From an uncultured Lachnoclostridium sp. (GTDB lineage Bacteria > Bacillota > Clostridia > Lachnospirales > Lachnospiraceae), in contig CAMWXG010000002.1 in NCBI GenBank assembly GCA_947178155.1, positions 1 to 56,082 of the forward strand: a stretch of 56,082 nt of DNA, written 5' to 3'. Made by a program: the position numbers and the translations under genes. Shown piece after piece: positions 1 through 56,082 of this stretch (its first letter is position 1; each line of letters starts with the position of its first letter). The notes under the pieces are model-generated. The model made no database searches and was not told the DNA's origin. It was given only the letters and a program-made list of their open reading frames with translations.

Positions 1-312
1 GCTGATAACTGTCCAAAAAGACGAGAGCATTATAATTCTGTCGGAAAGTCTCAATTAGAATTTTCAGAAACAGATTTTCCGGTATGCAAAAATATCAACA
101 GGGATTTCTTTCAAATTATGAAAAATCGTTCTTTTATTACAACTGAACAATTATATGGCAAATACCAAGAAGCTGGTTTTTGCCACTTTAAGTTGGATGG
201 AAGAGCATTTCGCTCATACAAGGTATTAGAAAGCATAGTCTATTACCTTGTAAAACCTGACTGGCGTGATAAGGTACGGCAGATAATATTAAAAGAAGTA
301 TATAAATTTTAG
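1..312 (+). CDS. C-terminal part of an unrecognised cysteine-containing protein (cut by window edge)
   Basis: The reading frame is open from the first base of the window to the stop at 310-312, so this is the last 103 residues of a longer protein whose start lies outside. The first ATG inside the window (118) has no good ribosome site and should not be taken as the start. Visible features are an early Cys (NCPKRREHY), a second Cys about 30 residues on (FPVCKN), and a C-terminal stretch GFCHFKLDGR followed by YYLVKP. That layout reminds me of U32-peptidase-like TIM-barrel proteins found in plasmids and phages, but this is only a memory-based resemblance. It is the only plus-strand gene in this part of the window and is followed immediately by a hairpin terminator. 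Confidence 0.6.
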   Translation, partial: ADNCPKRREHYNSVGKSQLEFSETDFPVCKNINRDFFQIMKNRSFITTEQLYGKYQEAGFCHFKLDGRAFRSYKVLESIVYYLVKPDWRDKVRQIILKEVYKF

Positions 313-346
313 TTGCAGCGGCGCAATGCCGCCGCAATCTCTTTTT
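313..346 (+). terminator. Rho-independent terminator after the truncated plus-strand gene
   Basis: A ten-pair stem (TTGCaGCGGC / GCCGCcGCAA, one mismatch) with loop GCAAT spans 313-337 and is followed by TCTCTTTTT. It begins directly after the stop codon at 312. It is GC-rich in an AT-rich setting, and could also serve the convergent XRE gene ending at 345. Confidence 0.7.
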
Positions 347-617
347 AAGCAGTACAATCTAATGAACTATCATTACAATTTGAAAATAATACATCTTTAA
401 TCAAAATATCATCAACTGAAACATCAAATATTGCTGCAAGTGCAATAAGATTATCTATATTTGGCAAAGCCGTTCCATGCTGCCATTTATAGATTGCCTG
501 TGGTGTTGCAAAACCAAAAATATCCTGCAAATCCTTTACAGACAATCCTGCCTTTTCTCTTAAATTCACTATATTTTGCCCTGTCTTTACCATATCAATA
601 GTTGGAATCATAAACAT
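345..617 (-). CDS. XRE-family helix-turn-helix transcriptional regulator
   Basis: A 90-residue protein that is almost only a Cro/CI-type DNA-binding domain (residues about 11-72). The helix-turn-helix is around LSVKDLQDIFGFATPQAIYKW (26-46), followed by the typical NIDNLIALAAIFDVSVDDIL helix pair. A short polar tail with two Cys follows. It is likely a dimeric repressor or activator; the target is unknown. The start ATG has a GGAG site seven bases upstream. It lies 40 bp downstream of rtcB on the same strand with no terminator between, so the two are probably co-transcribed and this regulator may control the RNA ligase operon. That link is inference. Confidence 0.85.
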   Translation of the reverse strand: MFMIPTIDMVKTGQNIVNLREKAGLSVKDLQDIFGFATPQAIYKWQHGTALPNIDNLIALAAIFDVSVDDILIKDVLFSNCNDSSLDCTA

Positions 618-657
618 ATCTTACTCCTATTCTGGCTGGAACACTAGTACAACATAA

Positions 658-1857
658 CTAATTCGCCTTAAAATTGTATATTGGTTTCATTATATCAATA
701 ATATCCACAGAATCCCTTATTACATCAATGATATCCTCCAAAGATTTATATGCCATTGGAGCTTCATCTAAAGTTGATTCATTTACAGAAGTGGTATAAA
801 TCCCCTCCATTTCCTTTTTGTAAGTTTTCATATCCAGACTTTCTTTTGCCTTTGTGCGTGACATTAAGCGCCCTGCGCCATGTGGAGCAGAATAATTCCA
901 CTCTGGATTTCCCTTACCAACTGCAAGTACACTGCCATCTCTCATATTAATGGGAATCAGCACCTTCTCTCCATTATGTGCAGCTATTGCTCCTTTTCTT
1001 AATATCATTTCATCTGTATCAATATAATTATGAATTGTATGAAATGCATCTTTTCCGCTTATCCCCATTCGCTCAAAAATTACTTCTGCCATTTTTTCGC
1101 GGTTCCTCTTTGCAAACTGCTGGCATATTTCTACATCATGCAAATAATCTTCAAAATATGTTCCATATAAATAGCATAAATCCTCTGGCATTTCTGCTTC
1201 TTTGCGTTCCCATTTAAGCTCTTTCAATGCTGCATGTATTTCTTTACGTCTCCCCGCTGCTTTATACTCTGCAATAAGTGCATCTCTCTTTTTAAAATAC
1301 TCCTCTTTTCCTTCATGCAGATAAACAGCAAGCTGTTGATAAATCTCTGCTACCTGTTTTCCGAGATTTCTTGAACCTGAATGAATCACAAGATATTTCT
1401 CACCATTTTGTGCCATATCTACCTCAATAAAATGATTGCCGCCTCCAAGAGTTCCAAGGCTACGCTGAAGTCGTTTTGTATCTGTAAGACTTCTATAACA
1501 GCGAAGTGTTGTCAGATCAAAACGCTCCTGCCTTCCATCCCATACACTCTTTCCTGATGGTATATAATGCGCTGCTTCATCAAGCTTTTCAAAATCAATA
1601 TCATCTTTGCCAATATTTATTGTATACATACCACAACCTATATCAACACCCACAATATTTGGAACTGCTCTATCAACTACTGTCATCGTAGTTCCAATTG
1701 TACAGCCTTTTCCTGAATGAACATCAGGCATAATACGTATACGACTTCCAGCCGCCAGTTCATAATCGCACATTCTTTTAATCTGCTCTACTGCAGCATC
1801 CTCAATTACTTTTGCATAAACTACTGCTGTGTTGACTCTTCCCTCAATATTTAACAT
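658..1857 (-). CDS. rtcB: RtcB family RNA-splicing / RNA repair ligase
   Basis: RtcB joins RNA 2',3'-cyclic phosphate or 3'-phosphate ends to 5'-OH ends using GTP and Mn2+ through a guanylated histidine. All family motifs are visible: PDVHSGKG (44-51), VGVDIGCGM with metal ligands Asp72 and Cys75, GTLGGGNHF (135-143) with His142, VIHSGSRNLG with His159, the HxxH pair at His273/His276, and APHGAGR with His326. At 399 residues it is the compact bacterial form rather than the ~480-residue archaeal one. The start has a strong AAGGAGAGG site. No rtcA cyclase or archease gene is next to it; the downstream partner is an XRE regulator. Role (tRNA, rRNA or damaged-RNA repair) cannot be told from sequence. 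Confidence 0.95.
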   Translation of the reverse strand: MLNIEGRVNTAVVYAKVIEDAAVEQIKRMCDYELAAGSRIRIMPDVHSGKGCTIGTTMTVVDRAVPNIVGVDIGCGMYTINIGKDDIDFEKLDEAAHYIPSGKSVWDGRQERFDLTTLRCYRSLTDTKRLQRSLGTLGGGNHFIEVDMAQNGEKYLVIHSGSRNLGKQVAEIYQQLAVYLHEGKEEYFKKRDALIAEYKAAGRRKEIHAALKELKWERKEAEMPEDLCYLYGTYFEDYLHDVEICQQFAKRNREKMAEVIFERMGISGKDAFHTIHNYIDTDEMILRKGAIAAHNGEKVLIPINMRDGSVLAVGKGNPEWNYSAPHGAGRLMSRTKAKESLDMKTYKKEMEGIYTTSVNESTLDEAPMAYKSLEDIIDVIRDSVDIIDIMKPIYNFKAN

Positions 1858-1914
1858 TAATATCCTCTCCTTTCTTCTTTTTGCAAGTACACATAATTGC
1901 GGAACGTTTTTATT

Positions 1915-1934
1915 AATAGAATATATTTTCTATT
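1915..1934. promoter_or_regulatory. Inverted repeat upstream of rtcB (possible operator)
   Basis: AATAGAA-6-TTCTATT forms a 7-bp-arm palindrome about 60 bp upstream of the rtcB start, in the region where its promoter must lie. It could be an operator for the XRE regulator encoded downstream. It is AT-rich, so chance is not excluded. Confidence 0.3.
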
Positions 1935-1940
1935 TTATAA

Positions 1941-1985
1941 AAAAACTGCTTATCTTATATATTTTATATAAGGTAAGCAGTTTTT
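1941..1985 (-). terminator. Long bidirectional hairpin terminator
   Basis: Two 21-base arms (AAAAACTGCTTATCTTATATA and its near-perfect complement, one G-U) enclose a 3-base loop, with T-runs on the exit side of both strands. It lies 36 bases past the stop of the 47-residue small gene and separates it from rtcB. Confidence 0.75.
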
Positions 1986-2021
1986 ATAATCCATGCAGTT
2001 ATTATTTATAAAGATTTATCA

Positions 2022-2165
2022 CTATTCTAAATAACCTGACAAACATTCCAATTGCTTTCTGCTTTCCTTATTTGAACAAATAAAACTAAGACTCTGCCTT
2101 TTAGACAGTGCCCCTTCATACTGTTCCATATAATGGTAATTAGCAAAAAAAATTGTCATGTTCAT
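2022..2165 (-). CDS. Probable 47-residue small protein, function unknown
   Basis: A short ORF with complete gene signals of its own. It has an ATG at 2163-2165 with GGAG seven bases upstream, a stop at 2022-2024, a promoter-like -35/-10 pair at 2261-2289 and a strong hairpin terminator at 1941-1985. The predicted peptide begins MNMTIFFANYHYMEQYEGAL and ends in CLSGYLE; it has aromatic residues near the N-terminus, two Cys and a charged middle. No signal peptide or transmembrane helix is obvious. I do not recognise the family. The alternative is a small RNA of about 310 nt, for which the ORF would be incidental. Confidence 0.5.
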   Translation of the reverse strand: MNMTIFFANYHYMEQYEGALSKRQSLSFICSNKESRKQLECLSGYLE

Positions 2166-2260
2166 AATTTTACTCCATTTCTACAAATCTGTATCCTGCA
2201 TCATTTGCCTTTATTTCATATAATTATAAATTATGTATTTTATTCTTTATATTATATCGT

Positions 2261-2289
2261 ATTCTACCATAAATTTCTTTAGTTGTCAT
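2261..2289 (-). promoter_or_regulatory. Sigma-A-like promoter for the 47-residue ORF
   Basis: On the minus strand ATGACA (2284-2289), a 17-base spacer, then TAGAAT (2261-2266). Each box differs from consensus at one position. This predicts a leader of about 90 nt before the small ORF. Confidence 0.45.
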
Positions 2290-2348
2290 TCTACTTGTAG
2301 TATAAAACAGTGAACAGTAACACCATTTATCTTTTATAAAATCAAATT

Positions 2349-2879
2349 TTAATTTTCTCTATATTTATGCAGTATTATAAGTGTACTTATTACATCAAAT
2401 ACAGATATTAGCTGCAAAAAATAATGTATGGCATGTGGTTTGCCTTGATTTTTCTGCCTTAAATATTTTATATAACATATTCCTATACAACCACTTTGTA
2501 CTATCATTGTACACGTAATTAAAATCGGAATAATTGCCAAAATAACTAATATACCCCTTGATGCTCCAATAATTATAAACCATACTACTACACTATATAT
2601 AAAATTAAGAATGTAAAACGGAATAGTGCCTAATTTTAGCAGCTTTAAACCTTTCCTTAACTTGGCATATTCACTTTGTCTGTACGCCGAAACACCTATA
2701 CCTACACATATCCAGCCCATTATAAGCACTGCTACAATGAATATCAGATATCCAATAAATAAAAACATGCTTAAATTTCCCCAGCCTTCACTGCTTACTA
2801 ATACAATCATAAATGGTATTGCAATACTAAAAATTAAATGCAGATACATTCCTATCATAAATATCTTCGCACTTTTCAT
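2349..2879 (-). CDS. Hypothetical multi-pass membrane protein
   Basis: A 176-residue hydrophobic protein of unknown function. Hydrophobic segments at about residues 6-30, 37-63, 84-104, 106-128 and a weaker one at 150-168 suggest four or five transmembrane helices, joined by a short basic loop (SAYRQSEYAKLRKGLKLLK). No catalytic motif is seen. The ribosome site is poor (AAGGA too far upstream), so translation may be weak. It is 34 bp downstream of the acidic protein at 2914-3585 on the same strand and probably shares its transcript. Confidence 0.75.
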   Translation of the reverse strand: MKSAKIFMIGMYLHLIFSIAIPFMIVLVSSEGWGNLSMFLFIGYLIFIVAVLIMGWICVGIGVSAYRQSEYAKLRKGLKLLKLGTIPFYILNFIYSVVVWFIIIGASRGILVILAIIPILITCTMIVQSGCIGICYIKYLRQKNQGKPHAIHYFLQLISVFDVISTLIILHKYREN

Positions 2880-2913
2880 ATAAAACTATGTCCTTATTTT
2901 ATTTTAAAATCTT

Positions 2914-3585
2914 TCAAAAATTGTGCCAATCAGTAAAAGTAAGCTCCTCATCAAGCTCATCATATGCAGCACACAATATTGAACAATCTAAACTGTCATC
3001 ACACTGAAATGATATCCTGCCATCGTTAAGACACAGTATATCAGGGACTACACCTTTAATGAAGCTATCCAAATCAAACATCGGAAACATTTTTCTTATA
3101 GCACTCTCCACATCAGGCTTCTCTTTGCTGCCATCATTAGGCACATCATAAAACTTGTCAGAAAGCGCATCTATCTCATCCCAATGGGGTTTATATATAA
3201 GTTCCTCAAAATCATCTTCTAAACCTTTTGGCATTGCATCTTTTATAATAATTTCATCATGTTCCCAAAACGGATAACCTATATCTAATAAACCAGAAAA
3301 TATATTAATCAAAAAATTGTCATTAACCTGTTTAATATTTTTTTGTACTTTTTCCTCAAATTTATTAAAATAATCAGTTAGACATTTCTCCACAGTTTCA
3401 TCAGAAAACTTATCACTATCAATTCTTGATTTAACTATATCCCAATTTTCTATAACCTCTGACACATCATGTATAATTTCTATTTTTGTACCAGAATAAT
3501 CTTTATTTTTGTATAAACCTGCATACCCTATATCAAATGAGCCTTTTATCTTAAATTTTTCACCAATTATTTTAATATCAACCAT
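2914..3585 (-). CDS. Hypothetical acidic cytoplasmic protein
   Basis: A 223-residue protein, rich in Asp and Glu, with no signal peptide or membrane segment. The N-terminal ~35 residues look like beta strands (VDIKIIGEKFKIKGSF), the middle is helical, and the C-terminus carries a strand pattern with Cys (ISFQCDDSLDCSILCAAYDE). I do not recognise a family. Its size, acidity and accessory setting are typical of immunity proteins of contact-dependent toxins, but no toxin gene is next to it. The start has an AGGAGA site that overlaps the end of the frameshifted small gene upstream, suggesting translational coupling. Confidence 0.75.
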   Translation of the reverse strand: MVDIKIIGEKFKIKGSFDIGYAGLYKNKDYSGTKIEIIHDVSEVIENWDIVKSRIDSDKFSDETVEKCLTDYFNKFEEKVQKNIKQVNDNFLINIFSGLLDIGYPFWEHDEIIIKDAMPKGLEDDFEELIYKPHWDEIDALSDKFYDVPNDGSKEKPDVESAIRKMFPMFDLDSFIKGVVPDILCLNDGRISFQCDDSLDCSILCAAYDELDEELTFTDWHNF

Positions 3586-3602
3586 AATAAACCTTTATTC
3601 TC

Positions 3603-3727
3603 CTATGCTATTCCCTCAACTCTTGCTTTTAACTTTCTTATTTCATTTTCCAATGTCAGATAAATGTCTTTAATACTTCTTTCATTCCCTTTATTTTGCT
3701 TAAAATCATTTTTGTTTCTTCTGCCAT
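3603..3727 (-). pseudogene. Small coiled-coil gene interrupted by a one-base frameshift
   Basis: An ATG at 3725-3727 follows a perfect GGAGG site but the frame stops after 23 codons (stop 3656-3658). Restoring one A in the A-run after codon 5 gives a 41-residue charged peptide starting MAEETKNDFKQNKGNERS and ending in a heptad-like LENEIRKLKARVEGIA, with its stop at 3603-3605. The restored frame runs almost into the next gene, whose ribosome site overlaps the stop, as expected for an operon partner. The shift may be a true mutation, phase variation at the A-run, or a sequencing error. Confidence 0.55.
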
Positions 3728-3751
3728 TTCTTAAACCTCCCTGAATTTTTG

Positions 3752-3780
3752 TTGAATATTTCAAATATTTGTGCTATATT
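3752..3780 (+). promoter_or_regulatory. Promoter for proB
   Basis: TTGAAT (3752-3757), a 17-base spacer, then TATATT (3775-3780). It is correctly placed about 100 bases upstream of the proB start in the divergent gap between the frameshifted small gene and proB. Confidence 0.5.
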
Positions 3781-3879
3781 ATTAAAGCTAAGGGTAGTCT
3801 GAAAATGGCTGCACTCAATACATATGAGTTAATTATATCATTACAACAGTATGTTGTAAATAAAAAATGGAGACACAAA

Positions 3880-4671
3880 ATGAAGAAAATAAGTGAAAGA
3901 AAACGCATTGTAGTAAAAGTCGGAACTTCAACTCTTACACATAAGACAGGCCGCCTAAATATAAGACGTGTAGAACAGCTTGTTAAAACGCTTGCAGACC
4001 TGCAAAATTCAGGACATGAGATTATCCTTGTATCAAGTGGCTCTATAGGTCTTGGTATGGGCAAGCTGGGACTTACAGAACGACCAAAAGACACTCCCGG
4101 CAAACAAGCTTGTGCAGCAGTAGGTCAATGTGAACTTATGTATATGTATGATAATCTTTTCTCTGACTACAGTATTACAGTAGCACAAATGCTTCTTACA
4201 AAATATATACTGCTTGATGACCGCAGAAAAAATGTAGAAAATGCTATGGAAAGAATTATATCGCATGGTGTTGTACCAATTATCAATGAAAATGATACTG
4301 TTGCTATAGATGAGCTGGAACTTGAAGTTGGTGAAAACGATTCTCTTGCTGCAATAGTTGCAACTATTGCAAAAGCAGATTTACTTATTATTATGTCTGA
4401 TATAGATGGTCTTTATGACAGAGATCCTCATAAATTTGAAAACACAAGCCTTATACCTGTTGTTCATGAGATAACAGATGAAATAAGAAAACTTGCAGGA
4501 GATGTAAGTACCAAGCTTGGCACCGGAGGCATGATAACCAAGATAAAAGCTGTGGACATTGCTTATGAAGCAGGAATAGATGTCGTACTTATGAATGGTC
4601 AAAACCCTAAAAAGCTCTATGATTTATTTGAAGATAAAAGCATAGGAACTTTATTCCACGCACCAAGCTAA
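3880..4671 (+). CDS. proB: Glutamate 5-kinase (proline biosynthesis), short form without PUA domain
   Basis: Phosphorylates glutamate with ATP to glutamyl-5-phosphate, the first step of proline synthesis, in the cytoplasm. The 263 residues are one amino-acid-kinase domain. Visible motifs are VVKVGTSTL (11-19), the glycine loop VSSGSIGLG (51-59), INENDTV (135-141), SDIDGLYDRDP (173-183) and GTGGMITK (214-221). The C-terminal PUA domain of the ~367-residue E. coli enzyme is absent, as in several Firmicutes. The frame is open further upstream, but ATG 3880 is chosen because GGAG lies seven bases before it and the homology begins there. The usual partner proA is not adjacent, so the gene stands alone. 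It converges with the aminotransferase gene with only nine bases between stops. Confidence 0.93.
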   Translation: MKKISERKRIVVKVGTSTLTHKTGRLNIRRVEQLVKTLADLQNSGHEIILVSSGSIGLGMGKLGLTERPKDTPGKQACAAVGQCELMYMYDNLFSDYSITVAQMLLTKYILLDDRRKNVENAMERIISHGVVPIINENDTVAIDELELEVGENDSLAAIVATIAKADLLIIMSDIDGLYDRDPHKFENTSLIPVVHEITDEIRKLAGDVSTKLGTGGMITKIKAVDIAYEAGIDVVLMNGQNPKKLYDLFEDKSIGTLFHAPS

Positions 4672-4680
4672 ATCTTACAT

Positions 4681-5793
4681 CTACAAATGACCGTGAACAG
4701 CAAGCTCATCTAAAATCACTTTGAGCAATGCATCATTATCTTCAGGCTTCATAAAACAAAACCTTATATATTTATTGTCTAAAAATGGAAATGTAGAACA
4801 GTCTCGTATCATTAATCCTTTTTTTATAGTAGCATCAAACAAATCTTCTGATGTTATACCCTCTTTTAATATTTTTATAAGTATAAAGTTTCCATGAGGG
4901 TTATAATATTTTATATTTGGATAACTGCTTAAGATATCACATATACGAATTCGCTCTGATGATATAAGTTCTATAGTTTCATTTATATAATCAGTGTCTT
5001 TAAACATTATTTCTCCTGCTATTGCAGCAAGTGAGTTAATAGTCCATGGATTTTTGCGGCTGTCAATATCTTTTAAAAGCCTCCGACTTCCACATACTGC
5101 ATATCCGAGGCGAAGTCCCGGTGCAGCAAAAAATTTAGAAATACCACGCAGTATTATTATATTATTATAATACTGTGTAAGTGGTATTGAAGTTATATCT
5201 TGATAATTGTCAGAAAATTCTACATATGTTTCATCAATCATTACAAAGATACCTTTTTCCTTACAGGTATCAAGTATCTTTCTCATAACAAATCTGTCAA
5301 TCTGCGATGATGTAGGATTATTGGGATTGCATATCACAAGTAAGTCAATATCAGGAGTAAGTGTGCTTTGCAGCAATTCTAAATCAAGGTCAAACCCCTC
5401 TTCCTCACGCAGTCTGAAATAATGTGAACGCCCACCTTCTAAAGCTACTTCATGCTCATATTCAGAATATGTCGGACCGACTATAAGCGCCTTTGAAGGC
5501 TTCATAATCTGTATGACAAGTGAAATAAGTTCTGTTGAACCATTACCAACAAGAATATTCCTAAAGTCCGTTCCAACATAGTCAGCTATACATTTGCGCA
5601 GAGAAGTATATTCTCTGTCAGGATATGATGATATCGCATCAATATGAGAAGAAAGTTCATTCTTAAGCTTATATGATATACCAAGTGGATTTACATTGGC
5701 AGAAAAGCTTATAATATCTTCTTTTTTTATCCCATATATTGCTTCAATCTTTTCTAAATCACTTCCATGAAAATGTTCCTTGTGCTCTATCAA
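4681..5793 (-). CDS. CobD-like / histidinol-phosphate-type PLP aminotransferase
   Basis: A 370-residue fold-type I PLP enzyme. Key elements are HFHGSD (7-12), SANVNPLG (31-38), GNGSTELI (83-90), CNPNNPT (155-161), DET (187-189), the PLP-binding Lys220 in RGISKFFAAPGLRLGY, and a C-terminal substrate Arg region (YIRFCF). The HG...SANVNPLG opening resembles L-threonine-O-3-phosphate decarboxylase CobD of cobalamin synthesis more than HisC, but no other cobalamin gene is nearby. The substrate therefore remains open (threonine phosphate or histidinol phosphate). I chose TTG 5793 because GGGGGAGG sits nine bases upstream; an ATG 57 bases earlier has no ribosome site. The stop is nine bases from that of proB, convergent. 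Confidence 0.8.
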   Translation of the reverse strand: MIEHKEHFHGSDLEKIEAIYGIKKEDIISFSANVNPLGISYKLKNELSSHIDAISSYPDREYTSLRKCIADYVGTDFRNILVGNGSTELISLVIQIMKPSKALIVGPTYSEYEHEVALEGGRSHYFRLREEEGFDLDLELLQSTLTPDIDLLVICNPNNPTSSQIDRFVMRKILDTCKEKGIFVMIDETYVEFSDNYQDITSIPLTQYYNNIIILRGISKFFAAPGLRLGYAVCGSRRLLKDIDSRKNPWTINSLAAIAGEIMFKDTDYINETIELISSERIRICDILSSYPNIKYYNPHGNFILIKILKEGITSEDLFDATIKKGLMIRDCSTFPFLDNKYIRFCFMKPEDNDALLKVILDELAVHGHL

Positions 5794-5917
5794 AAATATC
5801 AATCCTCCCCCAGATTTTAATAATAGCGCTTTCAGCGCTGAATGACACATCTTGCAAAAACAATCTTAAAACACACTCCAAGATGTGAAAATAACCAAAC
5901 CTTTACATAATAAGAGA

Positions 5918-5923
5918 AGTATA
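5918..5923 (-). promoter_or_regulatory. Extended -10 element upstream of the aminotransferase gene
   Basis: The minus strand reads TGCTATACT, an extended -10 (TGn-TATACT), about 125 bases before the TTG start. I see no convincing -35, which extended -10 promoters can lack. Confidence 0.35.
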
Positions 5924-5951
5924 GCATAAAACATTATTAAAATCCAGTTAT

Positions 5952-6617
5952 TTAATTATAATAATATGTAGCCCATTCCTCAAACTCTATCCCTGCTTCT
6001 TTACAATATTCATAAAAAGGCTTCTTCCTGTTATCCTTCTCAAAACTGTAATAACAGGAATACAGCTTTTGATAATATTCAACCTCTTCTTGTAATTTAC
6101 TGTTAACTTCCTTTTCTGAAATAATCCTTTGACAATTTTCTATGGCATCGTCATAAACCTCTTTCTCAATACAACTGTATTCAGGAAAATGATGTGCTCC
6201 CCAGAAAAAAATATTGGTATAATGTAAAATCATAAACTCCACTGTCTTTTTGTCACATTCCGGACTCGCATATGCCCTTTCAAGCATAGGAAAGTTAGCT
6301 TCGCCACCAAATTCATAACCCCATCTTAATTGTGGCATTTTATCTTCTTCCTCACACTCCTTCTCTAGATAGTCCATAACATACATATGAAGAAAATATG
6401 GCAGGCTTCCATCTAATCTTTCATTAAATAGATTATTGTTACTATCACAAAACTCCTCTAAAAATTTAACAATAATCTCTTTTTGTACTCTTTCTGGCAC
6501 AGTATTTGAAAATTCCTCTACAAATTCTGCAATATGCTTATTTGCCTGTTTCTTTAATCCTTTCTCATATAATTCACAATAACCCGAAAGCCCCTCTAAA
6601 AAAGTATTATAATCCAT
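5952..6617 (-). CDS. Hypothetical acidic protein
   Basis: A 221-residue soluble, Glu-rich, mostly helical protein with many aromatic residues and no recognised family. There is no signal peptide, membrane segment or metal motif, though HHFPEYSC and several Cys are present. The ATG at 6617 is preferred over two start codons just upstream because GGAGG is eight bases before it. It lies 54 bases downstream of the VWA gene at 6672, on the same strand, with no clear terminator between, so it could be the last gene of the long MoxR/VWA unit. Its composition differs from those envelope proteins. An immunity-type role is possible but unsupported. Confidence 0.7.
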   Translation of the reverse strand: MDYNTFLEGLSGYCELYEKGLKKQANKHIAEFVEEFSNTVPERVQKEIIVKFLEEFCDSNNNLFNERLDGSLPYFLHMYVMDYLEKECEEEDKMPQLRWGYEFGGEANFPMLERAYASPECDKKTVEFMILHYTNIFFWGAHHFPEYSCIEKEVYDDAIENCQRIISEKEVNSKLQEEVEYYQKLYSCYYSFEKDNRKKPFYEYCKEAGIEFEEWATYYYN

Positions 6618-6671
6618 TTTCATCACCTCCTCCTGCTTAATTTTTAATATTTTTCCAAAACTAAGAAAGCA

Positions 6672-9497
6672 TTACCTTTCACGCTCTTTTTGCTTCTGCA
6701 GCAAACTTGCAACGTCAAGCATTTCATTCTCAACTTTCTTTGCTCTTTCTGCTCTCTTTTCCTTACCATCCTTCTTTTTTACATCCACCTTTTTAGATTT
6801 GTCATGTTCCTGAGCTTCTATAGACTTATCTTTTGACTTAAGATTTGTTTTTATACTTGCTGTCATATCCAAATTTACAGATGTTTCTTTTTTAACATTT
6901 CTTTTTGTATTAAAATCTCCAAATATGCCTCCAAGTTTTGTAGTAACTTTTTTCCCAATCTGTATATCAAGCCTTCTGTATACTACATCAATTAAAAATA
7001 GTACTACTGTAATTATAAGTAACGGCAGTGTAATATTTCTCTGTGATATTACTTCTTCTGGTACACTGTCAAATATACCATCAAGATTTTCTAAATATGC
7101 TGCTCCAGTTTGGTTTACAAAACTGTCAAGTGCACTTGTGTCTTTTTGTGGTACATATTCCTGTGAATACTGCATAGCAAGTCTTGCATTGTGTAAATCC
7201 TTTATTTCCTCATCTTCTTTTTGTGTAACATTTATTGTATATATACCTGCATCATGAAGTTCCAGACTTCCCTCATACACTCCTGGCGATTTAGGACTTA
7301 ATTTAATTTTTGAGGTATTGCCCTCCCTGTCTGAACAAGTTGCTTCTACCTCGGTTGATGATGAATAGTCTTTTGAGGTATATACAATTTTACCCGAATT
7401 ACCCTCTTGTGATATATTCACTGTACTTCCTTCATCAACAGCTATGTCTGTCAGCCAGTTTACAATACTTTTCCAAAAATTGGGATACTCTGCCCATGAG
7501 GCATAGTTGCCCGTCCACTGATTCGTTATATCTGATGTAAATGCTGCTGTCCTCCCAAGCCCATACTGCCAACACGCAAGCACTGGATCATTGTCCTCAT
7601 CAGAAGTAAGAACTTGCATCGCCTTATCCTTAATTCCTGTTGCAATATACCCAGCCATGGCAGGAAGTCCCTCTGAAACCTCTTCTCCAAGTATATCACC
7701 TGTATTTATTATGTTTGGTGTAAATACTCTATTTACAATGTATTCCTTTTGTGCAAGATATATCTCCTGCGCAAATATTCTCGACAGCTCTGAACCTTCC
7801 TCCGTGTTATAAAATCTGCCACCTCCTGCATCTGCAAGACTGTTTAAAAAATTATCATCTGCATCTGTACCTATAGATACTGTTGATAATGTTACATTAG
7901 ATTTTTCCAGTTTTTCAATAAGTCCTGGATATCCTTCATAGAAACCATCCTGTCCATCGGTTAAAAGAATTATATGCTTAATCTGACAATCTGAATTTTT
8001 TATCTCATTATATGCTGCATTGACAGCAGGAAATATACTTGTTCCACCACCTTCTGTAATTCCATAAATATTTGATTTAATATCTTCTTTGTCTGAGGCT
8101 TTTTGAATCCTGACTTTCCAGCCATAGGTATCATCAAATGCAATTACTCCTACACTATCTGTATCACGCAGATTATCAACAGCAGATGCTGCAGCATCTT
8201 TTGCCATATCAAGTTTGCTTAAACTATTGTCAAAATCACTCATACTGCCTGATTTATCTATAACCATCACCATAGCCATCTCTGGTATCTTTTTATCCTG
8301 TGATATATCCATATTAACAGGAAGTATATCTTCAATCACAGTGTCTTTATAACCACCAAGTGCAAAACTCTTTTTGCCGCCTACTGCTGCAAATCCTCCG
8401 CCATAATCTTTAACATATGATTCGATATTGTCAGTAAAACCTTTTGGAAGGCTGTCTATATCTGTGTTTTCTATAATAATACATTTATAGTCATTCATTG
8501 CATCCAAATCAGATGGTGCTGATTCTGCACCAAAGACATCGTATTTTATATTTGCAGCACTAAGTACTTTTTGAAACTCATCTGTTTCATCTTCCTTCCC
8601 TTCTATTAAAAGAATTTTTTCAGCCCTGCCTGCCTCTGTATATGCTGAATACTCATTATTTATGCTTAATGTATCCCTTTCAGGTATTATTACTGCCTTA
8701 TATTCCGCAAATCCTGTCTTTTTCCTTGTATCTTTAAATATAAAAGAATTAGTACCATTTTTTAATGTTACATTCTCCTGTTTGCTAAGTTTCTTTCCAG
8801 CATATAATTGAAGTGTTGCATTTGTTTTTATATTACTCTCAACAGTAACATATACCTTAAAAGTGTCGCCTGCCTGTATTTTTTCTGGTACTGTCACATC
8901 AGATACATATACCTCTTCTCCCACACTATTTTCCATTTTGAGCACATTTACTTCAACATGACCTGTTGTAAGAACCCTGCTCATACTTTCAATATCTCCC
9001 TCATTCTGACATCCATCAGTTATAAGCACAATACGCTTTGCAGCATTAGCATTAAAAAGAGCAAGACCTTCCTTCAATGCTTTTTCCATATTGGTAGCAG
9101 AACTTAAGGGCATTGTATCTACTCCTGTAAACAGATTCACATCTGACATAAATTGCTCTATCTTAGTATCTGCACCAAATGCTATAACACCTGCCCTATT
9201 ATGCTTTGGTAAACCACTAAGAGTACTTTTAACCAGATTTATTGCTTCTTCTCTGTTATCCATAAAGCTATCTGAAACATCAAGCAAAAATATTGTATCT
9301 GTTTCCGGCGCACTTATACTTACTGATATATCTGCCATTGCACATACAATACTTGCAATAAGCGCAATGCGTATACCTGCAATCATGTTTTTACGCAGTT
9401 TCCTTCCAATCCTTAAATTTCTTGATGTAATAATTACAACAGTTGCAAGAATTGGAATTAATATTAAAAATATGGGATATTGTACTGCTATCTTCAT
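6672..9497 (-). CDS. Membrane-anchored double VWA protein with glutamine-amidotransferase-like middle domain
   Basis: 941 residues. Two N-terminal membrane helices (about 8-25 and 40-58) lead into a first VWA domain. Its metal site DVSDS (73-77) departs from canonical DxSxS at the fourth residue; TDG follows at 160-162. A strand-rich linker comes next, then a class-I glutamine-amidotransferase-like fold without catalytic Cys (about 295-395, YGGGFAAVGG). A second VWA domain has a perfect MIDAS: DKSGS at 414-418, Thr486 and TDG at 513-515. A membrane helix near 850-870 and a long Lys/Glu-rich cytoplasmic tail end the protein. VWA domains bind partners through a metal ion; MoxR ATPases act on such proteins. 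The start ATG 9497 follows GGAG by six bases. It is the last clear member of the MoxR operon. Confidence 0.88.
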   Translation of the reverse strand: MKIAVQYPIFLILIPILATVVIITSRNLRIGRKLRKNMIAGIRIALIASIVCAMADISVSISAPETDTIFLLDVSDSFMDNREEAINLVKSTLSGLPKHNRAGVIAFGADTKIEQFMSDVNLFTGVDTMPLSSATNMEKALKEGLALFNANAAKRIVLITDGCQNEGDIESMSRVLTTGHVEVNVLKMENSVGEEVYVSDVTVPEKIQAGDTFKVYVTVESNIKTNATLQLYAGKKLSKQENVTLKNGTNSFIFKDTRKKTGFAEYKAVIIPERDTLSINNEYSAYTEAGRAEKILLIEGKEDETDEFQKVLSAANIKYDVFGAESAPSDLDAMNDYKCIIIENTDIDSLPKGFTDNIESYVKDYGGGFAAVGGKKSFALGGYKDTVIEDILPVNMDISQDKKIPEMAMVMVIDKSGSMSDFDNSLSKLDMAKDAAASAVDNLRDTDSVGVIAFDDTYGWKVRIQKASDKEDIKSNIYGITEGGGTSIFPAVNAAYNEIKNSDCQIKHIILLTDGQDGFYEGYPGLIEKLEKSNVTLSTVSIGTDADDNFLNSLADAGGGRFYNTEEGSELSRIFAQEIYLAQKEYIVNRVFTPNIINTGDILGEEVSEGLPAMAGYIATGIKDKAMQVLTSDEDNDPVLACWQYGLGRTAAFTSDITNQWTGNYASWAEYPNFWKSIVNWLTDIAVDEGSTVNISQEGNSGKIVYTSKDYSSSTEVEATCSDREGNTSKIKLSPKSPGVYEGSLELHDAGIYTINVTQKEDEEIKDLHNARLAMQYSQEYVPQKDTSALDSFVNQTGAAYLENLDGIFDSVPEEVISQRNITLPLLIITVVLFLIDVVYRRLDIQIGKKVTTKLGGIFGDFNTKRNVKKETSVNLDMTASIKTNLKSKDKSIEAQEHDKSKKVDVKKKDGKEKRAERAKKVENEMLDVASLLQKQKERER

Positions 9498-9556
9498 AAT
9501 AATCTCCGTTCTGCCGCTTCTCAATTGGCGGCACAAACAATACACCAAACACTTAC

Positions 9557-11428
9557 TCACAATTTTTTCCTGTACACTCTCCATTCAACCATTAAAAGTC
9601 CAGTTAAAATCAAAAGAATTGGTATAATATAAGTTCTAGTTGATACTTTGTCATTAATATGTTTACTTACCTGAATATCTTTTTTATCCGCAGTTACAAC
9701 TGCCTTTTCAGATATGTTTGATTCACTTGCGGGAAATTCCACTGAAAAATACATAATGTTTTTACCTTCCTTAACACTATAGAGTCCAGAATAATTTGTA
9801 TTATCATATACAATTGTATCCTGTTCAAAAGCATACTGTTCTTTTTTTTCTGTTGTATCCGTAACAACAGTTTCTTTTGTATTTTCTACTCGATTTACAA
9901 TAACCTGCTCTCCGGCATTGTAAACGTTTCTTTCAAGTATTTCTGTTGTCATGGTCTGCTTAAGCAGGTTAAACATAAAAATAGGAAACTCTGTCTGTAG
10001 AGGAAAATCCGTATTGTGCAGGTCAAAGCCTATAACCGCTATCTTTCTTCCTCCATAATAACCACAATATCCTGTTGTATTTTTTGAAGAGGTTTCAAAA
10101 AAACTGTATGCCCATGATGGAAGCTCAAATTCCTTTGCCTTAATACAACTAAATGAATAATCTTCTATATATTCTGTCACCTTACTGCTCTTTGTCTTTA
10201 CTAATACATTATTTTTATTATCTTTATATAAAAATATATCCTTCTGCCAACCTTTAGTATTTTTAGATAATTTGGGATTTATAAAAATAATATTGCTTTT
10301 TTGGGGCAGCTGGTCTGGAACTTCTCCATCATAAACCACAAGATCATATCCTTCTTTTGACACATCTAAATCATCAGCGTCCTCTGCCTTAACTTTATCA
10401 AGCACTGTCTGTGTATTTCCAAGTGTAAGTGCATTTTCAAGGAATGAATTTTTTTCTGTTACAAGAAGTATCTTCTGATCATTTGTACCTGCCAAAATGT
10501 CATATGCACTATTGTCCGCCATAAGCATATCATCTGAATTTATCTCTGCCATAAGGTAAGGCTTGTCGCTATTAAGCAAACCTCTATATCTGCCCGCTGG
10601 TATATCTTTAAAATAAACTACTGCATCCTTTCCAGAATCTGCTTCAACTGTCTGTATATCATAAAGCTTATCACCTAGATAGAGATTAACATCTGTGATA
10701 AGCTTACTCTTTCCATAATTTGCAATATATGCAAGCACCTTCACTGTACCATCTTCTCCAATAGAATGACTTACACTATGAAGTGCACCATTTTCTCCAG
10801 CAACACTTAAATCTATAACTTCACAATTTAGTTCCTGCACATTAACACTTTCATCAGTAAATGCAAGAACCTTATAATCTTTCATACCTGATACAAGCGA
10901 CTGAACCATACTTACGCCTGAATCAAACGCTCCCTCCCTGTGAGTTTCAGAAATGTTATTTACTGCATCAATAACCTGCTTTTTATCTGTTTCTCCTGAT
11001 ATCTCAAGACCTGCATATCCATTTGAGGATACAACACTAAATCTTGCGTCTATGCCTGAATTAATATAATCTGATGCCTGCTTTTTTGCTTCATCAAGCT
11101 TAGTAACTCCTTCTGAATAAATACCACTCATGCTACCGCTGTTATCAATCATAATTATAATGTCACCATACCCGCTGTCCCTGCCTGTCAAATATGGCGA
11201 CATAAGAGCAATTATTATTATAATAAGCGCTGCTATCTGCATATACATAAGAAGATTATTCCTAAATTTCTCCCAAGGTGTATTTGCCTGTATATTCTCA
11301 TATGCTTCTTTCCATAAATTAAGTGAAGATATCTTCTGCTCTCTCACTTTCTGTTTAAGGAGATATAGAAGAACTATCCCCGGTATAAAAACAGCCAATG
11401 CGATTGGCCACCATCTGGTTATCCCCAT
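9557..11428 (-). CDS. BatA-type membrane protein with VWA domain
   Basis: 623 residues. The N-terminus matches aerotolerance-regulator BatA layout: a helix (about 5-24), the linker SSLNLWKEAYENIQ, a second helix (60-78), then a VWA domain with canonical DNSGS (95-99). A long extracytoplasmic middle part and a C-terminal helix (about 600-617, IIPILLILTGLLMVEWRVY) with a short basic tail follow, so most of the protein should face outside. In Bacteroides and Leptospira, Bat proteins work with a MoxR ATPase in stress tolerance; the role in Clostridia is not settled. It starts three bases after the DUF58 stop, with a GGAG site, and is 59 bases ahead of the double-VWA gene. Confidence 0.88.
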   Translation of the reverse strand: MGITRWWPIALAVFIPGIVLLYLLKQKVREQKISSLNLWKEAYENIQANTPWEKFRNNLLMYMQIAALIIIIIALMSPYLTGRDSGYGDIIIMIDNSGSMSGIYSEGVTKLDEAKKQASDYINSGIDARFSVVSSNGYAGLEISGETDKKQVIDAVNNISETHREGAFDSGVSMVQSLVSGMKDYKVLAFTDESVNVQELNCEVIDLSVAGENGALHSVSHSIGEDGTVKVLAYIANYGKSKLITDVNLYLGDKLYDIQTVEADSGKDAVVYFKDIPAGRYRGLLNSDKPYLMAEINSDDMLMADNSAYDILAGTNDQKILLVTEKNSFLENALTLGNTQTVLDKVKAEDADDLDVSKEGYDLVVYDGEVPDQLPQKSNIIFINPKLSKNTKGWQKDIFLYKDNKNNVLVKTKSSKVTEYIEDYSFSCIKAKEFELPSWAYSFFETSSKNTTGYCGYYGGRKIAVIGFDLHNTDFPLQTEFPIFMFNLLKQTMTTEILERNVYNAGEQVIVNRVENTKETVVTDTTEKKEQYAFEQDTIVYDNTNYSGLYSVKEGKNIMYFSVEFPASESNISEKAVVTADKKDIQVSKHINDKVSTRTYIIPILLILTGLLMVEWRVYRKKL

Positions 11429-11431
11429 ATT

Positions 11432-12328
11432 TTAACTCTCCAACAATCCTTTTTTGATTCCGCTGTATATAAACTGTTCTATTGTTTCGTCACTGCACAT
11501 TCGTATATAATGTGCCTGATATTTTTTCGCTGCCTGCTCAATCTTTATACAAAATCTATCAAGCACTTCCTTATACTGCCTGCATAAACGGCTTGTTGCA
11601 GTAATACGCAGCATCTCTTCTGTTTCTGAATCAATAAGTCCCATAGTTCCTTCAAGCTCTGGCGAAATTTCCTGTGGTGAAAGCACATGAAGCAAAATTA
11701 CCTCTTGTTTCATGTAACGAAGATAACGTATAGCTTCCAAAATATTTTCCACATTCTTATCTGTAGTGTCTTTACTGAAAAAATCTGATACCAGTACAGT
11801 TACACCCTTGTTATGAAATGGTATTCGCCTAATGCTGCAATTTAAATCAGTATTTGCTCCGAATTCAACATTTTCAAGCCATGACAGCGCCTTTTTAAAG
11901 CCCTGTCTTCCTGTATAGTCACTGCTTATTTTTACTTTATCCCCATATAATGATAAAAGCCTTACTCTGTCAAGATTGTCAAGCGCCATATAAGTTAAAG
12001 CTCCTGCAAGCCTTGCTGCCAAAATACTTTTCTTAGGAATGCCATATTTCATAGAAGTACTTGCATCCGTAAGTATAGAATAATAAGTTTCTCTTTCTTC
12101 TATAAAAAGTTTAACAAATAACTTATCTGTGCGTCCATAGGTATTCCAGTCAATCCTTCTTATGTCATCACCTGCTACATATTCTCTGAAATCAGCAAAT
12201 TCCACGCTGCTGCCCTTTGCTTTTGACCTTCTCATACCACTTCTTCCACCCTGCATTGCAGCTCTGCTTACATGTTTTACGCGGTTAAGCCCCTTAAAAA
12301 AAGCTTCATCAAAAATTCTTTCTTCCAT
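11432..12328 (-). CDS. DUF58 domain protein (MoxR partner)
   Basis: 298 residues, soluble. The DUF58 signature is clear: EFADFREYVAGDDIRRIDWN (43-62) followed by KLFVKLFIEERE. A VWA-like fold comes next with DASTSM (88-93) and VLVSDFFS further on, so a metal-dependent adhesion-type site may be partly kept. DUF58 proteins are nearly always encoded with MoxR ATPases and VWA proteins and are thought to be substrates or adaptors. The gene lies 14 bases after moxR and three before the BatA-type gene, an obvious translationally tight block. No membrane helix is present, unlike many longer DUF58 proteins. Confidence 0.9.
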   Translation of the reverse strand: MEERIFDEAFFKGLNRVKHVSRAAMQGGRSGMRRSKAKGSSVEFADFREYVAGDDIRRIDWNTYGRTDKLFVKLFIEERETYYSILTDASTSMKYGIPKKSILAARLAGALTYMALDNLDRVRLLSLYGDKVKISSDYTGRQGFKKALSWLENVEFGANTDLNCSIRRIPFHNKGVTVLVSDFFSKDTTDKNVENILEAIRYLRYMKQEVILLHVLSPQEISPELEGTMGLIDSETEEMLRITATSRLCRQYKEVLDRFCIKIEQAAKKYQAHYIRMCSDETIEQFIYSGIKKGLLES

Positions 12329-12342
12329 ATTAAATATGTCCT

Positions 12343-13317
12343 TTATTTGGTAACTTCCTTTGCCATAGCAATAAGTATGTCATCAACATCTACACCATCT
12401 GATACGGCTTCAAATCCTGCCATAACTCTATGTCTTAACGCAGGAAGAAATACTGCATCCACATCTTCAAATGAAACATTGTACCTGCCATCAAGAAATG
12501 CTCTTGCTTTTGATGTCAAAAAGATTGCCTGAGCTGCTCGTGGACTTGCACCTGCACTTAGATATTTCTTTACTGACTCAGATGCCCCCTCAAGCTCCGG
12601 ATGTGTAGCAAGCACTATTTTAAGTGCATACTCCTGAACAGGTCCTGCTATAGGTATATCACGTATCGCCTTTCGCATCTTTATAATATCATCACCTTTT
12701 AACACTGCATTTAGTTTTGGAGTTGTATTAGTAACAGTTACCTCCATAATCTCTTTCAATTCATCAAGTGTTGGAAAATCCATATTTATTTTAAATATAA
12801 AACGGTCAAGCTGTGCCTCTGGAAGTGGATATGTTCCTTCGTTTTCAATAGGATTTTGCGTGGCAAGCACCATGTACGGTGTCGGAAGTGAATACGTACT
12901 TTTACCAACAGTTACCGTTTTTTCCTGCATAGCCTCAAGCATTGCAGCCTGTGTCTTAGGAGTTGCCCTGTTAATCTCATCAGCGAGCACAATATTGGCA
13001 AAAACAGGCCCCTGTTCAAATTTAAAAGTATTTTTATCATTCTCTTTTATAATAAGATTAGTACCTGTAACATCAGCCGGCATAAGATCGGGCGTAAACT
13101 GGATTCTCGAAAAACTTAAATCAAGTACTTTTGAAATAGTCTTAACAAGCTGTGTCTTTCCAAGCCCTGGAACACCTTCTAAAAGCACATTGCCATCTGC
13201 AAGGATTGCAAGCATAATCTCATGTATAACATTTTTCTGACCTATAATAGCCTTTCCAATCTCTTCCTCACATGCCGCCATATATGTTGTCATTTTATTC
13301 ACATCTTCTCTTTCCAT
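12343..13317 (-). CDS. MoxR-family AAA+ ATPase
   Basis: 324 residues, AAA_3 family. Motifs are the Walker A GVPGLGKT (48-55), Walker B IVLADE (109-114) followed by INRATPKTQAAMLEAMQE, sensor 1 LATQNPIE (151-158), the arginine-finger region DRF (171-173) and sensor 2 SAGASPRA in the lid domain. These are all intact, so it should form an active hexamer. MoxR ATPases are chaperone-like and help assemble or load metal into complexes that contain VWA proteins. The gene sits between the coiled-coil protein (19 bases upstream) and DUF58 (14 bases downstream). The start ATG has GGGGAG at a slightly long spacing. Confidence 0.94.
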   Translation of the reverse strand: MEREDVNKMTTYMAACEEEIGKAIIGQKNVIHEIMLAILADGNVLLEGVPGLGKTQLVKTISKVLDLSFSRIQFTPDLMPADVTGTNLIIKENDKNTFKFEQGPVFANIVLADEINRATPKTQAAMLEAMQEKTVTVGKSTYSLPTPYMVLATQNPIENEGTYPLPEAQLDRFIFKINMDFPTLDELKEIMEVTVTNTTPKLNAVLKGDDIIKMRKAIRDIPIAGPVQEYALKIVLATHPELEGASESVKKYLSAGASPRAAQAIFLTSKARAFLDGRYNVSFEDVDAVFLPALRHRVMAGFEAVSDGVDVDDILIAMAKEVTK

Positions 13318-13336
13318 ATATTAAATCTCCCCTTAA

Positions 13337-15001
13337 TCACTTACTAAGTCCACTAAAATAATTTTTTACAACATCTTTCATAGCAGCAGGAACCTGACCT
13401 GAATTTGCCTTTGCATAAGCCTGACTGCTGTAATCACCTACAACCGAATCTAGATCTGCCTTTGAGCCTGCCGCCGCATTTCCTGACTGATTGCCCTTTT
13501 CAGTAATTTTAGCATCACCTGACTTTCTGCCAGTAAGGTTATCATCCTCTCCTGTTGCCATGCCTGTAACAAACACACTTTCTCCTTTGCCTCCTGTCGG
13601 TTCGCGCTCAAGTCCTGTTTCACTGCCCATATTCCAGCCACTACCCATTCCTCCGGCTCCACTGCCACTGCCATTTCCACTACCATTTCCGGTTCCAGTT
13701 CCAGTTCCTCCCTGACCATTTCCACCTGAGCCAGAACCCTCTCCACCTGAACCTGAACCAGCATTTTGTCCTGCTGACTGACTACCATTTGATGATGTTC
13801 CATCTGCCTGCTGTGTATTTCCTGAACTGCCTGACGATTGTGATGCCTCTCCTGAACTTCCGCCTGATGTCTGCATGTCTGTTATTGATGCTGATGCCAT
13901 CTGTGCATCAACACTGCCTGTAGATTCAAGCGCTTCTTTTAATTCATCATCAGATATTTCACCATCTTCCATACTTTTCTCAAGATTTTCAAGCAGCTTT
14001 TCCATCTGTTCTTTTGTAAGCATCTCCCCAAGGCCTTTTAACTCACTCAATGCGCTTTCACTAAGCCCACTGCTTTCTGAAATTTCAGAAAGCTTTTCTT
14101 GATACTCTGCAAGTTGTGTCAAATCAATCTCAGGCACAAGAGGCTGCATTGCATCAATAAGCTTCTTGCCGCTATCACTGGTACTCTTGTTATCCTTTCC
14201 CGCCGCATTTGCAAGCTCTTCTTTAAGCTTCTTGGCAAGCCTTTCCTCTGCCTTTTTTATATCATGAGAATCCTTAGCTTCACTAAGTTCTTTTTTGGCC
14301 TGTTTAAGAATCTCCTTAATGTTTTCTGCCTCTGCCTTTGTCTCCTCATCTTTCATAGCTTTGTTTAATGCTTTTTTTGCCTCTTCTACCTTATCTTTCA
14401 CTTCATCTGCCTGCATTGCCAAATCATGGAGCTTCTTAGCATCAAGCTTTGACTGCGCCGGAAGAAATATGCAAACTGCCATCATAGAAAAAAGCAGACA
14501 TACTGATATATATCTTTTCCATGGGTATTTTATAGGAAGTCTTAATTTTTTATCAAACCTCTCTATTTCAGATAATGCATCTTCTTTAAGAAGCTTAGAA
14601 AAACCACTACTTGTTCCTGCAAGTTCAAGACTTGTAACAAGCTTTTCCTTAAGCCCTGCTGCATCTGCGTACATTGCAGCATCATACAAAGACGGATATC
14701 TTATAAGGCTGTATATTAAAGATATTATAAAACTTGCCGCAATTATATAAAATCCATATATATCAGCATTGTATACAGGCACAAACAGTGATAAAAAATT
14801 TATTATGAATGCAAGAAATGCGCCCATACATATACACCATGACATACTATTTAAATAATTCTGAAAAAACTTGCGTCTTGCTACAATACCCAAAAATTTT
14901 ATTATGTCCTTATCATAAGTAGTAAGCTCATTATTATTTTTATAATTTTTTCTGCTGTATGCAGTTTTTTTCCCATTATTAGAAGCCACTATCCTCTTCA
15001 T
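13337..15001 (-). CDS. Membrane protein with coiled coil and Gly/Ser-rich low-complexity region
   Basis: About 554 residues, no recognised family. Three hydrophobic segments (roughly residues 50-75, 80-98 and 162-182) anchor the N-terminus. Then comes a long Lys/Glu/Ala coiled coil (about 190-275), acidic helices, and about 110 residues almost free of hydrophobics, dominated by Gly, Ser, Thr and Gln (about 370-480). The C-terminus regains order and ends VKNYFSGLSK. The layout suggests a membrane scaffold with a flexible, probably extracellular tail. The start is the ATG at 15001, inside the end of the permease gene (23-base overlap), preceded by GGGGTG; two earlier in-frame starts are possible. 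It lies directly before moxR, so it is likely a working part of the MoxR machine. Confidence 0.8.
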   Translation of the reverse strand: MKRIVASNNGKKTAYSRKNYKNNNELTTYDKDIIKFLGIVARRKFFQNYLNSMSWCICMGAFLAFIINFLSLFVPVYNADIYGFYIIAASFIISLIYSLIRYPSLYDAAMYADAAGLKEKLVTSLELAGTSSGFSKLLKEDALSEIERFDKKLRLPIKYPWKRYISVCLLFSMMAVCIFLPAQSKLDAKKLHDLAMQADEVKDKVEEAKKALNKAMKDEETKAEAENIKEILKQAKKELSEAKDSHDIKKAEERLAKKLKEELANAAGKDNKSTSDSGKKLIDAMQPLVPEIDLTQLAEYQEKLSEISESSGLSESALSELKGLGEMLTKEQMEKLLENLEKSMEDGEISDDELKEALESTGSVDAQMASASITDMQTSGGSSGEASQSSGSSGNTQQADGTSSNGSQSAGQNAGSGSGGEGSGSGGNGQGGTGTGTGNGSGNGSGSGAGGMGSGWNMGSETGLEREPTGGKGESVFVTGMATGEDDNLTGRKSGDAKITEKGNQSGNAAAGSKADLDSVVGDYSSQAYAKANSGQVPAAMKDVVKNYFSGLSK

Positions 15002-15977
15002 CGGCATCACCCCGCTTTTTCTTCCTTCTTGCCTTTTTGCCTTCCTTACGCTCCTTTTCCTTTTTCTTTCTTAAAGGATTTAAAAATCGTGCTGACAGTT
15101 TTAAAAGTAATACTGTAAGTAGCAACTGACATACAAGGCTTATTATAAGCCAATGATTCATAACAAATGAATTCATGCGGTTTGCTAAACCGCCACCAAC
15201 TGCTCCGGTTAATGGTGTATTCAATCCTCTGAAAAGCTCAAATGCAAGTGATTCTGCTCCATACTGCTCAACCGACATATTAATTACAGTAAATGCAGGG
15301 TTTATTAATAAAACATATCCTGCCCAGGAAACATCCGGCACATTTCCTCTTCCGCCCATGACATTATAGTAATACATATTTGCAAAAGCGTTAGCCAATA
15401 ATACAAATACTGCTGTCACAATGCAGATTATAACAACCATACCAAAGGAAAATACTATTGCCTGCAGTGTCTTTTTAAGAAATGAAGAAGCAAACATTCC
15501 TATACTTCCCACATATAATGACATTACAAATACAGTAACAACAAACTGCAGTAAATCTGTCATTCCTACACCACCTATTGTAAATACAATAGAAACTATA
15601 GGAAGACTTGACAAAACCAACAGTAAGACCATACTTATTGAAGACATAAGTTTTCCCGCTACTATCTGCTGGGGTTTAAGGATAGTAGTAAGAAGTATTT
15701 CAAGCGTCTGCTTCTCCCTCTCACCTGCTATACTTCCTGCCGTAAATACAGGTATTAAAAATATAACCATAATAGCTTCAAAACATGTAATTATAAAATA
15801 TACCCTTGCTGCTCCAGAGTAATCTATCTGTGCATTCCATTGTATATTAAAAAATACTTCAAACCCAAAAAGTGCAATTCCTATTAATATAAGATTATAA
15901 AAAAATATAGTCAAAGCAAACTTAACAGTACGCACTCTAAGCTTTACCTCTTTGCCATATACAGGATTTAATTTCAT
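14979..15977 (-). CDS. ABC-2 type transporter permease
   Basis: 332 residues with about six membrane helices. Between helices 2 and 3 it carries AGSIAGEREKQTLEILLTT, the conserved coupling segment of ABC-2 permeases in the NatB/gliding-type family. A strongly basic C-terminal tail (KKKEKERKEGKKARRKKKR) ends in an acidic stretch and is unusual. The start codon shares one base with the stop of the ATPase gene upstream (TAATG), with AAAGGAGG as ribosome site, so the two are made together. The substrate is unknown; its place in the MoxR/VWA operon suggests it exports or inserts part of the same system. Confidence 0.9.
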   Translation of the reverse strand: MKLNPVYGKEVKLRVRTVKFALTIFFYNLILIGIALFGFEVFFNIQWNAQIDYSGAARVYFIITCFEAIMVIFLIPVFTAGSIAGEREKQTLEILLTTILKPQQIVAGKLMSSISMVLLLVLSSLPIVSIVFTIGGVGMTDLLQFVVTVFVMSLYVGSIGMFASSFLKKTLQAIVFSFGMVVIICIVTAVFVLLANAFANMYYYNVMGGRGNVPDVSWAGYVLLINPAFTVINMSVEQYGAESLAFELFRGLNTPLTGAVGGGLANRMNSFVMNHWLIISLVCQLLLTVLLLKLSARFLNPLRKKKEKERKEGKKARRKKKRGDADEEDSGF

Positions 15978-16906
15978 TAATCAAGCACCTCCTTTTTAGC
16001 TGTAACCATCATAAATACTTCTTCAAGATTTCCAGTCTCCCTCATAAATGAAGCTACCCTTACTCCATTTTCTACAAGCTTAACAAGAAGTGCTGCTTCG
16101 TCATTTTCATCACCTGAAAAGCTTACAGTAAGATCCTTTCCCTCTATTGAAAGATTGTTGACAAGTGGATCTTCCTTAATATATTTTACTGCTGTTTCAA
16201 CACCATCTACTACACGTATCTTCAAAGGATTTGATGTATTAAGTTGATTCAATATATCTTCTACCAAACCTTTTGTCACCATTTTACCTTTGTCTATAAT
16301 TCCTATAGTAGTACACATCTCAGCAAGCTCCGATAAAATATGAGAACTTATAATTATAGTTTTCCCCATATCATGCAGATTTTTCAGTATTCCTTTCATT
16401 TCAAATCTTGCTCTGGGATCAAGTCCAGATGCAGGCTCATCAAGTATAAGAAGCTCAGGGTTATGTATAAGGCTTCTTGCAAGACAAAGCCTCTGTTTCA
16501 TACCCCTTGATAAACCATCTACATACATATTTGCCTTATCACTTAAATTTACAAGATCCATAAGCTCCAGACACATCTTTGTGGCATCTTTGCCTATCAA
16601 CCCATAAATAGATGCATAAAACTCCATATATTCTATTGCCTTGAGATTATCGTATACTCCAAAGAAATCAGGCATATATCCTATTTTCCTCTTAAGGCGG
16701 TTGTCATAAGTTGCATCAACGCCATCCACTACTGCTGCTCCGCCATCTGCCCTTAAAAGCCCTGATATTATACGCATAGTAGTTGTCTTTCCTGCACCAT
16801 TAGGACCTACAAAACCAAATAACTCACCCTTGTCAATAGAAAGGTTTAAGTAGTTCAATGCCACAAACTTTCCATAATGTTTATATAAATTCTTTATCTC
16901 TACCAT
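15977..16906 (-). CDS. ABC transporter ATP-binding protein
   Basis: 309 residues. Walker A GPNGAGKT (34-41), signature LSRGM (132-136) with following KQRLCLARSL, Walker B LLILDEP (152-158) and the H-loop in IIISSHILSE are all intact. A C-terminal regulatory region of about 80 residues follows, as in NatA/CcmA/gliding-type ATPases that work with ABC-2 permeases. It partners the permease encoded directly downstream. GGAGG lies six bases before the ATG, and the gene is 11 bases after the stop of the exported 853-residue protein. Confidence 0.95.
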   Translation of the reverse strand: MVEIKNLYKHYGKFVALNYLNLSIDKGELFGFVGPNGAGKTTTMRIISGLLRADGGAAVVDGVDATYDNRLKRKIGYMPDFFGVYDNLKAIEYMEFYASIYGLIGKDATKMCLELMDLVNLSDKANMYVDGLSRGMKQRLCLARSLIHNPELLILDEPASGLDPRARFEMKGILKNLHDMGKTIIISSHILSELAEMCTTIGIIDKGKMVTKGLVEDILNQLNTSNPLKIRVVDGVETAVKYIKEDPLVNNLSIEGKDLTVSFSGDENDEAALLVKLVENGVRVASFMRETGNLEEVFMMVTAKKEVLD

Positions 16907-16917
16907 TTAAACCTCCA

Positions 16918-19479
16918 TTATCTGCTGCTTTTGCTATAGCTGCCTGCAAGCTTTACCTTAGGCATTGTATATGTTTCAATACTATATAATCCGCTGGAAA
17001 CAATATCATAATACAATGTAAGAGTGCCATCTTTATTGAAATATTTTTTTAAATTTTTAACAGTTTTTTCCTGACCTGAATTTAAAATAACTTCCCTTCT
17101 GCCTGTTTTCTTATTTTCTGCATAAGCTGTTCCAATAAATGCCATATCAGCATATCCGTCACTGCCAATTTTAAATTCACCATTTGCTGTTTCTTTAGAA
17201 TATATAATCTCTTTCAAATCAAAGCCCACTGGAAACATATATGTTATCTCTATTGTATCCCCAAGACGGTCGGAATGTACTATATAACCATTAGTACACA
17301 CTGTATCATCAAAATCATAAACATAATCCTCCAAAGACCCAATTACAGTATAACCATCTGCTATTTCAGGCACATTAATCCTTTTATATACTCCTGTAAC
17401 TCCATATTCCTCATATGAAAACATACTTGTAAATCCTTCCTCATAACCTTCAGGTACAAATCCATAAAACCATGAGGAACTATTGTTTAAATCATCATAA
17501 TAAAATTTTGAAAGCATTGATATTCTTCGTTTTATTGACACATCAGTGTCACTGTTATATATACTGCCTCCTAAAGCATTTCCTGCATAAGACTCAAAAT
17601 CATAAGTATTGCTGCAATTATATACATTACCTTTGTCAATCTTTCCTATATCAAATGCTCTTCCTGCATCTATATCTCCAATAGAATATAATTCTCCATC
17701 ATGATACAGCACACAACCTTCAAGTTTATACGCCATATCATTTTTAATAGTCCCTGCCATCTTTTTATCTGTCTTTGATACCTCAATCTTTACATTTCCT
17801 TCTGATACAGCAGTATTTCTTGCAGTAAATGATGTGCTCTCAAACGCTGCAAGATTATTCATTATAAATTTTGTATAATCTGTACCATAATCTATGCCAT
17901 AGTCAAAAGTTATATCATTTCCATAACTGACAACATTGCCTCCATAATACCAAGCTGCTCCTTCCGGTACAATATCATAACTGCCCTCAACATCTATTTC
18001 GTATGGTTTATTATTAGAACTTGTTATTGTAAATTGAGTGTCAATCTTATGTCCGCTTGTTTCATTATCCAAAAGCTGGATTTCAGACGCATAATTAATA
18101 TATGGCTTCTGAATACGTGTAGTAGTTCCTATTATATATATAACAAGCGAAAATGCCACAGAAGTTACAGGTACTGCAAGCCAGAGCCAATTCCTTAAGT
18201 CCTTTTTCTTTAAAATGATATATAATATGGGACCTGCTATAATTACATAAATAATAAGCAGTACTGCATACAATTTAAGATTTGGAAGTATATCAGTATC
18301 ATTCATTCTAAGTACATCCGTAGAAGAATTATAATATCCCCCTGTGTATTGGTTATAGGAGTCCCTAAGTTCTGTACTTTTATATTCAGTTAAATTTTCT
18401 TTAATAATCTCACTAAATGCCTTACCATACAAACTTGCAATTTCACTTGACAGTGCAAGAGAAAACTCTGCAACAAGTACATTACCATTTCCAATATCTG
18501 TAGAACTTAACAAAACTTCCCTTCTATCTTTTAATACAGATTTTGAATTCCTAATTTTAAGGTTTGTAATGTCAATAGACATTCGTTTTGGTGAAATATT
18601 TTTACCTGACAGTCTTACAAGCTCATCTTCTGTAATTCCAAAATCTGTCCTAACTGTTTTTGTCTCTCCTACAGTTCCATTCAATATATTACCTGAAAAT
18701 GACTTAAGTACTTTGTCTGCATTAGCTCCACTTCCAAGAAGCAGCATACCACCATTTCTAACCCATTCTTTAATTCCATTTATCTGGTCTTTTGAAAGCT
18801 TTCCTGTATCAAAATCATTAATTATAATAATATCAATACTTTCAAGGGCAAAATCAGCATCTACAATATCTTCTGACGTAATTTCAAAAAAAGCTGAATT
18901 AGACACTCTGTATCCTGTACTGTCATAAACCGGCTGCCCATTGTTGCCAAAGGCATCTTTAAGATAATTTAAATCTGAATATCTGTCAGAAAGTACGCCA
19001 ACATGAAGCTGTGCATACATACTGATATTATACTTAAACTCTGTCGTTTTAATTATATTATCCTTATCATCACATACGACTATCCTTGTAACATCAGAAT
19101 CAACATATGGAATAGTAAACATTACTTTTTCTGTTCCACCTGCAGTAACTGCAAAACTTTTCTGCACCATAGTAAAACCAATGTCATCGTTTCGTCCATA
19201 CTCTATCCTGAGTTTACCTGCAAAATCCTTGCCAGTATTTTGTATAATCGCCTTTACCCTCATATTTTTATTGTATTTGCCCTTGCCGCCAAATCCAAAT
19301 TCCACTGTAGCCTTAATATCGCCAGCAAGCACATTGACTGTTCCGTCTTTACTGCTTATAGATGTGTAAGTATATTTATCGTCTTTTGCTTTAGCTGTAT
19401 ATGTATTAAAACATATCGCACATAAAGCTATAAGAATCAACACTTTTAGTTTATATCTTCCATACCTTATATCTCTCAT
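16918..19479 (-). CDS. Large exported membrane-anchored protein of the MoxR/ABC operon
   Basis: 853 residues. An N-terminal hydrophobic segment (about 11-28) is a signal peptide or anchor. A beta domain (40-155) is followed by a Rossmann/GATase-like domain (about 158-345) with IDIIIINDFDTG and VRNGGMLLLGSG, similar in style to the middle domain of the VWA protein at the other end of the operon. Two helices (401-423, 431-451) separate this from a C-terminal half of about 400 residues, rich in Tyr, Asp and Gly, with predicted beta structure. No catalytic residues can be assigned. It begins 23 bases after the histidine kinase, with an AAGGTG site. It may be a receptor or scaffold outside the membrane; function is unknown. 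Confidence 0.8.
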   Translation of the reverse strand: MRDIRYGRYKLKVLILIALCAICFNTYTAKAKDDKYTYTSISSKDGTVNVLAGDIKATVEFGFGGKGKYNKNMRVKAIIQNTGKDFAGKLRIEYGRNDDIGFTMVQKSFAVTAGGTEKVMFTIPYVDSDVTRIVVCDDKDNIIKTTEFKYNISMYAQLHVGVLSDRYSDLNYLKDAFGNNGQPVYDSTGYRVSNSAFFEITSEDIVDADFALESIDIIIINDFDTGKLSKDQINGIKEWVRNGGMLLLGSGANADKVLKSFSGNILNGTVGETKTVRTDFGITEDELVRLSGKNISPKRMSIDITNLKIRNSKSVLKDRREVLLSSTDIGNGNVLVAEFSLALSSEIASLYGKAFSEIIKENLTEYKSTELRDSYNQYTGGYYNSSTDVLRMNDTDILPNLKLYAVLLIIYVIIAGPILYIILKKKDLRNWLWLAVPVTSVAFSLVIYIIGTTTRIQKPYINYASEIQLLDNETSGHKIDTQFTITSSNNKPYEIDVEGSYDIVPEGAAWYYGGNVVSYGNDITFDYGIDYGTDYTKFIMNNLAAFESTSFTARNTAVSEGNVKIEVSKTDKKMAGTIKNDMAYKLEGCVLYHDGELYSIGDIDAGRAFDIGKIDKGNVYNCSNTYDFESYAGNALGGSIYNSDTDVSIKRRISMLSKFYYDDLNNSSSWFYGFVPEGYEEGFTSMFSYEEYGVTGVYKRINVPEIADGYTVIGSLEDYVYDFDDTVCTNGYIVHSDRLGDTIEITYMFPVGFDLKEIIYSKETANGEFKIGSDGYADMAFIGTAYAENKKTGRREVILNSGQEKTVKNLKKYFNKDGTLTLYYDIVSSGLYSIETYTMPKVKLAGSYSKSSR

Positions 19480-19502
19480 TTCACCTTGTCCTCTCTAACC
19501 TT

Positions 19503-20714
19503 TTATTCAATGTTACTATTTGCTTTATCCTCTACAATTGGCAAAGCAACAGTAAAACATGTCCCCTTATCACTACTTGCAACTGTTATCTTTCCATCAT
19601 GTAGAAGTGCTATCTCCTGTGCTATATTAAGTCCCAATCCTGTACCACCTGTCTTAATGCTTCTTGAGCCTTCAACCCTATAAAACTTATCAAAAATATG
19701 CTCAATGCTTTCTTCTGGTATTACCAATCCAAAATTTGTTACACACACTTGAAACTCCTTTTCGTATTTTTTGAGTTCAATGTACACCACCTTTCCATCT
19801 CTGCCATATTTAATAGCATTGCTTATAAGATTAGAAACCATACGGGCTATAAGTTCAGGATCTACATTCATGATAAGGCTGTCTACATTCTGTTTAAGCT
19901 TATAATCAAGCCCGCTTTCACTAAATAACGGATAAAATTCTTCTGTCATCTGCTCAACCAGTTTCACTATATCTATATCGCTGCGGTGCAGGCTAATCTC
20001 ACCACTCATAAGCTTGGTATAATTAAACAGTTCTTCTATAAGTCCCTGCATACGCTTTGCTTTGCGCATTGCTATATGTGCATGATTCTGTCTCTCCTCC
20101 ACTGAATATTTTTCAGTGTCTGTAGCAAGCTGCAAATATCCTATTATAGATGTAAGAGGGGTACGAAGATCATGCGCTACACAAGTAATCATATCCTTGT
20201 TGGCTTGAAGTGCATCCCTCTCTGCAGCCATAAGCCTTTCTATCTCACGTGACATATGATTCACCTGTATTGCAATATCTCCAAGCTCATCATCTCTGTT
20301 GATATCTGCAATCCTAACATCCATCTTTCCATCTGCAATATCTGATATACACCTTGATATATAACTCATATCTTTTGTAATACGCCTTGTAAAGAGAAGA
20401 AAATAGATGACAAACAGTGTAATTCCTATTAGCAGCATAACAAATACTATAATAATAATTGTATTTTTATCCCAATGCTTAATTTTATGATAATCAGGCA
20501 GCATTCCTTCATCCATGTATGCATCATAATTTTTATCCATAACCGGCTTTCTGCCATAACCGCCTTTTGATATTCCATACATTCGTGCAACTACAATAAT
20601 AAATCCTCCTATTACTGCTTCCGTTATAATAGAAAGTATCAAACTTATAATACTGTACACAATGATTTCCATTCTCATACTTTTAAAAATACTATGCTTC
20701 AATTTTGTATCCAA
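19503..20714 (-). CDS. Sensor histidine kinase (VanS/PhoR-like)
   Basis: 403 residues if translation begins at the TTG at 20714; ATG codons at 20678 and 20672 are alternatives without a clear ribosome site. Two membrane helices (about 17-43 and 84-108) flank a short 40-residue outside loop, too small for a ligand-binding fold. A HAMP region follows (about 108-160), then HisKA with phospho-accepting His181 (VAHDLRTPLTSI), an N box LISNAIKYG and G boxes ending GGTGLGL. The start overlaps the response regulator stop by 23 bases, so the pair is co-translated. It sits at the head of the MoxR/VWA operon, 23 bases before the exported protein, and probably controls it. Confidence 0.92.
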   Translation of the reverse strand: MDTKLKHSIFKSMRMEIIVYSIISLILSIITEAVIGGFIIVVARMYGISKGGYGRKPVMDKNYDAYMDEGMLPDYHKIKHWDKNTIIIIVFVMLLIGITLFVIYFLLFTRRITKDMSYISRCISDIADGKMDVRIADINRDDELGDIAIQVNHMSREIERLMAAERDALQANKDMITCVAHDLRTPLTSIIGYLQLATDTEKYSVEERQNHAHIAMRKAKRMQGLIEELFNYTKLMSGEISLHRSDIDIVKLVEQMTEEFYPLFSESGLDYKLKQNVDSLIMNVDPELIARMVSNLISNAIKYGRDGKVVYIELKKYEKEFQVCVTNFGLVIPEESIEHIFDKFYRVEGSRSIKTGGTGLGLNIAQEIALLHDGKITVASSDKGTCFTVALPIVEDKANSNIE

Positions 20715-21387
20715 CTCCCCAGACTGTCTTTATTATTTGTGCATTTCTTGGATCAAGTTCTACTTTTTCACGAAGTCTTCTAATATGAACCATAACTGTG
20801 TTGCTCATCTCAAAGCTCTTTTCTTTCCACACCTTTTCAAATATATCATCAGTTGAAAATACATTGTTTGGATTAGAAGCCATAAGGAACAAAATATCAA
20901 ACTCTATAGGTGTAAGCTTTATATCCTTTCCATATGCTTTAACCTGATGAAGTTTTCTGTCCATCCATAAATTTTCAAGCTCAACTGTATCTGCCGACTT
21001 TGCATTTGCATTTCCAAAATTATGGTAACGCCTAAGCTGTGACTTCACTCTTGCTACAAGTTCCATTGTATTAAATGGTTTAGTTACATAATCATCTGCT
21101 CCATTTATAAGTCCTGATATCTTATCAGTTTCACTGTCCCTTGCACTTAACATAATAATTGGAATCGTACTGCTCTTCCTAATCTCTAAACATACCTTGC
21201 TGCCATCTATCTCCGGCATCATAATATCCAATATCGCAAGGTCTATCTCTTCTTTTTCAAATATATCAATAGCCTTTTTTCCATCATATGCCTTATATAC
21301 ATTGTACCCTTCTCCCTTTAAATGGATTGATACAAGATCTGCTATATCATGGTCATCATCTACTACCAAAATATTTCCTTTCTCCAT
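20692..21387 (-). CDS. OmpR/PhoB-family response regulator
   Basis: 231 residues. The receiver domain (1-120) has the acidic pocket VVDDDHD, phospho-acceptor Asp54 (ILDIMMP), Ser/Thr switch (LSARD) and Lys in TKPF. A winged-helix DNA-binding domain occupies about 130-230 (FDILFLMASNPNNVFS ... VMVHIRRLREKVE ... TVWGVGYKI). It resembles VanR-type regulators. It is the first gene of the minus-strand unit that continues through the MoxR/VWA genes. The ATG has GAGG six bases upstream. Phosphorylation by the kinase encoded next would let it bind an upstream promoter between 21388 and 21560; I found no clear direct-repeat operator there. Confidence 0.95.
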   Translation of the reverse strand: MEKGNILVVDDDHDIADLVSIHLKGEGYNVYKAYDGKKAIDIFEKEEIDLAILDIMMPEIDGSKVCLEIRKSSTIPIIMLSARDSETDKISGLINGADDYVTKPFNTMELVARVKSQLRRYHNFGNANAKSADTVELENLWMDRKLHQVKAYGKDIKLTPIEFDILFLMASNPNNVFSTDDIFEKVWKEKSFEMSNTVMVHIRRLREKVELDPRNAQIIKTVWGVGYKIEA

Positions 21388-21561
21388 CTAAACCTCATAC
21401 CTCTCTTTCAATCCAGCCTTACTATAACTATTATCACTTTTGTTACTATTCACAGAATATCATAATAATTGATAGAATTCTTTACTTTTTTATTAAAACG
21501 TATATCTAAATGCTTACAATTTTATGACATTCCGCCTGTACATATTTTTAAACATCTGAAA

Positions 21562-21581
21562 AGCCCGCCATATGGCGGACT
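21562..21581 (-). terminator. Terminator of the citrate synthase gene
   Basis: AGTCCGCCAT-ATGGCGGGCT is a ten-pair stem (one G-T pair) followed on the minus strand by TTTTC. It lies about 30 bases past the citrate synthase stop and separates it from the two-component operon. Confidence 0.7.
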
Positions 21582-21608
21582 CTTCTTTATACGTTTTAGT
21601 TGTTTATA

Positions 21609-23066
21609 TCAACAGCTTTCCTCCTTCATTGAAAGCATTAAATCTTTATCATAATGTGTATCAAGCTTCAGCGTGGAACGCTCCTTTAATGACTCATATA
21701 CTCTTGGTTTCATAATACTTTGATATGCAGGTCTTATTATCTTATCAACGTTAATAAGTTCTTCCATCCTATGTGCACTCCAGCCTACAATACGTGCCAT
21801 TGCAAAAATTGGTGTAAACAACTCTACAGGTATTCCAAGCATGTTGTATACAAATCCACTGTAAAAGTCAACATTGGCGCTTACTCCTTTATATATTGCA
21901 CATTCTTCACCTATTACCTCTGGTGCAATCCGCTCTATCATTGAGTATAACTCAAATTCTCTTTTCTGGTGCTTTTCAATAGCTAAAAGCTCAACAAACT
22001 TCTTAAAAGCAACTGCTCTTGGATCTGATATAGAGTATACCGCATGTCCCATACCATATATAAGCCCTCTCCTGTCAAATGCTTCGCGGCGCACAAGTTT
22101 GCGAAGATACTCTCTCACTTCATCCTCATCTGTTATATCTTTTACACTAGCCTTTAAATCTTTCATCATCTCAACTACTTTTATATTTGCACCACCATGT
22201 TTTGGACCTTTCAAAGATGAAAGTGCTGCTGCAATTACTGAATAAGTATCAGAACCGGCAGACGTAACTACTCTTGTAGTAAACGTTGAATTATTTCCTC
22301 CTCCGTGTTCCATATGAAGAACAAGTGCTAAATCAAGTACTTTTGCCTCAACATCTGTATACCTCATATCAGGTCTTAGCATTCTAAGTATATTTTCAGC
22401 TGCAGATAAATCATCTGAAGGTCTGTGAATATAAAAGCTTTCATCACATTCATAATGATTGTATGCATGATATCCATATACAGCCAGCATTGGAAATACA
22501 CTGATAAGCATGATACACTGTTTTAATACATTTTCAAGCGAATTATCTGATATTGCATCGTCATAGGAAGAAAGCGTAAGTACACTCTTAGTAAGAGAAT
22601 TCATAATGTCTTTGCTTGATGCCTTCATAATTACATCACGCACAAAGTTAGTAGGAATTCTTCTGTTTTTAGCAAGAATATTTTCAAATTCTTTAAGCTG
22701 CTTCTTAGCAGGCAAATCACCAAAAAGTAAAAGATATGCAGTCTCTTCAAACCCAAATCTATTATCTTTTCTAAAACCATTTACCAAATCATATATATTG
22801 TAGCCTCTGTAAAACAACTGCCCTTCGCAAGGTACAACATGGTCATCAACAATATCTGTAGCTTTTATAAGTGATATATTTGTGATGCCTGAAAGCACCC
22901 CTTTTCCATTCTTATCCCTAAGTCCGCGCTTCACTCCATACTTCTCAAAAAGCTTTGCATCAATAGAATTATTATCTATACATATACGCTTATACTCACT
23001 TACATAATTATTCATTAACCTATCAAAATCTTCATTATTTTCTTCTCTAATATCTTCATTATTCAT
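21609..23066 (-). CDS. Citrate synthase (citrate/2-methylcitrate synthase family)
   Basis: 485 residues, longer than the usual ~380-430 because of an N-terminal extension of about 50 acidic residues. It condenses acetyl-CoA with oxaloacetate (or propionyl-CoA in methylcitrate synthases). Motifs are GQLFYRGYNI (82-91), HMEHGGGNNS (251-260), GPKHGGAN with catalytic His290, GMGHAVY with His341, and the catalytic Asp in NVDFYSG (about 400). The gene is transcribed alone from a perfect consensus promoter and ends in a hairpin. In fermenters this step feeds 2-oxoglutarate and glutamate synthesis. Which of the two acyl-CoA substrates is preferred cannot be read from sequence. Confidence 0.93.
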   Translation of the reverse strand: MNNEDIREENNEDFDRLMNNYVSEYKRICIDNNSIDAKLFEKYGVKRGLRDKNGKGVLSGITNISLIKATDIVDDHVVPCEGQLFYRGYNIYDLVNGFRKDNRFGFEETAYLLLFGDLPAKKQLKEFENILAKNRRIPTNFVRDVIMKASSKDIMNSLTKSVLTLSSYDDAISDNSLENVLKQCIMLISVFPMLAVYGYHAYNHYECDESFYIHRPSDDLSAAENILRMLRPDMRYTDVEAKVLDLALVLHMEHGGGNNSTFTTRVVTSAGSDTYSVIAAALSSLKGPKHGGANIKVVEMMKDLKASVKDITDEDEVREYLRKLVRREAFDRRGLIYGMGHAVYSISDPRAVAFKKFVELLAIEKHQKREFELYSMIERIAPEVIGEECAIYKGVSANVDFYSGFVYNMLGIPVELFTPIFAMARIVGWSAHRMEELINVDKIIRPAYQSIMKPRVYESLKERSTLKLDTHYDKDLMLSMKEESC

Positions 23067-23182
23067 ATTCTATACCCCTTTCTTTTTTATTCATATCATC
23101 ACAACAATACATATAGTTTTATTGTGCAAATTTCTTTTTTATGCCTGCCCATTTTTATCCTAAGCAAAATATCCCTATATAA

Positions 23183-23211
23183 ATTATAAAAAATGCTTTG
23201 TCTGCTGTCAA
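23183..23211 (-). promoter_or_regulatory. Perfect consensus sigma-A promoter for citrate synthase
   Basis: On the minus strand TTGACA (23206-23211), exactly 17 bases, then TATAAT (23183-23188). This predicts a start near 23176 and a leader of about 110 bases, long enough for post-transcriptional control, though no known riboswitch is visible in it. Confidence 0.75.
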
Positions 23212-23293
23212 ATTAAATAACTATAAACAAATTATTACCAATTATAAACATATTTGCATATATTTGGTTTTAGTGATAATATATACTAACAGT

Positions 23294-23309
23294 CGAAAAA
23301 ACTTTTTCG
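23294..23309. promoter_or_regulatory. Palindrome CGAAAAA-AC-TTTTTCG in the citrate synthase/cysE gap
   Basis: Seven-base arms with a two-base spacer, about 90 bases upstream of the cysE start and between the two divergent genes. It could be an operator or a short hairpin. Confidence 0.35.
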
Positions 23310-23331
23310 CCCGCAAGTATAATTAAAACAA

Positions 23332-23368
23332 TTTTTAGTATAGTGAATATACTATATATAACTAAAAA
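23332..23368 (+). promoter_or_regulatory. Promoter/operator region of the serine acetyltransferase gene with nested inverted repeats
   Basis: TTTTTAGT (23332-23339) and ACTAAAAA (23361-23368) form outer arms; ATAGT and ACTAT form inner arms around AATATACT, which contains a good -10 (TATACT, 23348-23353). An operator overlapping the -10 would allow repression. In Firmicutes cysteine genes are often controlled by the Rrf2-type repressor CymR, but I cannot match this to its site with confidence. Confidence 0.4.
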
Positions 23369-23394
23369 CTCTGACATATGAAAGGACAATATTT

Positions 23395-24315
23395 ATGATT
23401 CCAGAAACAATCCTCAACAACGTTGTACAACAGATTACAGATAATTATAAAAACGAAGAACTTTTTTATATAAAAGAAGGACAATGTATGCCAAACCGCG
23501 ACTGTATAATACATATTATATTACGTTTGCGTCAGATTATGTTTCCTGGATACTTTGATGATGAGAACTTAAGCCATACTGTCCCATGCTATTTTGTTGG
23601 CAACAATATACTAAAGCTTTATAATGACCTGTTTTGTCAAACAAAAGCTGCAATTATGCAGACTTCACCTAACGAGACAGATGAAACAATAGATGAAAAG
23701 GTTGAGGACATATGCCAAAACTTCCTTTCATCACTTGGAAATATACAAAAAACTCTAATGAAAGATGTTCAGGCTGCTTATGATGGTGATCCGGCTGCAA
23801 AAACAAAACAGGAGATAATTTTTTGCTATCCTGGATTATTTGCAATATTTGTGTACCGCCTGGCACATGAATTATATAAAATGGAAGTTCCTTTTATACC
23901 ACGCATAATGACAGAATATGCACATGACAATACTGGTATTGATATTAATCCCGGAGCACAAATAGGTGAATATTTCTTTATAGACCATGGAACCGGCGTT
24001 GTAATTGGAGAAACTACGGTTATAGGAAACAATGTCAAAATATATCAGGGTGTTACACTTGGTGCTCTCTCAACAAGAAGCGGCCAACTCCTACGTAATG
24101 TAAAAAGGCATCCTACCATTGAAGATAATGTAACTATATACTCAAGTGCATCAATACTTGGCGGTGAAACAGTTATTGGAAAAGGCTCAGTAATCGGAGG
24201 CAATGCATTTATAACAGAATCTGTTCCAGAAGGCACACGTGTAAGTGTAAAAAATCCAGAACTTAATTTTTCTGATAAAAAAGCAAGTTTAAGCGCTACA
24301 GAACTATTTGATTAG
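23395..24315 (+). CDS. Serine O-acetyltransferase (cysteine biosynthesis)
   Basis: 306 residues, the long EpsC-like/CysE form. It makes O-acetylserine from serine and acetyl-CoA for cysteine synthesis. A helical N-terminal part (1-170) includes GDPAA (131-135) and YRLAHEL with His158. A left-handed beta-helix of hexapeptide repeats (about 180-285) contains catalytic His198 in FIDHGTGVVIGET. The C-terminus ends in ELFD rather than the Ile-terminated tail of CysE proteins that bind cysteine synthase, so complex formation is uncertain. The AAAGGA ribosome site is at normal spacing. It is transcribed divergently from citrate synthase and stands alone; cysK is not adjacent. Confidence 0.93.
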   Translation: MIPETILNNVVQQITDNYKNEELFYIKEGQCMPNRDCIIHIILRLRQIMFPGYFDDENLSHTVPCYFVGNNILKLYNDLFCQTKAAIMQTSPNETDETIDEKVEDICQNFLSSLGNIQKTLMKDVQAAYDGDPAAKTKQEIIFCYPGLFAIFVYRLAHELYKMEVPFIPRIMTEYAHDNTGIDINPGAQIGEYFFIDHGTGVVIGETTVIGNNVKIYQGVTLGALSTRSGQLLRNVKRHPTIEDNVTIYSSASILGGETVIGKGSVIGGNAFITESVPEGTRVSVKNPELNFSDKKASLSATELFD

Positions 24316-24343
24316 TTATACTATTTAGATTCTGATAATTTCA

Positions 24344-24398
24344 AAGTGTTTCCATGAACAACACATTTATTATTGTTGTTCTTTGGAAACACTTTTTT
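24344..24398. terminator. Bidirectional terminator between the serine acetyltransferase and response regulator genes
   Basis: A long stem (AAGTGTTTCC-aTGAACAACA / TGTTGTTC-TTtGGAAACACTT) with a loop of about ten bases is followed by TTTTTT on the plus strand. It lies between convergent genes and can end both transcripts. Confidence 0.8.
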
Positions 24399-24416
24399 AG
24401 TTATACTATGGAGTTA

Positions 24417-24809
24417 TTAAATAAGCTCCAGCTTATGAAGTACAGTTTCAAATTTCTTTTGGTCAATAGGTTTGCCTGCATAGGCAACACAACCAAGATC
24501 ATATGCTTTCTTTACATTAGCACCTTCATTTAATGCTGTTGTCATTATAATCTTTGCCTGTTCCTCCTCTGGAATACCTCTTTCATCTTCAATATCACGT
24601 ATTGCCTTTAACGCTTGGTATCCATCAAGTGCCGGCATCATAATATCAAGACATACAAGATCATATGGCATATCGGTATCCAGAGCCATAAGATAAGCAT
24701 CTACAGCCTCCATACCATCAACTGTAACATCACACTCTCCATACTTTGAAAGAAATTGCAGCATAAACTTTCTGCTGGCAAAATCATCTTCTGCAATAAG
24801 TATTCTCAT
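24417..24809 (-). CDS. CheY-like single-domain response regulator
   Basis: 130 residues, receiver domain only. The acidic pair EDD (7-9), phospho-acceptor Asp55 (LDIMMP), Thr switch (IIMTTA) and Lys113 (AGKPID) are intact. With no output domain it must act by protein contact, as CheY or a phosphorelay intermediate does. The sequence is not close to classical CheY of the flagellar switch. It begins 24 bases after the cheB stop and is likely co-transcribed with it. Confidence 0.9.
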   Translation of the reverse strand: MRILIAEDDFASRKFMLQFLSKYGECDVTVDGMEAVDAYLMALDTDMPYDLVCLDIMMPALDGYQALKAIRDIEDERGIPEEEQAKIIMTTALNEGANVKKAYDLGCVAYAGKPIDQKKFETVLHKLELI

Positions 24810-24833
24810 AATTCACCTATCCTTTCTACATTC

Positions 24834-25859
24834 TCATGGCATAGAATTAAGTATATTATATATTTTAGCAGCGATATTTTCCAACGGCATCTGAAATTCA
24901 ACAGCTCCGATATCATAGGCAACTTTTGGCATACCATATACCACACAGGTCTGCTCTGCTTCACCTATGGTATGTGCTCCTGCTCTTCTCATTGCAAGCA
25001 GTCCCTTAGCACCATCTCCACCCATACCTGTAAGTATAACCCCTACCGCATTTCTCCCAGCTGCCTCAGCAACAGATTTAAAAAGCACATCTACCGAAGG
25101 ACAATGACCGCTTACCTTCTCTCCATGTTTGCATTCTACCCTGTATGTATCTCCTGAACGAACAAGGCGCATGTGTTTATCTCCCGCCGCAATCAAAATC
25201 TTGCCTCTCTCAACTATATCCCCATTTTCTGCCTCTTTAACCCTTACCCTGCATTGATTGTTAAGCCTGTCTGCATACATCTTTGTAAATCCTGGCGGCA
25301 TATGCTGTACAATAACTGTACCCGGTATATCTGGGTTAAATCTTTTTACAACATTAAATATTGCCTCTGTGCCTCCTGTCGAAGCTCCTATTGCAACAAT
25401 TTTATTAAGATATGTCCTGCCTGTAGAATTTACTTTAAATCCCTCCAGCTTTTTATTATTACCAACTGTTACTGTAGCCGCAATCTTTATCTTGGTGAGA
25501 AGTTCATTTTTAATCCAATTTGTTATCTCATCCCCCAGCATATTCTGTGGCTTATTGACGAAATCAACAGCTCCATTTTCCATAGCATCAAATACTACAG
25601 AATTAAGCGAACTTATCATTACAGTTGGTATCGGATGCTGTGGCATAAGCTTCCTTAAAAACTCAATTCCATTCATTCTCGGCATTTCTACATCAAGTGT
25701 CATAACATCGGGATTAAACCTTATAATCATATCTCGCGCTTGATAAGGATCTCCTGCAGTTGCCACCACCTCTATCGCGGGATCACTGTTTAGAACCTGC
25801 GACAATATCGTTCTGAAAAATGCTGAATCATCAACCACTAATACTTTTATTGTTCTCAT
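24834..25859 (-). CDS. cheB: Chemotaxis protein-glutamate methylesterase/glutamine deamidase
   Basis: 341 residues. The receiver domain has DD at 10-11 and phospho-acceptor Asp56 (LDVEMP), Thr/Ser switch and Lys in VNKPQ. After a linker (about 120-150), the methylesterase domain carries the catalytic triad: Ser160 (IGASTGG), His186 (VQHMPPGFT) and Asp282 (GMGGDGA). CheB removes methyl groups from chemoreceptors to adapt signalling. The ATG at 25859 is preferred (AAGGGG eight bases upstream) over a GTG three codons earlier. No cheA, cheR, cheW or receptor gene is in the window, so this cheB lies outside a chemotaxis operon, paired only with a receiver protein. Confidence 0.94.
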   Translation of the reverse strand: MRTIKVLVVDDSAFFRTILSQVLNSDPAIEVVATAGDPYQARDMIIRFNPDVMTLDVEMPRMNGIEFLRKLMPQHPIPTVMISSLNSVVFDAMENGAVDFVNKPQNMLGDEITNWIKNELLTKIKIAATVTVGNNKKLEGFKVNSTGRTYLNKIVAIGASTGGTEAIFNVVKRFNPDIPGTVIVQHMPPGFTKMYADRLNNQCRVRVKEAENGDIVERGKILIAAGDKHMRLVRSGDTYRVECKHGEKVSGHCPSVDVLFKSVAEAAGRNAVGVILTGMGGDGAKGLLAMRRAGAHTIGEAEQTCVVYGMPKVAYDIGAVEFQMPLENIAAKIYNILNSMP

Positions 25860-25901
25860 ATTAATCACCCCTTATTTAACTTTAAAAATAACCGATATTT
25901 A

Positions 25902-26513
25902 TTATAAAATATTTTCTTTCATAAGCTTTTCACGCATTGCCATAAGCGCCTGTCCCCTATGGCTTATTTTATTCTTCTCTTCCGGCGCAAGCTGTGCCGT
26001 AGTGCAGCCTCGCTCTGGCAGGTAAAATATAGGATCATATCCAAAACCATTAGTTCCTTTTTCCTCATACCCGATACGTCCTTCAATAACTCCCTTTGTT
26101 GTTATAACTCTGCCATCCGGAAATACACATGCTATAACACACACGAATCTTGCGCTTCTTTCTTCTTCTTTAGCTGATGAAAGTTCATTAATTATATAAT
26201 TATTCTTTACACTATATGGCGTATCTTCCCCCAGAAATCTGGCAGAAAGAACTCCCGGCGCCTTATTCATATAATCAACTTCAAGCCCCGAATCATCTGC
26301 AAGTACAATCTGATTCGTATGCTCAGATATTGTTTTCGCTTTTATGATTGCATTTTCTTCAAATGTAGTTCCATTTTCTATAATCTCCACACCCAGCAGA
26401 TTTAGCAGATTTTCATCATTTAATGAAACATATTCAATCATATCATCTGCAAATATCTGACGTATCTCTTTCATTTTGTTTTCATTACTTGTAGCTACAA
26501 TGATTTTTTTCAT
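25902..26513 (-). CDS. RdgB/HAM1-type XTP/dITP pyrophosphatase
   Basis: 203 residues. It hydrolyses non-canonical purine nucleoside triphosphates (dITP, XTP) to the monophosphates and so keeps them out of DNA. Family motifs are IIVATSNENKMKEI (3-16), LADDSGLEVD (71-80), GVLSARF, NGFGYDPIF and the C-terminal ISHRGQAL. The length is standard. An AGGCGG site precedes the ATG. It lies between the amidase gene and cheB on the same strand. Confidence 0.94.
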   Translation of the reverse strand: MKKIIVATSNENKMKEIRQIFADDMIEYVSLNDENLLNLLGVEIIENGTTFEENAIIKAKTISEHTNQIVLADDSGLEVDYMNKAPGVLSARFLGEDTPYSVKNNYIINELSSAKEEERSARFVCVIACVFPDGRVITTKGVIEGRIGYEEKGTNGFGYDPIFYLPERGCTTAQLAPEEKNKISHRGQALMAMREKLMKENIL

Positions 26514-26564
26514 TTTATAATCCGCCTTTCGCTAACTTCTACTGACAATATTTACAATGTATAT

Positions 26565-27731
26565 CTAACTGGCAGTATCAATCGCTTTCTCTATTGCATC
26601 ATATATACCAGTTGCCATCTTTTTACGATTCAATTTTCCTCTGATACATTTTAAATCAGATTTATTAGTCATATAGCCAACTTCCACTATAGATGTAGGT
26701 ACGTCAGCATGGTGTAACAAATATAAGCCCTCTCTTTTTATAATCCCACGTTTACGATTATCAGTTTTTTCTGCAACATTATTCATCAGAAGTCTGGCAA
26801 GTCTTTTATTAGTTATGGAAGCCCCATTTACACACCTTGCTGAATACAATGCCTCAACTCCATATGCTGTTGTGTCCCCTTTGTCAGATGCATTACAGTG
26901 TATACTTATAAACAAATCCGCCTTAAGGTTATTGGCAAGTCTTGTTCTGTCCAGCTTACTTACATACCTGTCATCAAGCCTTGTATAGTATGCCTTGATA
27001 TCCGACTTATCCAGCAGCTTTTTAATCTCTTGTACAATAAAAAGTGTATAATCTTTTTCATGATATTTTTTGTCTATTGATGATGTTCCCTCATCAATGC
27101 CGCCATGTCCAGCATCTATTACTACTATTTTATCATATAATTTATGTGGCTCTGCAAACGATATATAATATTCTCCTTTTATCTCATATAAACATGACTC
27201 ATATAGTTTCTTTGTCTTTATGTCTACAATAACTCTATAATTTCCCGACTTTAACTTTAAGGATCTGACAGAAATATTTCTTAAAAAATCAGATTTATTT
27301 TTTTTCGCAGCTTTTCCTGAAATAGTTTTTCCTTTATTATAACGCACAATATTGTTAATCGAAAAATCTTTTTCACTTGTTTCATTAATTGTAAGACTTA
27401 CACTTTTATTAATATAATCGTTTCTGATATATAATGCTGCACCTGTTGCTATTTTATCCTCAACAAGCTTTATATATGTATGACTTCTTTCTTTCAGTGT
27501 TGATACACTTGCATGTATAGGAGCTTCACCCATACCTGTATCTGATACATAAATTTCATCATCCAAGTCTGCCAAATCCTCTGAAACAATTTTATCAGGG
27601 ATATCATCTGCCAATACTGTTCTTCCACTACTGCCTGGAAAATCTCCTGAATAAAAAAATCCAAATACCAATACACAAACCAGAAGCATAACACTTTGTA
27701 CACTAAGTCTCTTCCACTGTTTTTCCTTCAT
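26565..27731 (-). CDS. Secreted N-acetylmuramoyl-L-alanine amidase (Amidase_3)
   Basis: 388 residues. It cleaves the bond between muramic acid and the stem peptide of peptidoglycan. The N-terminus has a membrane/signal segment (about 9-27). A beta-rich region of about 130 residues (70-195) resembles an AMIN-type targeting domain. The catalytic domain (200-385) has zinc ligands His209 (DAGHGG), Glu225 (YHEKDY) and His278 (SIHCNA) and catalytic Glu350 (IVEVGYMTN). The ATG at 27731 is chosen for its GAGG site and signal sequence; the open frame upstream has neither. Expected outside the membrane, in wall turnover or cell separation. Confidence 0.93.
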   Translation of the reverse strand: MKEKQWKRLSVQSVMLLVCVLVFGFFYSGDFPGSSGRTVLADDIPDKIVSEDLADLDDEIYVSDTGMGEAPIHASVSTLKERSHTYIKLVEDKIATGAALYIRNDYINKSVSLTINETSEKDFSINNIVRYNKGKTISGKAAKKNKSDFLRNISVRSLKLKSGNYRVIVDIKTKKLYESCLYEIKGEYYISFAEPHKLYDKIVVIDAGHGGIDEGTSSIDKKYHEKDYTLFIVQEIKKLLDKSDIKAYYTRLDDRYVSKLDRTRLANNLKADLFISIHCNASDKGDTTAYGVEALYSARCVNGASITNKRLARLLMNNVAEKTDNRKRGIIKREGLYLLHHADVPTSIVEVGYMTNKSDLKCIRGKLNRKKMATGIYDAIEKAIDTAS

Positions 27732-27842
27732 TCCTACCTCTTCTTTTGAAATATTAAAGACCATTATATTAAGTATACAATATATTGCTGATATATGCAA
27801 ATTTTCATTATTATTGTACTAAAGTTAAATAAAGTATGTCAA

Positions 27843-28715
27843 CTACTCACCATATTTTTTTAATATATGGTTATACATGGTACGTACAGCGGGTGCCATA
27901 AATTCAGGGTTTAATGCGGCTATCCCTATTATACGATATGCTTCCGGAAAAACCGGATAACAGTCTACTTCATAAGGTATATCATTCATTACCATTTCAG
28001 GCATAAGACATATTCCAAATCCATTTGCCACCATTGCTATTGTAGATAAATCATCTACCACATGATAATTAGATTGTACATTTAGTGAATTTTCTTTTAG
28101 AAAATTTTGTATATCAGCGTCTGTTGACTCCCTTTGTGTAACAAACTGATGATTACGCATTTCATCTATGCTCATATAATTATCGTTTCCAAGCTTTTTA
28201 GTACCCTTTGGAACAACGCAAAGAAGTTTGTCCTTATATAAAGGCTTTATCGGAATATCCCCCGCACTGGAAACAGATAAAAAACCTATATCAACAATAC
28301 CATTTTTAATCCAATACACAACATCATCATATGTCCCCTGAAATACTTCTATTGTAATATCTGGGTATTCTCTTTTAAAAGAATTCATAATATCAGGCAG
28401 CCAATTAGTACATACGCTCGAAAAACAGCCAACTTTTACTTTCCCCTGCTTTAATCCATTAAATTCGGCTATTGCCTGCTTAAGACTCTCATCACTGTTT
28501 AAGACTGCATTAACATAAGGCAGTAAATGCTCCCCATAATTAGTAAGTGTGATACCAAACTTGCTCCTGTTTAGTACCGAAAAGCCAAGTTCATTCTCCA
28601 TAGATGATATTGCATGGCTTATAGCAGATGGAGTAAGCCCTAAAATATCGGCCGCCTTTCTAAAACTTCCCTGCTCTGCCACAGTTTTAAATACCTGATA
28701 TGTAAGCAATGTCAT
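27843..28715 (-). CDS. LysR-family transcriptional regulator
   Basis: 290 residues. A winged helix-turn-helix lies at 1-60 (FRKAADILGLTPSAISHAIS), then a linker helix and a periplasmic-binding-like effector domain (about 90-285) with the usual KVGCFSSV opening. LysR proteins usually bind a small metabolite and activate a nearby operon. Here the nearest upstream genes on the same strand are the 2-oxoacid oxidoreductase operon ending at 28913, so regulation of that operon is possible but not shown. It is not divergent from it, which is the classical LysR arrangement. Confidence 0.93.
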   Translation of the reverse strand: MTLLTYQVFKTVAEQGSFRKAADILGLTPSAISHAISSMENELGFSVLNRSKFGITLTNYGEHLLPYVNAVLNSDESLKQAIAEFNGLKQGKVKVGCFSSVCTNWLPDIMNSFKREYPDITIEVFQGTYDDVVYWIKNGIVDIGFLSVSSAGDIPIKPLYKDKLLCVVPKGTKKLGNDNYMSIDEMRNHQFVTQRESTDADIQNFLKENSLNVQSNYHVVDDLSTIAMVANGFGICLMPEMVMNDIPYEVDCYPVFPEAYRIIGIAALNPEFMAPAVRTMYNHILKKYGE

Positions 28716-28808
28716 TTATTGCACCTGCCTTTCATAATAAATTATTGTTTTTAATCATTTGCTCTATAAACACATTCCATAGCATATTATACCTCATTTC
28801 CACAAATA

Positions 28809-28850
28809 AATAAACCTGCCTTATCTCTTTTTGGATACATCAGGTTTATT
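28809..28850. repeat. Inverted repeat upstream of the LysR gene
   Basis: AATAAACCTG (28809-28818) and CAGGTTTATT (28841-28850) are perfect ten-base arms around a 22-base loop. It may be a second terminator for the oxidoreductase operon or an operator for the LysR gene. On neither strand is it followed by a strong T-run. Confidence 0.45.
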
Positions 28851-28875
28851 TTCCTCAAATATACCATTACAAAAA

Positions 28876-28903
28876 AGGTATCTGAAATAATAATCAGATA
28901 CCT
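28876..28903 (-). terminator. Terminator of the 2-oxoacid oxidoreductase operon
   Basis: AGGTATCTGA / TCAGATACCT, a perfect ten-pair stem with an eight-base loop, followed on the minus strand by TTTTTT. It starts ten bases past the beta-subunit stop. Confidence 0.85.
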
Positions 28904-28912
28904 AATCTTCTT

Positions 28913-29851
28913 TTAATTGCATTTACATTTTAACTCTTCCCAGCGTCTGTCTACTTCTTCCTGAAACTGTGCAATTAAATCTTCATTTCCTTTTTTAAAT
29001 AAATGCTTAAACCTTCCCTGTTTCTTTAAAAAATCTTCTATCGGAAGTTTTTTCTTTGGCTCATATGTAAGCCTCCACTCTCCATTTTCGACCTCAAAAA
29101 GCGGCCAGTAACATGTCTCTATGGCAAGTTTGCATATATCCATGATTTCAGATGTTTCATATCTCCAGCCACGCGGACATGGAGCCATAATATTTAAAAA
29201 TGCTGCTCCTTCCGTATATATAGCTTTATGTGATTTTTTATGAATATCTTTAAAATCTTGTGTAAATGTGGTCTGTGCTACATATGGTATATGATGCTCT
29301 GCCATTATATTTGCAATATCTTTACGACTCTGCATCTTTCCGTTTGATACCTTACCTACTGGTGTAGTAGTTGTATCTGCATACATCGGAGTAGCAGACG
29401 AACGTTGAATACCAGTATTCATATATGCCCCATTGTCATAACATACATATACCATATCATGTCCTCGCTCCATGGCACCTGAAAGCGACTGAAAACCAAT
29501 ATCGTATGTTCCACCATCCCCACCAAATGTAATAAATTTAAATGTTTCATTTTCCGGAAGCCTGCCACGCTTCTTTAATGCCTTATATGCAGTTTCAACA
29601 CCACTAAGAGTAGCCCCTGCATTCTCAAAAGCGTTGTGTATATAGCTGTCTTCCCATGCCGTATATGGATACATAAAGGAAGAAACCTCAAGACAGCCTG
29701 TTGCATTGCCTATTACTGCCCTGTCACCCTCATTCAGTCCACGAAGCACTGCACGTACCGCAATAGTCGCACCACAACCTGCACACATGCGATGTCCTGG
29801 TGCAAGGCGCTCAGGCTTATTCATTATTGTCTTTAAACTATAATTATCCAT
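28913..29851 (-). CDS. porB: 2-oxoacid:ferredoxin oxidoreductase, beta subunit (pyruvate type likely)
   Basis: 312 residues. It holds thiamine diphosphate and one 4Fe-4S cluster of the complex that oxidises pyruvate or a related 2-oxoacid to acyl-CoA, CO2 and reduced ferredoxin. Cluster cysteines C23 and C26 (CAGCG), C53 and one near 220 (CPRGW) are present. The thiamine motif runs from GDGGTYDIG (111-119) to DNGAYMNTG (139-147). The ATG 29851 follows GAGG by six bases and is preferred over one four codons earlier. Last gene of the gamma-delta-alpha-beta operon. Pyruvate is most likely from subunit order, but 2-oxoisovalerate cannot be excluded. Confidence 0.9.
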   Translation of the reverse strand: MDNYSLKTIMNKPERLAPGHRMCAGCGATIAVRAVLRGLNEGDRAVIGNATGCLEVSSFMYPYTAWEDSYIHNAFENAGATLSGVETAYKALKKRGRLPENETFKFITFGGDGGTYDIGFQSLSGAMERGHDMVYVCYDNGAYMNTGIQRSSATPMYADTTTTPVGKVSNGKMQSRKDIANIMAEHHIPYVAQTTFTQDFKDIHKKSHKAIYTEGAAFLNIMAPCPRGWRYETSEIMDICKLAIETCYWPLFEVENGEWRLTYEPKKKLPIEDFLKKQGRFKHLFKKGNEDLIAQFQEEVDRRWEELKCKCN

Positions 29852-29905
29852 TGTTTTCCTCATTCCAGAATTTAATAATATATTTTTAATTTATTGGAAA
29901 CAGAA

Positions 29906-31087
29906 TCAGGTACGCAATCCTATATATTTATACTGCTCCACTTTCCTACCACTAACATCTTGTTCTTCAAGTTCTTTAAAAATGGCTTTTGCCTCATCAA
30001 CAGTGAAATCGCGGCCTGCAAGTCCATAAATATAATTTACTGTTTCTATCATAACTTTATTTCTAAAAAGTGCTGATGTAACTTCACTTCCAAGAGGACC
30101 TCCATTGCCATTGTAACTCTCACATCTGTCCATGATGGCAACTGTCTTACAACCTTTAAGAGCCTCAGCAATTTCTTCTGCCGGAAATGGTCTAAATACC
30201 CTTAGCTTAAGAACTCCTACCTTCATGCCTTTTGCACGCAGTTCACTGACAGCCTGTTTAGCTGTGCCAGCAGCGGAACCCATAATCAGCATTATATAAT
30301 CAGCATCTTTTGTCTTGTACTCCTCAAAAAGCCCATATGACCTGCCTGATATCTTTTTAAAATTTTTAGCAACCTCTAAAATCACTGCTTTTGAATTTTC
30401 AAGTGCAATTTCCTGATTCTTCTTAGCCTCCATAGCATAATTGCTTACGGAATATGGCCCAACTGCTACAGGATTGCCAGGATTTAAAAGATATTCTTCC
30501 GGCTTATATTCACCAACAAACTTTTTAACTTTTTTGTCATCCAAAAGCTCTATATTTTCAACTGCATGACTTGTAATAAAGCCATCCTGACAAATCATAA
30601 CAGGAAGATGCACTCCCTCATGCTCAGCAATAGGATAAGCTTGTATAAAATTATCATAAGCTTCCTGATTATTTTCTGCATATATCTGTATCCAGCCCGT
30701 ATCTCTTGCACCCATTCCATCTGAATGATCACAGTTTATGTTAATAGGCCCTGACAATGTACGATTGACAAGTGCCAATACAAGCGGAAGCCTATTGGAT
30801 GCGGCAAGCAAAAGCTCCTCCCACATAAGAGCAAGCCCTGCAGAAGATGTAGCAGTTAAACTTCTCGCCCCTGCCGCTTGTGCACCTATCGCTGCGCTCA
30901 TTGCAGAATGTTCACTTTCCACAGGAATAAACTCTGTATCAATCTCACCATTGGCTATGTATGTTGAAATCATCTGTGGGATTTCAGTAGAAGGCGTTAT
31001 TGGAAAAGCTGGCATTACATCGGGATTAATCTGTTTAATTGCATAAGAAACAGCCTCATTGCCAGACATACGTTCTTTCATATCCAT
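29906..31087 (-). CDS. porA: 2-oxoacid:ferredoxin oxidoreductase, alpha subunit
   Basis: 393 residues. It provides the pyrimidine-binding domain I (about 1-230, FPITPSTEIPQ, ATSSAGLALMWEE, and the DHSDGMGARDTGW region) and the transketolase C-like domain II (about 255-365). The catalytic Glu of domain I lies in FIPVESEHSAMS. The start codon shares a base with the stop of the delta-subunit gene (TAATG), with GGAGGG upstream, so the two are translationally coupled. It works with the beta subunit in forming the active site. Confidence 0.92.
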   Translation of the reverse strand: MDMKERMSGNEAVSYAIKQINPDVMPAFPITPSTEIPQMISTYIANGEIDTEFIPVESEHSAMSAAIGAQAAGARSLTATSSAGLALMWEELLLAASNRLPLVLALVNRTLSGPININCDHSDGMGARDTGWIQIYAENNQEAYDNFIQAYPIAEHEGVHLPVMICQDGFITSHAVENIELLDDKKVKKFVGEYKPEEYLLNPGNPVAVGPYSVSNYAMEAKKNQEIALENSKAVILEVAKNFKKISGRSYGLFEEYKTKDADYIMLIMGSAAGTAKQAVSELRAKGMKVGVLKLRVFRPFPAEEIAEALKGCKTVAIMDRCESYNGNGGPLGSEVTSALFRNKVMIETVNYIYGLAGRDFTVDEAKAIFKELEEQDVSGRKVEQYKYIGLRT

Positions 31088-31392
31088 TATTCAACTCCCT
31101 CCTTCATCTCAATAGCCCCAAAAGGACATACATTTGCGCAAATACCACAGCCCTTACAATGCTCAAAATCAAAATCTCCACGTAACCCCTCTGATACTGG
31201 TATACTACTGTCAGGACAGACAGGTGCGCATAAAAGACACTGCTTGCACAAATCAGCATGAAAAACAGGTGTATTAGTACGCCACTCTCCTGTCTTAAAG
31301 AGCTTTGAAGAACCCCCTGCAAATATCATAAGCCCCTCTGTCAGCTCACCATGGGGAGTCTTTTCATTTATCTTACTTACGTCCGTTCTCAT
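31087..31392 (-). CDS. porD: 2-oxoacid:ferredoxin oxidoreductase, delta subunit (2x4Fe-4S ferredoxin)
   Basis: 101 residues. Two complete CxxCxxCxxxCP motifs: Cys49, 52, 55, 59 and Cys79, 82, 85, 89. They bind two 4Fe-4S clusters that carry electrons from the beta-subunit cluster to external ferredoxin. The first ~45 residues form a docking segment typical of PorD. It lies between the gamma and alpha genes, 36 bases after gamma and overlapping alpha by one base. Confidence 0.94.
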   Translation of the reverse strand: MRTDVSKINEKTPHGELTEGLMIFAGGSSKLFKTGEWRTNTPVFHADLCKQCLLCAPVCPDSSIPVSEGLRGDFDFEHCKGCGICANVCPFGAIEMKEGVE

Positions 31393-31428
31393 TCTATAGT
31401 TACTCCAATCGATTCTTTAATGTTTTTA

Positions 31429-32037
31429 TTATGCACTTAAACTCATTTTATCATCTTCCATTGCAGCTTCTATAACATCATAAGCCATCTCAAGCGCCTT
31501 CATATTACCATCTATTACTTCTGGTTTCTTTGCAAATTTATGTTCATATGAGGCACGCATCTCACCTATAAATGTGTCTCTGTCCATTACATTACTTACA
31601 GCAACTATTGCAGCAAGCATTGGTGAATTAGGGAAGTTTTTACCAAGAGTTTCAACAGATATCTTCCTTGCATCTACTGTATAAATACGTCCCTTATAAC
31701 CTCCAAGCTTCTCTGCAATCTCTTCTCTTGACTTAGATGTATTAATAATAATAGCACCATTCTTTTTAAGCCCTGCAGTAACATCAACTGAACTAAGAAG
31801 TGTTTCATCTACTACTACTACATAGTCAGGCGTATATATATTAGAATGAACTCGGATTTTGTCAGCACTAATTCTGTTGTATGCGGTAATAGGTGCACCC
31901 ATGCGCTCTGGGCCATACTCTGGGAAGCCCTGAACATACTGACCTGTCTTAAAAGCAACATCTGCAAGAAGTAAAGCAGCTGTCTTTGCACCCTGACCAC
32001 CACGGCCATGCCATCTGATTTCAATTCCTTTATCCAT
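31429..32037 (-). CDS. porG: 2-oxoacid:ferredoxin oxidoreductase, gamma subunit
   Basis: 202 residues. The CoA-interacting gamma domain is marked by RWHGRGGQGAKTAA (8-21) and FPEYGPERMGAPI, both hallmark motifs. It is the first gene of the four-gene operon and has GGAG upstream. A promoter lies about 100 bases before it. Large single-chain pyruvate oxidoreductases are the more usual form in Lachnospiraceae; this four-subunit form may be an additional enzyme. Confidence 0.93.
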   Translation of the reverse strand: MDKGIEIRWHGRGGQGAKTAALLLADVAFKTGQYVQGFPEYGPERMGAPITAYNRISADKIRVHSNIYTPDYVVVVDETLLSSVDVTAGLKKNGAIIINTSKSREEIAEKLGGYKGRIYTVDARKISVETLGKNFPNSPMLAAIVAVSNVMDRDTFIGEMRASYEHKFAKKPEVIDGNMKALEMAYDVIEAAMEDDKMSLSA

Positions 32038-32133
32038 CTTTCTAATCTCCTTAAATATATAATATTTGTATGTAATTAATTTACCTGATATTTATTCATT
32101 TTCAAATTTCATAAATTTCAAGTAGCAGTATAT

Positions 32134-32161
32134 ATTATAACGCGATATTAAAAAAAGTAAA
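32134..32161 (-). promoter_or_regulatory. Promoter of the 2-oxoacid oxidoreductase operon
   Basis: On the minus strand TTTACT (32156-32161), a 16-base spacer, then perfect TATAAT (32134-32139). Leader of roughly 90 bases before the gamma gene. Confidence 0.55.
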
Positions 32162-32224
32162 GAGTTTTTAGTAAATTTCCTTCATTTTCATAGTGAATTA
32201 TTTTGATTTTTATTAAATAAAAAA

Positions 32225-32240
32225 GCTTGAAATTTCAAGC
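32225..32240 (-). terminator. Terminator of the heterodimeric ABC exporter genes
   Basis: GCTTGAAATTTCAAGC is a perfect palindrome followed on the minus strand by TTTTTTATTT, 40 bases past the stop of the second exporter gene. A related imperfect repeat (GCTTGGAATTTCAGC) lies just before it. Confidence 0.65.
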
Positions 32241-32279
32241 AAATGCTGAAATTCCAAGCAAAAATATATCTGACAAAAA

Positions 32280-34028
32280 TCATGCAAACTGACTGTTATA
32301 TAGATTTGCATAAAAACCATTCTGTTTAAGCAGGCTCTCATGATTGCCCTGTTCTATTATATTTCCGTCTTTCATTACAAGTATAATATCCGCGGTTTGT
32401 ATTGTTGACAATCTATGCGCCACTATAAAACTTGTTCTGCCTTCCATAAGCTTTGCAAATGCGTTTTGTATTTTTAATTCAGTACGTGTATCTATTGAAG
32501 AAGTAGCTTCATCAAGTATCAGCATTGGCGGCCTTAAAAGCATTACCCTTGCTATACATAAAAGCTGCTTCTGTCCCTGTGAAAGCCCGCCTCCATCTTC
32601 TTTTACAATTGTATCATATCCCTGCGGAAGCCTTTTTATAAAGCTGTGTGCATGAGATGCTTTTGCAGCTTCTATTACTTCTTCCTTTGATGCATCTGGT
32701 TTTCCTATTGCAATATTTTCAAAAATAGTCCCATCCTTTATCCATGTTTCCTGAAGAACCATTCCTATATTTCCACGAAGGCTTTTCCTTGTCATATCAC
32801 GTATATCAATATCATCTACTTTTATGCTTCCGCTGTCAATATCATAAAATCTCATAATAAGATTAATTACTGTAGTCTTACCGCAGCCCGTCGGGCCTAC
32901 TATTGCTACTCTCTGTCCCGATTTTACATTTAGATTAAATCCTGTAATAAGTTTTTTGTCTGGTACATATGAAAAATATACATCTTCAAATTTCACATCA
33001 CCCTTAACATTTTCAGGCGCTTTAGCATCTGGTGCATCAGGTATCTGTGGCTCCTCATATATAAATTCAAATACTCTTGCAGCACATGCAAGTGCATTTT
33101 GAAGCTCTGTAATTACACCTGAAATTTCATTAAATGGCTTTGTATATTGGTTCGCATAACTTAAGAATCGGCTTAGACCTCCAACAGTCAAATGCCCATT
33201 TAGTGCAAATAATGCCCCTGCTACTCCTACACCTGCATATACCAGATTATTTACAAACCTTGTAGCAGGATTGGTTGTTGATGAAAAGAACGTCGCACGC
33301 AACGAATAAGTCTTAAGCCTTTCATTTATCTCATCAAACTTTTTAAGTGCATCATCTTCATGACTGTACGCCTGAACTACTTTCTGACTGCCTACCATCT
33401 CATCTATCAATACAGTCTGTTCACCTCTTGCTGCAGACTGTAATTTAAACATATTGTAAGTCTTTTTTGATATAAAACCAGCCACAAAGAATGAAAGTGG
33501 TGTAACTACTACAACTACAAGTGTAATCCATACATTTGTCATAAGCATAAAAAGAAGAGTTCCTACTATAGTAAGTATCCCTGTAAATGCCTGTGTAAAT
33601 CCCATAAGAAGTCCATCTGCAAACTGATCTGCATCTGCAATAACACGACTTACAATATCTCCAGAAGCATGTGCATCAAGATATTTAAGCGGCAGTTTCC
33701 CTATCTTATCAAAAGCATCTCTTCGTATATCCCTTACAACTTTATAAGTAATCTTGTTATTGCAAACATTCATAACCCATTGTGCTATACCTGTTAAAAC
33801 AACTATTACAGCCATTTTAAATATAAGCGAAAGAAGTCCGTCAAAGTCAACATTATCCTTCCCCAACATATAATCAACTGCATCACCGGTAAGTATAGGC
33901 AGATACAAAGTAAGCACAACTGTAATTGCCGCAAAAATAAGTGAAAATACAATAGATAATCTATATCTTTTAATGTAATTTAACACAATTTTTATAGTAT
34001 CACCTTTATTTTTATTATCCTTTTGCAT
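32280..34028 (-). CDS. ABC exporter half-transporter, catalytically competent subunit
   Basis: 582 residues. Six membrane helices (about 20-320) are fused to a nucleotide-binding domain with Walker A GPTGCGKT (378-385), signature LSQGQ (482-486, one change from LSGGQ), Walker B LILDE with catalytic Glu507, and H-loop His538 (VAHRLST). It pairs with the 590-residue subunit encoded upstream to form a type-IV heterodimeric exporter like BmrCD or TM287/288, usually exporting drugs, lipids or peptides. The LSQGQ signature would lie opposite the degenerate Walker site of the partner. A GGGG ribosome site precedes the ATG. Confidence 0.92.
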   Translation of the reverse strand: MQKDNKNKGDTIKIVLNYIKRYRLSIVFSLIFAAITVVLTLYLPILTGDAVDYMLGKDNVDFDGLLSLIFKMAVIVVLTGIAQWVMNVCNNKITYKVVRDIRRDAFDKIGKLPLKYLDAHASGDIVSRVIADADQFADGLLMGFTQAFTGILTIVGTLLFMLMTNVWITLVVVVVTPLSFFVAGFISKKTYNMFKLQSAARGEQTVLIDEMVGSQKVVQAYSHEDDALKKFDEINERLKTYSLRATFFSSTTNPATRFVNNLVYAGVGVAGALFALNGHLTVGGLSRFLSYANQYTKPFNEISGVITELQNALACAARVFEFIYEEPQIPDAPDAKAPENVKGDVKFEDVYFSYVPDKKLITGFNLNVKSGQRVAIVGPTGCGKTTVINLIMRFYDIDSGSIKVDDIDIRDMTRKSLRGNIGMVLQETWIKDGTIFENIAIGKPDASKEEVIEAAKASHAHSFIKRLPQGYDTIVKEDGGGLSQGQKQLLCIARVMLLRPPMLILDEATSSIDTRTELKIQNAFAKLMEGRTSFIVAHRLSTIQTADIILVMKDGNIIEQGNHESLLKQNGFYANLYNSQFA

Positions 34029-34104
34029 AAATCCCCCTCATTTTCATAAAAATGTTACTATTAGCAACCTTACTCCTTATAATGTTACAGTTCATTTCAT
34101 GACA

Positions 34105-34133
34105 ATAAAAAGCGTAAGGCTAATGGCTTACAC
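34105..34133 (-). terminator. Hairpin with T-run between the two exporter genes
   Basis: GTGTAAG / CTTACGC stem with an eight-base loop followed on the minus strand by TTTTTATTG. It lies in the 190-base gap between the two half-transporter genes, so it may reduce the second transcript (attenuation) or require its own promoter for that gene. Confidence 0.5.
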
Positions 34134-34218
34134 TACAAGAATTTCAGAGCAATTCCCGGTTGGTATACCACTTCGATTACAACACTGTCTTATAAAACAA
34201 CAATAATGCTTTCATTGC

Positions 34219-35991
34219 TTAACTTTCTTCTTTAAACTGTGACGAATATATTTCCTTATACACATCACAATTCTTTACAAGCTCCGAATGCGTTCCCTGA
34301 CCAACAAGCTCACCATCATCAAGCACAAGAATATTATCAGCATGTTGTATTGATGATGTTCTCTGTGATACTATGAATATAGTAGGCTTATATGAAAGCT
34401 CCTTTAATGACTGCCTAAGCTTTGCATCTGTTGCAAAATCAAGCGCTGATGCACTGTCATCAAAAATTAATATCTGAGGCTTACGCACAAGTGCTCTGGC
34501 AATAGTAAGCCTTTGCTTCTGTCCTCCTGACAGATTGCGCCCACCCTGCTCTATTTCATAGTCAAGACCGTTCTCCTTGCCTTGTACTATCTCTAAGCCC
34601 TGAGCTGCCTTAAGTGCTTCTATCACATCATCATCAGAAGCATCAGGATTTCCCCAAAGTATATTCTCTCTGATAGTTCCACGAAAAAGTACAGCCTTTT
34701 GAAGCACTATTCCAATACTTTTCCTTAATTCTTCGATATGACAATCACGCACATCTTTTCCATCTATCAAAACCCTTCCCATAGACACATCATAAAATCT
34801 TGGTATAAGGTTTACAAGTGTAGATTTACCTGAACCCGTTCCTCCAATTACACCTGTTACACTTCCTGCATCTGCCTTAAAGTTAATATCAGACAGTGAC
34901 ATATCGCCTGCCCCTTTATACTTCATGCTGACATTATCAAAGCACACATCTACACCTGCATTTTCTCTGATGCTACCTGTTTCTTTTTTCTTTATATTAC
35001 TTTTTTCATCATCAAACCTTCCAATATGCTGTGTCCCGCTAATCATAGAAGGCTCAACCGCAAGTACGCTCTGCACCCTTGCACCACAAGCCACAGCCTT
35101 TGTAAAAAGAACTATTGTATTAGCAAGTTTAATTAATTCAATAAGTATCTGTGACATGTAATTTATAAGAGCAACAACATCACCTTGTGTAAGATTTCCT
35201 ATATTAATCCTTATTCCGCTAACCCACAAAAGTACTACAAGTGCTATATTTATCATAATATAAGTAATTGGATTAGTCAGAGCTGATATTTTTCCAACAA
35301 AAAGCTGCAGCTTTGTAAGGTTTTCATTGCCCTCTTCAAAATTCTCAAACTCTGTATGTTCTTTATTAAAAGCCCTGATTACACGAACACCTGTAAGATT
35401 TTGCCTTGTTATACCAAGAATATTATCAAGCCCACCCTGAACTTTCTTATATAATGGCATGCTAATAAGCATAACGCCAAAAACTACAACTGCCAAAAGA
35501 GGAATTACAATTACAAATATAATTGCTGCTTTAATATCAACAGTAAATGCCATAATTGCCGCTCCAAAAACAATAAATGGTGAACGCAAAAAAAGCCTTA
35601 ATGCCATATTAATACCTGACTGAAGCTGATTTATATCACTCGTCATACGTGTAATCATTGTTGATGTACCAATCTCATCCATCTCTGTAAATGAGAGAGA
35701 TTCAATATGTTTAAAAAGAGCATGCCTTAGGTTTGCAGCAAAACCAACAGCTGCTTTCGCTGCAAAATACTGTGCAGTAATTGAACAGGTAAGTCCAATC
35801 AGTGCGAGCAAAACCAGAATACCTCCAAATTTAATAATATGACTTCTATCCCCTGCAGCAATTCCATAATCAATAATAGACGCCATAACAAGAGGAACAA
35901 TCAAATCAAAACATGCTTCCAAAAGTTTAAACAGAGGTCCCAATATGCATTCCTTTGTATATTGTTTTAAATATATCAATAAATCCTTCAC
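34219..35991 (-). CDS. ABC exporter half-transporter, subunit with degenerate ATP site
   Basis: 590 residues. Six membrane helices (about 15-310) plus a nucleotide-binding domain. Walker A GGTGSGKS (383-390) and signature LSGGQ (487-491) are intact, but Walker B ends in Asp511-Asp512 instead of Asp-Glu, and the H-loop His is Gln543 (VSQRTSS). Both losses are typical of the non-hydrolysing site in heterodimeric exporters such as TM287 and BmrC. The start is GTG, with GGAG ten bases upstream. A TTGACA promoter sits about 40 bases before it, overlapping the stop of the upstream FMN reductase-like gene. Confidence 0.92.
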   Translation of the reverse strand: MKDLLIYLKQYTKECILGPLFKLLEACFDLIVPLVMASIIDYGIAAGDRSHIIKFGGILVLLALIGLTCSITAQYFAAKAAVGFAANLRHALFKHIESLSFTEMDEIGTSTMITRMTSDINQLQSGINMALRLFLRSPFIVFGAAIMAFTVDIKAAIIFVIVIPLLAVVVFGVMLISMPLYKKVQGGLDNILGITRQNLTGVRVIRAFNKEHTEFENFEEGNENLTKLQLFVGKISALTNPITYIMINIALVVLLWVSGIRINIGNLTQGDVVALINYMSQILIELIKLANTIVLFTKAVACGARVQSVLAVEPSMISGTQHIGRFDDEKSNIKKKETGSIRENAGVDVCFDNVSMKYKGAGDMSLSDINFKADAGSVTGVIGGTGSGKSTLVNLIPRFYDVSMGRVLIDGKDVRDCHIEELRKSIGIVLQKAVLFRGTIRENILWGNPDASDDDVIEALKAAQGLEIVQGKENGLDYEIEQGGRNLSGGQKQRLTIARALVRKPQILIFDDSASALDFATDAKLRQSLKELSYKPTIFIVSQRTSSIQHADNILVLDDGELVGQGTHSELVKNCDVYKEIYSSQFKEES

Positions 35992-36030
35992 TTTAATAAT
36001 TCTCCATATCTATAAATATTCTTTATAAAA

Positions 36031-36058
36031 TTATTATCCCCTTTTTATCTTTTGTCAA
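36031..36058 (-). promoter_or_regulatory. Promoter of the ABC exporter genes
   Basis: On the minus strand TTGACA (36053-36058), a 16-base spacer, then TAATAA (36031-36036). The -35 box overlaps the TGA stop of the upstream gene. Confidence 0.5.
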
Positions 36059-36648
36059 CCCATAACTTTTTCAATCTCTTTTGTTGACTTAACAAAAGTA
36101 GGAATTTCATCATTAATTGAAGCTCCAAGATTATATGCTTCATCCAATGCTTTTGTTCCCTTAATGTCTCCAATATCCTTAACTCCTTTTACAAGAACCA
36201 TACCTGCATCTTCCAAATGAAAAAAATTAAGCACAAGCTGATACTGCAGTTTGATTGCGTCAAACAATTCTGGTAATGTTGCCGCTCCCACCAACATCAA
36301 TGCCAGCTTTTTTATCCTAAATTCATTTCTCATAGGTGTATGCAATCTATCAATAATTGCTTTTAATTCTGCACTAATTCCATAAAAATAAACCGGGGAG
36401 GCGATTACTACCATATCAGCAACTTTCAGCTTTTTATAAATTTCCGCCATATCGTCTTTTTGAAAACATTTATTTCCTTCCCTTGTAAAGCACGAATTAC
36501 AACCAATACATGGATTTACTTTATAATCTGCAACAGATACTATTTCCACAATATTATTTTTGCTCGCGCCCTCTGCAAATGCCTTTGCAAGCAAATCTGT
36601 ATTTCCATCTTTCCGCATACTGCCGATTAAAATAACTATTCTGCTCAT
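36055..36648 (-). CDS. NADPH-dependent FMN reductase / iron-sulfur flavoprotein-like protein
   Basis: 197 residues, flavodoxin-like fold. The FMN phosphate loop is GSMRKDGNTD (9-18), followed by a Cys cluster PCIGCNSCFTREGNKCF with Cys47, 50, 53 and 61 and then SPVYFYG. This arrangement is common in clostridial iron-sulfur flavoproteins, which move electrons between ferredoxin and small acceptors. The Cys spacing (CxxCxxC, seven residues, C) fits a 4Fe-4S site. The gene lies between the degraded protease gene and the ABC exporter, on the same strand; no functional link is evident. Confidence 0.88.
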   Translation of the reverse strand: MSRIVILIGSMRKDGNTDLLAKAFAEGASKNNIVEIVSVADYKVNPCIGCNSCFTREGNKCFQKDDMAEIYKKLKVADMVVIASPVYFYGISAELKAIIDRLHTPMRNEFRIKKLALMLVGAATLPELFDAIKLQYQLVLNFFHLEDAGMVLVKGVKDIGDIKGTKALDEAYNLGASINDEIPTFVKSTKEIEKVMG

Positions 36649-36744
36649 TCCTTTAATTCCCCTTAAAAAATGTGAATTTGCTGTTACTTTTTGTATGATT
36701 CATAATGTGGCTTCCCCTTTAACTATTGCCTATAGACTTGTTTC

Positions 36745-36951
36745 TCAAATAAGTACTTTGCATATTATTACATCTATGTTCTGGCAATATCCCGTAATAC
36801 AATTAAAAGCAGATGTACCATGTCCGTTTAAATCAAATTCATTTTCACCAGTATAATTACGTATTTCTGTAATACCGCTTTTTCATGCTTTATCAATACC
36901 ACTGTCAATAACTGCAATCTTAATTTTATCTAATATATCCTGTTTTCCCAT
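36745..36951 (-). pseudogene. Remnant of a subtilisin-like (S8) serine protease gene
   Basis: An ATG at 36951 with AAGGA seven bases upstream opens a frame reading KIKIAVIDSGID, then an in-frame TGA at codon 23, then NYTGENEF and LNGHGTSAFNCI, then KVLI and a second stop. VIDSG and NGHGTS are the Asp and His motifs of the S8 catalytic triad, in the right order and about 27 residues apart. The Ser half of the gene is missing: within 100 bases the next gene begins. It starts 12 bases after the ABC ATPase stop, so it was once the third gene of that operon. The relic suggests a decayed peptide (bacteriocin-type) processing or immunity locus. Confidence 0.7.
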
Positions 36952-36963
36952 TTATTTATCCTT

Positions 36964-37854
36964 CTAACCAGCTTTTTGCGTTTCTTCAAATTTTTTATCA
37001 TCTTCATCAATCTTGTATATATAGGCATCATTAAGCGTAGGAGGTACATTTACTGCACTATCCACAGGTTTTTCTTCTGACACCACCCTTAAAACTGCCT
37101 CATTGTGGTAAATGCTCTTACTTGAAACTGAAAATTTCTCCTCTAAGGCAACAGATTCTTCAAGGCTTGCTGTAAACTCCCATATTTTACCATTACATTC
37201 ATCCAGTAATGCCTTTTTGCTTCCATTATAAATTGCATTACCATAATTTAAAATAGCAAGGTTTTCACAAGTTGATTCTATATCTGAAACTATATGCGAG
37301 GAAAGAAGTATAATCTTGTCTTTGGAAAAAGTCATAAGTACATTACTAAAATGCACCCTTTCCTTTGGGTCAAGCCCCACTGTTGGTTCATCAACAAGCA
37401 AAAGTCCTGGGTCTTTAACAAGTGCTGCTGCAATGCCAAGCCGCTGTTTCATCCCTCCTGAAAGTTCCTTTACCTTTGCCATGCTTTTATCTGTAAGGTG
37501 TGTCATTTCAAGAAGCTTTCCAATTCTTTCTTTTCTGTTTTCTTTAACACCATTTAATGCAGAAAAATAATCCATTATTTCAAAAACTGTCATATTTGGA
37601 TAGAAAGAAAAAGTCTGTGGTATATATCCAATTAATTTTCTTATCTGTCTTGTGTTTTTAATAACATTGCCATCAAGCTTTATCTCACCTGAAGTTTTAT
37701 CTAATATTCCTGCAAGAATTTTCATTAAAGTTGACTTGCCTGCACCATTAGCCCCAAGAAGTCCATACATTCCCGTTACAAGTGTTATGTTTACACCGTT
37801 AAGGGCTATTAATTCATCATACTCTTTTGTAAGATTATTAATTTCTATTTTCAT
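36964..37854 (-). CDS. ABC transporter ATP-binding protein
   Basis: 296 residues. Walker A GANGAGKS (34-41), signature LSGGM (131-135), Walker B LLLVDEP (152-158) and an H-loop (LLSSHIVSD) are intact, with a C-terminal region of about 90 residues. It belongs to the NatA/bacitracin-resistance-like group. It overlaps the end of the membrane partner gene by 17 bases, so the two are co-translated. Downstream lies the ruined S8 protease. Likely cargo is a peptide or it provides self-protection, by analogy only. Confidence 0.93.
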   Translation of the reverse strand: MKIEINNLTKEYDELIALNGVNITLVTGMYGLLGANGAGKSTLMKILAGILDKTSGEIKLDGNVIKNTRQIRKLIGYIPQTFSFYPNMTVFEIMDYFSALNGVKENRKERIGKLLEMTHLTDKSMAKVKELSGGMKQRLGIAAALVKDPGLLLVDEPTVGLDPKERVHFSNVLMTFSKDKIILLSSHIVSDIESTCENLAILNYGNAIYNGSKKALLDECNGKIWEFTASLEESVALEEKFSVSSKSIYHNEAVLRVVSEEKPVDSAVNVPPTLNDAYIYKIDEDDKKFEETQKAG

Positions 37855-39736
37855 TTTTTCTTATTAACCTTCTTCCTTCTGCTTTGTTATATACAACAAA
37901 TAACAATATAATAGCAATAATGGCAACTGCCGCTCCCAGATATAACTTAGTCTTTTGTACCTGGTATGTATAGCCTGCTATACTTAATGGCATATTCCCT
38001 CCTGAAACTATATCAAATAAGTAATATATAATATATGAAAAGTACCCTGCTAAATAGTTTTCTGAAACTTCAGTAATTAACAGAGAGAACATTCCAATAA
38101 ATAATGAACTTAAATATACGCCAATGCACCACCTTCCTGCTGGCACATGGTTCACAAGGCAAAGAAATAACACAGGAATTTCCACCATTATAAATAAAGT
38201 AATGCCTGCTAACGCCACTCTTATTATATATACCAGAGGATAAAGGCAGTCTGAAGTAAACACATAGCTTTCTGTGCCATTAGCCTTCTCCATATTTCCA
38301 AGCCTTATAAATAAAAACATGGACGCAAAAATAAAAATATTCTCCCCAGTTGTAGCAATAGCTAATGTATTCATTTTCTGGAAAATAGCAATTGGCCATA
38401 TTATACATAAGTAAGGAATATATAACAATGCCATTTTGCTGGCAGACTGTTTAAACATATAATAACCAATCCCTCTTGTAACCAAGTCCTTTGTTTCCTG
38501 TTTTTTCTTTTTTAGTATTATATTTTCAAATGATAAAGGCATGATATTTACAACAGATTTTTTTATATTCTTTAAATTAATTAACCTGCCATGTTCCCTC
38601 CTGTAATTAAATAGTACAACTGTAAACCCAGTTAAAATAACAGATAATAATATTATTATAACCCTGTTTAGGATTACATTGCCAAAGCAATTTTGATATA
38701 AAGTGTAATCATCAAAATTGCTATATCTTACAAGCAATGTAATTCTAAATTTATCACTTAATCCATACCCCATTGACAAGTAAAATAATATAAACTGGGC
38801 AATTATGTCCAATGTTTCAGAGCAGAATAATACACCAAGGAAATGCCCAATGGATGTTATTATTAAAATAGTTGGAAAAATTATAAAAATGGTCTTTATC
38901 AAAAACGGAATAATACTTATATCATACCCATAGTTAAATTTATAGTTCCAGTATATAAAACATGCAGCCCCAAGCAAGCTGTATATAATACTGGAAAGCA
39001 TAAGCGGCATTGTATCTGCTAGGTATTTATATAAAACATACCTGGATGAGCTTACATTTGCTGTGTATATATATCCGTTTACATTTTTTCTTTTTTCTTC
39101 TGTATAAGACATAAAAGAATATATAATAGCAATAAATCCCATAATTATCCCACAGTTGTCCAGGAATACATATGCATAGCCATTAGAAATACCATGTTCA
39201 TATGTAAGTGTAAACTCTTTAAGGGCATCATTATATTCCCTGCCATGAAATCGTCTGGTGCATTCCGTATATACCCAGTATGGTGAATTACCATTGGAAT
39301 TTATTCCTGTACAATACAGGGAATATATGTTTAATTTTTCTTCCAGTTCCTTTAGATATGGTTCTATATCAGAATACGAAAAATTTATTTTTACATCCTT
39401 CATTTTTTCAGAACTTTTATAGGAATGATTAATTTTTTTAATCACTTCAAGAAAATATTCTTTTTCAGTATCATTTAGTACTCTTTCATATGTACCCCAC
39501 ATTCCATTTCCTTTTGGCTCAATAAAAGCTGTTGTAACTCCTCTTTTATATTCAGACACCAGTTCAAAATATACAAATTCTGCTTCGTTTAAAGGCTTAA
39601 AATAATTATATTTATAGTAATCATAACTAGTAGAAGCTGTTGGCTTAAGTGAAGAATATAACCAGAACCATCCAATAATAATTACAAATAAAAATACTAT
39701 ATTAAAATATTTCTTTCTGGTTTCTGCAAAAAACAT
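37838..39736 (-). CDS. ABC transporter membrane subunit with large extracytoplasmic domain
   Basis: 632 residues. One helix at about 12-28 precedes a soluble loop of about 150 residues rich in Tyr and charged residues (30-185), followed by about ten to twelve helices, in two groups (about 187-380 and 430-620). This doubled ABC-2-like layout suggests a fused permease. It is clearly encoded with the ATPase downstream. The N-terminal part resembles secretion/immunity permeases of bacteriocin loci in Lachnospiraceae, but the family is not one I can name. The ATG has a GGGGGAG site. Confidence 0.85.
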   Translation of the reverse strand: MFFAETRKKYFNIVFLFVIIIGWFWLYSSLKPTASTSYDYYKYNYFKPLNEAEFVYFELVSEYKRGVTTAFIEPKGNGMWGTYERVLNDTEKEYFLEVIKKINHSYKSSEKMKDVKINFSYSDIEPYLKELEEKLNIYSLYCTGINSNGNSPYWVYTECTRRFHGREYNDALKEFTLTYEHGISNGYAYVFLDNCGIIMGFIAIIYSFMSYTEEKRKNVNGYIYTANVSSSRYVLYKYLADTMPLMLSSIIYSLLGAACFIYWNYKFNYGYDISIIPFLIKTIFIIFPTILIITSIGHFLGVLFCSETLDIIAQFILFYLSMGYGLSDKFRITLLVRYSNFDDYTLYQNCFGNVILNRVIIILLSVILTGFTVVLFNYRREHGRLINLKNIKKSVVNIMPLSFENIILKKKKQETKDLVTRGIGYYMFKQSASKMALLYIPYLCIIWPIAIFQKMNTLAIATTGENIFIFASMFLFIRLGNMEKANGTESYVFTSDCLYPLVYIIRVALAGITLFIMVEIPVLFLCLVNHVPAGRWCIGVYLSSLFIGMFSLLITEVSENYLAGYFSYIIYYLFDIVSGGNMPLSIAGYTYQVQKTKLYLGAAVAIIAIILLFVVYNKAEGRRLIRKNENRN

Positions 39737-39955
39737 ATTTTCTCCCCCTGGTTTTATTACTGGTTATTGTTAAATCTTTGGATTGTACATAAATTATCAA
39801 ATAAGTTACTAGTATAACCCAATTTAATTAACCATTCCTTTCAAATCAAACTATAATATTACTTTTTATATTATACCCATCAACGAAATATTTTACAGCA
39901 TACTGTTTATGCTTCATTTGCTGCTCACAAATTGTGCTTCTGACCTTCTCAATAA

Positions 39956-42900
39956 TTATTTTGAATTACACACTTTTACATTATCCACTGACACAAGTGC
40001 CTGCACACACCCCCATCTTAGATACAATCCATTTAAATTCCCATTTCCATTTATTTTAACTTCACCGCTGTAATACACTTTATTATTATCACTTATGACT
40101 ACTGCTGCCTTATTTGAAGCCTTATCTACAATGGTCTCTACATGCACCCAGCCAAGCGGCAATTCAAAACTTTCTCCTATATCATTGAGCTTCCAATTAA
40201 GATCATCTTCTGATGAAAGTTTTAAAATATATCCGCTTTCAAGTCCTGCATTACTGTTATTATCTTTATAATTTACATCTGTTCCAGTAATTGCAAATTC
40301 TGTTGTTTCTCTGGTTCCTGCATCAAGTGCCACGTCAAATTCTACAATATAGTCATTTCCTGTATTTTCTGCTACTCCAAAATCCGACTTAGCTCCTTGT
40401 GATGATGATGTATTGCCTGCCGCAAATTTAATAAAACTGTCATGTGTTTCATCTGCTTCTACATACAGGCAGTTCTGTTTGTCTACAGAAGTCCAGACTG
40501 TTTCAATCTTTGCATCATTTACAATGTCGCTATAATCCTCTGAATAAATTACATTATTCATTTGTGAAGGAAATACAATAACATCAAAGTTTTCTTTTAT
40601 ATCTCCATATTCAGCAGTAAGTGTTACTATCTTATATCCCTTTTCAGGTCTATTTACTGTACCATTTACATTTACTATATTCTCATCTGATGATGACCAT
40701 TTTATTGCAACATCATCACATTTTTCAGGAAGCTCTATACTATCCCCAACTACTACAGAAGGTATATTAATCTTATCTGCTGCCACCACCTGTACTGTAA
40801 ACTCTCTGCTTGCACTACTGCTGCCGCGTGAAGCTATTGCAGTAAGTATCACTTCTTTAGAATCTTTTACTGCCCTCGCTACATCATTGTCAATCCAAAG
40901 TGCCTCGTTATCTGAGCTCCAGCTTATATCAGAACCAAATAACCCTTTTGTTTCAAGTTTAAAATCCCCCTCAATTAACACAGGCATCTCAATACGTTCT
41001 ACATCTGATTCAACAGCATCCGCATCAGATTTATGTATCTTACTTCCCCAAATACTGCGGTTATCATCTCCAACTGCAGTAAATACCATAACCTTATCTC
41101 TGTTTGTAGTCTGTTCATACTGTTCTAATACTACACCCTTATAAGTTTTATCACTTATTTTTATTGTAATATAATGTCCTTTAAGCTCCCAACTTCCAAT
41201 ATATGCCCCAGATACAGTGCCATCACTATTTAATGAAAGCCTCTGTGATTCTATATAATCCATATTTGAAATTGTTGTCTTCGCAAATGTGTCTCTATGA
41301 TAAATAAACTCATAATCACCTGCTACATCAGATAGATTGTAGCTTTCCTCTATATTCTCTCCATTATATTCATATGGAGCTGTTACAAGCCAGCCATCCT
41401 CATTAACAAATGTCTGATGTGTACGGAATGTAAAACTGTCAGATACACTGGTTCTCTCATGAAATTGAATAAATGTCTTTCCATTCCCATCATCTGTTGC
41501 AGAATTGCCACCTTGTGATACCTTTGCACTGTCCATAAATGAGAATTTATAATTGTCCATGACGCGGAGTCCCAATGCGTATTTCTGCAAATCCTTTGCC
41601 GCATCATTACCCTTTGTATCATAATAAGGTCCCTCTGGTCTTTCAGCACGCACAACACGCATATTATATCCACCATAATACTGAAGGTTTCCTACAGATG
41701 TCCAGAGATAATAATAATATCCTGTAGATGACTTCTCATTTGCAATCATCTGAATATATGGTCCTTCACCATTACTGTTTGCAATCTTTCTTCCATAGTA
41801 AGGATCATCTGTGCTAAGTACATCTTCACTACCATCTCCACTATCTGTATAATTATCACCGCGAAGCCCAGTATCAGGATTAAGTTTTAACAGCCTTATA
41901 CCTCCTGTTGTAGTAAATGAACCATATACCATCCACAACTTCCCTTCATGGTCATAAAATACTGTTGCATCAATGCAGTCTGGACTTTTGTGCCCAAGCG
42001 ATGCATATTTGCTGCTCTTTGCCTCTGCATCTGTTATACCAAGCGCTTCTGCAATATTTGTCTTATCTACATCACTTCCATCCTCTTTAAGACCTGAACA
42101 TACAATCATTCCCTTATATGAATAAGGTCCATCAGGCTTGTCAGCTACAGCCATAGCAATACAGCATTTTGTGGAACCATCTACTATAGATATGTACATA
42201 CAATATTTCTTCATTGAAGTATTATAAATAATATCAGGCGCCCATGCATTTTGACTCGCACCATTAGGCATTGTAAATGCATAAGGCTCTGCAAATTCTT
42301 CTTTATAATTTTTAGAAAATAATGTACTTAAATCACTGTAATTATTCCCTGAACCTGCTGTACTGCTCCAACCAATGAGATTAGTTGAAACTGCTGCCAT
42401 AATATGTGAACCAAACGAATAATACTTACCAGAAATAGGATCATGATAAACCGAAGGATCATGTATGGCAATATTAGAACGCAACACATTTACATTACAT
42501 TCAGCAACCTCTCCTTTAGACGAAACGGCTGTAATAATCGTACTTCCCATTCTTTTTGCAGTCACACGTCCATTCCCGTCAACAGAAGCCACATCTTCAT
42601 TAGACGAAGTAAAGGAAATACTGTCTGCCACGCCATAAAGTGTAAGTTCCTCTGAAGTTGTATCCGCATCTCCCTTAAGATAAATATCCTGTTCATTTGA
42701 AGCAAATGTCAGTTTGTAATTCTTTACTGTAAATTTAATCTTCTTTTTAAGCTTTTTATTGCTCTTTGAAGTAACTGTAATAGTTACATTTCCAGCCTTC
42801 ACAGCAGTAACCTTTCCTTTATCTGAAACCTTTGCAACCTTTTTGTTTGATGATTTAAAAGTCACATCTTTTGATGCCCCTGATGGTTTTAACTTTACAT

Positions 42901-43084
42901 TAATCTTAGCTGTTTTTTTACTGTTAGTCCACCCAATATACAATGTTTTTTTTGATACTGAAACATTCATCTTACTTGCCTTTACAGCAGCATATGCATC
43001 AGTACTGATACACACATTAGATGCCCCAAATGCAACTACTATAGCAAGTACAATGCTTAATATTTTTTTCCATACTCTACTCAT
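39956..43084 (-). CDS. Secreted glycoside hydrolase family 43 (arabinanase-type) with Ig-like domains
   Basis: 1042 residues. A signal peptide (1-32, cut near AYAA) is followed by two bacterial Ig-like (Big2) domains (about 35-121, 122-202). The GH43 five-blade propeller (about 203-580) has catalytic base Asp209 (AIHDPSV), Asp372 (CIDATVFYD) and general acid Glu440 (GEGPYI). A beta-barrel domain like those following endo-arabinanase propellers (about 590-705), one or two more Ig-like repeats (about 715-860) and a C-terminal concanavalin-like domain (about 880-1040) follow. It likely cuts alpha-1,5-arabinan or arabinose side chains of plant pectin outside the cell. No sortase or S-layer motif is visible. 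The ATG 43084 has a perfect GGAGGA site; it lies 31 bases after the xanthine permease gene. Confidence 0.92.
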   Translation of the reverse strand: MSRVWKKILSIVLAIVVAFGASNVCISTDAYAAVKASKMNVSVSKKTLYIGWTNSKKTAKINVKLKPSGASKDVTFKSSNKKVAKVSDKGKVTAVKAGNVTITVTSKSNKKLKKKIKFTVKNYKLTFASNEQDIYLKGDADTTSEELTLYGVADSISFTSSNEDVASVDGNGRVTAKRMGSTIITAVSSKGEVAECNVNVLRSNIAIHDPSVYHDPISGKYYSFGSHIMAAVSTNLIGWSSTAGSGNNYSDLSTLFSKNYKEEFAEPYAFTMPNGASQNAWAPDIIYNTSMKKYCMYISIVDGSTKCCIAMAVADKPDGPYSYKGMIVCSGLKEDGSDVDKTNIAEALGITDAEAKSSKYASLGHKSPDCIDATVFYDHEGKLWMVYGSFTTTGGIRLLKLNPDTGLRGDNYTDSGDGSEDVLSTDDPYYGRKIANSNGEGPYIQMIANEKSSTGYYYYLWTSVGNLQYYGGYNMRVVRAERPEGPYYDTKGNDAAKDLQKYALGLRVMDNYKFSFMDSAKVSQGGNSATDDGNGKTFIQFHERTSVSDSFTFRTHQTFVNEDGWLVTAPYEYNGENIEESYNLSDVAGDYEFIYHRDTFAKTTISNMDYIESQRLSLNSDGTVSGAYIGSWELKGHYITIKISDKTYKGVVLEQYEQTTNRDKVMVFTAVGDDNRSIWGSKIHKSDADAVESDVERIEMPVLIEGDFKLETKGLFGSDISWSSDNEALWIDNDVARAVKDSKEVILTAIASRGSSSASREFTVQVVAADKINIPSVVVGDSIELPEKCDDVAIKWSSSDENIVNVNGTVNRPEKGYKIVTLTAEYGDIKENFDVIVFPSQMNNVIYSEDYSDIVNDAKIETVWTSVDKQNCLYVEADETHDSFIKFAAGNTSSSQGAKSDFGVAENTGNDYIVEFDVALDAGTRETTEFAITGTDVNYKDNNSNAGLESGYILKLSSEDDLNWKLNDIGESFELPLGWVHVETIVDKASNKAAVVISDNNKVYYSGEVKINGNGNLNGLYLRWGCVQALVSVDNVKVCNSK

Positions 43085-43115
43085 AATAACTCCTCCTTGT
43101 ATAATAAAATTATAT

Positions 43116-44423
43116 TTACACCTCTTCCGGCAGTACAAGGCTTAAAACTACAGAAACCAAAAATACTACTGCAACACAATTCTGTGCAAATACATTCTGT
43201 ACAACCTGCGGAAATACTGCAAAAATCTCAGGCACCTGTGTAAAACCTATTCCTATGCTTAATGACAATGCAGCAATCGTTATATTGCGCTGTGTATACC
43301 CACACTTGCTAATCATTTGAAGTCCGCTTACTACTATAGTACCAAACATCATAATAGTACAGCCTCCAAGCACTGCATCAGGCAATGTTGCAAGTATTGC
43401 TCCAAATACAGGAAAAATACCTGCCAAAATCATTATTATAGCACCTGCTCCAATAGCAAAACGATTAACAACATGTGTCATTGCCACAAGCCCTACATTT
43501 TGGCTAAATGATGTAATAGGAATGCAGCCAAGTACAGAAGATACTGCACTGATAAAACCATCACATGCTATTGAACCTGATGTTTCCCTAACAGTCACAT
43601 CCCTGCCAAGGCCTGACGAAGCAAGCGCAGAAGTATCACCAATAGTTTCTGTTGCAGAAACCAGAAAAATCAGCGTTACAGATAAAATTGCATTCGCATT
43701 AAATTCAGGACGAAATGGAACTAACTTAGGAAATGCGATTAAAGATGTATTTTGTATAGATGAAAAATCAACCATTCCCATACATATAGCCACAATATAT
43801 CCTACAGCCAACCCAAATAAAACAGACAACTGTTTTTTGTAACCTCTGGCAAATATATTAAAAATAATACAACATAAAAGCGTAATAGTACCAAGTATCC
43901 AATTTGACAGAGATCCAAATGTATCACTTCCACTTCCTCCTCCAAAAGAAGAAGCTCCAACAGACAATAAAGAAAAACCAATAGCAGTAACAACACTTGA
44001 TGCTACAATAGGTGTAATTATTTTAATCCAGAACTTAGCAAAAAGTCCAAGAAATCCCTCAATAATCCCACCAATTAATACAGCTCCTATTACAGTATTA
44101 TAATCATATACAGAACCAAGATAACATAATATAGATACAAATGTAAAACTTATACCCATAACTATTGGCAAACCTGAGCCTATACGCCATATTGGAAAAA
44201 GCTGTATAAGAGTGCCTATACCTGCAATTATCATAGCACTTTGAATAAGCATTGCACTCTGTTTTGTCCCAAGTCCACATGCATTTCCAACTATTATAAT
44301 AGGTGCAATATTTGCAACAAACATTGCAAGTATATGCTGTAAACCAAATGGGATCGCTTTAGAAAGTGGTATCTTACCATCTAATTTATAAATATTATCC
44401 ACAGAAATATCTACATCTTTCAT
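43116..44423 (-). CDS. Xanthine/uracil-family (NCS2) permease, probable xanthine permease
   Basis: 435 residues with about 12 to 14 membrane helices. Nucleobase:cation symporter-2 features are the LQHILAMFVANIAP opening, the GFSLLSVGAS segment, the helix-8 Glu region SATETIGDTSAL and SFSQNVGLVAMTHV. Its position 18 bases downstream of xpt, as in the xpt-pbuX operon of Bacillus, argues for xanthine as substrate. It supplies the base that Xpt turns into XMP. Confidence 0.92.
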   Translation of the reverse strand: MKDVDISVDNIYKLDGKIPLSKAIPFGLQHILAMFVANIAPIIIVGNACGLGTKQSAMLIQSAMIIAGIGTLIQLFPIWRIGSGLPIVMGISFTFVSILCYLGSVYDYNTVIGAVLIGGIIEGFLGLFAKFWIKIITPIVASSVVTAIGFSLLSVGASSFGGGSGSDTFGSLSNWILGTITLLCCIIFNIFARGYKKQLSVLFGLAVGYIVAICMGMVDFSSIQNTSLIAFPKLVPFRPEFNANAILSVTLIFLVSATETIGDTSALASSGLGRDVTVRETSGSIACDGFISAVSSVLGCIPITSFSQNVGLVAMTHVVNRFAIGAGAIIMILAGIFPVFGAILATLPDAVLGGCTIMMFGTIVVSGLQMISKCGYTQRNITIAALSLSIGIGFTQVPEIFAVFPQVVQNVFAQNCVAVVFLVSVVLSLVLPEEV

Positions 44424-44441
44424 ACAAACCTCCTCCTACTA

Positions 44442-45023
44442 TTATTGATGCCTGAACTTAATAACACCTGTAGATGCATCCATACTTTCCACTATAGCCA
44501 GCGACTCCAAATGATATCCCAAATTTCTTATAACCTGTCCCCCTACCTGAAAACCCTTCTCAATAACAATGCCTATACCTTCTATAAAAGCGCCTGCCTC
44601 ATTGACTATTGATATAAGTCCCTGAAGTGCACAGCCATTTGCAAGAAAATCATCAATAATAAGTACATGGTCATCAGATGTCAGAAATTTCTTGGAAACA
44701 ATTACCTGATTCTTACATTTATGCGTAAAAGACTCAACCTCTGCCATATACATTTCGCCTTCAATATTAATACTTTTAGACTTTTTGGCAAATACAACAG
44801 GCACATTAAAATGCCTTGCTACAATACAGGCAATGCCAATACCAGAAGCCTCCACTGTAAGTATTTTATTAATATTTTTATCAGCAAAACGATGTTTAAA
44901 TTCTTCTCCTATTTTGTCAAATAAGTCAATATCCATCTGATGATTTAAAAAACTGTCTACTTTTAAAACATTTCCCTCTTTTACAATGCCGTCCTTTTGA
45001 ATCTTTTCATCTAAAAAATTCAT
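44442..45023 (-). CDS. xpt: Xanthine phosphoribosyltransferase
   Basis: 193 residues, matching the usual ~194 for Xpt. It converts xanthine and PRPP to XMP in purine salvage. The PRPP-binding motif [11 protein letters not shown] (about 121-131) and the PRT core with [14 protein letters not shown] are present. The ATG at 45023 follows GAGGTG and matches family length; an earlier in-frame ATG is eight codons up. It precedes the xanthine permease. In many Firmicutes this operon carries a guanine riboswitch, which I do not see here. Confidence 0.95.
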
Positions 45024-45057
45024 GATGCACCTCATTTCTACATTCATATTTGATTAT

Positions 45058-45086
45058 AGAATACCAAATCTTAAAGAATGTGACAA
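45058..45086 (-). promoter_or_regulatory. Promoter of the xpt-permease operon
   Basis: On the minus strand TTGTCA (45081-45086), 17 bases, TATTCT (45058-45063). It leaves a leader of only about 30 bases, too short for a purine riboswitch. Confidence 0.55.
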
Positions 45087-45112
45087 TCACTTTTTTGCTA
45101 CAAATACCCCTC

Positions 45113-45141
45113 TTGTTATATAAATTTTACTCTGCTATAAT
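45113..45141 (+). promoter_or_regulatory. Promoter of the PHP phosphatase gene
   Basis: TTGTTA (45113-45118), a 17-base spacer, TATAAT (45136-45141). AGAGGAGG follows seven bases before the ATG. It is divergent from the xpt promoter. Confidence 0.65.
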
Positions 45142-45178
45142 ACTTTAATGGAATTTTAAAAATAGAGGAGGCTTAATC

Positions 45179-45940
45179 ATGAATATCACTGCAAATTACC
45201 ATACACACACATACCGCTGCAAGCACGCATTTGGAGAAGACAGGGAATATGTTGAAACTGCGATTACCGCAGGCATTAAAACACTTGGCTTTTCTGACCA
45301 CTGTCCATGGATATATCCTGATGGATATGTATCAGGAATACGTATGGAACCTCATGAAATAGATGGATATTTTTTCTCTCTTGAAAACTTACGCAAAGAA
45401 TATGCCTCTGATATTAAAATTCTTATTGGATTTGAAAGCGAATATATACCAGAGCTTATTGAAATGCAAGACAAGCTGTATGCGCAATATCCACTTGACT
45501 ACATGATACTTGGACAACATTTTATGGGACACGAAGGACATTCCCAGTATTCCGGCAGCCCAACTGCTGATGAAAATTTTCTTAAAGCATATGTTGACAG
45601 CATAATTGAAGGTATGGAATCCGGACGTTATCTGTATGTAGCACACCCTGACCTTATAAACTTTAAAGGAGCTACTGAAATTTATAATAAGCATATGTCA
45701 AGATTATGCATATACCTAAAAGAAAAAAATATCCCTATAGAGATAAATATGCTTGGTGCATATCAAAATAAGCACTACCCTTTACCTGCTTTTCTGTCAC
45801 TTGCATGCATACATAAAAATTCATGTATAATAGGAATTGATGCACATATACCAGAGCAGTTAAATAATGATGAAGGCAATAAATTATGCACACAGATTAT
45901 TAAAAAGTATAAGTTTGAATACATAGAAAAACTGATTTAA
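45179..45940 (+). CDS. PHP-domain histidinol-phosphatase family protein
   Basis: 253 residues. A PHP metal-dependent phosphoesterase: YHTHTYRCKHA with His8 and His10, GFSDHCPW (37-44), FESEYIPE, GQHF, VAHPDLINF and GIDAHIPE supply the expected metal-binding His, Asp and Glu residues. The family includes HisK histidinol phosphatase of histidine synthesis and other phosphatases; no his gene is nearby, so the substrate is uncertain. It has a strong ribosome site and its own promoter, and is divergent from xpt. Confidence 0.88.
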   Translation: MNITANYHTHTYRCKHAFGEDREYVETAITAGIKTLGFSDHCPWIYPDGYVSGIRMEPHEIDGYFFSLENLRKEYASDIKILIGFESEYIPELIEMQDKLYAQYPLDYMILGQHFMGHEGHSQYSGSPTADENFLKAYVDSIIEGMESGRYLYVAHPDLINFKGATEIYNKHMSRLCIYLKEKNIPIEINMLGAYQNKHYPLPAFLSLACIHKNSCIIGIDAHIPEQLNNDEGNKLCTQIIKKYKFEYIEKLI

Positions 45941-45960
45941 AATTACCACGGCTTAGAGCC

Positions 45961-45991
45961 ATTTTCAAACACGTTCTAGAAATGTGAAAAT
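45961..45991. terminator. Imperfect inverted repeat after the PHP gene
   Basis: ATTTTCA...TGAAAAT with an inner TTCTAGAA core, about 20 bases past the stop. It resembles the hairpin at the end of the following gene (47239-47268), which shares TTCAAACAC and CTAGA. Probably a terminator, weak T-run. Confidence 0.4.
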
Positions 45992-46076
45992 CTTCCACTA
46001 ATGGCGGTGACATTTATTTATCACATAATTTCTTTAATATAATGATATAAAAATTAATGGAAGGAATGTATTTGTT

Positions 46077-47255
46077 ATGGAAGCTTTGCATAACTTTAAA
46101 GATAAATTTAAGGTTAAACCTAAAGATAATCTTAAGACTAAACCTAAGAAAAGGTATCATCTAAAGTTATCCACTAAAATCAAGCTGTTTATATTTATAT
46201 TATCTGTAGTATTAAATATTGCCGCTTGGAACAGCACATCATTTTCAGACTGGTATATCGCACATATTATGCCAATATTTGTCAATACATATAGCCGCTT
46301 TACAAGCATTTTCCCTATATCAGTTGGTGAAATACTTATTGTACTTGGAATTTTTCTGCTTGCATTTTGCGTTATTATTTTATTTTTGTCAATTTTTCCG
46401 TTTAACAGACTGAAAAAATTTTGTCATGTATACTTAAATATAATAAGTTTTATTATTGTATTTGTCCTGTTGATACAGACTCTTGGATGCTTTATACAAT
46501 ACCATGCTTCTACATTTGAAGCTCAATATATGGATACATCTAAAGTATATGGCTTTGAAGACCTTAACAACCTACGTGAAGATATAGTTGCAAATCTCAA
46601 TAAACTTTCCACCCAATTTGAGCGTGACAACAATGGTGAAATAATTTATAACAAAGATATGTATGCTGAATGTATAAAAAGCATGAAAAAACTTGGAGAA
46701 ACATATCCTAACCTTGCAGGATATTACCCACGTCCAAAAAAAATAATGGCATCTGACTTTATGAGCCAGCAATATCTTGCAGGAATTTATTTTCCATTTA
46801 CGCTTGAAGCAAATTATAATACTACTATGTACATAGCAAACATGCCATACACTATATGCCATGAACTTGCACACCTAAAAGGATACATATATGAAGATGA
46901 GGCCAATTTTATTGCATTTATGGCATGCACACAATCTGATGATATTTTTTTTAAATACTCTGGATACATAAATGTACTTGGATATGTCTCTAAAGACTTT
47001 AAAAATAGTGCAAATGAAACAGAATGGGAAAATCGTACTCTTATTACTGAAACTGTTGCTGCAGATGATGTATTTTTAAAACAGGACGACTGGGATAGAA
47101 TAAATAAAACTTCAATATTTAAAACTGAAACTGTTGAAACAATATCAAATAAAATGCTTGATGGAAATTTAAAGATTAATGGAATAAAAGATGGCATGGC
47201 AAGCTACAGCCGCGTAGTCCGCCTTCTGCTAAACTATTATTCAAACACCCTCTAG
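46077..47255 (+). CDS. DUF3810-type membrane metalloprotease-like protein
   Basis: 392 residues. A basic N-terminal tail (1-32, with a KPKDNLKTKPKK repeat-like stretch) precedes three membrane helices (about 35-52, 83-106, 118-140). The outside domain carries a zinc-protease motif HELAH (262-266) followed by GYIYEDEANFIA, whose Glu273 or Glu275 could be the third ligand, as in gluzincins. The match to the DUF3810 family is by memory of this layout. Substrate and role are unknown. Transcribed alone, with hairpins on both sides. Confidence 0.8.
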   Translation: MEALHNFKDKFKVKPKDNLKTKPKKRYHLKLSTKIKLFIFILSVVLNIAAWNSTSFSDWYIAHIMPIFVNTYSRFTSIFPISVGEILIVLGIFLLAFCVIILFLSIFPFNRLKKFCHVYLNIISFIIVFVLLIQTLGCFIQYHASTFEAQYMDTSKVYGFEDLNNLREDIVANLNKLSTQFERDNNGEIIYNKDMYAECIKSMKKLGETYPNLAGYYPRPKKIMASDFMSQQYLAGIYFPFTLEANYNTTMYIANMPYTICHELAHLKGYIYEDEANFIAFMACTQSDDIFFKYSGYINVLGYVSKDFKNSANETEWENRTLITETVAADDVFLKQDDWDRINKTSIFKTETVETISNKMLDGNLKINGIKDGMASYSRVVRLLLNYYSNTL

Positions 47256-47314
47256 AGAGTGTTTGAATATAAAAAATGCAAAAAGCAATATTTCCTCTGC
47301 TTTTTGCATTTTTT
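47239..47314. terminator. Two tandem hairpin terminators between convergent genes
   Basis: The first stem (ATTCAAACAC / GTGTTTGAAT, 47239-47268) overlaps the DUF3810 stop codon. The second (AAAAAATGCAAAAAGCA / TGCTTTTTGCATTTTTT, 47271-47314) has perfect 17-base arms ending in T-runs on both strands. Confidence 0.85.
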
Positions 47315-47370
47315 CTGAATATGTTTATCGATTCTCTTATTTACATATTGTCATAGGCTGCAAAACAAGT

Positions 47371-47790
47371 CTACTTTCCAATAAAACGCATTGACGAATC
47401 TGTATCTTGTTGAACCTGCTGTTTTGCAACAACTTGAAGTCCTGCATTTTTCCTACAATCAGCGCACATTGTTCCAAATTCTATGCTTTTACCACATACT
47501 TGGCAGTATACACTTGAAGTAGTTTTACCATCTTCAGTCTTATATTGTATTCTGCCATCTTTAATCCATGACCTGACTTTAGATACAGGAATGCCAAAAT
47601 GTTCTGCAACGTCACTTTCTTTAACTATATTAGAACGAATATATTCCTTTACCTCTGCAAAAAGATTCATTTCTATACAGGAAGGACATAGCTCCTCTTT
47701 ATACAGTTTATTTAAATAACGGCCGCACTGTTTACATTCTCTTTCCTCTTTCTCTCTGTCAGCCCTGTTTCTGTTAGCATCTAGCCTCAT
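47371..47790 (-). CDS. YvyF-like zinc-ribbon and helix-turn-helix protein
   Basis: 139 residues. Two four-cysteine zinc sites flank a helical DNA-binding-like part: Cys19, 22, 35, 38 (CKQCGR, CPSC) and Cys96, 99, 109, 112 (CQVCGK, CADC). The middle reads VKESDVAEHFGIPVSKVRSWIKDGRI (56-81), a MerR-like helix-turn-helix. This arrangement matches the flagellar-operon protein YvyF/TIGR03826. The ATG 47790 is preferred for its GGAGG site at eight bases; the open frame begins five codons earlier with TTG. It sits downstream of serS, away from any flagellar gene. Confidence 0.75.
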   Translation of the reverse strand: MRLDANRNRADREKEERECKQCGRYLNKLYKEELCPSCIEMNLFAEVKEYIRSNIVKESDVAEHFGIPVSKVRSWIKDGRIQYKTEDGKTTSSVYCQVCGKSIEFGTMCADCRKNAGLQVVAKQQVQQDTDSSMRFIGK

Positions 47791-47832
47791 CAGCCATTCC
47801 TCCAATCTAAAACTTTTTAATAAATAATAATT

Positions 47833-49116
47833 CTACTTACTTAAAAAATCTTTTCCGCCCATGTATGGTCTTAATACTTCTGGTATACGTACATTTCCAT
47901 CTGCCAAAAGATTATTCTCTAAAAATGCAATAAGAATACGTGGAGGTGCAACAACAGTATTATTAAGCGTATGTGCAAAATATTTACTTCCATCTTCCCT
48001 ACGTACACGTATTTGCAAACGTCGTGCCTGAGCATCGCCAAGATTAGAACAACTTCCTATCTCAAAGTATTTCTTTTGTCTTGGAGACCATGCTTCAACA
48101 TCAATAGACTTAACCTTCAAATCAGCCAAGTCACCTGAACAGCACTCAAGGGTGCGCACAGGTATATCAAGAGAACGAACTAAATCAACTGTATTTTGCC
48201 AAAGTTTATCAAACCACATCATACTTTCCTCTGGTTTGCAGACTACTATCATCTCCTGCTTCTCAAACTGATGTATACGATATATACCTCTTTCCTCAAT
48301 GCCATGTGCACCCTTTTCTTTACGAAAACATGGAGAATAACTTGTCAAAGTCTTTGGCAAATCTTTTTCTTCTGTAATTGTATCAATAAATTTGCCTATC
48401 ATAGAATGTTCGCTTGTGCCAATCAGGTATAAATCTTCACCTTCTATTTTATACATCATTGCGTCCATCTCTGCAAAGCTCATAACACCTGTTACAACAT
48501 TGCTTCTAATCATAAAAGGTGGTATACAATAAGTAAAACCTCTATCTATCATAAAATCTCTTGCATATGAAATTAAAGCAGAATGAAGTCTTGCTATATC
48601 ACCCATAAAATAATAAAATCCATTTCCAGCCACATTACCCGCTGCATCAAGATCAATGCCATTAAATCGCTCCATAATCTCGGTATGGTATGGTATCTCA
48701 AAATCAGGCACTATCGGCTCTCCAAACCTCTCAATCTCCACATTATCATTGTCATCTCTGCCTATAGGCACACTCTCGTCAATAATGTTTGGAATAACCA
48801 TCATTATCTTCCTGACTTTTTCCTGAAACTCCTTTTCCTTAACAGAAAGTGCTTCAAGACGCTCAGCATTTTTATTCACCTCTGCTTTCTTAGCTTCTGC
48901 CTCTTCTTTTTTTCCCTGTCCCATAAGAGCGCCTATCTCTTTTGAAATTTTCTTCCTTGCAGCACGAAGTTCATCAGCCTCCTGCTGCGCCTTACGTGCC
49001 TGTGCATCAAGTTCGATAACTTCATCAACAAGAGGAAGTTTTTCGTCCTGAAATTTATTTTTTATATTCTCCTTTACTATATCGGGATTTTCTCTCAGAA
49101 ATTTAATATCCAACAT
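47833..49116 (-). CDS. serS: Seryl-tRNA synthetase
   Basis: 427 residues, standard bacterial length. It charges tRNA-Ser with serine. An N-terminal antiparallel coiled-coil arm (about 28-105, EADELRAARKKISKEIG) binds the long variable arm of the tRNA. The class II core has the TSEHSMIG region, motif 2 (FRKEKGAHG ... IHQFEKQEM) and motif 3 (NTVVAPPRILIAFLEN). The last differs from the more usual GTALAVGRTLVA but keeps the Arg, and is seen in a second group of bacterial enzymes. ATG 49116 follows GGAG. No T-box leader is visible. Confidence 0.95.
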   Translation of the reverse strand: MLDIKFLRENPDIVKENIKNKFQDEKLPLVDEVIELDAQARKAQQEADELRAARKKISKEIGALMGQGKKEEAEAKKAEVNKNAERLEALSVKEKEFQEKVRKIMMVIPNIIDESVPIGRDDNDNVEIERFGEPIVPDFEIPYHTEIMERFNGIDLDAAGNVAGNGFYYFMGDIARLHSALISYARDFMIDRGFTYCIPPFMIRSNVVTGVMSFAEMDAMMYKIEGEDLYLIGTSEHSMIGKFIDTITEEKDLPKTLTSYSPCFRKEKGAHGIEERGIYRIHQFEKQEMIVVCKPEESMMWFDKLWQNTVDLVRSLDIPVRTLECCSGDLADLKVKSIDVEAWSPRQKKYFEIGSCSNLGDAQARRLQIRVRREDGSKYFAHTLNNTVVAPPRILIAFLENNLLADGNVRIPEVLRPYMGGKDFLSK

Positions 49117-49188
49117 TTCATTATCTCCTTTTACATACAATTTTCATATACAATAATTTCTAAATATTTAGTAGTCTATAAATACCTA

Positions 49189-49734
49189 TTATACAATTGG
49201 TATTGCTGTATCTTGTGGTGGCAGTGTACTATCTGGTAAACCTGTTGGTATAGTGGTTTCTTCCGGATTTGGTGTACCATCTGGCATTGGAGTTTCTTCT
49301 GGATTCGGTGTACCATCTGGTATTGGAGTTTCTTCCGGTGCCGGAACTTCTGGTTTCTTACCATATTTTTCGATTTTCTGTACCTTTGAGAATTTCCCCA
49401 AAGTTATTCTATATCCTACAGTTCTAAACGCTCTTACTTTTACATAATAAACCTTGTCTTTCTTTAGCTTTAAAAGCTTTACTTTATGTGTACGTGAAGC
49501 TGCAACCTGCTGATATTTGCCATTCTTTGAATTAGAAAGGAATACCTGATATCCTGTAGCATTTTTTGTTTTATTAATCTTAAGCACCGCTGATTTTTTA
49601 TTCCTCTTAGCTACGGTAAATACAGGTTTTGCTGGTCTTGATGCTGCATAGACATCATTGCCCGCAATATTTACTGATGTCAATATAATTGCCAATATTA
49701 CGCAAAAAATCCCCTTTGCATATTTTCTAAACAT
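49189..49734 (-). CDS. Small exported fibronectin-III-like protein with proline-rich repeats
   Basis: 181 residues. A signal peptide (1-30, cleavage near VYAAS) is followed by one Fn3-like domain (about 33-122, with YQVFLSNSKNGKY and YYVKVRAF). Three 12-residue repeats of type PEETPxPDGTPN follow at 133-168, then a short tail ending IPIV. Such tails act as wall-spanning spacers, but there is no LPxTG motif or C-terminal helix, so attachment is unclear. The 36-base DNA repeats could expand or contract by slippage. No enzyme domain is present. It lies between serS and the signalling protein gene. Confidence 0.82.
   Translation of the reverse strand: MFRKYAKGIFCVILAIILTSVNIAGNDVYAASRPAKPVFTVAKRNKKSAVLKINKTKNATGYQVFLSNSKNGKYQQVAASRTHKVKLLKLKKDKVYYVKVRAFRTVGYRITLGKFSKVQKIEKYGKKPEVPAPEETPIPDGTPNPEETPMPDGTPNPEETTIPTGLPDSTLPPQDTAIPIV
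49231..49338 (-). repeat. Three tandem 36-bp repeats in the Fn3 gene
   Basis: The DNA encoding residues 133-168 repeats a 36-base unit (TCTTCTGGATT / GTACCATCTGG on the plus strand) three times; the third copy has diverged. Confidence 0.7.
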
Positions 49735-49757
49735 TTAAAAACCTCCATTTCTTAATA

Positions 49758-52289
49758 TTAATTTGATAAAAAGCATTTTTCAAACACATTGTTTCTTACC
49801 TTGCCATAATACATATCTCCCTCAAGTACATCACATCCTATAGCTTTTGCAAAATCTTCCTGAGTCTTTGTCTGTATGCCTCCACAGGTAACAGTAAGCC
49901 CAAGCTCTCTTGCCATCTCAACAACCTTGCTTAGAACAATTTTTTCACGCTCATTTGTAAATTTCTCATTAAAATATCCGCCATGAAACTTTATTCCTGT
50001 AACAGGAAGTCTTCTTATTGTATCAATCGCTGTATGATCAGAGCCAAATCTGCTTATAACAACCTGATATCCCCGTCGGCACAATTTGTCAACAGCTATA
50101 TCAAATACCGTTGTACCTTCTGAAAAATACCTCTCATGTATCTCAAATATAATTTCCCCAGGATCAATACCATTCTTTTTTACAACAATATCATCAATTA
50201 TTTCAACTGCATTTTTAACCGACAACTCACTTGCTGTCATCTCTATAGACAATGGAACCGTCTTATTTCCAAGCTTTTTCCATGCCCCCATATTGCAACA
50301 CACTGATGACAGTGAAACAAATGCAAACTCATTCAGCTTGCCACCACGCTCAATAAATTTAAGAAGCTTAACTGATTCCATATACTGTCCATCTTTTAAA
50401 AGAACCCTTGGAACTGCCTTACAGCCTATAACATTCTCTTTATTCTTATAAATACGAGGCATATAGCATACTTCTATGCTTCTGTTCCTTATTGCATTAT
50501 ATATCTCATCAACAATCTTCTCGTCTTTAAATCTTTCTTTCTGTAAATCATCAGTATATATAGCATAATGATTTCCCATAAGTCCTTTAATACTGCGTCT
50601 CGCAAGATCTGCTTTTTCAAGCATGTCTGTAAGCTCATGATCCTCTGGCTGTACAAGATATATACCTGTAGTAGTGCCAAAACTTATATTACCCTCCTTT
50701 TGGTCGAATTCTTCTTTTGAACGTACCATTTCAGACATAAGTGACATAAGCTCCTTATGATTAGCGTATTTAAACATAACTACAAAATAATCACCATCTA
50801 CTCTTGAACACATACCATCTTTGGCAATATTATTCAAAAGTACCTTTGAAAATATTTTAAGTATATTATTACTTATTGAAAATCCATACTGATGGTTAAA
50901 CTTATGAAATTCATTAATATCTGTACATGCAATGGCATAATGGTCTTCATCATTCCTGCCTTTTAAAATCTTATCAGTCTTGCTTAAAAACGAAGCATAT
51001 GACATTAAATCAGTAACATTGTCCTCTGACTTTGCCTGTGCAGACCTTGCCATAGTAATCAGTTTATTACTGCTGCCTGACACATCTGGTATAACATCTT
51101 CACTTCTGTCTGAAACAATTCTTACAACACCATATATTCTATCCGGAATATCATCAGTATCAATACTTACTGATATTACATGAAATTCTATTCTTTGGAA
51201 ATTGCCATTGTCATTCTTAACACGGAAGCTCTCTACTGAACGACCTTCAACTTCAATTCTTTCTTTTATAATTCTACTATACCTTTCAATATCATCAGGA
51301 TGTATTATTGTTGTCATTGCACTTATATCAAATAAATTTTTAGCAAGAGGACTTCTTCCATAAGTATTGCTAATATCACCATGTTTCCTAAATCTTTTGC
51401 TCTTAATATCATATGTCCAAATCATTTCATGTAATGATTCTGCTATAAACTCTGCCCGTCTTACGTTGTCCTCAAAATCTCTTTCCATATTCTTCTTCGC
51501 AGTAATATCTGTAAGAACACATAAATATACAGGCGCTCCATTGTCACTTCCAATCCTTCTTCCTGTTACATACAGCCATTTTCTCTCTCCATCCTTTGCA
51601 ATAATCCTGCATTCAAATCCTAAAAGCCCGTGATTTTCTATTGCAAGCTTAATATTATTTGTAACATTCTCAACATCATCTCTATGTATTATACCATCAC
51701 AATAATCACCAAACTCCATATGGAATTCGCCTCTGGTATATCCTGTCATAAGATAATAATCATCATTGGCATAAATAAGCTTAAAATCCATCATACTGAC
51801 TTTTATTACACAGCCAGGAATACTGTTTGCCATTATATCAAGCTCTCTTTTAGCATTATACAATTCATCAAGGATGCGTTTAGACTCAGTTATATCCATG
51901 CAGGAACTGTAATATAGCATCTCACCCTCTACCATAACAGACTTAGCAGACATTTTAATCCATATAATAGAACCATCTCTGCGCATAGCACGATATTCAA
52001 GTTTTAACATTCCGCCTGCTGCTGCCTGTCTGGCAATAAGGTTTCTCACTTTCTGTTTCTCCTCTAAAAGTACAGAACCCATAAAACTGCTGCCATAATT
52101 TTCATTGTATTCTTCCTGTGTATACTGCAACATAGAGTAAAATCTGTCATTCGCATAAATAAGTTCTACCTCTGAACCTGCTTTTGCAATAAAAAGTGCA
52201 TATTCTGAATGTTCTACCAAAGCCTCAAGTTCAGCCCGCGAGATTTCCCCGATTACATTGTCTTCTTTAATAAAATTCTTATCAGTCAT
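49758..52289 (-). CDS. PAS-PAS-PAS-GGDEF-EAL signalling protein with degenerate catalytic motifs
   Basis: 843 residues, soluble. Three PAS domains (about 22-140, 150-268, 278-398) have typical ends such as MDITESKR and TDITAKKN. The GGDEF domain (about 440-580) has RVDGDYF (496-502) in place of GGDEF. The EAL domain (about 590-840) has GCKAVPR (622-628) for EAL-R, FEIHER for EITE, ISRFGSD (745-751) for DDFGTG, and CGGIQ for AEGVE. Nearly all metal and base residues are lost, so neither synthesis nor breakdown of cyclic di-GMP is expected; a binding or regulatory role is more likely. Start ATG 52289 has AGGAG eight bases upstream. Confidence 0.9.
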   Translation of the reverse strand: MTDKNFIKEDNVIGEISRAELEALVEHSEYALFIAKAGSEVELIYANDRFYSMLQYTQEEYNENYGSSFMGSVLLEEKQKVRNLIARQAAAGGMLKLEYRAMRRDGSIIWIKMSAKSVMVEGEMLYYSSCMDITESKRILDELYNAKRELDIMANSIPGCVIKVSMMDFKLIYANDDYYLMTGYTRGEFHMEFGDYCDGIIHRDDVENVTNNIKLAIENHGLLGFECRIIAKDGERKWLYVTGRRIGSDNGAPVYLCVLTDITAKKNMERDFEDNVRRAEFIAESLHEMIWTYDIKSKRFRKHGDISNTYGRSPLAKNLFDISAMTTIIHPDDIERYSRIIKERIEVEGRSVESFRVKNDNGNFQRIEFHVISVSIDTDDIPDRIYGVVRIVSDRSEDVIPDVSGSSNKLITMARSAQAKSEDNVTDLMSYASFLSKTDKILKGRNDEDHYAIACTDINEFHKFNHQYGFSISNNILKIFSKVLLNNIAKDGMCSRVDGDYFVVMFKYANHKELMSLMSEMVRSKEEFDQKEGNISFGTTTGIYLVQPEDHELTDMLEKADLARRSIKGLMGNHYAIYTDDLQKERFKDEKIVDEIYNAIRNRSIEVCYMPRIYKNKENVIGCKAVPRVLLKDGQYMESVKLLKFIERGGKLNEFAFVSLSSVCCNMGAWKKLGNKTVPLSIEMTASELSVKNAVEIIDDIVVKKNGIDPGEIIFEIHERYFSEGTTVFDIAVDKLCRRGYQVVISRFGSDHTAIDTIRRLPVTGIKFHGGYFNEKFTNEREKIVLSKVVEMARELGLTVTCGGIQTKTQEDFAKAIGCDVLEGDMYYGKVRNNVFEKCFLSN

Positions 52290-52337
52290 ACCTCTCACTC
52301 CTTTCTGCCAAAATAAATTTTATGTTCATAATAAAAG

Positions 52338-53570
52338 TTAAAAATATTTCTTTACAAGAATTGTTGCATTATGACCACCAAATCCCAATGAATTACTTAT
52401 AGCAATATTAACAGGCATATACACCCCACTGCCTTTTGTATAATCAAGATCACATTCAGGATCATCATCAACAAGTCCCACGGTTTGATGGATATAGCCC
52501 TCATTTATCGACTTAATACATGTAATAAGCTCTACTGCTCCCCCTGCACCAAAAAGATGACCAATCATTGACTTTGTTGAATTAATTTTCACCTTATAAG
52601 CATGTTCCCCAAAAGCAAGCTTAATCGCTCTTGTTTCAAATTTATCATTCATTGGTGTACTTGTACCATGTGCATTAATATAATCAATATCTTTTGGCAT
52701 AAGCCCTGCATCTTTTATTGCAAACTCCATAGCCTTAGCTGCACCAGAACCATCTTCAAGTGGGGATGTAAGGTGACTTGCATCACATGTCGCACCATAT
52801 CCTCCAATTTCAGCATATATATGTGCATTTCTTTTTATTGCATGTTCAAGCTCTTCAAGTACAAGCACTCCTGCTCCTTCGCCTGTTACAAATCCATCCC
52901 TCTTTCTGTCAAATGGTATAGATGCCTGAAGCGGATTATCAGATGTAGAAAGTGCTGTAAGTGCCTGAAATGTAGCAACTCCAAACTTACTTACAGAACT
53001 GTCAACACCTCCTGCAACAATTATGTCTGCTTCCCCATGCTGTATAGCTCTAAATGCTTCACCTATAGAATTAGTTCCTGTTGCACATGCAGTTACTACA
53101 TCTATACATTTCCCTCTGCACTTAAGACACATAGCAACATTTGCCGCTGCCATATTTCCCAATACCATAGGCGCAGTAAGCGGATTTATTCTTTTTGCAC
53201 CTTTTTCAAGAAGCTTATCATATTCCCTCTCAATTCCCATAAGACTTCCTGTTCCAGAACCTATACACACTCCAACTCTGTACTCATCTTCCCTCGCCAT
53301 ATCAAGTCCTGCATCCTCTGCTGCCTGTATAGCAGCAGCAACTGCAAACTGACTGAACCTGTCCATCCTTTTAGCATCTTTAGGCGTCATATAGTCCTTT
53401 GGCTCAAAATCCGTAACCTCTGCTGAAAGCTTTGCCTTATAATCTGTTGTATCAAAATTCCTTATAGGTCCAATGCCAACCCTGCCTTCATGGATACTCT
53501 TCCAAAATGTTTCGACATCATTGCCTATAGGAGTAATAAGTCCCATTCCAGTTACAACTACCCTATTCAT
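52338..53570 (-). CDS. fabF: 3-oxoacyl-[acyl-carrier-protein] synthase II
   Basis: 410 residues. It extends acyl-ACP by two carbons in fatty-acid synthesis. The Cys-His-His triad is Cys162 (TACATGTNSIG), His301 (NAHGTSTP) and His338 (MIGHLFGA), with Lys333 (STKSM). GAGG precedes the ATG by normal spacing. It stands apart from other fab genes; the hybrid kinase gene upstream ends 93 bases away. It may be a second FabF or serve a specialised lipid; sequence alone suggests the ordinary one. Confidence 0.95.
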   Translation of the reverse strand: MNRVVVTGMGLITPIGNDVETFWKSIHEGRVGIGPIRNFDTTDYKAKLSAEVTDFEPKDYMTPKDAKRMDRFSQFAVAAAIQAAEDAGLDMAREDEYRVGVCIGSGTGSLMGIEREYDKLLEKGAKRINPLTAPMVLGNMAAANVAMCLKCRGKCIDVVTACATGTNSIGEAFRAIQHGEADIIVAGGVDSSVSKFGVATFQALTALSTSDNPLQASIPFDRKRDGFVTGEGAGVLVLEELEHAIKRNAHIYAEIGGYGATCDASHLTSPLEDGSGAAKAMEFAIKDAGLMPKDIDYINAHGTSTPMNDKFETRAIKLAFGEHAYKVKINSTKSMIGHLFGAGGAVELITCIKSINEGYIHQTVGLVDDDPECDLDYTKGSGVYMPVNIAISNSLGFGGHNATILVKKYF

Positions 53571-53663
53571 ATTTTACCTCATTTCTGCAAACCCTACACA
53601 ATTTTTTTTGCTATTTATACTCACAAACGAAAAATTTTTCATTTTTTCAACTGTTAGCATATA

Positions 53664-55880
53664 TTAATTTTGTCTCTCCATATGTACCTCAACCTTGCCC
53701 TCTGGAAGATGTTTAATAAGCTTATCCAAAAGAATTTCAATATTAATCGGCTTAAACAAACAGTCATCCATACCTGCCTGTTTATACTCACGTTCTATAC
53801 CCTCCACAGCATTTGCTGTAAGTGCTATAATAGGAACAGTCTGAAAATATTTTCCCTCCATCGCTCTTATCTTCATCGTGGTCTCTACACCATCCATTTC
53901 AGGCATCATATAATCCATAAATATAACATCATACTGTCTGCCCCTTTCAAGAGCCTTGATAATCGCCTGTCCCCCTGTGAAAACCTCTGGCAGCACATTC
54001 CATGCCATAAGCTGGGTAGCCGCTACCTTAAGATTAACCATATTGTCATCAACAACAGCAACACGCACATTATTCATATCAACATTTTCTTTTTTTATCT
54101 TCTTCTCTGCCTTAACTGAAATATTGCTAAACAATTCATTATATACTTTAAAGATATCAAATGGTTTTCTTATATATTTCCCATTATTAACTTCCTTCTT
54201 AACAATAGTATAATATTCAATCAACGCAACTGCAATAATATTATTCGGAACCAGAATGTTAATATCTTCAATATCTTCATAACTATACAAAAGAATCTTA
54301 TTCTTTATTCCATACTTTTCAAATTCTTCACTATTAATATTTTCCTTACTTTCAAAAACAACACATTCTACACCAATCTGATTAAGTATACTAATAATAT
54401 GATGTCTGCTGTCAGCATCTTGTTCATAAACAAAAACAACATAATCTCTAAAAATATCAGCATCTTGTTCTGCCTGTTCTACTATCTCCTGCTCAATATT
54501 AATAGTAAACTTACTTCCTTTGCCATAATCACTTGAAACTGTTATATCACCATTCATAAGATTTGCAAGTCCTTTAGAAAGAGCAAGCCCAAGTCCTGTT
54601 CCCTCTATTTTACGGTTACGCATAGTATCAACCTGACTAAACTGATTAAACAGCTTATGCATATCCTCTTGCCTGATTCCAATTCCTGTATCACTTACAC
54701 AAAAAATAAGTTTAACCCTATTATCCTGTATCTCCTCCCAGTCAACATTAAGTATAATCTTACCCTGCTCAGTAAATTTAACAGCATTGCCAAGAATATT
54801 TATAAGTATTTGATGAATCCTGTCACAATCACCATGTAGATATATAGGTATGCCTTCTTTTACATATATTTCAAACTTAATCCCCTTTCCATAAACCCTT
54901 GCAGCAATAATATTTTCAACACCAGCAAGAAGTTTGTCAATACGATAATCAACAGCTATTAAAGAAAGCTTGCCTGCATCAACCTTTGAAAAATCTAAAA
55001 TATTATCTATAATTCCAAGAAGATTCTTACCTGCAACTTGAATCGTCTGAACATAATCCGTTTCATGCTCAGGTAAATCACACCTTTCCAAGATATCTGC
55101 CATTCCACATATAGCATTCATCGGTGTTCTTATCTCATGTGTCATATTTGCGAGAAATGTACTTTTCGCTAAACTTGCTTCTTCGGCTACCTGCCTTGCT
55201 ATTATTTCTTTTTCGTTTGCTGCATATATCATTCTTGAATTCTGCAATGCAAGCTGCATAATAAGACAACTTATTGAAACAGCTGAACTTATTAAAATCA
55301 ATTTACCATTCATCATCTGTATTGCAACTGCTACCACAAACAATACTATAAATACTGCCGATATTAGCCTATATCTTGTTTTTCCATCCCTGTCACCTTT
55401 GCATACAACAATGTGTCCAAGTATAATATACATAGAAGCCACCAATATAGGAACCCATATAAGACACCCTCTTGAATAACCATTTTTATCATATGTAAAT
55501 AATAAATTTGTAAATGGGCTTATACATATAATTAATTGTACAGCAAAACCTGGCACAAGCCATTTTATAATTCTCCTGTCCAACTTATCCGTATATTTGG
55601 AAACCATTATTATATATATAAAATAAACACTTGGTATCGCATTTTGTATGACATTATAAACCACCAGTCCAAGGTTATTTATCCAGATTACATCCTTAAG
55701 ACTTCGCATCAAAAACAATCCGGAAACCATATCTGTCACGCCGCACAACCATGACATAACCAGCAGCCACATATATAATCTGCCTACTCTGCCGTGCTCT
55801 TTAATAATATACAGATTATATATAATTAATATAAACACCACCACTGATGAAGCCATGCAAAAATCATAGTTCCAAGTCAT
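53664..55880 (-). CDS. Hybrid histidine kinase with seven-helix sensor and two receiver domains
   Basis: 738 residues. Seven membrane helices (1-213) resemble the 7TM-type input domains of carbohydrate- or autoinducer-sensing kinases. HisKA has His248 (MTHEIRTPMNA, counted from the second Met), and HATPase_c has intact N and G boxes (NILGNAVKF, GTGLGL). A first receiver (about 480-590) is degenerate: the phospho-acceptor is not where expected (LLYSYED) although KPF is kept. The C-terminal receiver is intact (MVVD-type pocket, Asp near 656 in MDYMMPEMDG, and KPI). The second of two adjacent ATGs fits the GGAG spacing better. Its output partner is not encoded nearby. Confidence 0.9.
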   Translation of the reverse strand: MTWNYDFCMASSVVVFILIIYNLYIIKEHGRVGRLYMWLLVMSWLCGVTDMVSGLFLMRSLKDVIWINNLGLVVYNVIQNAIPSVYFIYIIMVSKYTDKLDRRIIKWLVPGFAVQLIICISPFTNLLFTYDKNGYSRGCLIWVPILVASMYIILGHIVVCKGDRDGKTRYRLISAVFIVLFVVAVAIQMMNGKLILISSAVSISCLIMQLALQNSRMIYAANEKEIIARQVAEEASLAKSTFLANMTHEIRTPMNAICGMADILERCDLPEHETDYVQTIQVAGKNLLGIIDNILDFSKVDAGKLSLIAVDYRIDKLLAGVENIIAARVYGKGIKFEIYVKEGIPIYLHGDCDRIHQILINILGNAVKFTEQGKIILNVDWEEIQDNRVKLIFCVSDTGIGIRQEDMHKLFNQFSQVDTMRNRKIEGTGLGLALSKGLANLMNGDITVSSDYGKGSKFTINIEQEIVEQAEQDADIFRDYVVFVYEQDADSRHHIISILNQIGVECVVFESKENINSEEFEKYGIKNKILLYSYEDIEDINILVPNNIIAVALIEYYTIVKKEVNNGKYIRKPFDIFKVYNELFSNISVKAEKKIKKENVDMNNVRVAVVDDNMVNLKVAATQLMAWNVLPEVFTGGQAIIKALERGRQYDVIFMDYMMPEMDGVETTMKIRAMEGKYFQTVPIIALTANAVEGIEREYKQAGMDDCLFKPINIEILLDKLIKHLPEGKVEVHMERQN

Positions 55881-55910
55881 CATTACTCCTCCACATAATA
55901 CTATAACATA

Positions 55911-55939
55911 ATTTTACCACATTCGGTTATTACTATCAA
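55911..55939 (-). promoter_or_regulatory. Promoter of the hybrid kinase gene
   Basis: On the minus strand TTGATA (55934-55939), 17 bases, TAAAAT (55911-55916), about 30 bases before the start codon. Confidence 0.55.
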
Positions 55940-55991
55940 TATTTAGTATTAAAGTTTCTTCTTCTGAAAAACTTGATAATTTATTTAAATA

Positions 55992-56034
55992 TTTTTATTA
56001 ATCATAAAATATGTTTTTTCTGGATTAATAAAAA
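55992..56034. repeat. Inverted repeat near the window end
   Basis: TTTTTATTAATC (55992-56003) and GATTAATAAAAA (56023-56034) are perfect 12-base arms around a 19-base loop. It may be a terminator of a gene beyond the window or an operator; it is very AT-rich. Confidence 0.35.
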
Positions 56035-56082
56035 GATAGACAAAATAATTTTATACATATATAATTGAAACAAAGGAATAGT

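What the first reader, a model, noticed from the sequence alone, without database searches (positions are those of the whole stretch)
6672..21387. Two-component-controlled MoxR/DUF58/VWA machine with built-in ABC transporter
Ten genes on one strand, with gaps of 3-59 bases or overlaps, run: response regulator, kinase, exported 853-residue protein, ABC ATPase, ABC permease, coiled-coil/Gly-rich membrane protein, MoxR ATPase, DUF58, BatA-type VWA, double-VWA/GATase-like protein. MoxR with DUF58 and VWA proteins is an established but poorly understood association. The extra modules (dedicated two-component control, ABC-2 pair, Rossmann-like exported protein, flexible scaffold) suggest a single envelope-facing system. 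Possible roles are assembly of an extracellular complex, sensing of wall stress, or surface-protein maturation; the sequence does not decide.
Basis: partly seen in the sequence, partly recalled or inferred. Interest (0 to 1): 0.75.

Follow-up and report, generated by a model that had tools for sequence, protein, structure and literature searches.

The report
Modular envelope machine with MoxR ATPase
A run of eight genes, kept in nearly the same order across distantly related bacteria, appears to build one machine in the cell envelope from a transporter-like half and a MoxR-ATPase half, and in this gut bacterium's family it has gained its own two-gene sensor switch.

Summary
In detail: ten minus-strand genes (6672-21387) with tiny gaps or overlaps. 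Neighbourhood comparison shows a conserved eight-gene cassette, EXP-ABC-PERM-COIL-MoxR-DUF58-BatA-VWA2, in Bacillota, 2 of 8 Chloroflexota loci and single loci of three other phyla. The two-component pair is an addition of this family, but a dedicated one: 39 linked response regulators form one clade, and 33 of 39 promoters carry the same direct repeat. The cassette has two halves. EXP-ABC-PERM (a GldAFG-like ABC complex; EXP has a GIFT/GATase1-like domain) often stands alone, behind this two-component system here or an ECF sigma factor plus a beta-propeller protein elsewhere. In the family and phylum samples the MoxR half is almost never seen without EXP (15 of 15; 48 of 51); outside the phylum it can be. 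Natural fusions (PERM-EXP, BatA-VWA2) support physical partnership. Most likely: an envelope-stress-induced ABC/GIFT platform with MoxR/DUF58 and two membrane VWA proteins as a remodelling add-on. Stress and substrate are unknown; some divergent cassettes lack the ABC ATPase. Closest described relative: the predicted archaeal DUF4350/MoxR/vWA secretion system. A new variant of a known kind; my searches found no description of this cassette.

The parts
21456..21496 (-). Predicted promoter: direct repeat TTAATAAAAAAGTAAAGA (21479-21496) in the -35 position, followed by a TATGATATT-type extended -10 (21456-21464); presumed response-regulator-activated promoter of the operon
   Evidence: box at least 10 of 12 to KTAAG-N6-GTAARGA in 33 of 39 family loci (100 dinucleotide shuffles: mean 3.6, maximum 9), at least 11 in 24 of 39 (mean 0.3, maximum 3); 21 of those 24 have T[AG]TGnTA within 32 bp
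20692..21387 (-). RR: OmpR/PhoB-type response regulator, 231 aa
   Evidence: 39 linked RRs one clade, SH-aLRT 98
19503..20714 (-). HK: membrane sensor kinase, 403 aa, predicted 41-aa extracytoplasmic loop
   Evidence: 71% identical HK beside the cassette in both nearest named relatives
16918..19479 (-). EXP: GIFT/GATase1-like membrane protein, 853 aa; N-terminal beta domain, Rossmann domain about 156-368, TM hairpin 405-450, C-terminal beta-rich domain
   Evidence: (DUF7408 13 of 28, DUF4350 4 of 28 members)
15977..16906 (-). ABC: ABC-2-type ATPase, 309 aa
   Evidence: DrrA 234 bits, GldA 218 bits, both below cut-off
14979..15977 (-). PERM: ABC-2 permease, 332 aa, 6 predicted TM
   Evidence: GldF is the only NCBIfam hit, 40 bits, below cut-off; fused to EXP in relative L159
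13337..15010 (-). COIL: 3-TM protein with Glu/Lys-rich (coil-like, by eye) then Gly-rich segment and a conserved C-terminal motif, 557 aa
12343..13317 (-). MoxR AAA+ ATPase, 324 aa
   Evidence: AAA_3 211.6 bits; 2r44, 265 bits
11432..12328 (-). DUF58 protein, 298 aa, no predicted TM, VWA-like Asp-x-Ser-x-Ser motif
   Evidence: (D88, S90, S92 invariant in 13 of 13 rows)
9557..11428 (-). BATA: BatA-type VWA protein, 623 aa, 3 predicted TM
   Evidence: fused to VWA2 in several relatives
6672..9497 (-). VWA2: VWA - GATase1-like - VWA membrane protein with 101-aa Lys-rich C-terminal tail (longest ORF starts at 9584; likely start Met30 at 9497)

Best explanation
The ten genes encode one inducible cell-envelope machine with two halves. 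Half 1 is a GldAFG-like ABC complex: PERM and ABC form the ABC-2 membrane core, and EXP, bound to PERM, puts a GIFT (GATase1-like) domain and a beta-rich domain outside, probably to bind an envelope glycan or glycolipid. Half 2 is a remodelling add-on: cytosolic MoxR with DUF58 uses ATP to act on the membrane-anchored VWA proteins BatA and VWA2 and on COIL, whose VWA and Gly-rich parts are predicted to lie outside; these in turn act on the ABC/GIFT complex or its substrate. A dedicated sensor kinase and response regulator switch the operon on from a promoter with a direct repeat in the -35 position, presumably on envelope stress. Shown: gene content and order, separability of the halves, co-occurrence of half 2 with EXP in the family and phylum samples, one orthologous response-regulator group, the conserved promoter box, the fusions, the GIFT-type fold of EXP as a model. 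Inferred: membrane sides, complex formation, direction of force, activation by the regulator, the inducing stress, glycan binding.
Against: No transcript, interaction or phenotype data. Outside the phylum the MoxR half does occur without the trio (L214 Verrucomicrobiota, L237 Planctomycetota), and VWA2 occurs without a recognised MoxR half in 7 of 46 named loci. 12 of 34 phylum loci with EXP and MoxR have no ABC ATPase gene nearby, so ATP-driven transport is not part of every form. Glycan binding rests on fold and on a proposal for other GIFT proteins (passages of PMC7226087). The genome-wide search for the promoter box gives 10 sites against 10 for the reversed control, so nothing about other target genes or the signal can be read from it; the box was also derived from the sequences it was counted in. 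TM sides come from a simple hydropathy and charge count. GldG itself is not matched by sequence.
Confidence: 0.5

Rival explanations
1. It is mainly a secretion system: the ABC/GIFT half exports or stabilises a surface protein, as proposed for GldAFG and for the archaeal DUF4350/MoxR/vWA system, and the MoxR half folds or releases the cargo.
For: ABC and PERM have sub-threshold GldA and GldF matches; some EXP members match DUF4350, the archaeal system's marker (4 of 28; section 3.2 of PMC5898192); three large predicted extracellular parts.
Against: I saw no recurrent extra gene that could be a cargo in the gene lists, though unlabelled neighbours were not clustered; no GldG match by sequence. 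The regulators point to inducible rather than constitutive use.
Confidence: 0.2
2. The operon is an antimicrobial-resistance ABC exporter with its own sensor, of the VanRS or Bce kind, and the MoxR genes are passengers.
For: RR and HK score best against VanR and VanS models (300 and 258.7 bits, cut-offs 350 and 400); stand-alone TCS-EXP-ABC-PERM loci are common.
Against: No VanR/VanS cut-off is met; full cassettes outside the family lack such a pair (31 of 32 with room upstream); the MoxR genes keep their place over great distances.
Confidence: 0.15
3. MoxR/DUF58 only mature the BatA and VWA2 metal (MIDAS) sites; the ABC genes are functionally unrelated neighbours.
For: MIDAS residues are conserved in both VWA domains of VWA2; the MoxR-VWA pair is a known chaperone unit (abstract of PMC13036017; listing of PMC9976466); two named loci outside the phylum have the MoxR half without the trio.
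Against: Linkage and co-occurrence with EXP in the family and phylum samples.
Confidence: 0.1
4. Chance neighbours on one strand.
For: Bacillota genes are often co-directional (recalled).
Against: Conserved order in many families and two kinds of gene fusion.
Confidence: 0.01

Closest known systems
Predicted archaeal DUF4350 (arCOG01314) / MoxR / vWA secretion or membrane-remodelling system (PMC5898192: section 3.2, table passage)
   Same: A GldG-like membrane protein with a flavodoxin-type extracellular domain, a MoxR/GvpN-type AAA+ ATPase and secreted vWA proteins in one operon; also only predicted
   Different: The section and passages seen name no ABC ATPase or permease, DUF58, COIL or regulators as parts; here EXP has a mid-protein TM hairpin and a second large domain rather than a single C-terminal TM
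GldA-GldF-GldG ABC complex of gliding Bacteroidota
   Same: ABC ATPase, ABC-2 permease and a GIFT-fold auxiliary membrane protein
   Different: Below the GldA and GldF cut-offs, no GldG sequence match; joined to a MoxR half and dedicated regulators; not a Bacteroidota genome
BatA-type MoxR cluster (Bacteroides aerotolerance proteins; Leptospira passages of PMC3557215)
   Same: MoxR with BatA-type VWA proteins
   Different: GATase1-like domain between two VWA domains, ABC/GIFT half, COIL; no other Bat family matched among the ten
NorQ/NorD, RavA/ViaA and other MoxR-VWA pairs
   Same: AAA+ ATPase working with a VWA partner; NorQD gives the mechanistic model (abstract of PMC13036017)
   Different: Here the soluble VWA-like partner would be DUF58 and the true VWA proteins are predicted to be membrane anchored
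MoxR-vWA ternary conflict systems (PMC7159879, passages only)
   Same: MoxR with a vWA protein plus further components
   Different: No VMAP, iSTAND, FtsH or propeller third component among the ten; by word search that paper's main text has no DUF58, BatA, GATase or ABC transporter

Membership tests
MoxR/VWA systems | AAA_3-type MoxR ATPase | tested here: met
   211.6 bits, cut-off 27; 2r44
MoxR/VWA systems | Adjacent VWA protein with MIDAS residues | tested here: met
   D102/S104/S106 and D443/S445/S447, T515, D543 invariant in 20 of 20 rows
MoxR/VWA systems | Physical MoxR-VWA complex | not testable with these tools
   No interaction data
GldAFG ABC complex | ABC ATPase and ABC-2 permease adjacent | tested here: met
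GldAFG ABC complex | NCBIfam GldA, GldF and GldG equivalog scores over cut-off | tested here: not met
   GldA 218 of 402.6, GldF 40.4 of 288.5, no NCBIfam match for EXP
GldAFG ABC complex | GIFT-fold auxiliary subunit | tested here: met
DUF4350/MoxR/vWA predicted secretion system | DUF4350-type protein in an operon with MoxR and vWA protein | tested here: inconclusive
   DUF4350 matched by 4 of 28 EXP members (best 2.4e-5), DUF7408 by 13 of 28; the window's own EXP matches neither at 0.01
Bat aerotolerance cluster | BatA domain | tested here: met
   PF07584, 39.4 bits, cut-off 25.9
Bat aerotolerance cluster | BatD and TPR-type Bat proteins in the cluster | tested here: not met
   none of the ten proteins matches such a family (which families these would be is recalled)
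MoxR-vWA ternary conflict system | Third component (VMAP, iSTAND, FtsH or propeller effector) beside MoxR-vWA | tested here: not met
   Searches (ten proteins; seven of ten): none among the ten, although bpMoxR (PF20030) scores 51.1 bits, over its cut-off of 27, far below AAA_3
VanRS two-component system | NCBIfam VanR and VanS scores over cut-off | tested here: not met
   300 of 350 and 258.7 of 400

The most novel reading that the evidence does not exclude
A widespread, undescribed modular envelope machine: a GIFT-domain ABC complex that works alone as an envelope-stress module, paired with transmembrane signalling by separate lineages (two-component system in Lachnospiraceae, ECF sigma factor with a propeller protein in others), and that in its full form carries a MoxR/DUF58/BatA/VWA2 complex which pulls or twists its extracellular part from the cytosol. 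MoxR would here be a force generator coupled to an ABC complex, a pairing that I did not find described in the searches.
Probability: 0.35. Interest if true: 0.8.

Novelty: new variant of a known kind. Interest (0 to 1): 0.62.

Why it matters
DUF58, BatA and GATase1-like VWA proteins are common and have no agreed job (recalled). This cassette gives them constant partners, an order of dependence in the phylum (the MoxR half comes with EXP, EXP does not need the MoxR half), a dedicated signal input with a predicted promoter, and cultured hosts outside gut anaerobes (Lysinibacillus, Paenibacillus, Brevibacillus, Sporosarcina). That makes the question of what MoxR does at the Gram-positive envelope directly testable by deletions and a promoter reporter.

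Tried and rejected
Considered and dropped: the ten genes as one indivisible unit (the MoxR half is missing from many loci with the same regulators); the two-component pair as part of the core (not found beside full cassettes outside the family); a defence system (PADLOC on seven of the ten proteins gives only weak hits, best DolB at 31 bits for MoxR); a VanRS resistance cluster (cut-offs not met); COIL as a Cas1 relative (15-16-bit matches on its coil-like stretch; not believed).

Led nowhere: Foldseek on the whole EXP model gave long low-TM alignments to glycosidases and transglutaminases, used only through the domain-level second look; the C-terminal half of EXP was not matched separately. 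Pfam on COIL members gave scattered weak hits. The first promoter motif run found the coding start of the regulator and was redone upstream. The genome-wide box search gave 10 sites, its control 10. Paper searches listed no paper whose title or abstract start describes this cassette; of the papers I saw passages of five (PMC7159879, PMC12067865, PMC5682007, PMC3557215, PMC7226087), one section plus passages of PMC5898192 and the abstract of PMC13036017.

Biases: the outside-family loci were picked by VWA2, so they hold the full cassette by construction; the tree was therefore rebuilt with stand-alone loci (78 rows, with 24 of 52 family loci; phylum and named full-cassette loci only if EXP, ABC and PERM were all labelled, which leaves out the ABC-less forms). 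The ORF caller is simple and mislabels antisense ORFs in GC-rich genomes. 'Order consistent' is counted on labelled genes only: 1 of 33 phylum and 7 of 46 named loci have at most one such gene upstream, and L159, where PERM has moved in front of EXP and fused to it, passes because the fused ORF is labelled EXP. Many genomes are fragmented MAGs. Trees are quick ones with SH-aLRT only. 13 of 17 own-genome RR paralogues could be read. The A/B and TCS labels rest on distance rules. The box count compared 360 bases with shuffles of 300; one search repeats it with equal lengths and dinucleotide shuffles (33 of 39 in place of 34 of 40).
Full report
Observation. The ten genes are present as described, all on the minus strand, with intergenic distances from a 32-bp overlap to a 59-bp gap (the VWA2 start at Met30 follows). 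Two proteins have no Pfam family at cut-off: the 853-residue protein (EXP) and the coil-like/Gly-rich protein (COIL). No terminator-like site lies between the genes on that strand, but these scans are at chance level. The named genomes closest to the window by VWA2 are Lachnospiraceae and Lachnoclostridium MAGs at 62% identity, so the window very probably comes from that family.

Neighbourhood in the family. EXP was found in 51 of 150 genomes of the family. I fetched up to 20 kb around 52 places and labelled ORFs with profiles started from the ten window proteins. Two kinds of locus appear. In one, RR-HK-EXP-ABC-PERM stands alone; in the other COIL-MoxR-DUF58-BatA-VWA2 follows in the same order as in the window. 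By the rules the 52 family loci are 31 stand-alone, 14 full and 7 cut by a contig end. Two-component genes are beside 30 of 31 stand-alone loci, 6 of 7 cut ones and 5 of 14 full ones (8 without, 1 undetermined), to which the window adds one with. In four full loci (L068, L075, L077, L085) BatA and VWA2 are one ORF of 1491-1582 residues.

Dependence. A VWA2 profile run on the family sample gave 17 of 150 genomes, 15 of them strong (E below 1e-50) and two weak single-domain matches. All 15 strong ones are among the 51 with EXP. One genome (G120) has EXP to COIL at a contig end and no VWA2 match. In this sample the MoxR half was not seen without EXP, while EXP-ABC-PERM is common without the MoxR half.

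Beyond the family. In 398 genomes of the phylum VWA2 passes 1e-20 in 58, of which I count 51 as real relatives (E below 1e-40; the other 7 are single-domain matches), and EXP passes 1e-8 in 60; 42 genomes have both. Of the nine with VWA2 only, six have a gene labelled EXP by the iterated profile in the cassette, at 24-89 bits (L152-L157), one has an unlabelled 623-residue gene there (L146), one shows no clear cassette (L150) and one was not fetched. Of 39 phylum loci, 33 hold at least 8.5 kb upstream of VWA2: 22 have all of EXP, ABC and PERM, and the labelled genes are in the same order in 33 of 33, one of them trivially.

Named genomes. The trio is complete in 29 of 31 Bacillota, 2 of 8 Chloroflexota and in the single loci from Calditrichota, Pseudomonadota and Actinomycetota; it is absent from the single loci of Verrucomicrobiota, Planctomycetota and Acidobacteriota and from the other 6 Chloroflexota, and one unclassified locus has two of three. 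The two Bacillota exceptions are L169, which is the locus L060 where six unrelated genes interrupt the cassette beyond the flank held, and L159, where PERM is fused to EXP. The labelled order is consistent in 46 of 46, seven of them trivially, and L159 is a hidden exception. Against a simple picture: L214 and L237 have MoxR, DUF58 and BatA with VWA2 but no trio; seven loci have VWA2 without a recognised MoxR or DUF58 gene; and 12 of 34 phylum loci with EXP and MoxR have no ABC ATPase gene nearby, with a 220-300-residue, mostly polytopic protein in the permease's place.

Stand-alone trio with another regulator. Eighteen phylum genomes had EXP without VWA2. I fetched all 18. Two are full cassettes cut by contig ends (L269, L274). 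Of the other 16, 11 carry directly upstream a 442-513-residue gene and before it a 178-274-residue gene with a shared ADDLT motif; two more show only the former gene, at a contig end; one has a broken EXP, one an unchecked 469-residue ORF, one neither. I tested four of each by Pfam: 4 of 4 are ECF-type sigma factors (regions 2 and 4) and 4 of 4 have PD40 beta-propeller repeats. On a tree of EXP+ABC+PERM these 11 are one clade (SH-aLRT 99) inside a larger clade with full-cassette Bacillales loci, and stand-alone loci need 7 changes of state in all. The MoxR half was thus probably lost several times; the direction depends on the root, which is not fixed.

Dedicated two-component system. The 39 response regulators next to EXP in the family (window included) form one clade (98) apart from 13 OmpR-type paralogues of the window's own genome. 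Among 32 other full cassettes with room upstream, 31 had no such gene and one (L153) had a weak match to a different response regulator. The two nearest named relatives carry a 71% identical kinase directly upstream of the cassette: the fetched kinase stretches share DNA with loci L159 and L171. Upstream of the regulator, 33 of 39 loci have a box at least 10 of 12 to KTAAG-N6-GTAARGA against a mean of 3.6 and a maximum of 9 in 100 dinucleotide shuffles; 24 of 39 reach 11, against a mean of 0.3 and a maximum of 3; and 21 of those 24 have T[AG]TGnTA within 32 bp downstream (alignment; motif search without a preset pattern, log-likelihood 245.9 against 61-65 in four shuffles). The box was derived from these same sequences. 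The window's site is 21479-21496 and scores 11. A direct repeat in place of the -35 with an extended -10 is the usual look of a promoter activated by an OmpR-type regulator (recalled). With 23 bp between HK and EXP the same promoter probably serves the whole operon (inference). In the whole genome a slightly looser pattern is no commoner than its control, 10 against 10.

How it most likely works. The stable core is the ABC/GIFT trio: it can stand alone, it is the part tied to signalling, and in two lineages that signalling differs in kind. I read it as an envelope-stress module. MoxR, DUF58, COIL, BatA and VWA2 are an add-on that in this phylum comes with EXP; MoxR with DUF58 in the cytosol would remodel the membrane VWA proteins and through them the outer part of the ABC/GIFT complex or its substrate. 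Gene order, separability, fusions, clades and promoter box are shown; complex formation, force direction, membrane sides, signal and ligand are inferred.

Comparison and novelty. The nearest published idea that I found is the predicted archaeal DUF4350/MoxR/vWA secretion or membrane-remodelling system (section 3.2 of PMC5898192). GldAFG is the nearest characterised ABC complex in make-up, but its sequence cut-offs are not met. My paper searches over an open-access library listed nothing on this eight-gene cassette; subscription papers are mostly not covered, so 'undescribed' is limited to that library. I file it as a new variant of a known kind.

Noticed in passing
L132, L145, L147-L149, L151-L157: Cassettes with EXP and MoxR but no ABC ATPase gene nearby; a 220-300-residue, mostly polytopic protein takes the permease's place.
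   Followed up: partly
L258-L261, L263-L267, L270, L273 (upstream of EXP): ECF-type sigma factor plus a protein with PD40/LpqB-like propeller repeats (four of each tested) linked to the stand-alone trio; possible sensor pair. L262 has an unchecked 469-residue ORF there.
   Followed up: partly
L199, L204, L215, L218, L228: Chloroflexota loci with VWA2 but without any recognised MoxR, DUF58, BatA or EXP gene upstream.
   Followed up: no
L214, L237: Verrucomicrobiota and Planctomycetota loci with MoxR, DUF58, BatA and VWA2 but no recognised EXP, ABC or PERM gene upstream.
   Followed up: no
   Followed up: no
L173: A record titled Calditrichales groups with Lutispora and Clostridiales in the EXP tree: transfer or mislabelled record.
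   Followed up: no
window 21565-21578: Palindrome CCGCCATATGGCGG between the upstream gene (a citrate synthase by eye, not searched) and RR; on the minus strand a short T run follows, so it may end that gene's transcript.
   Followed up: no
window 5952-6626: 224-residue ORF 45 bp downstream of VWA2 on the same strand, no Pfam hit at 1e-5; whether it goes with the cassette elsewhere was not tested.
   Followed up: no
G000:C18 (L002): A second MoxR gene of the same genome, upstream of it a ClpX-like ORF by eye.
   Followed up: no
window 37838-39736 and 49256-49338: A 632-residue ORF without a Pfam hit at 1e-5, and a 36-bp tandem repeat inside an ORF.
   Followed up: no
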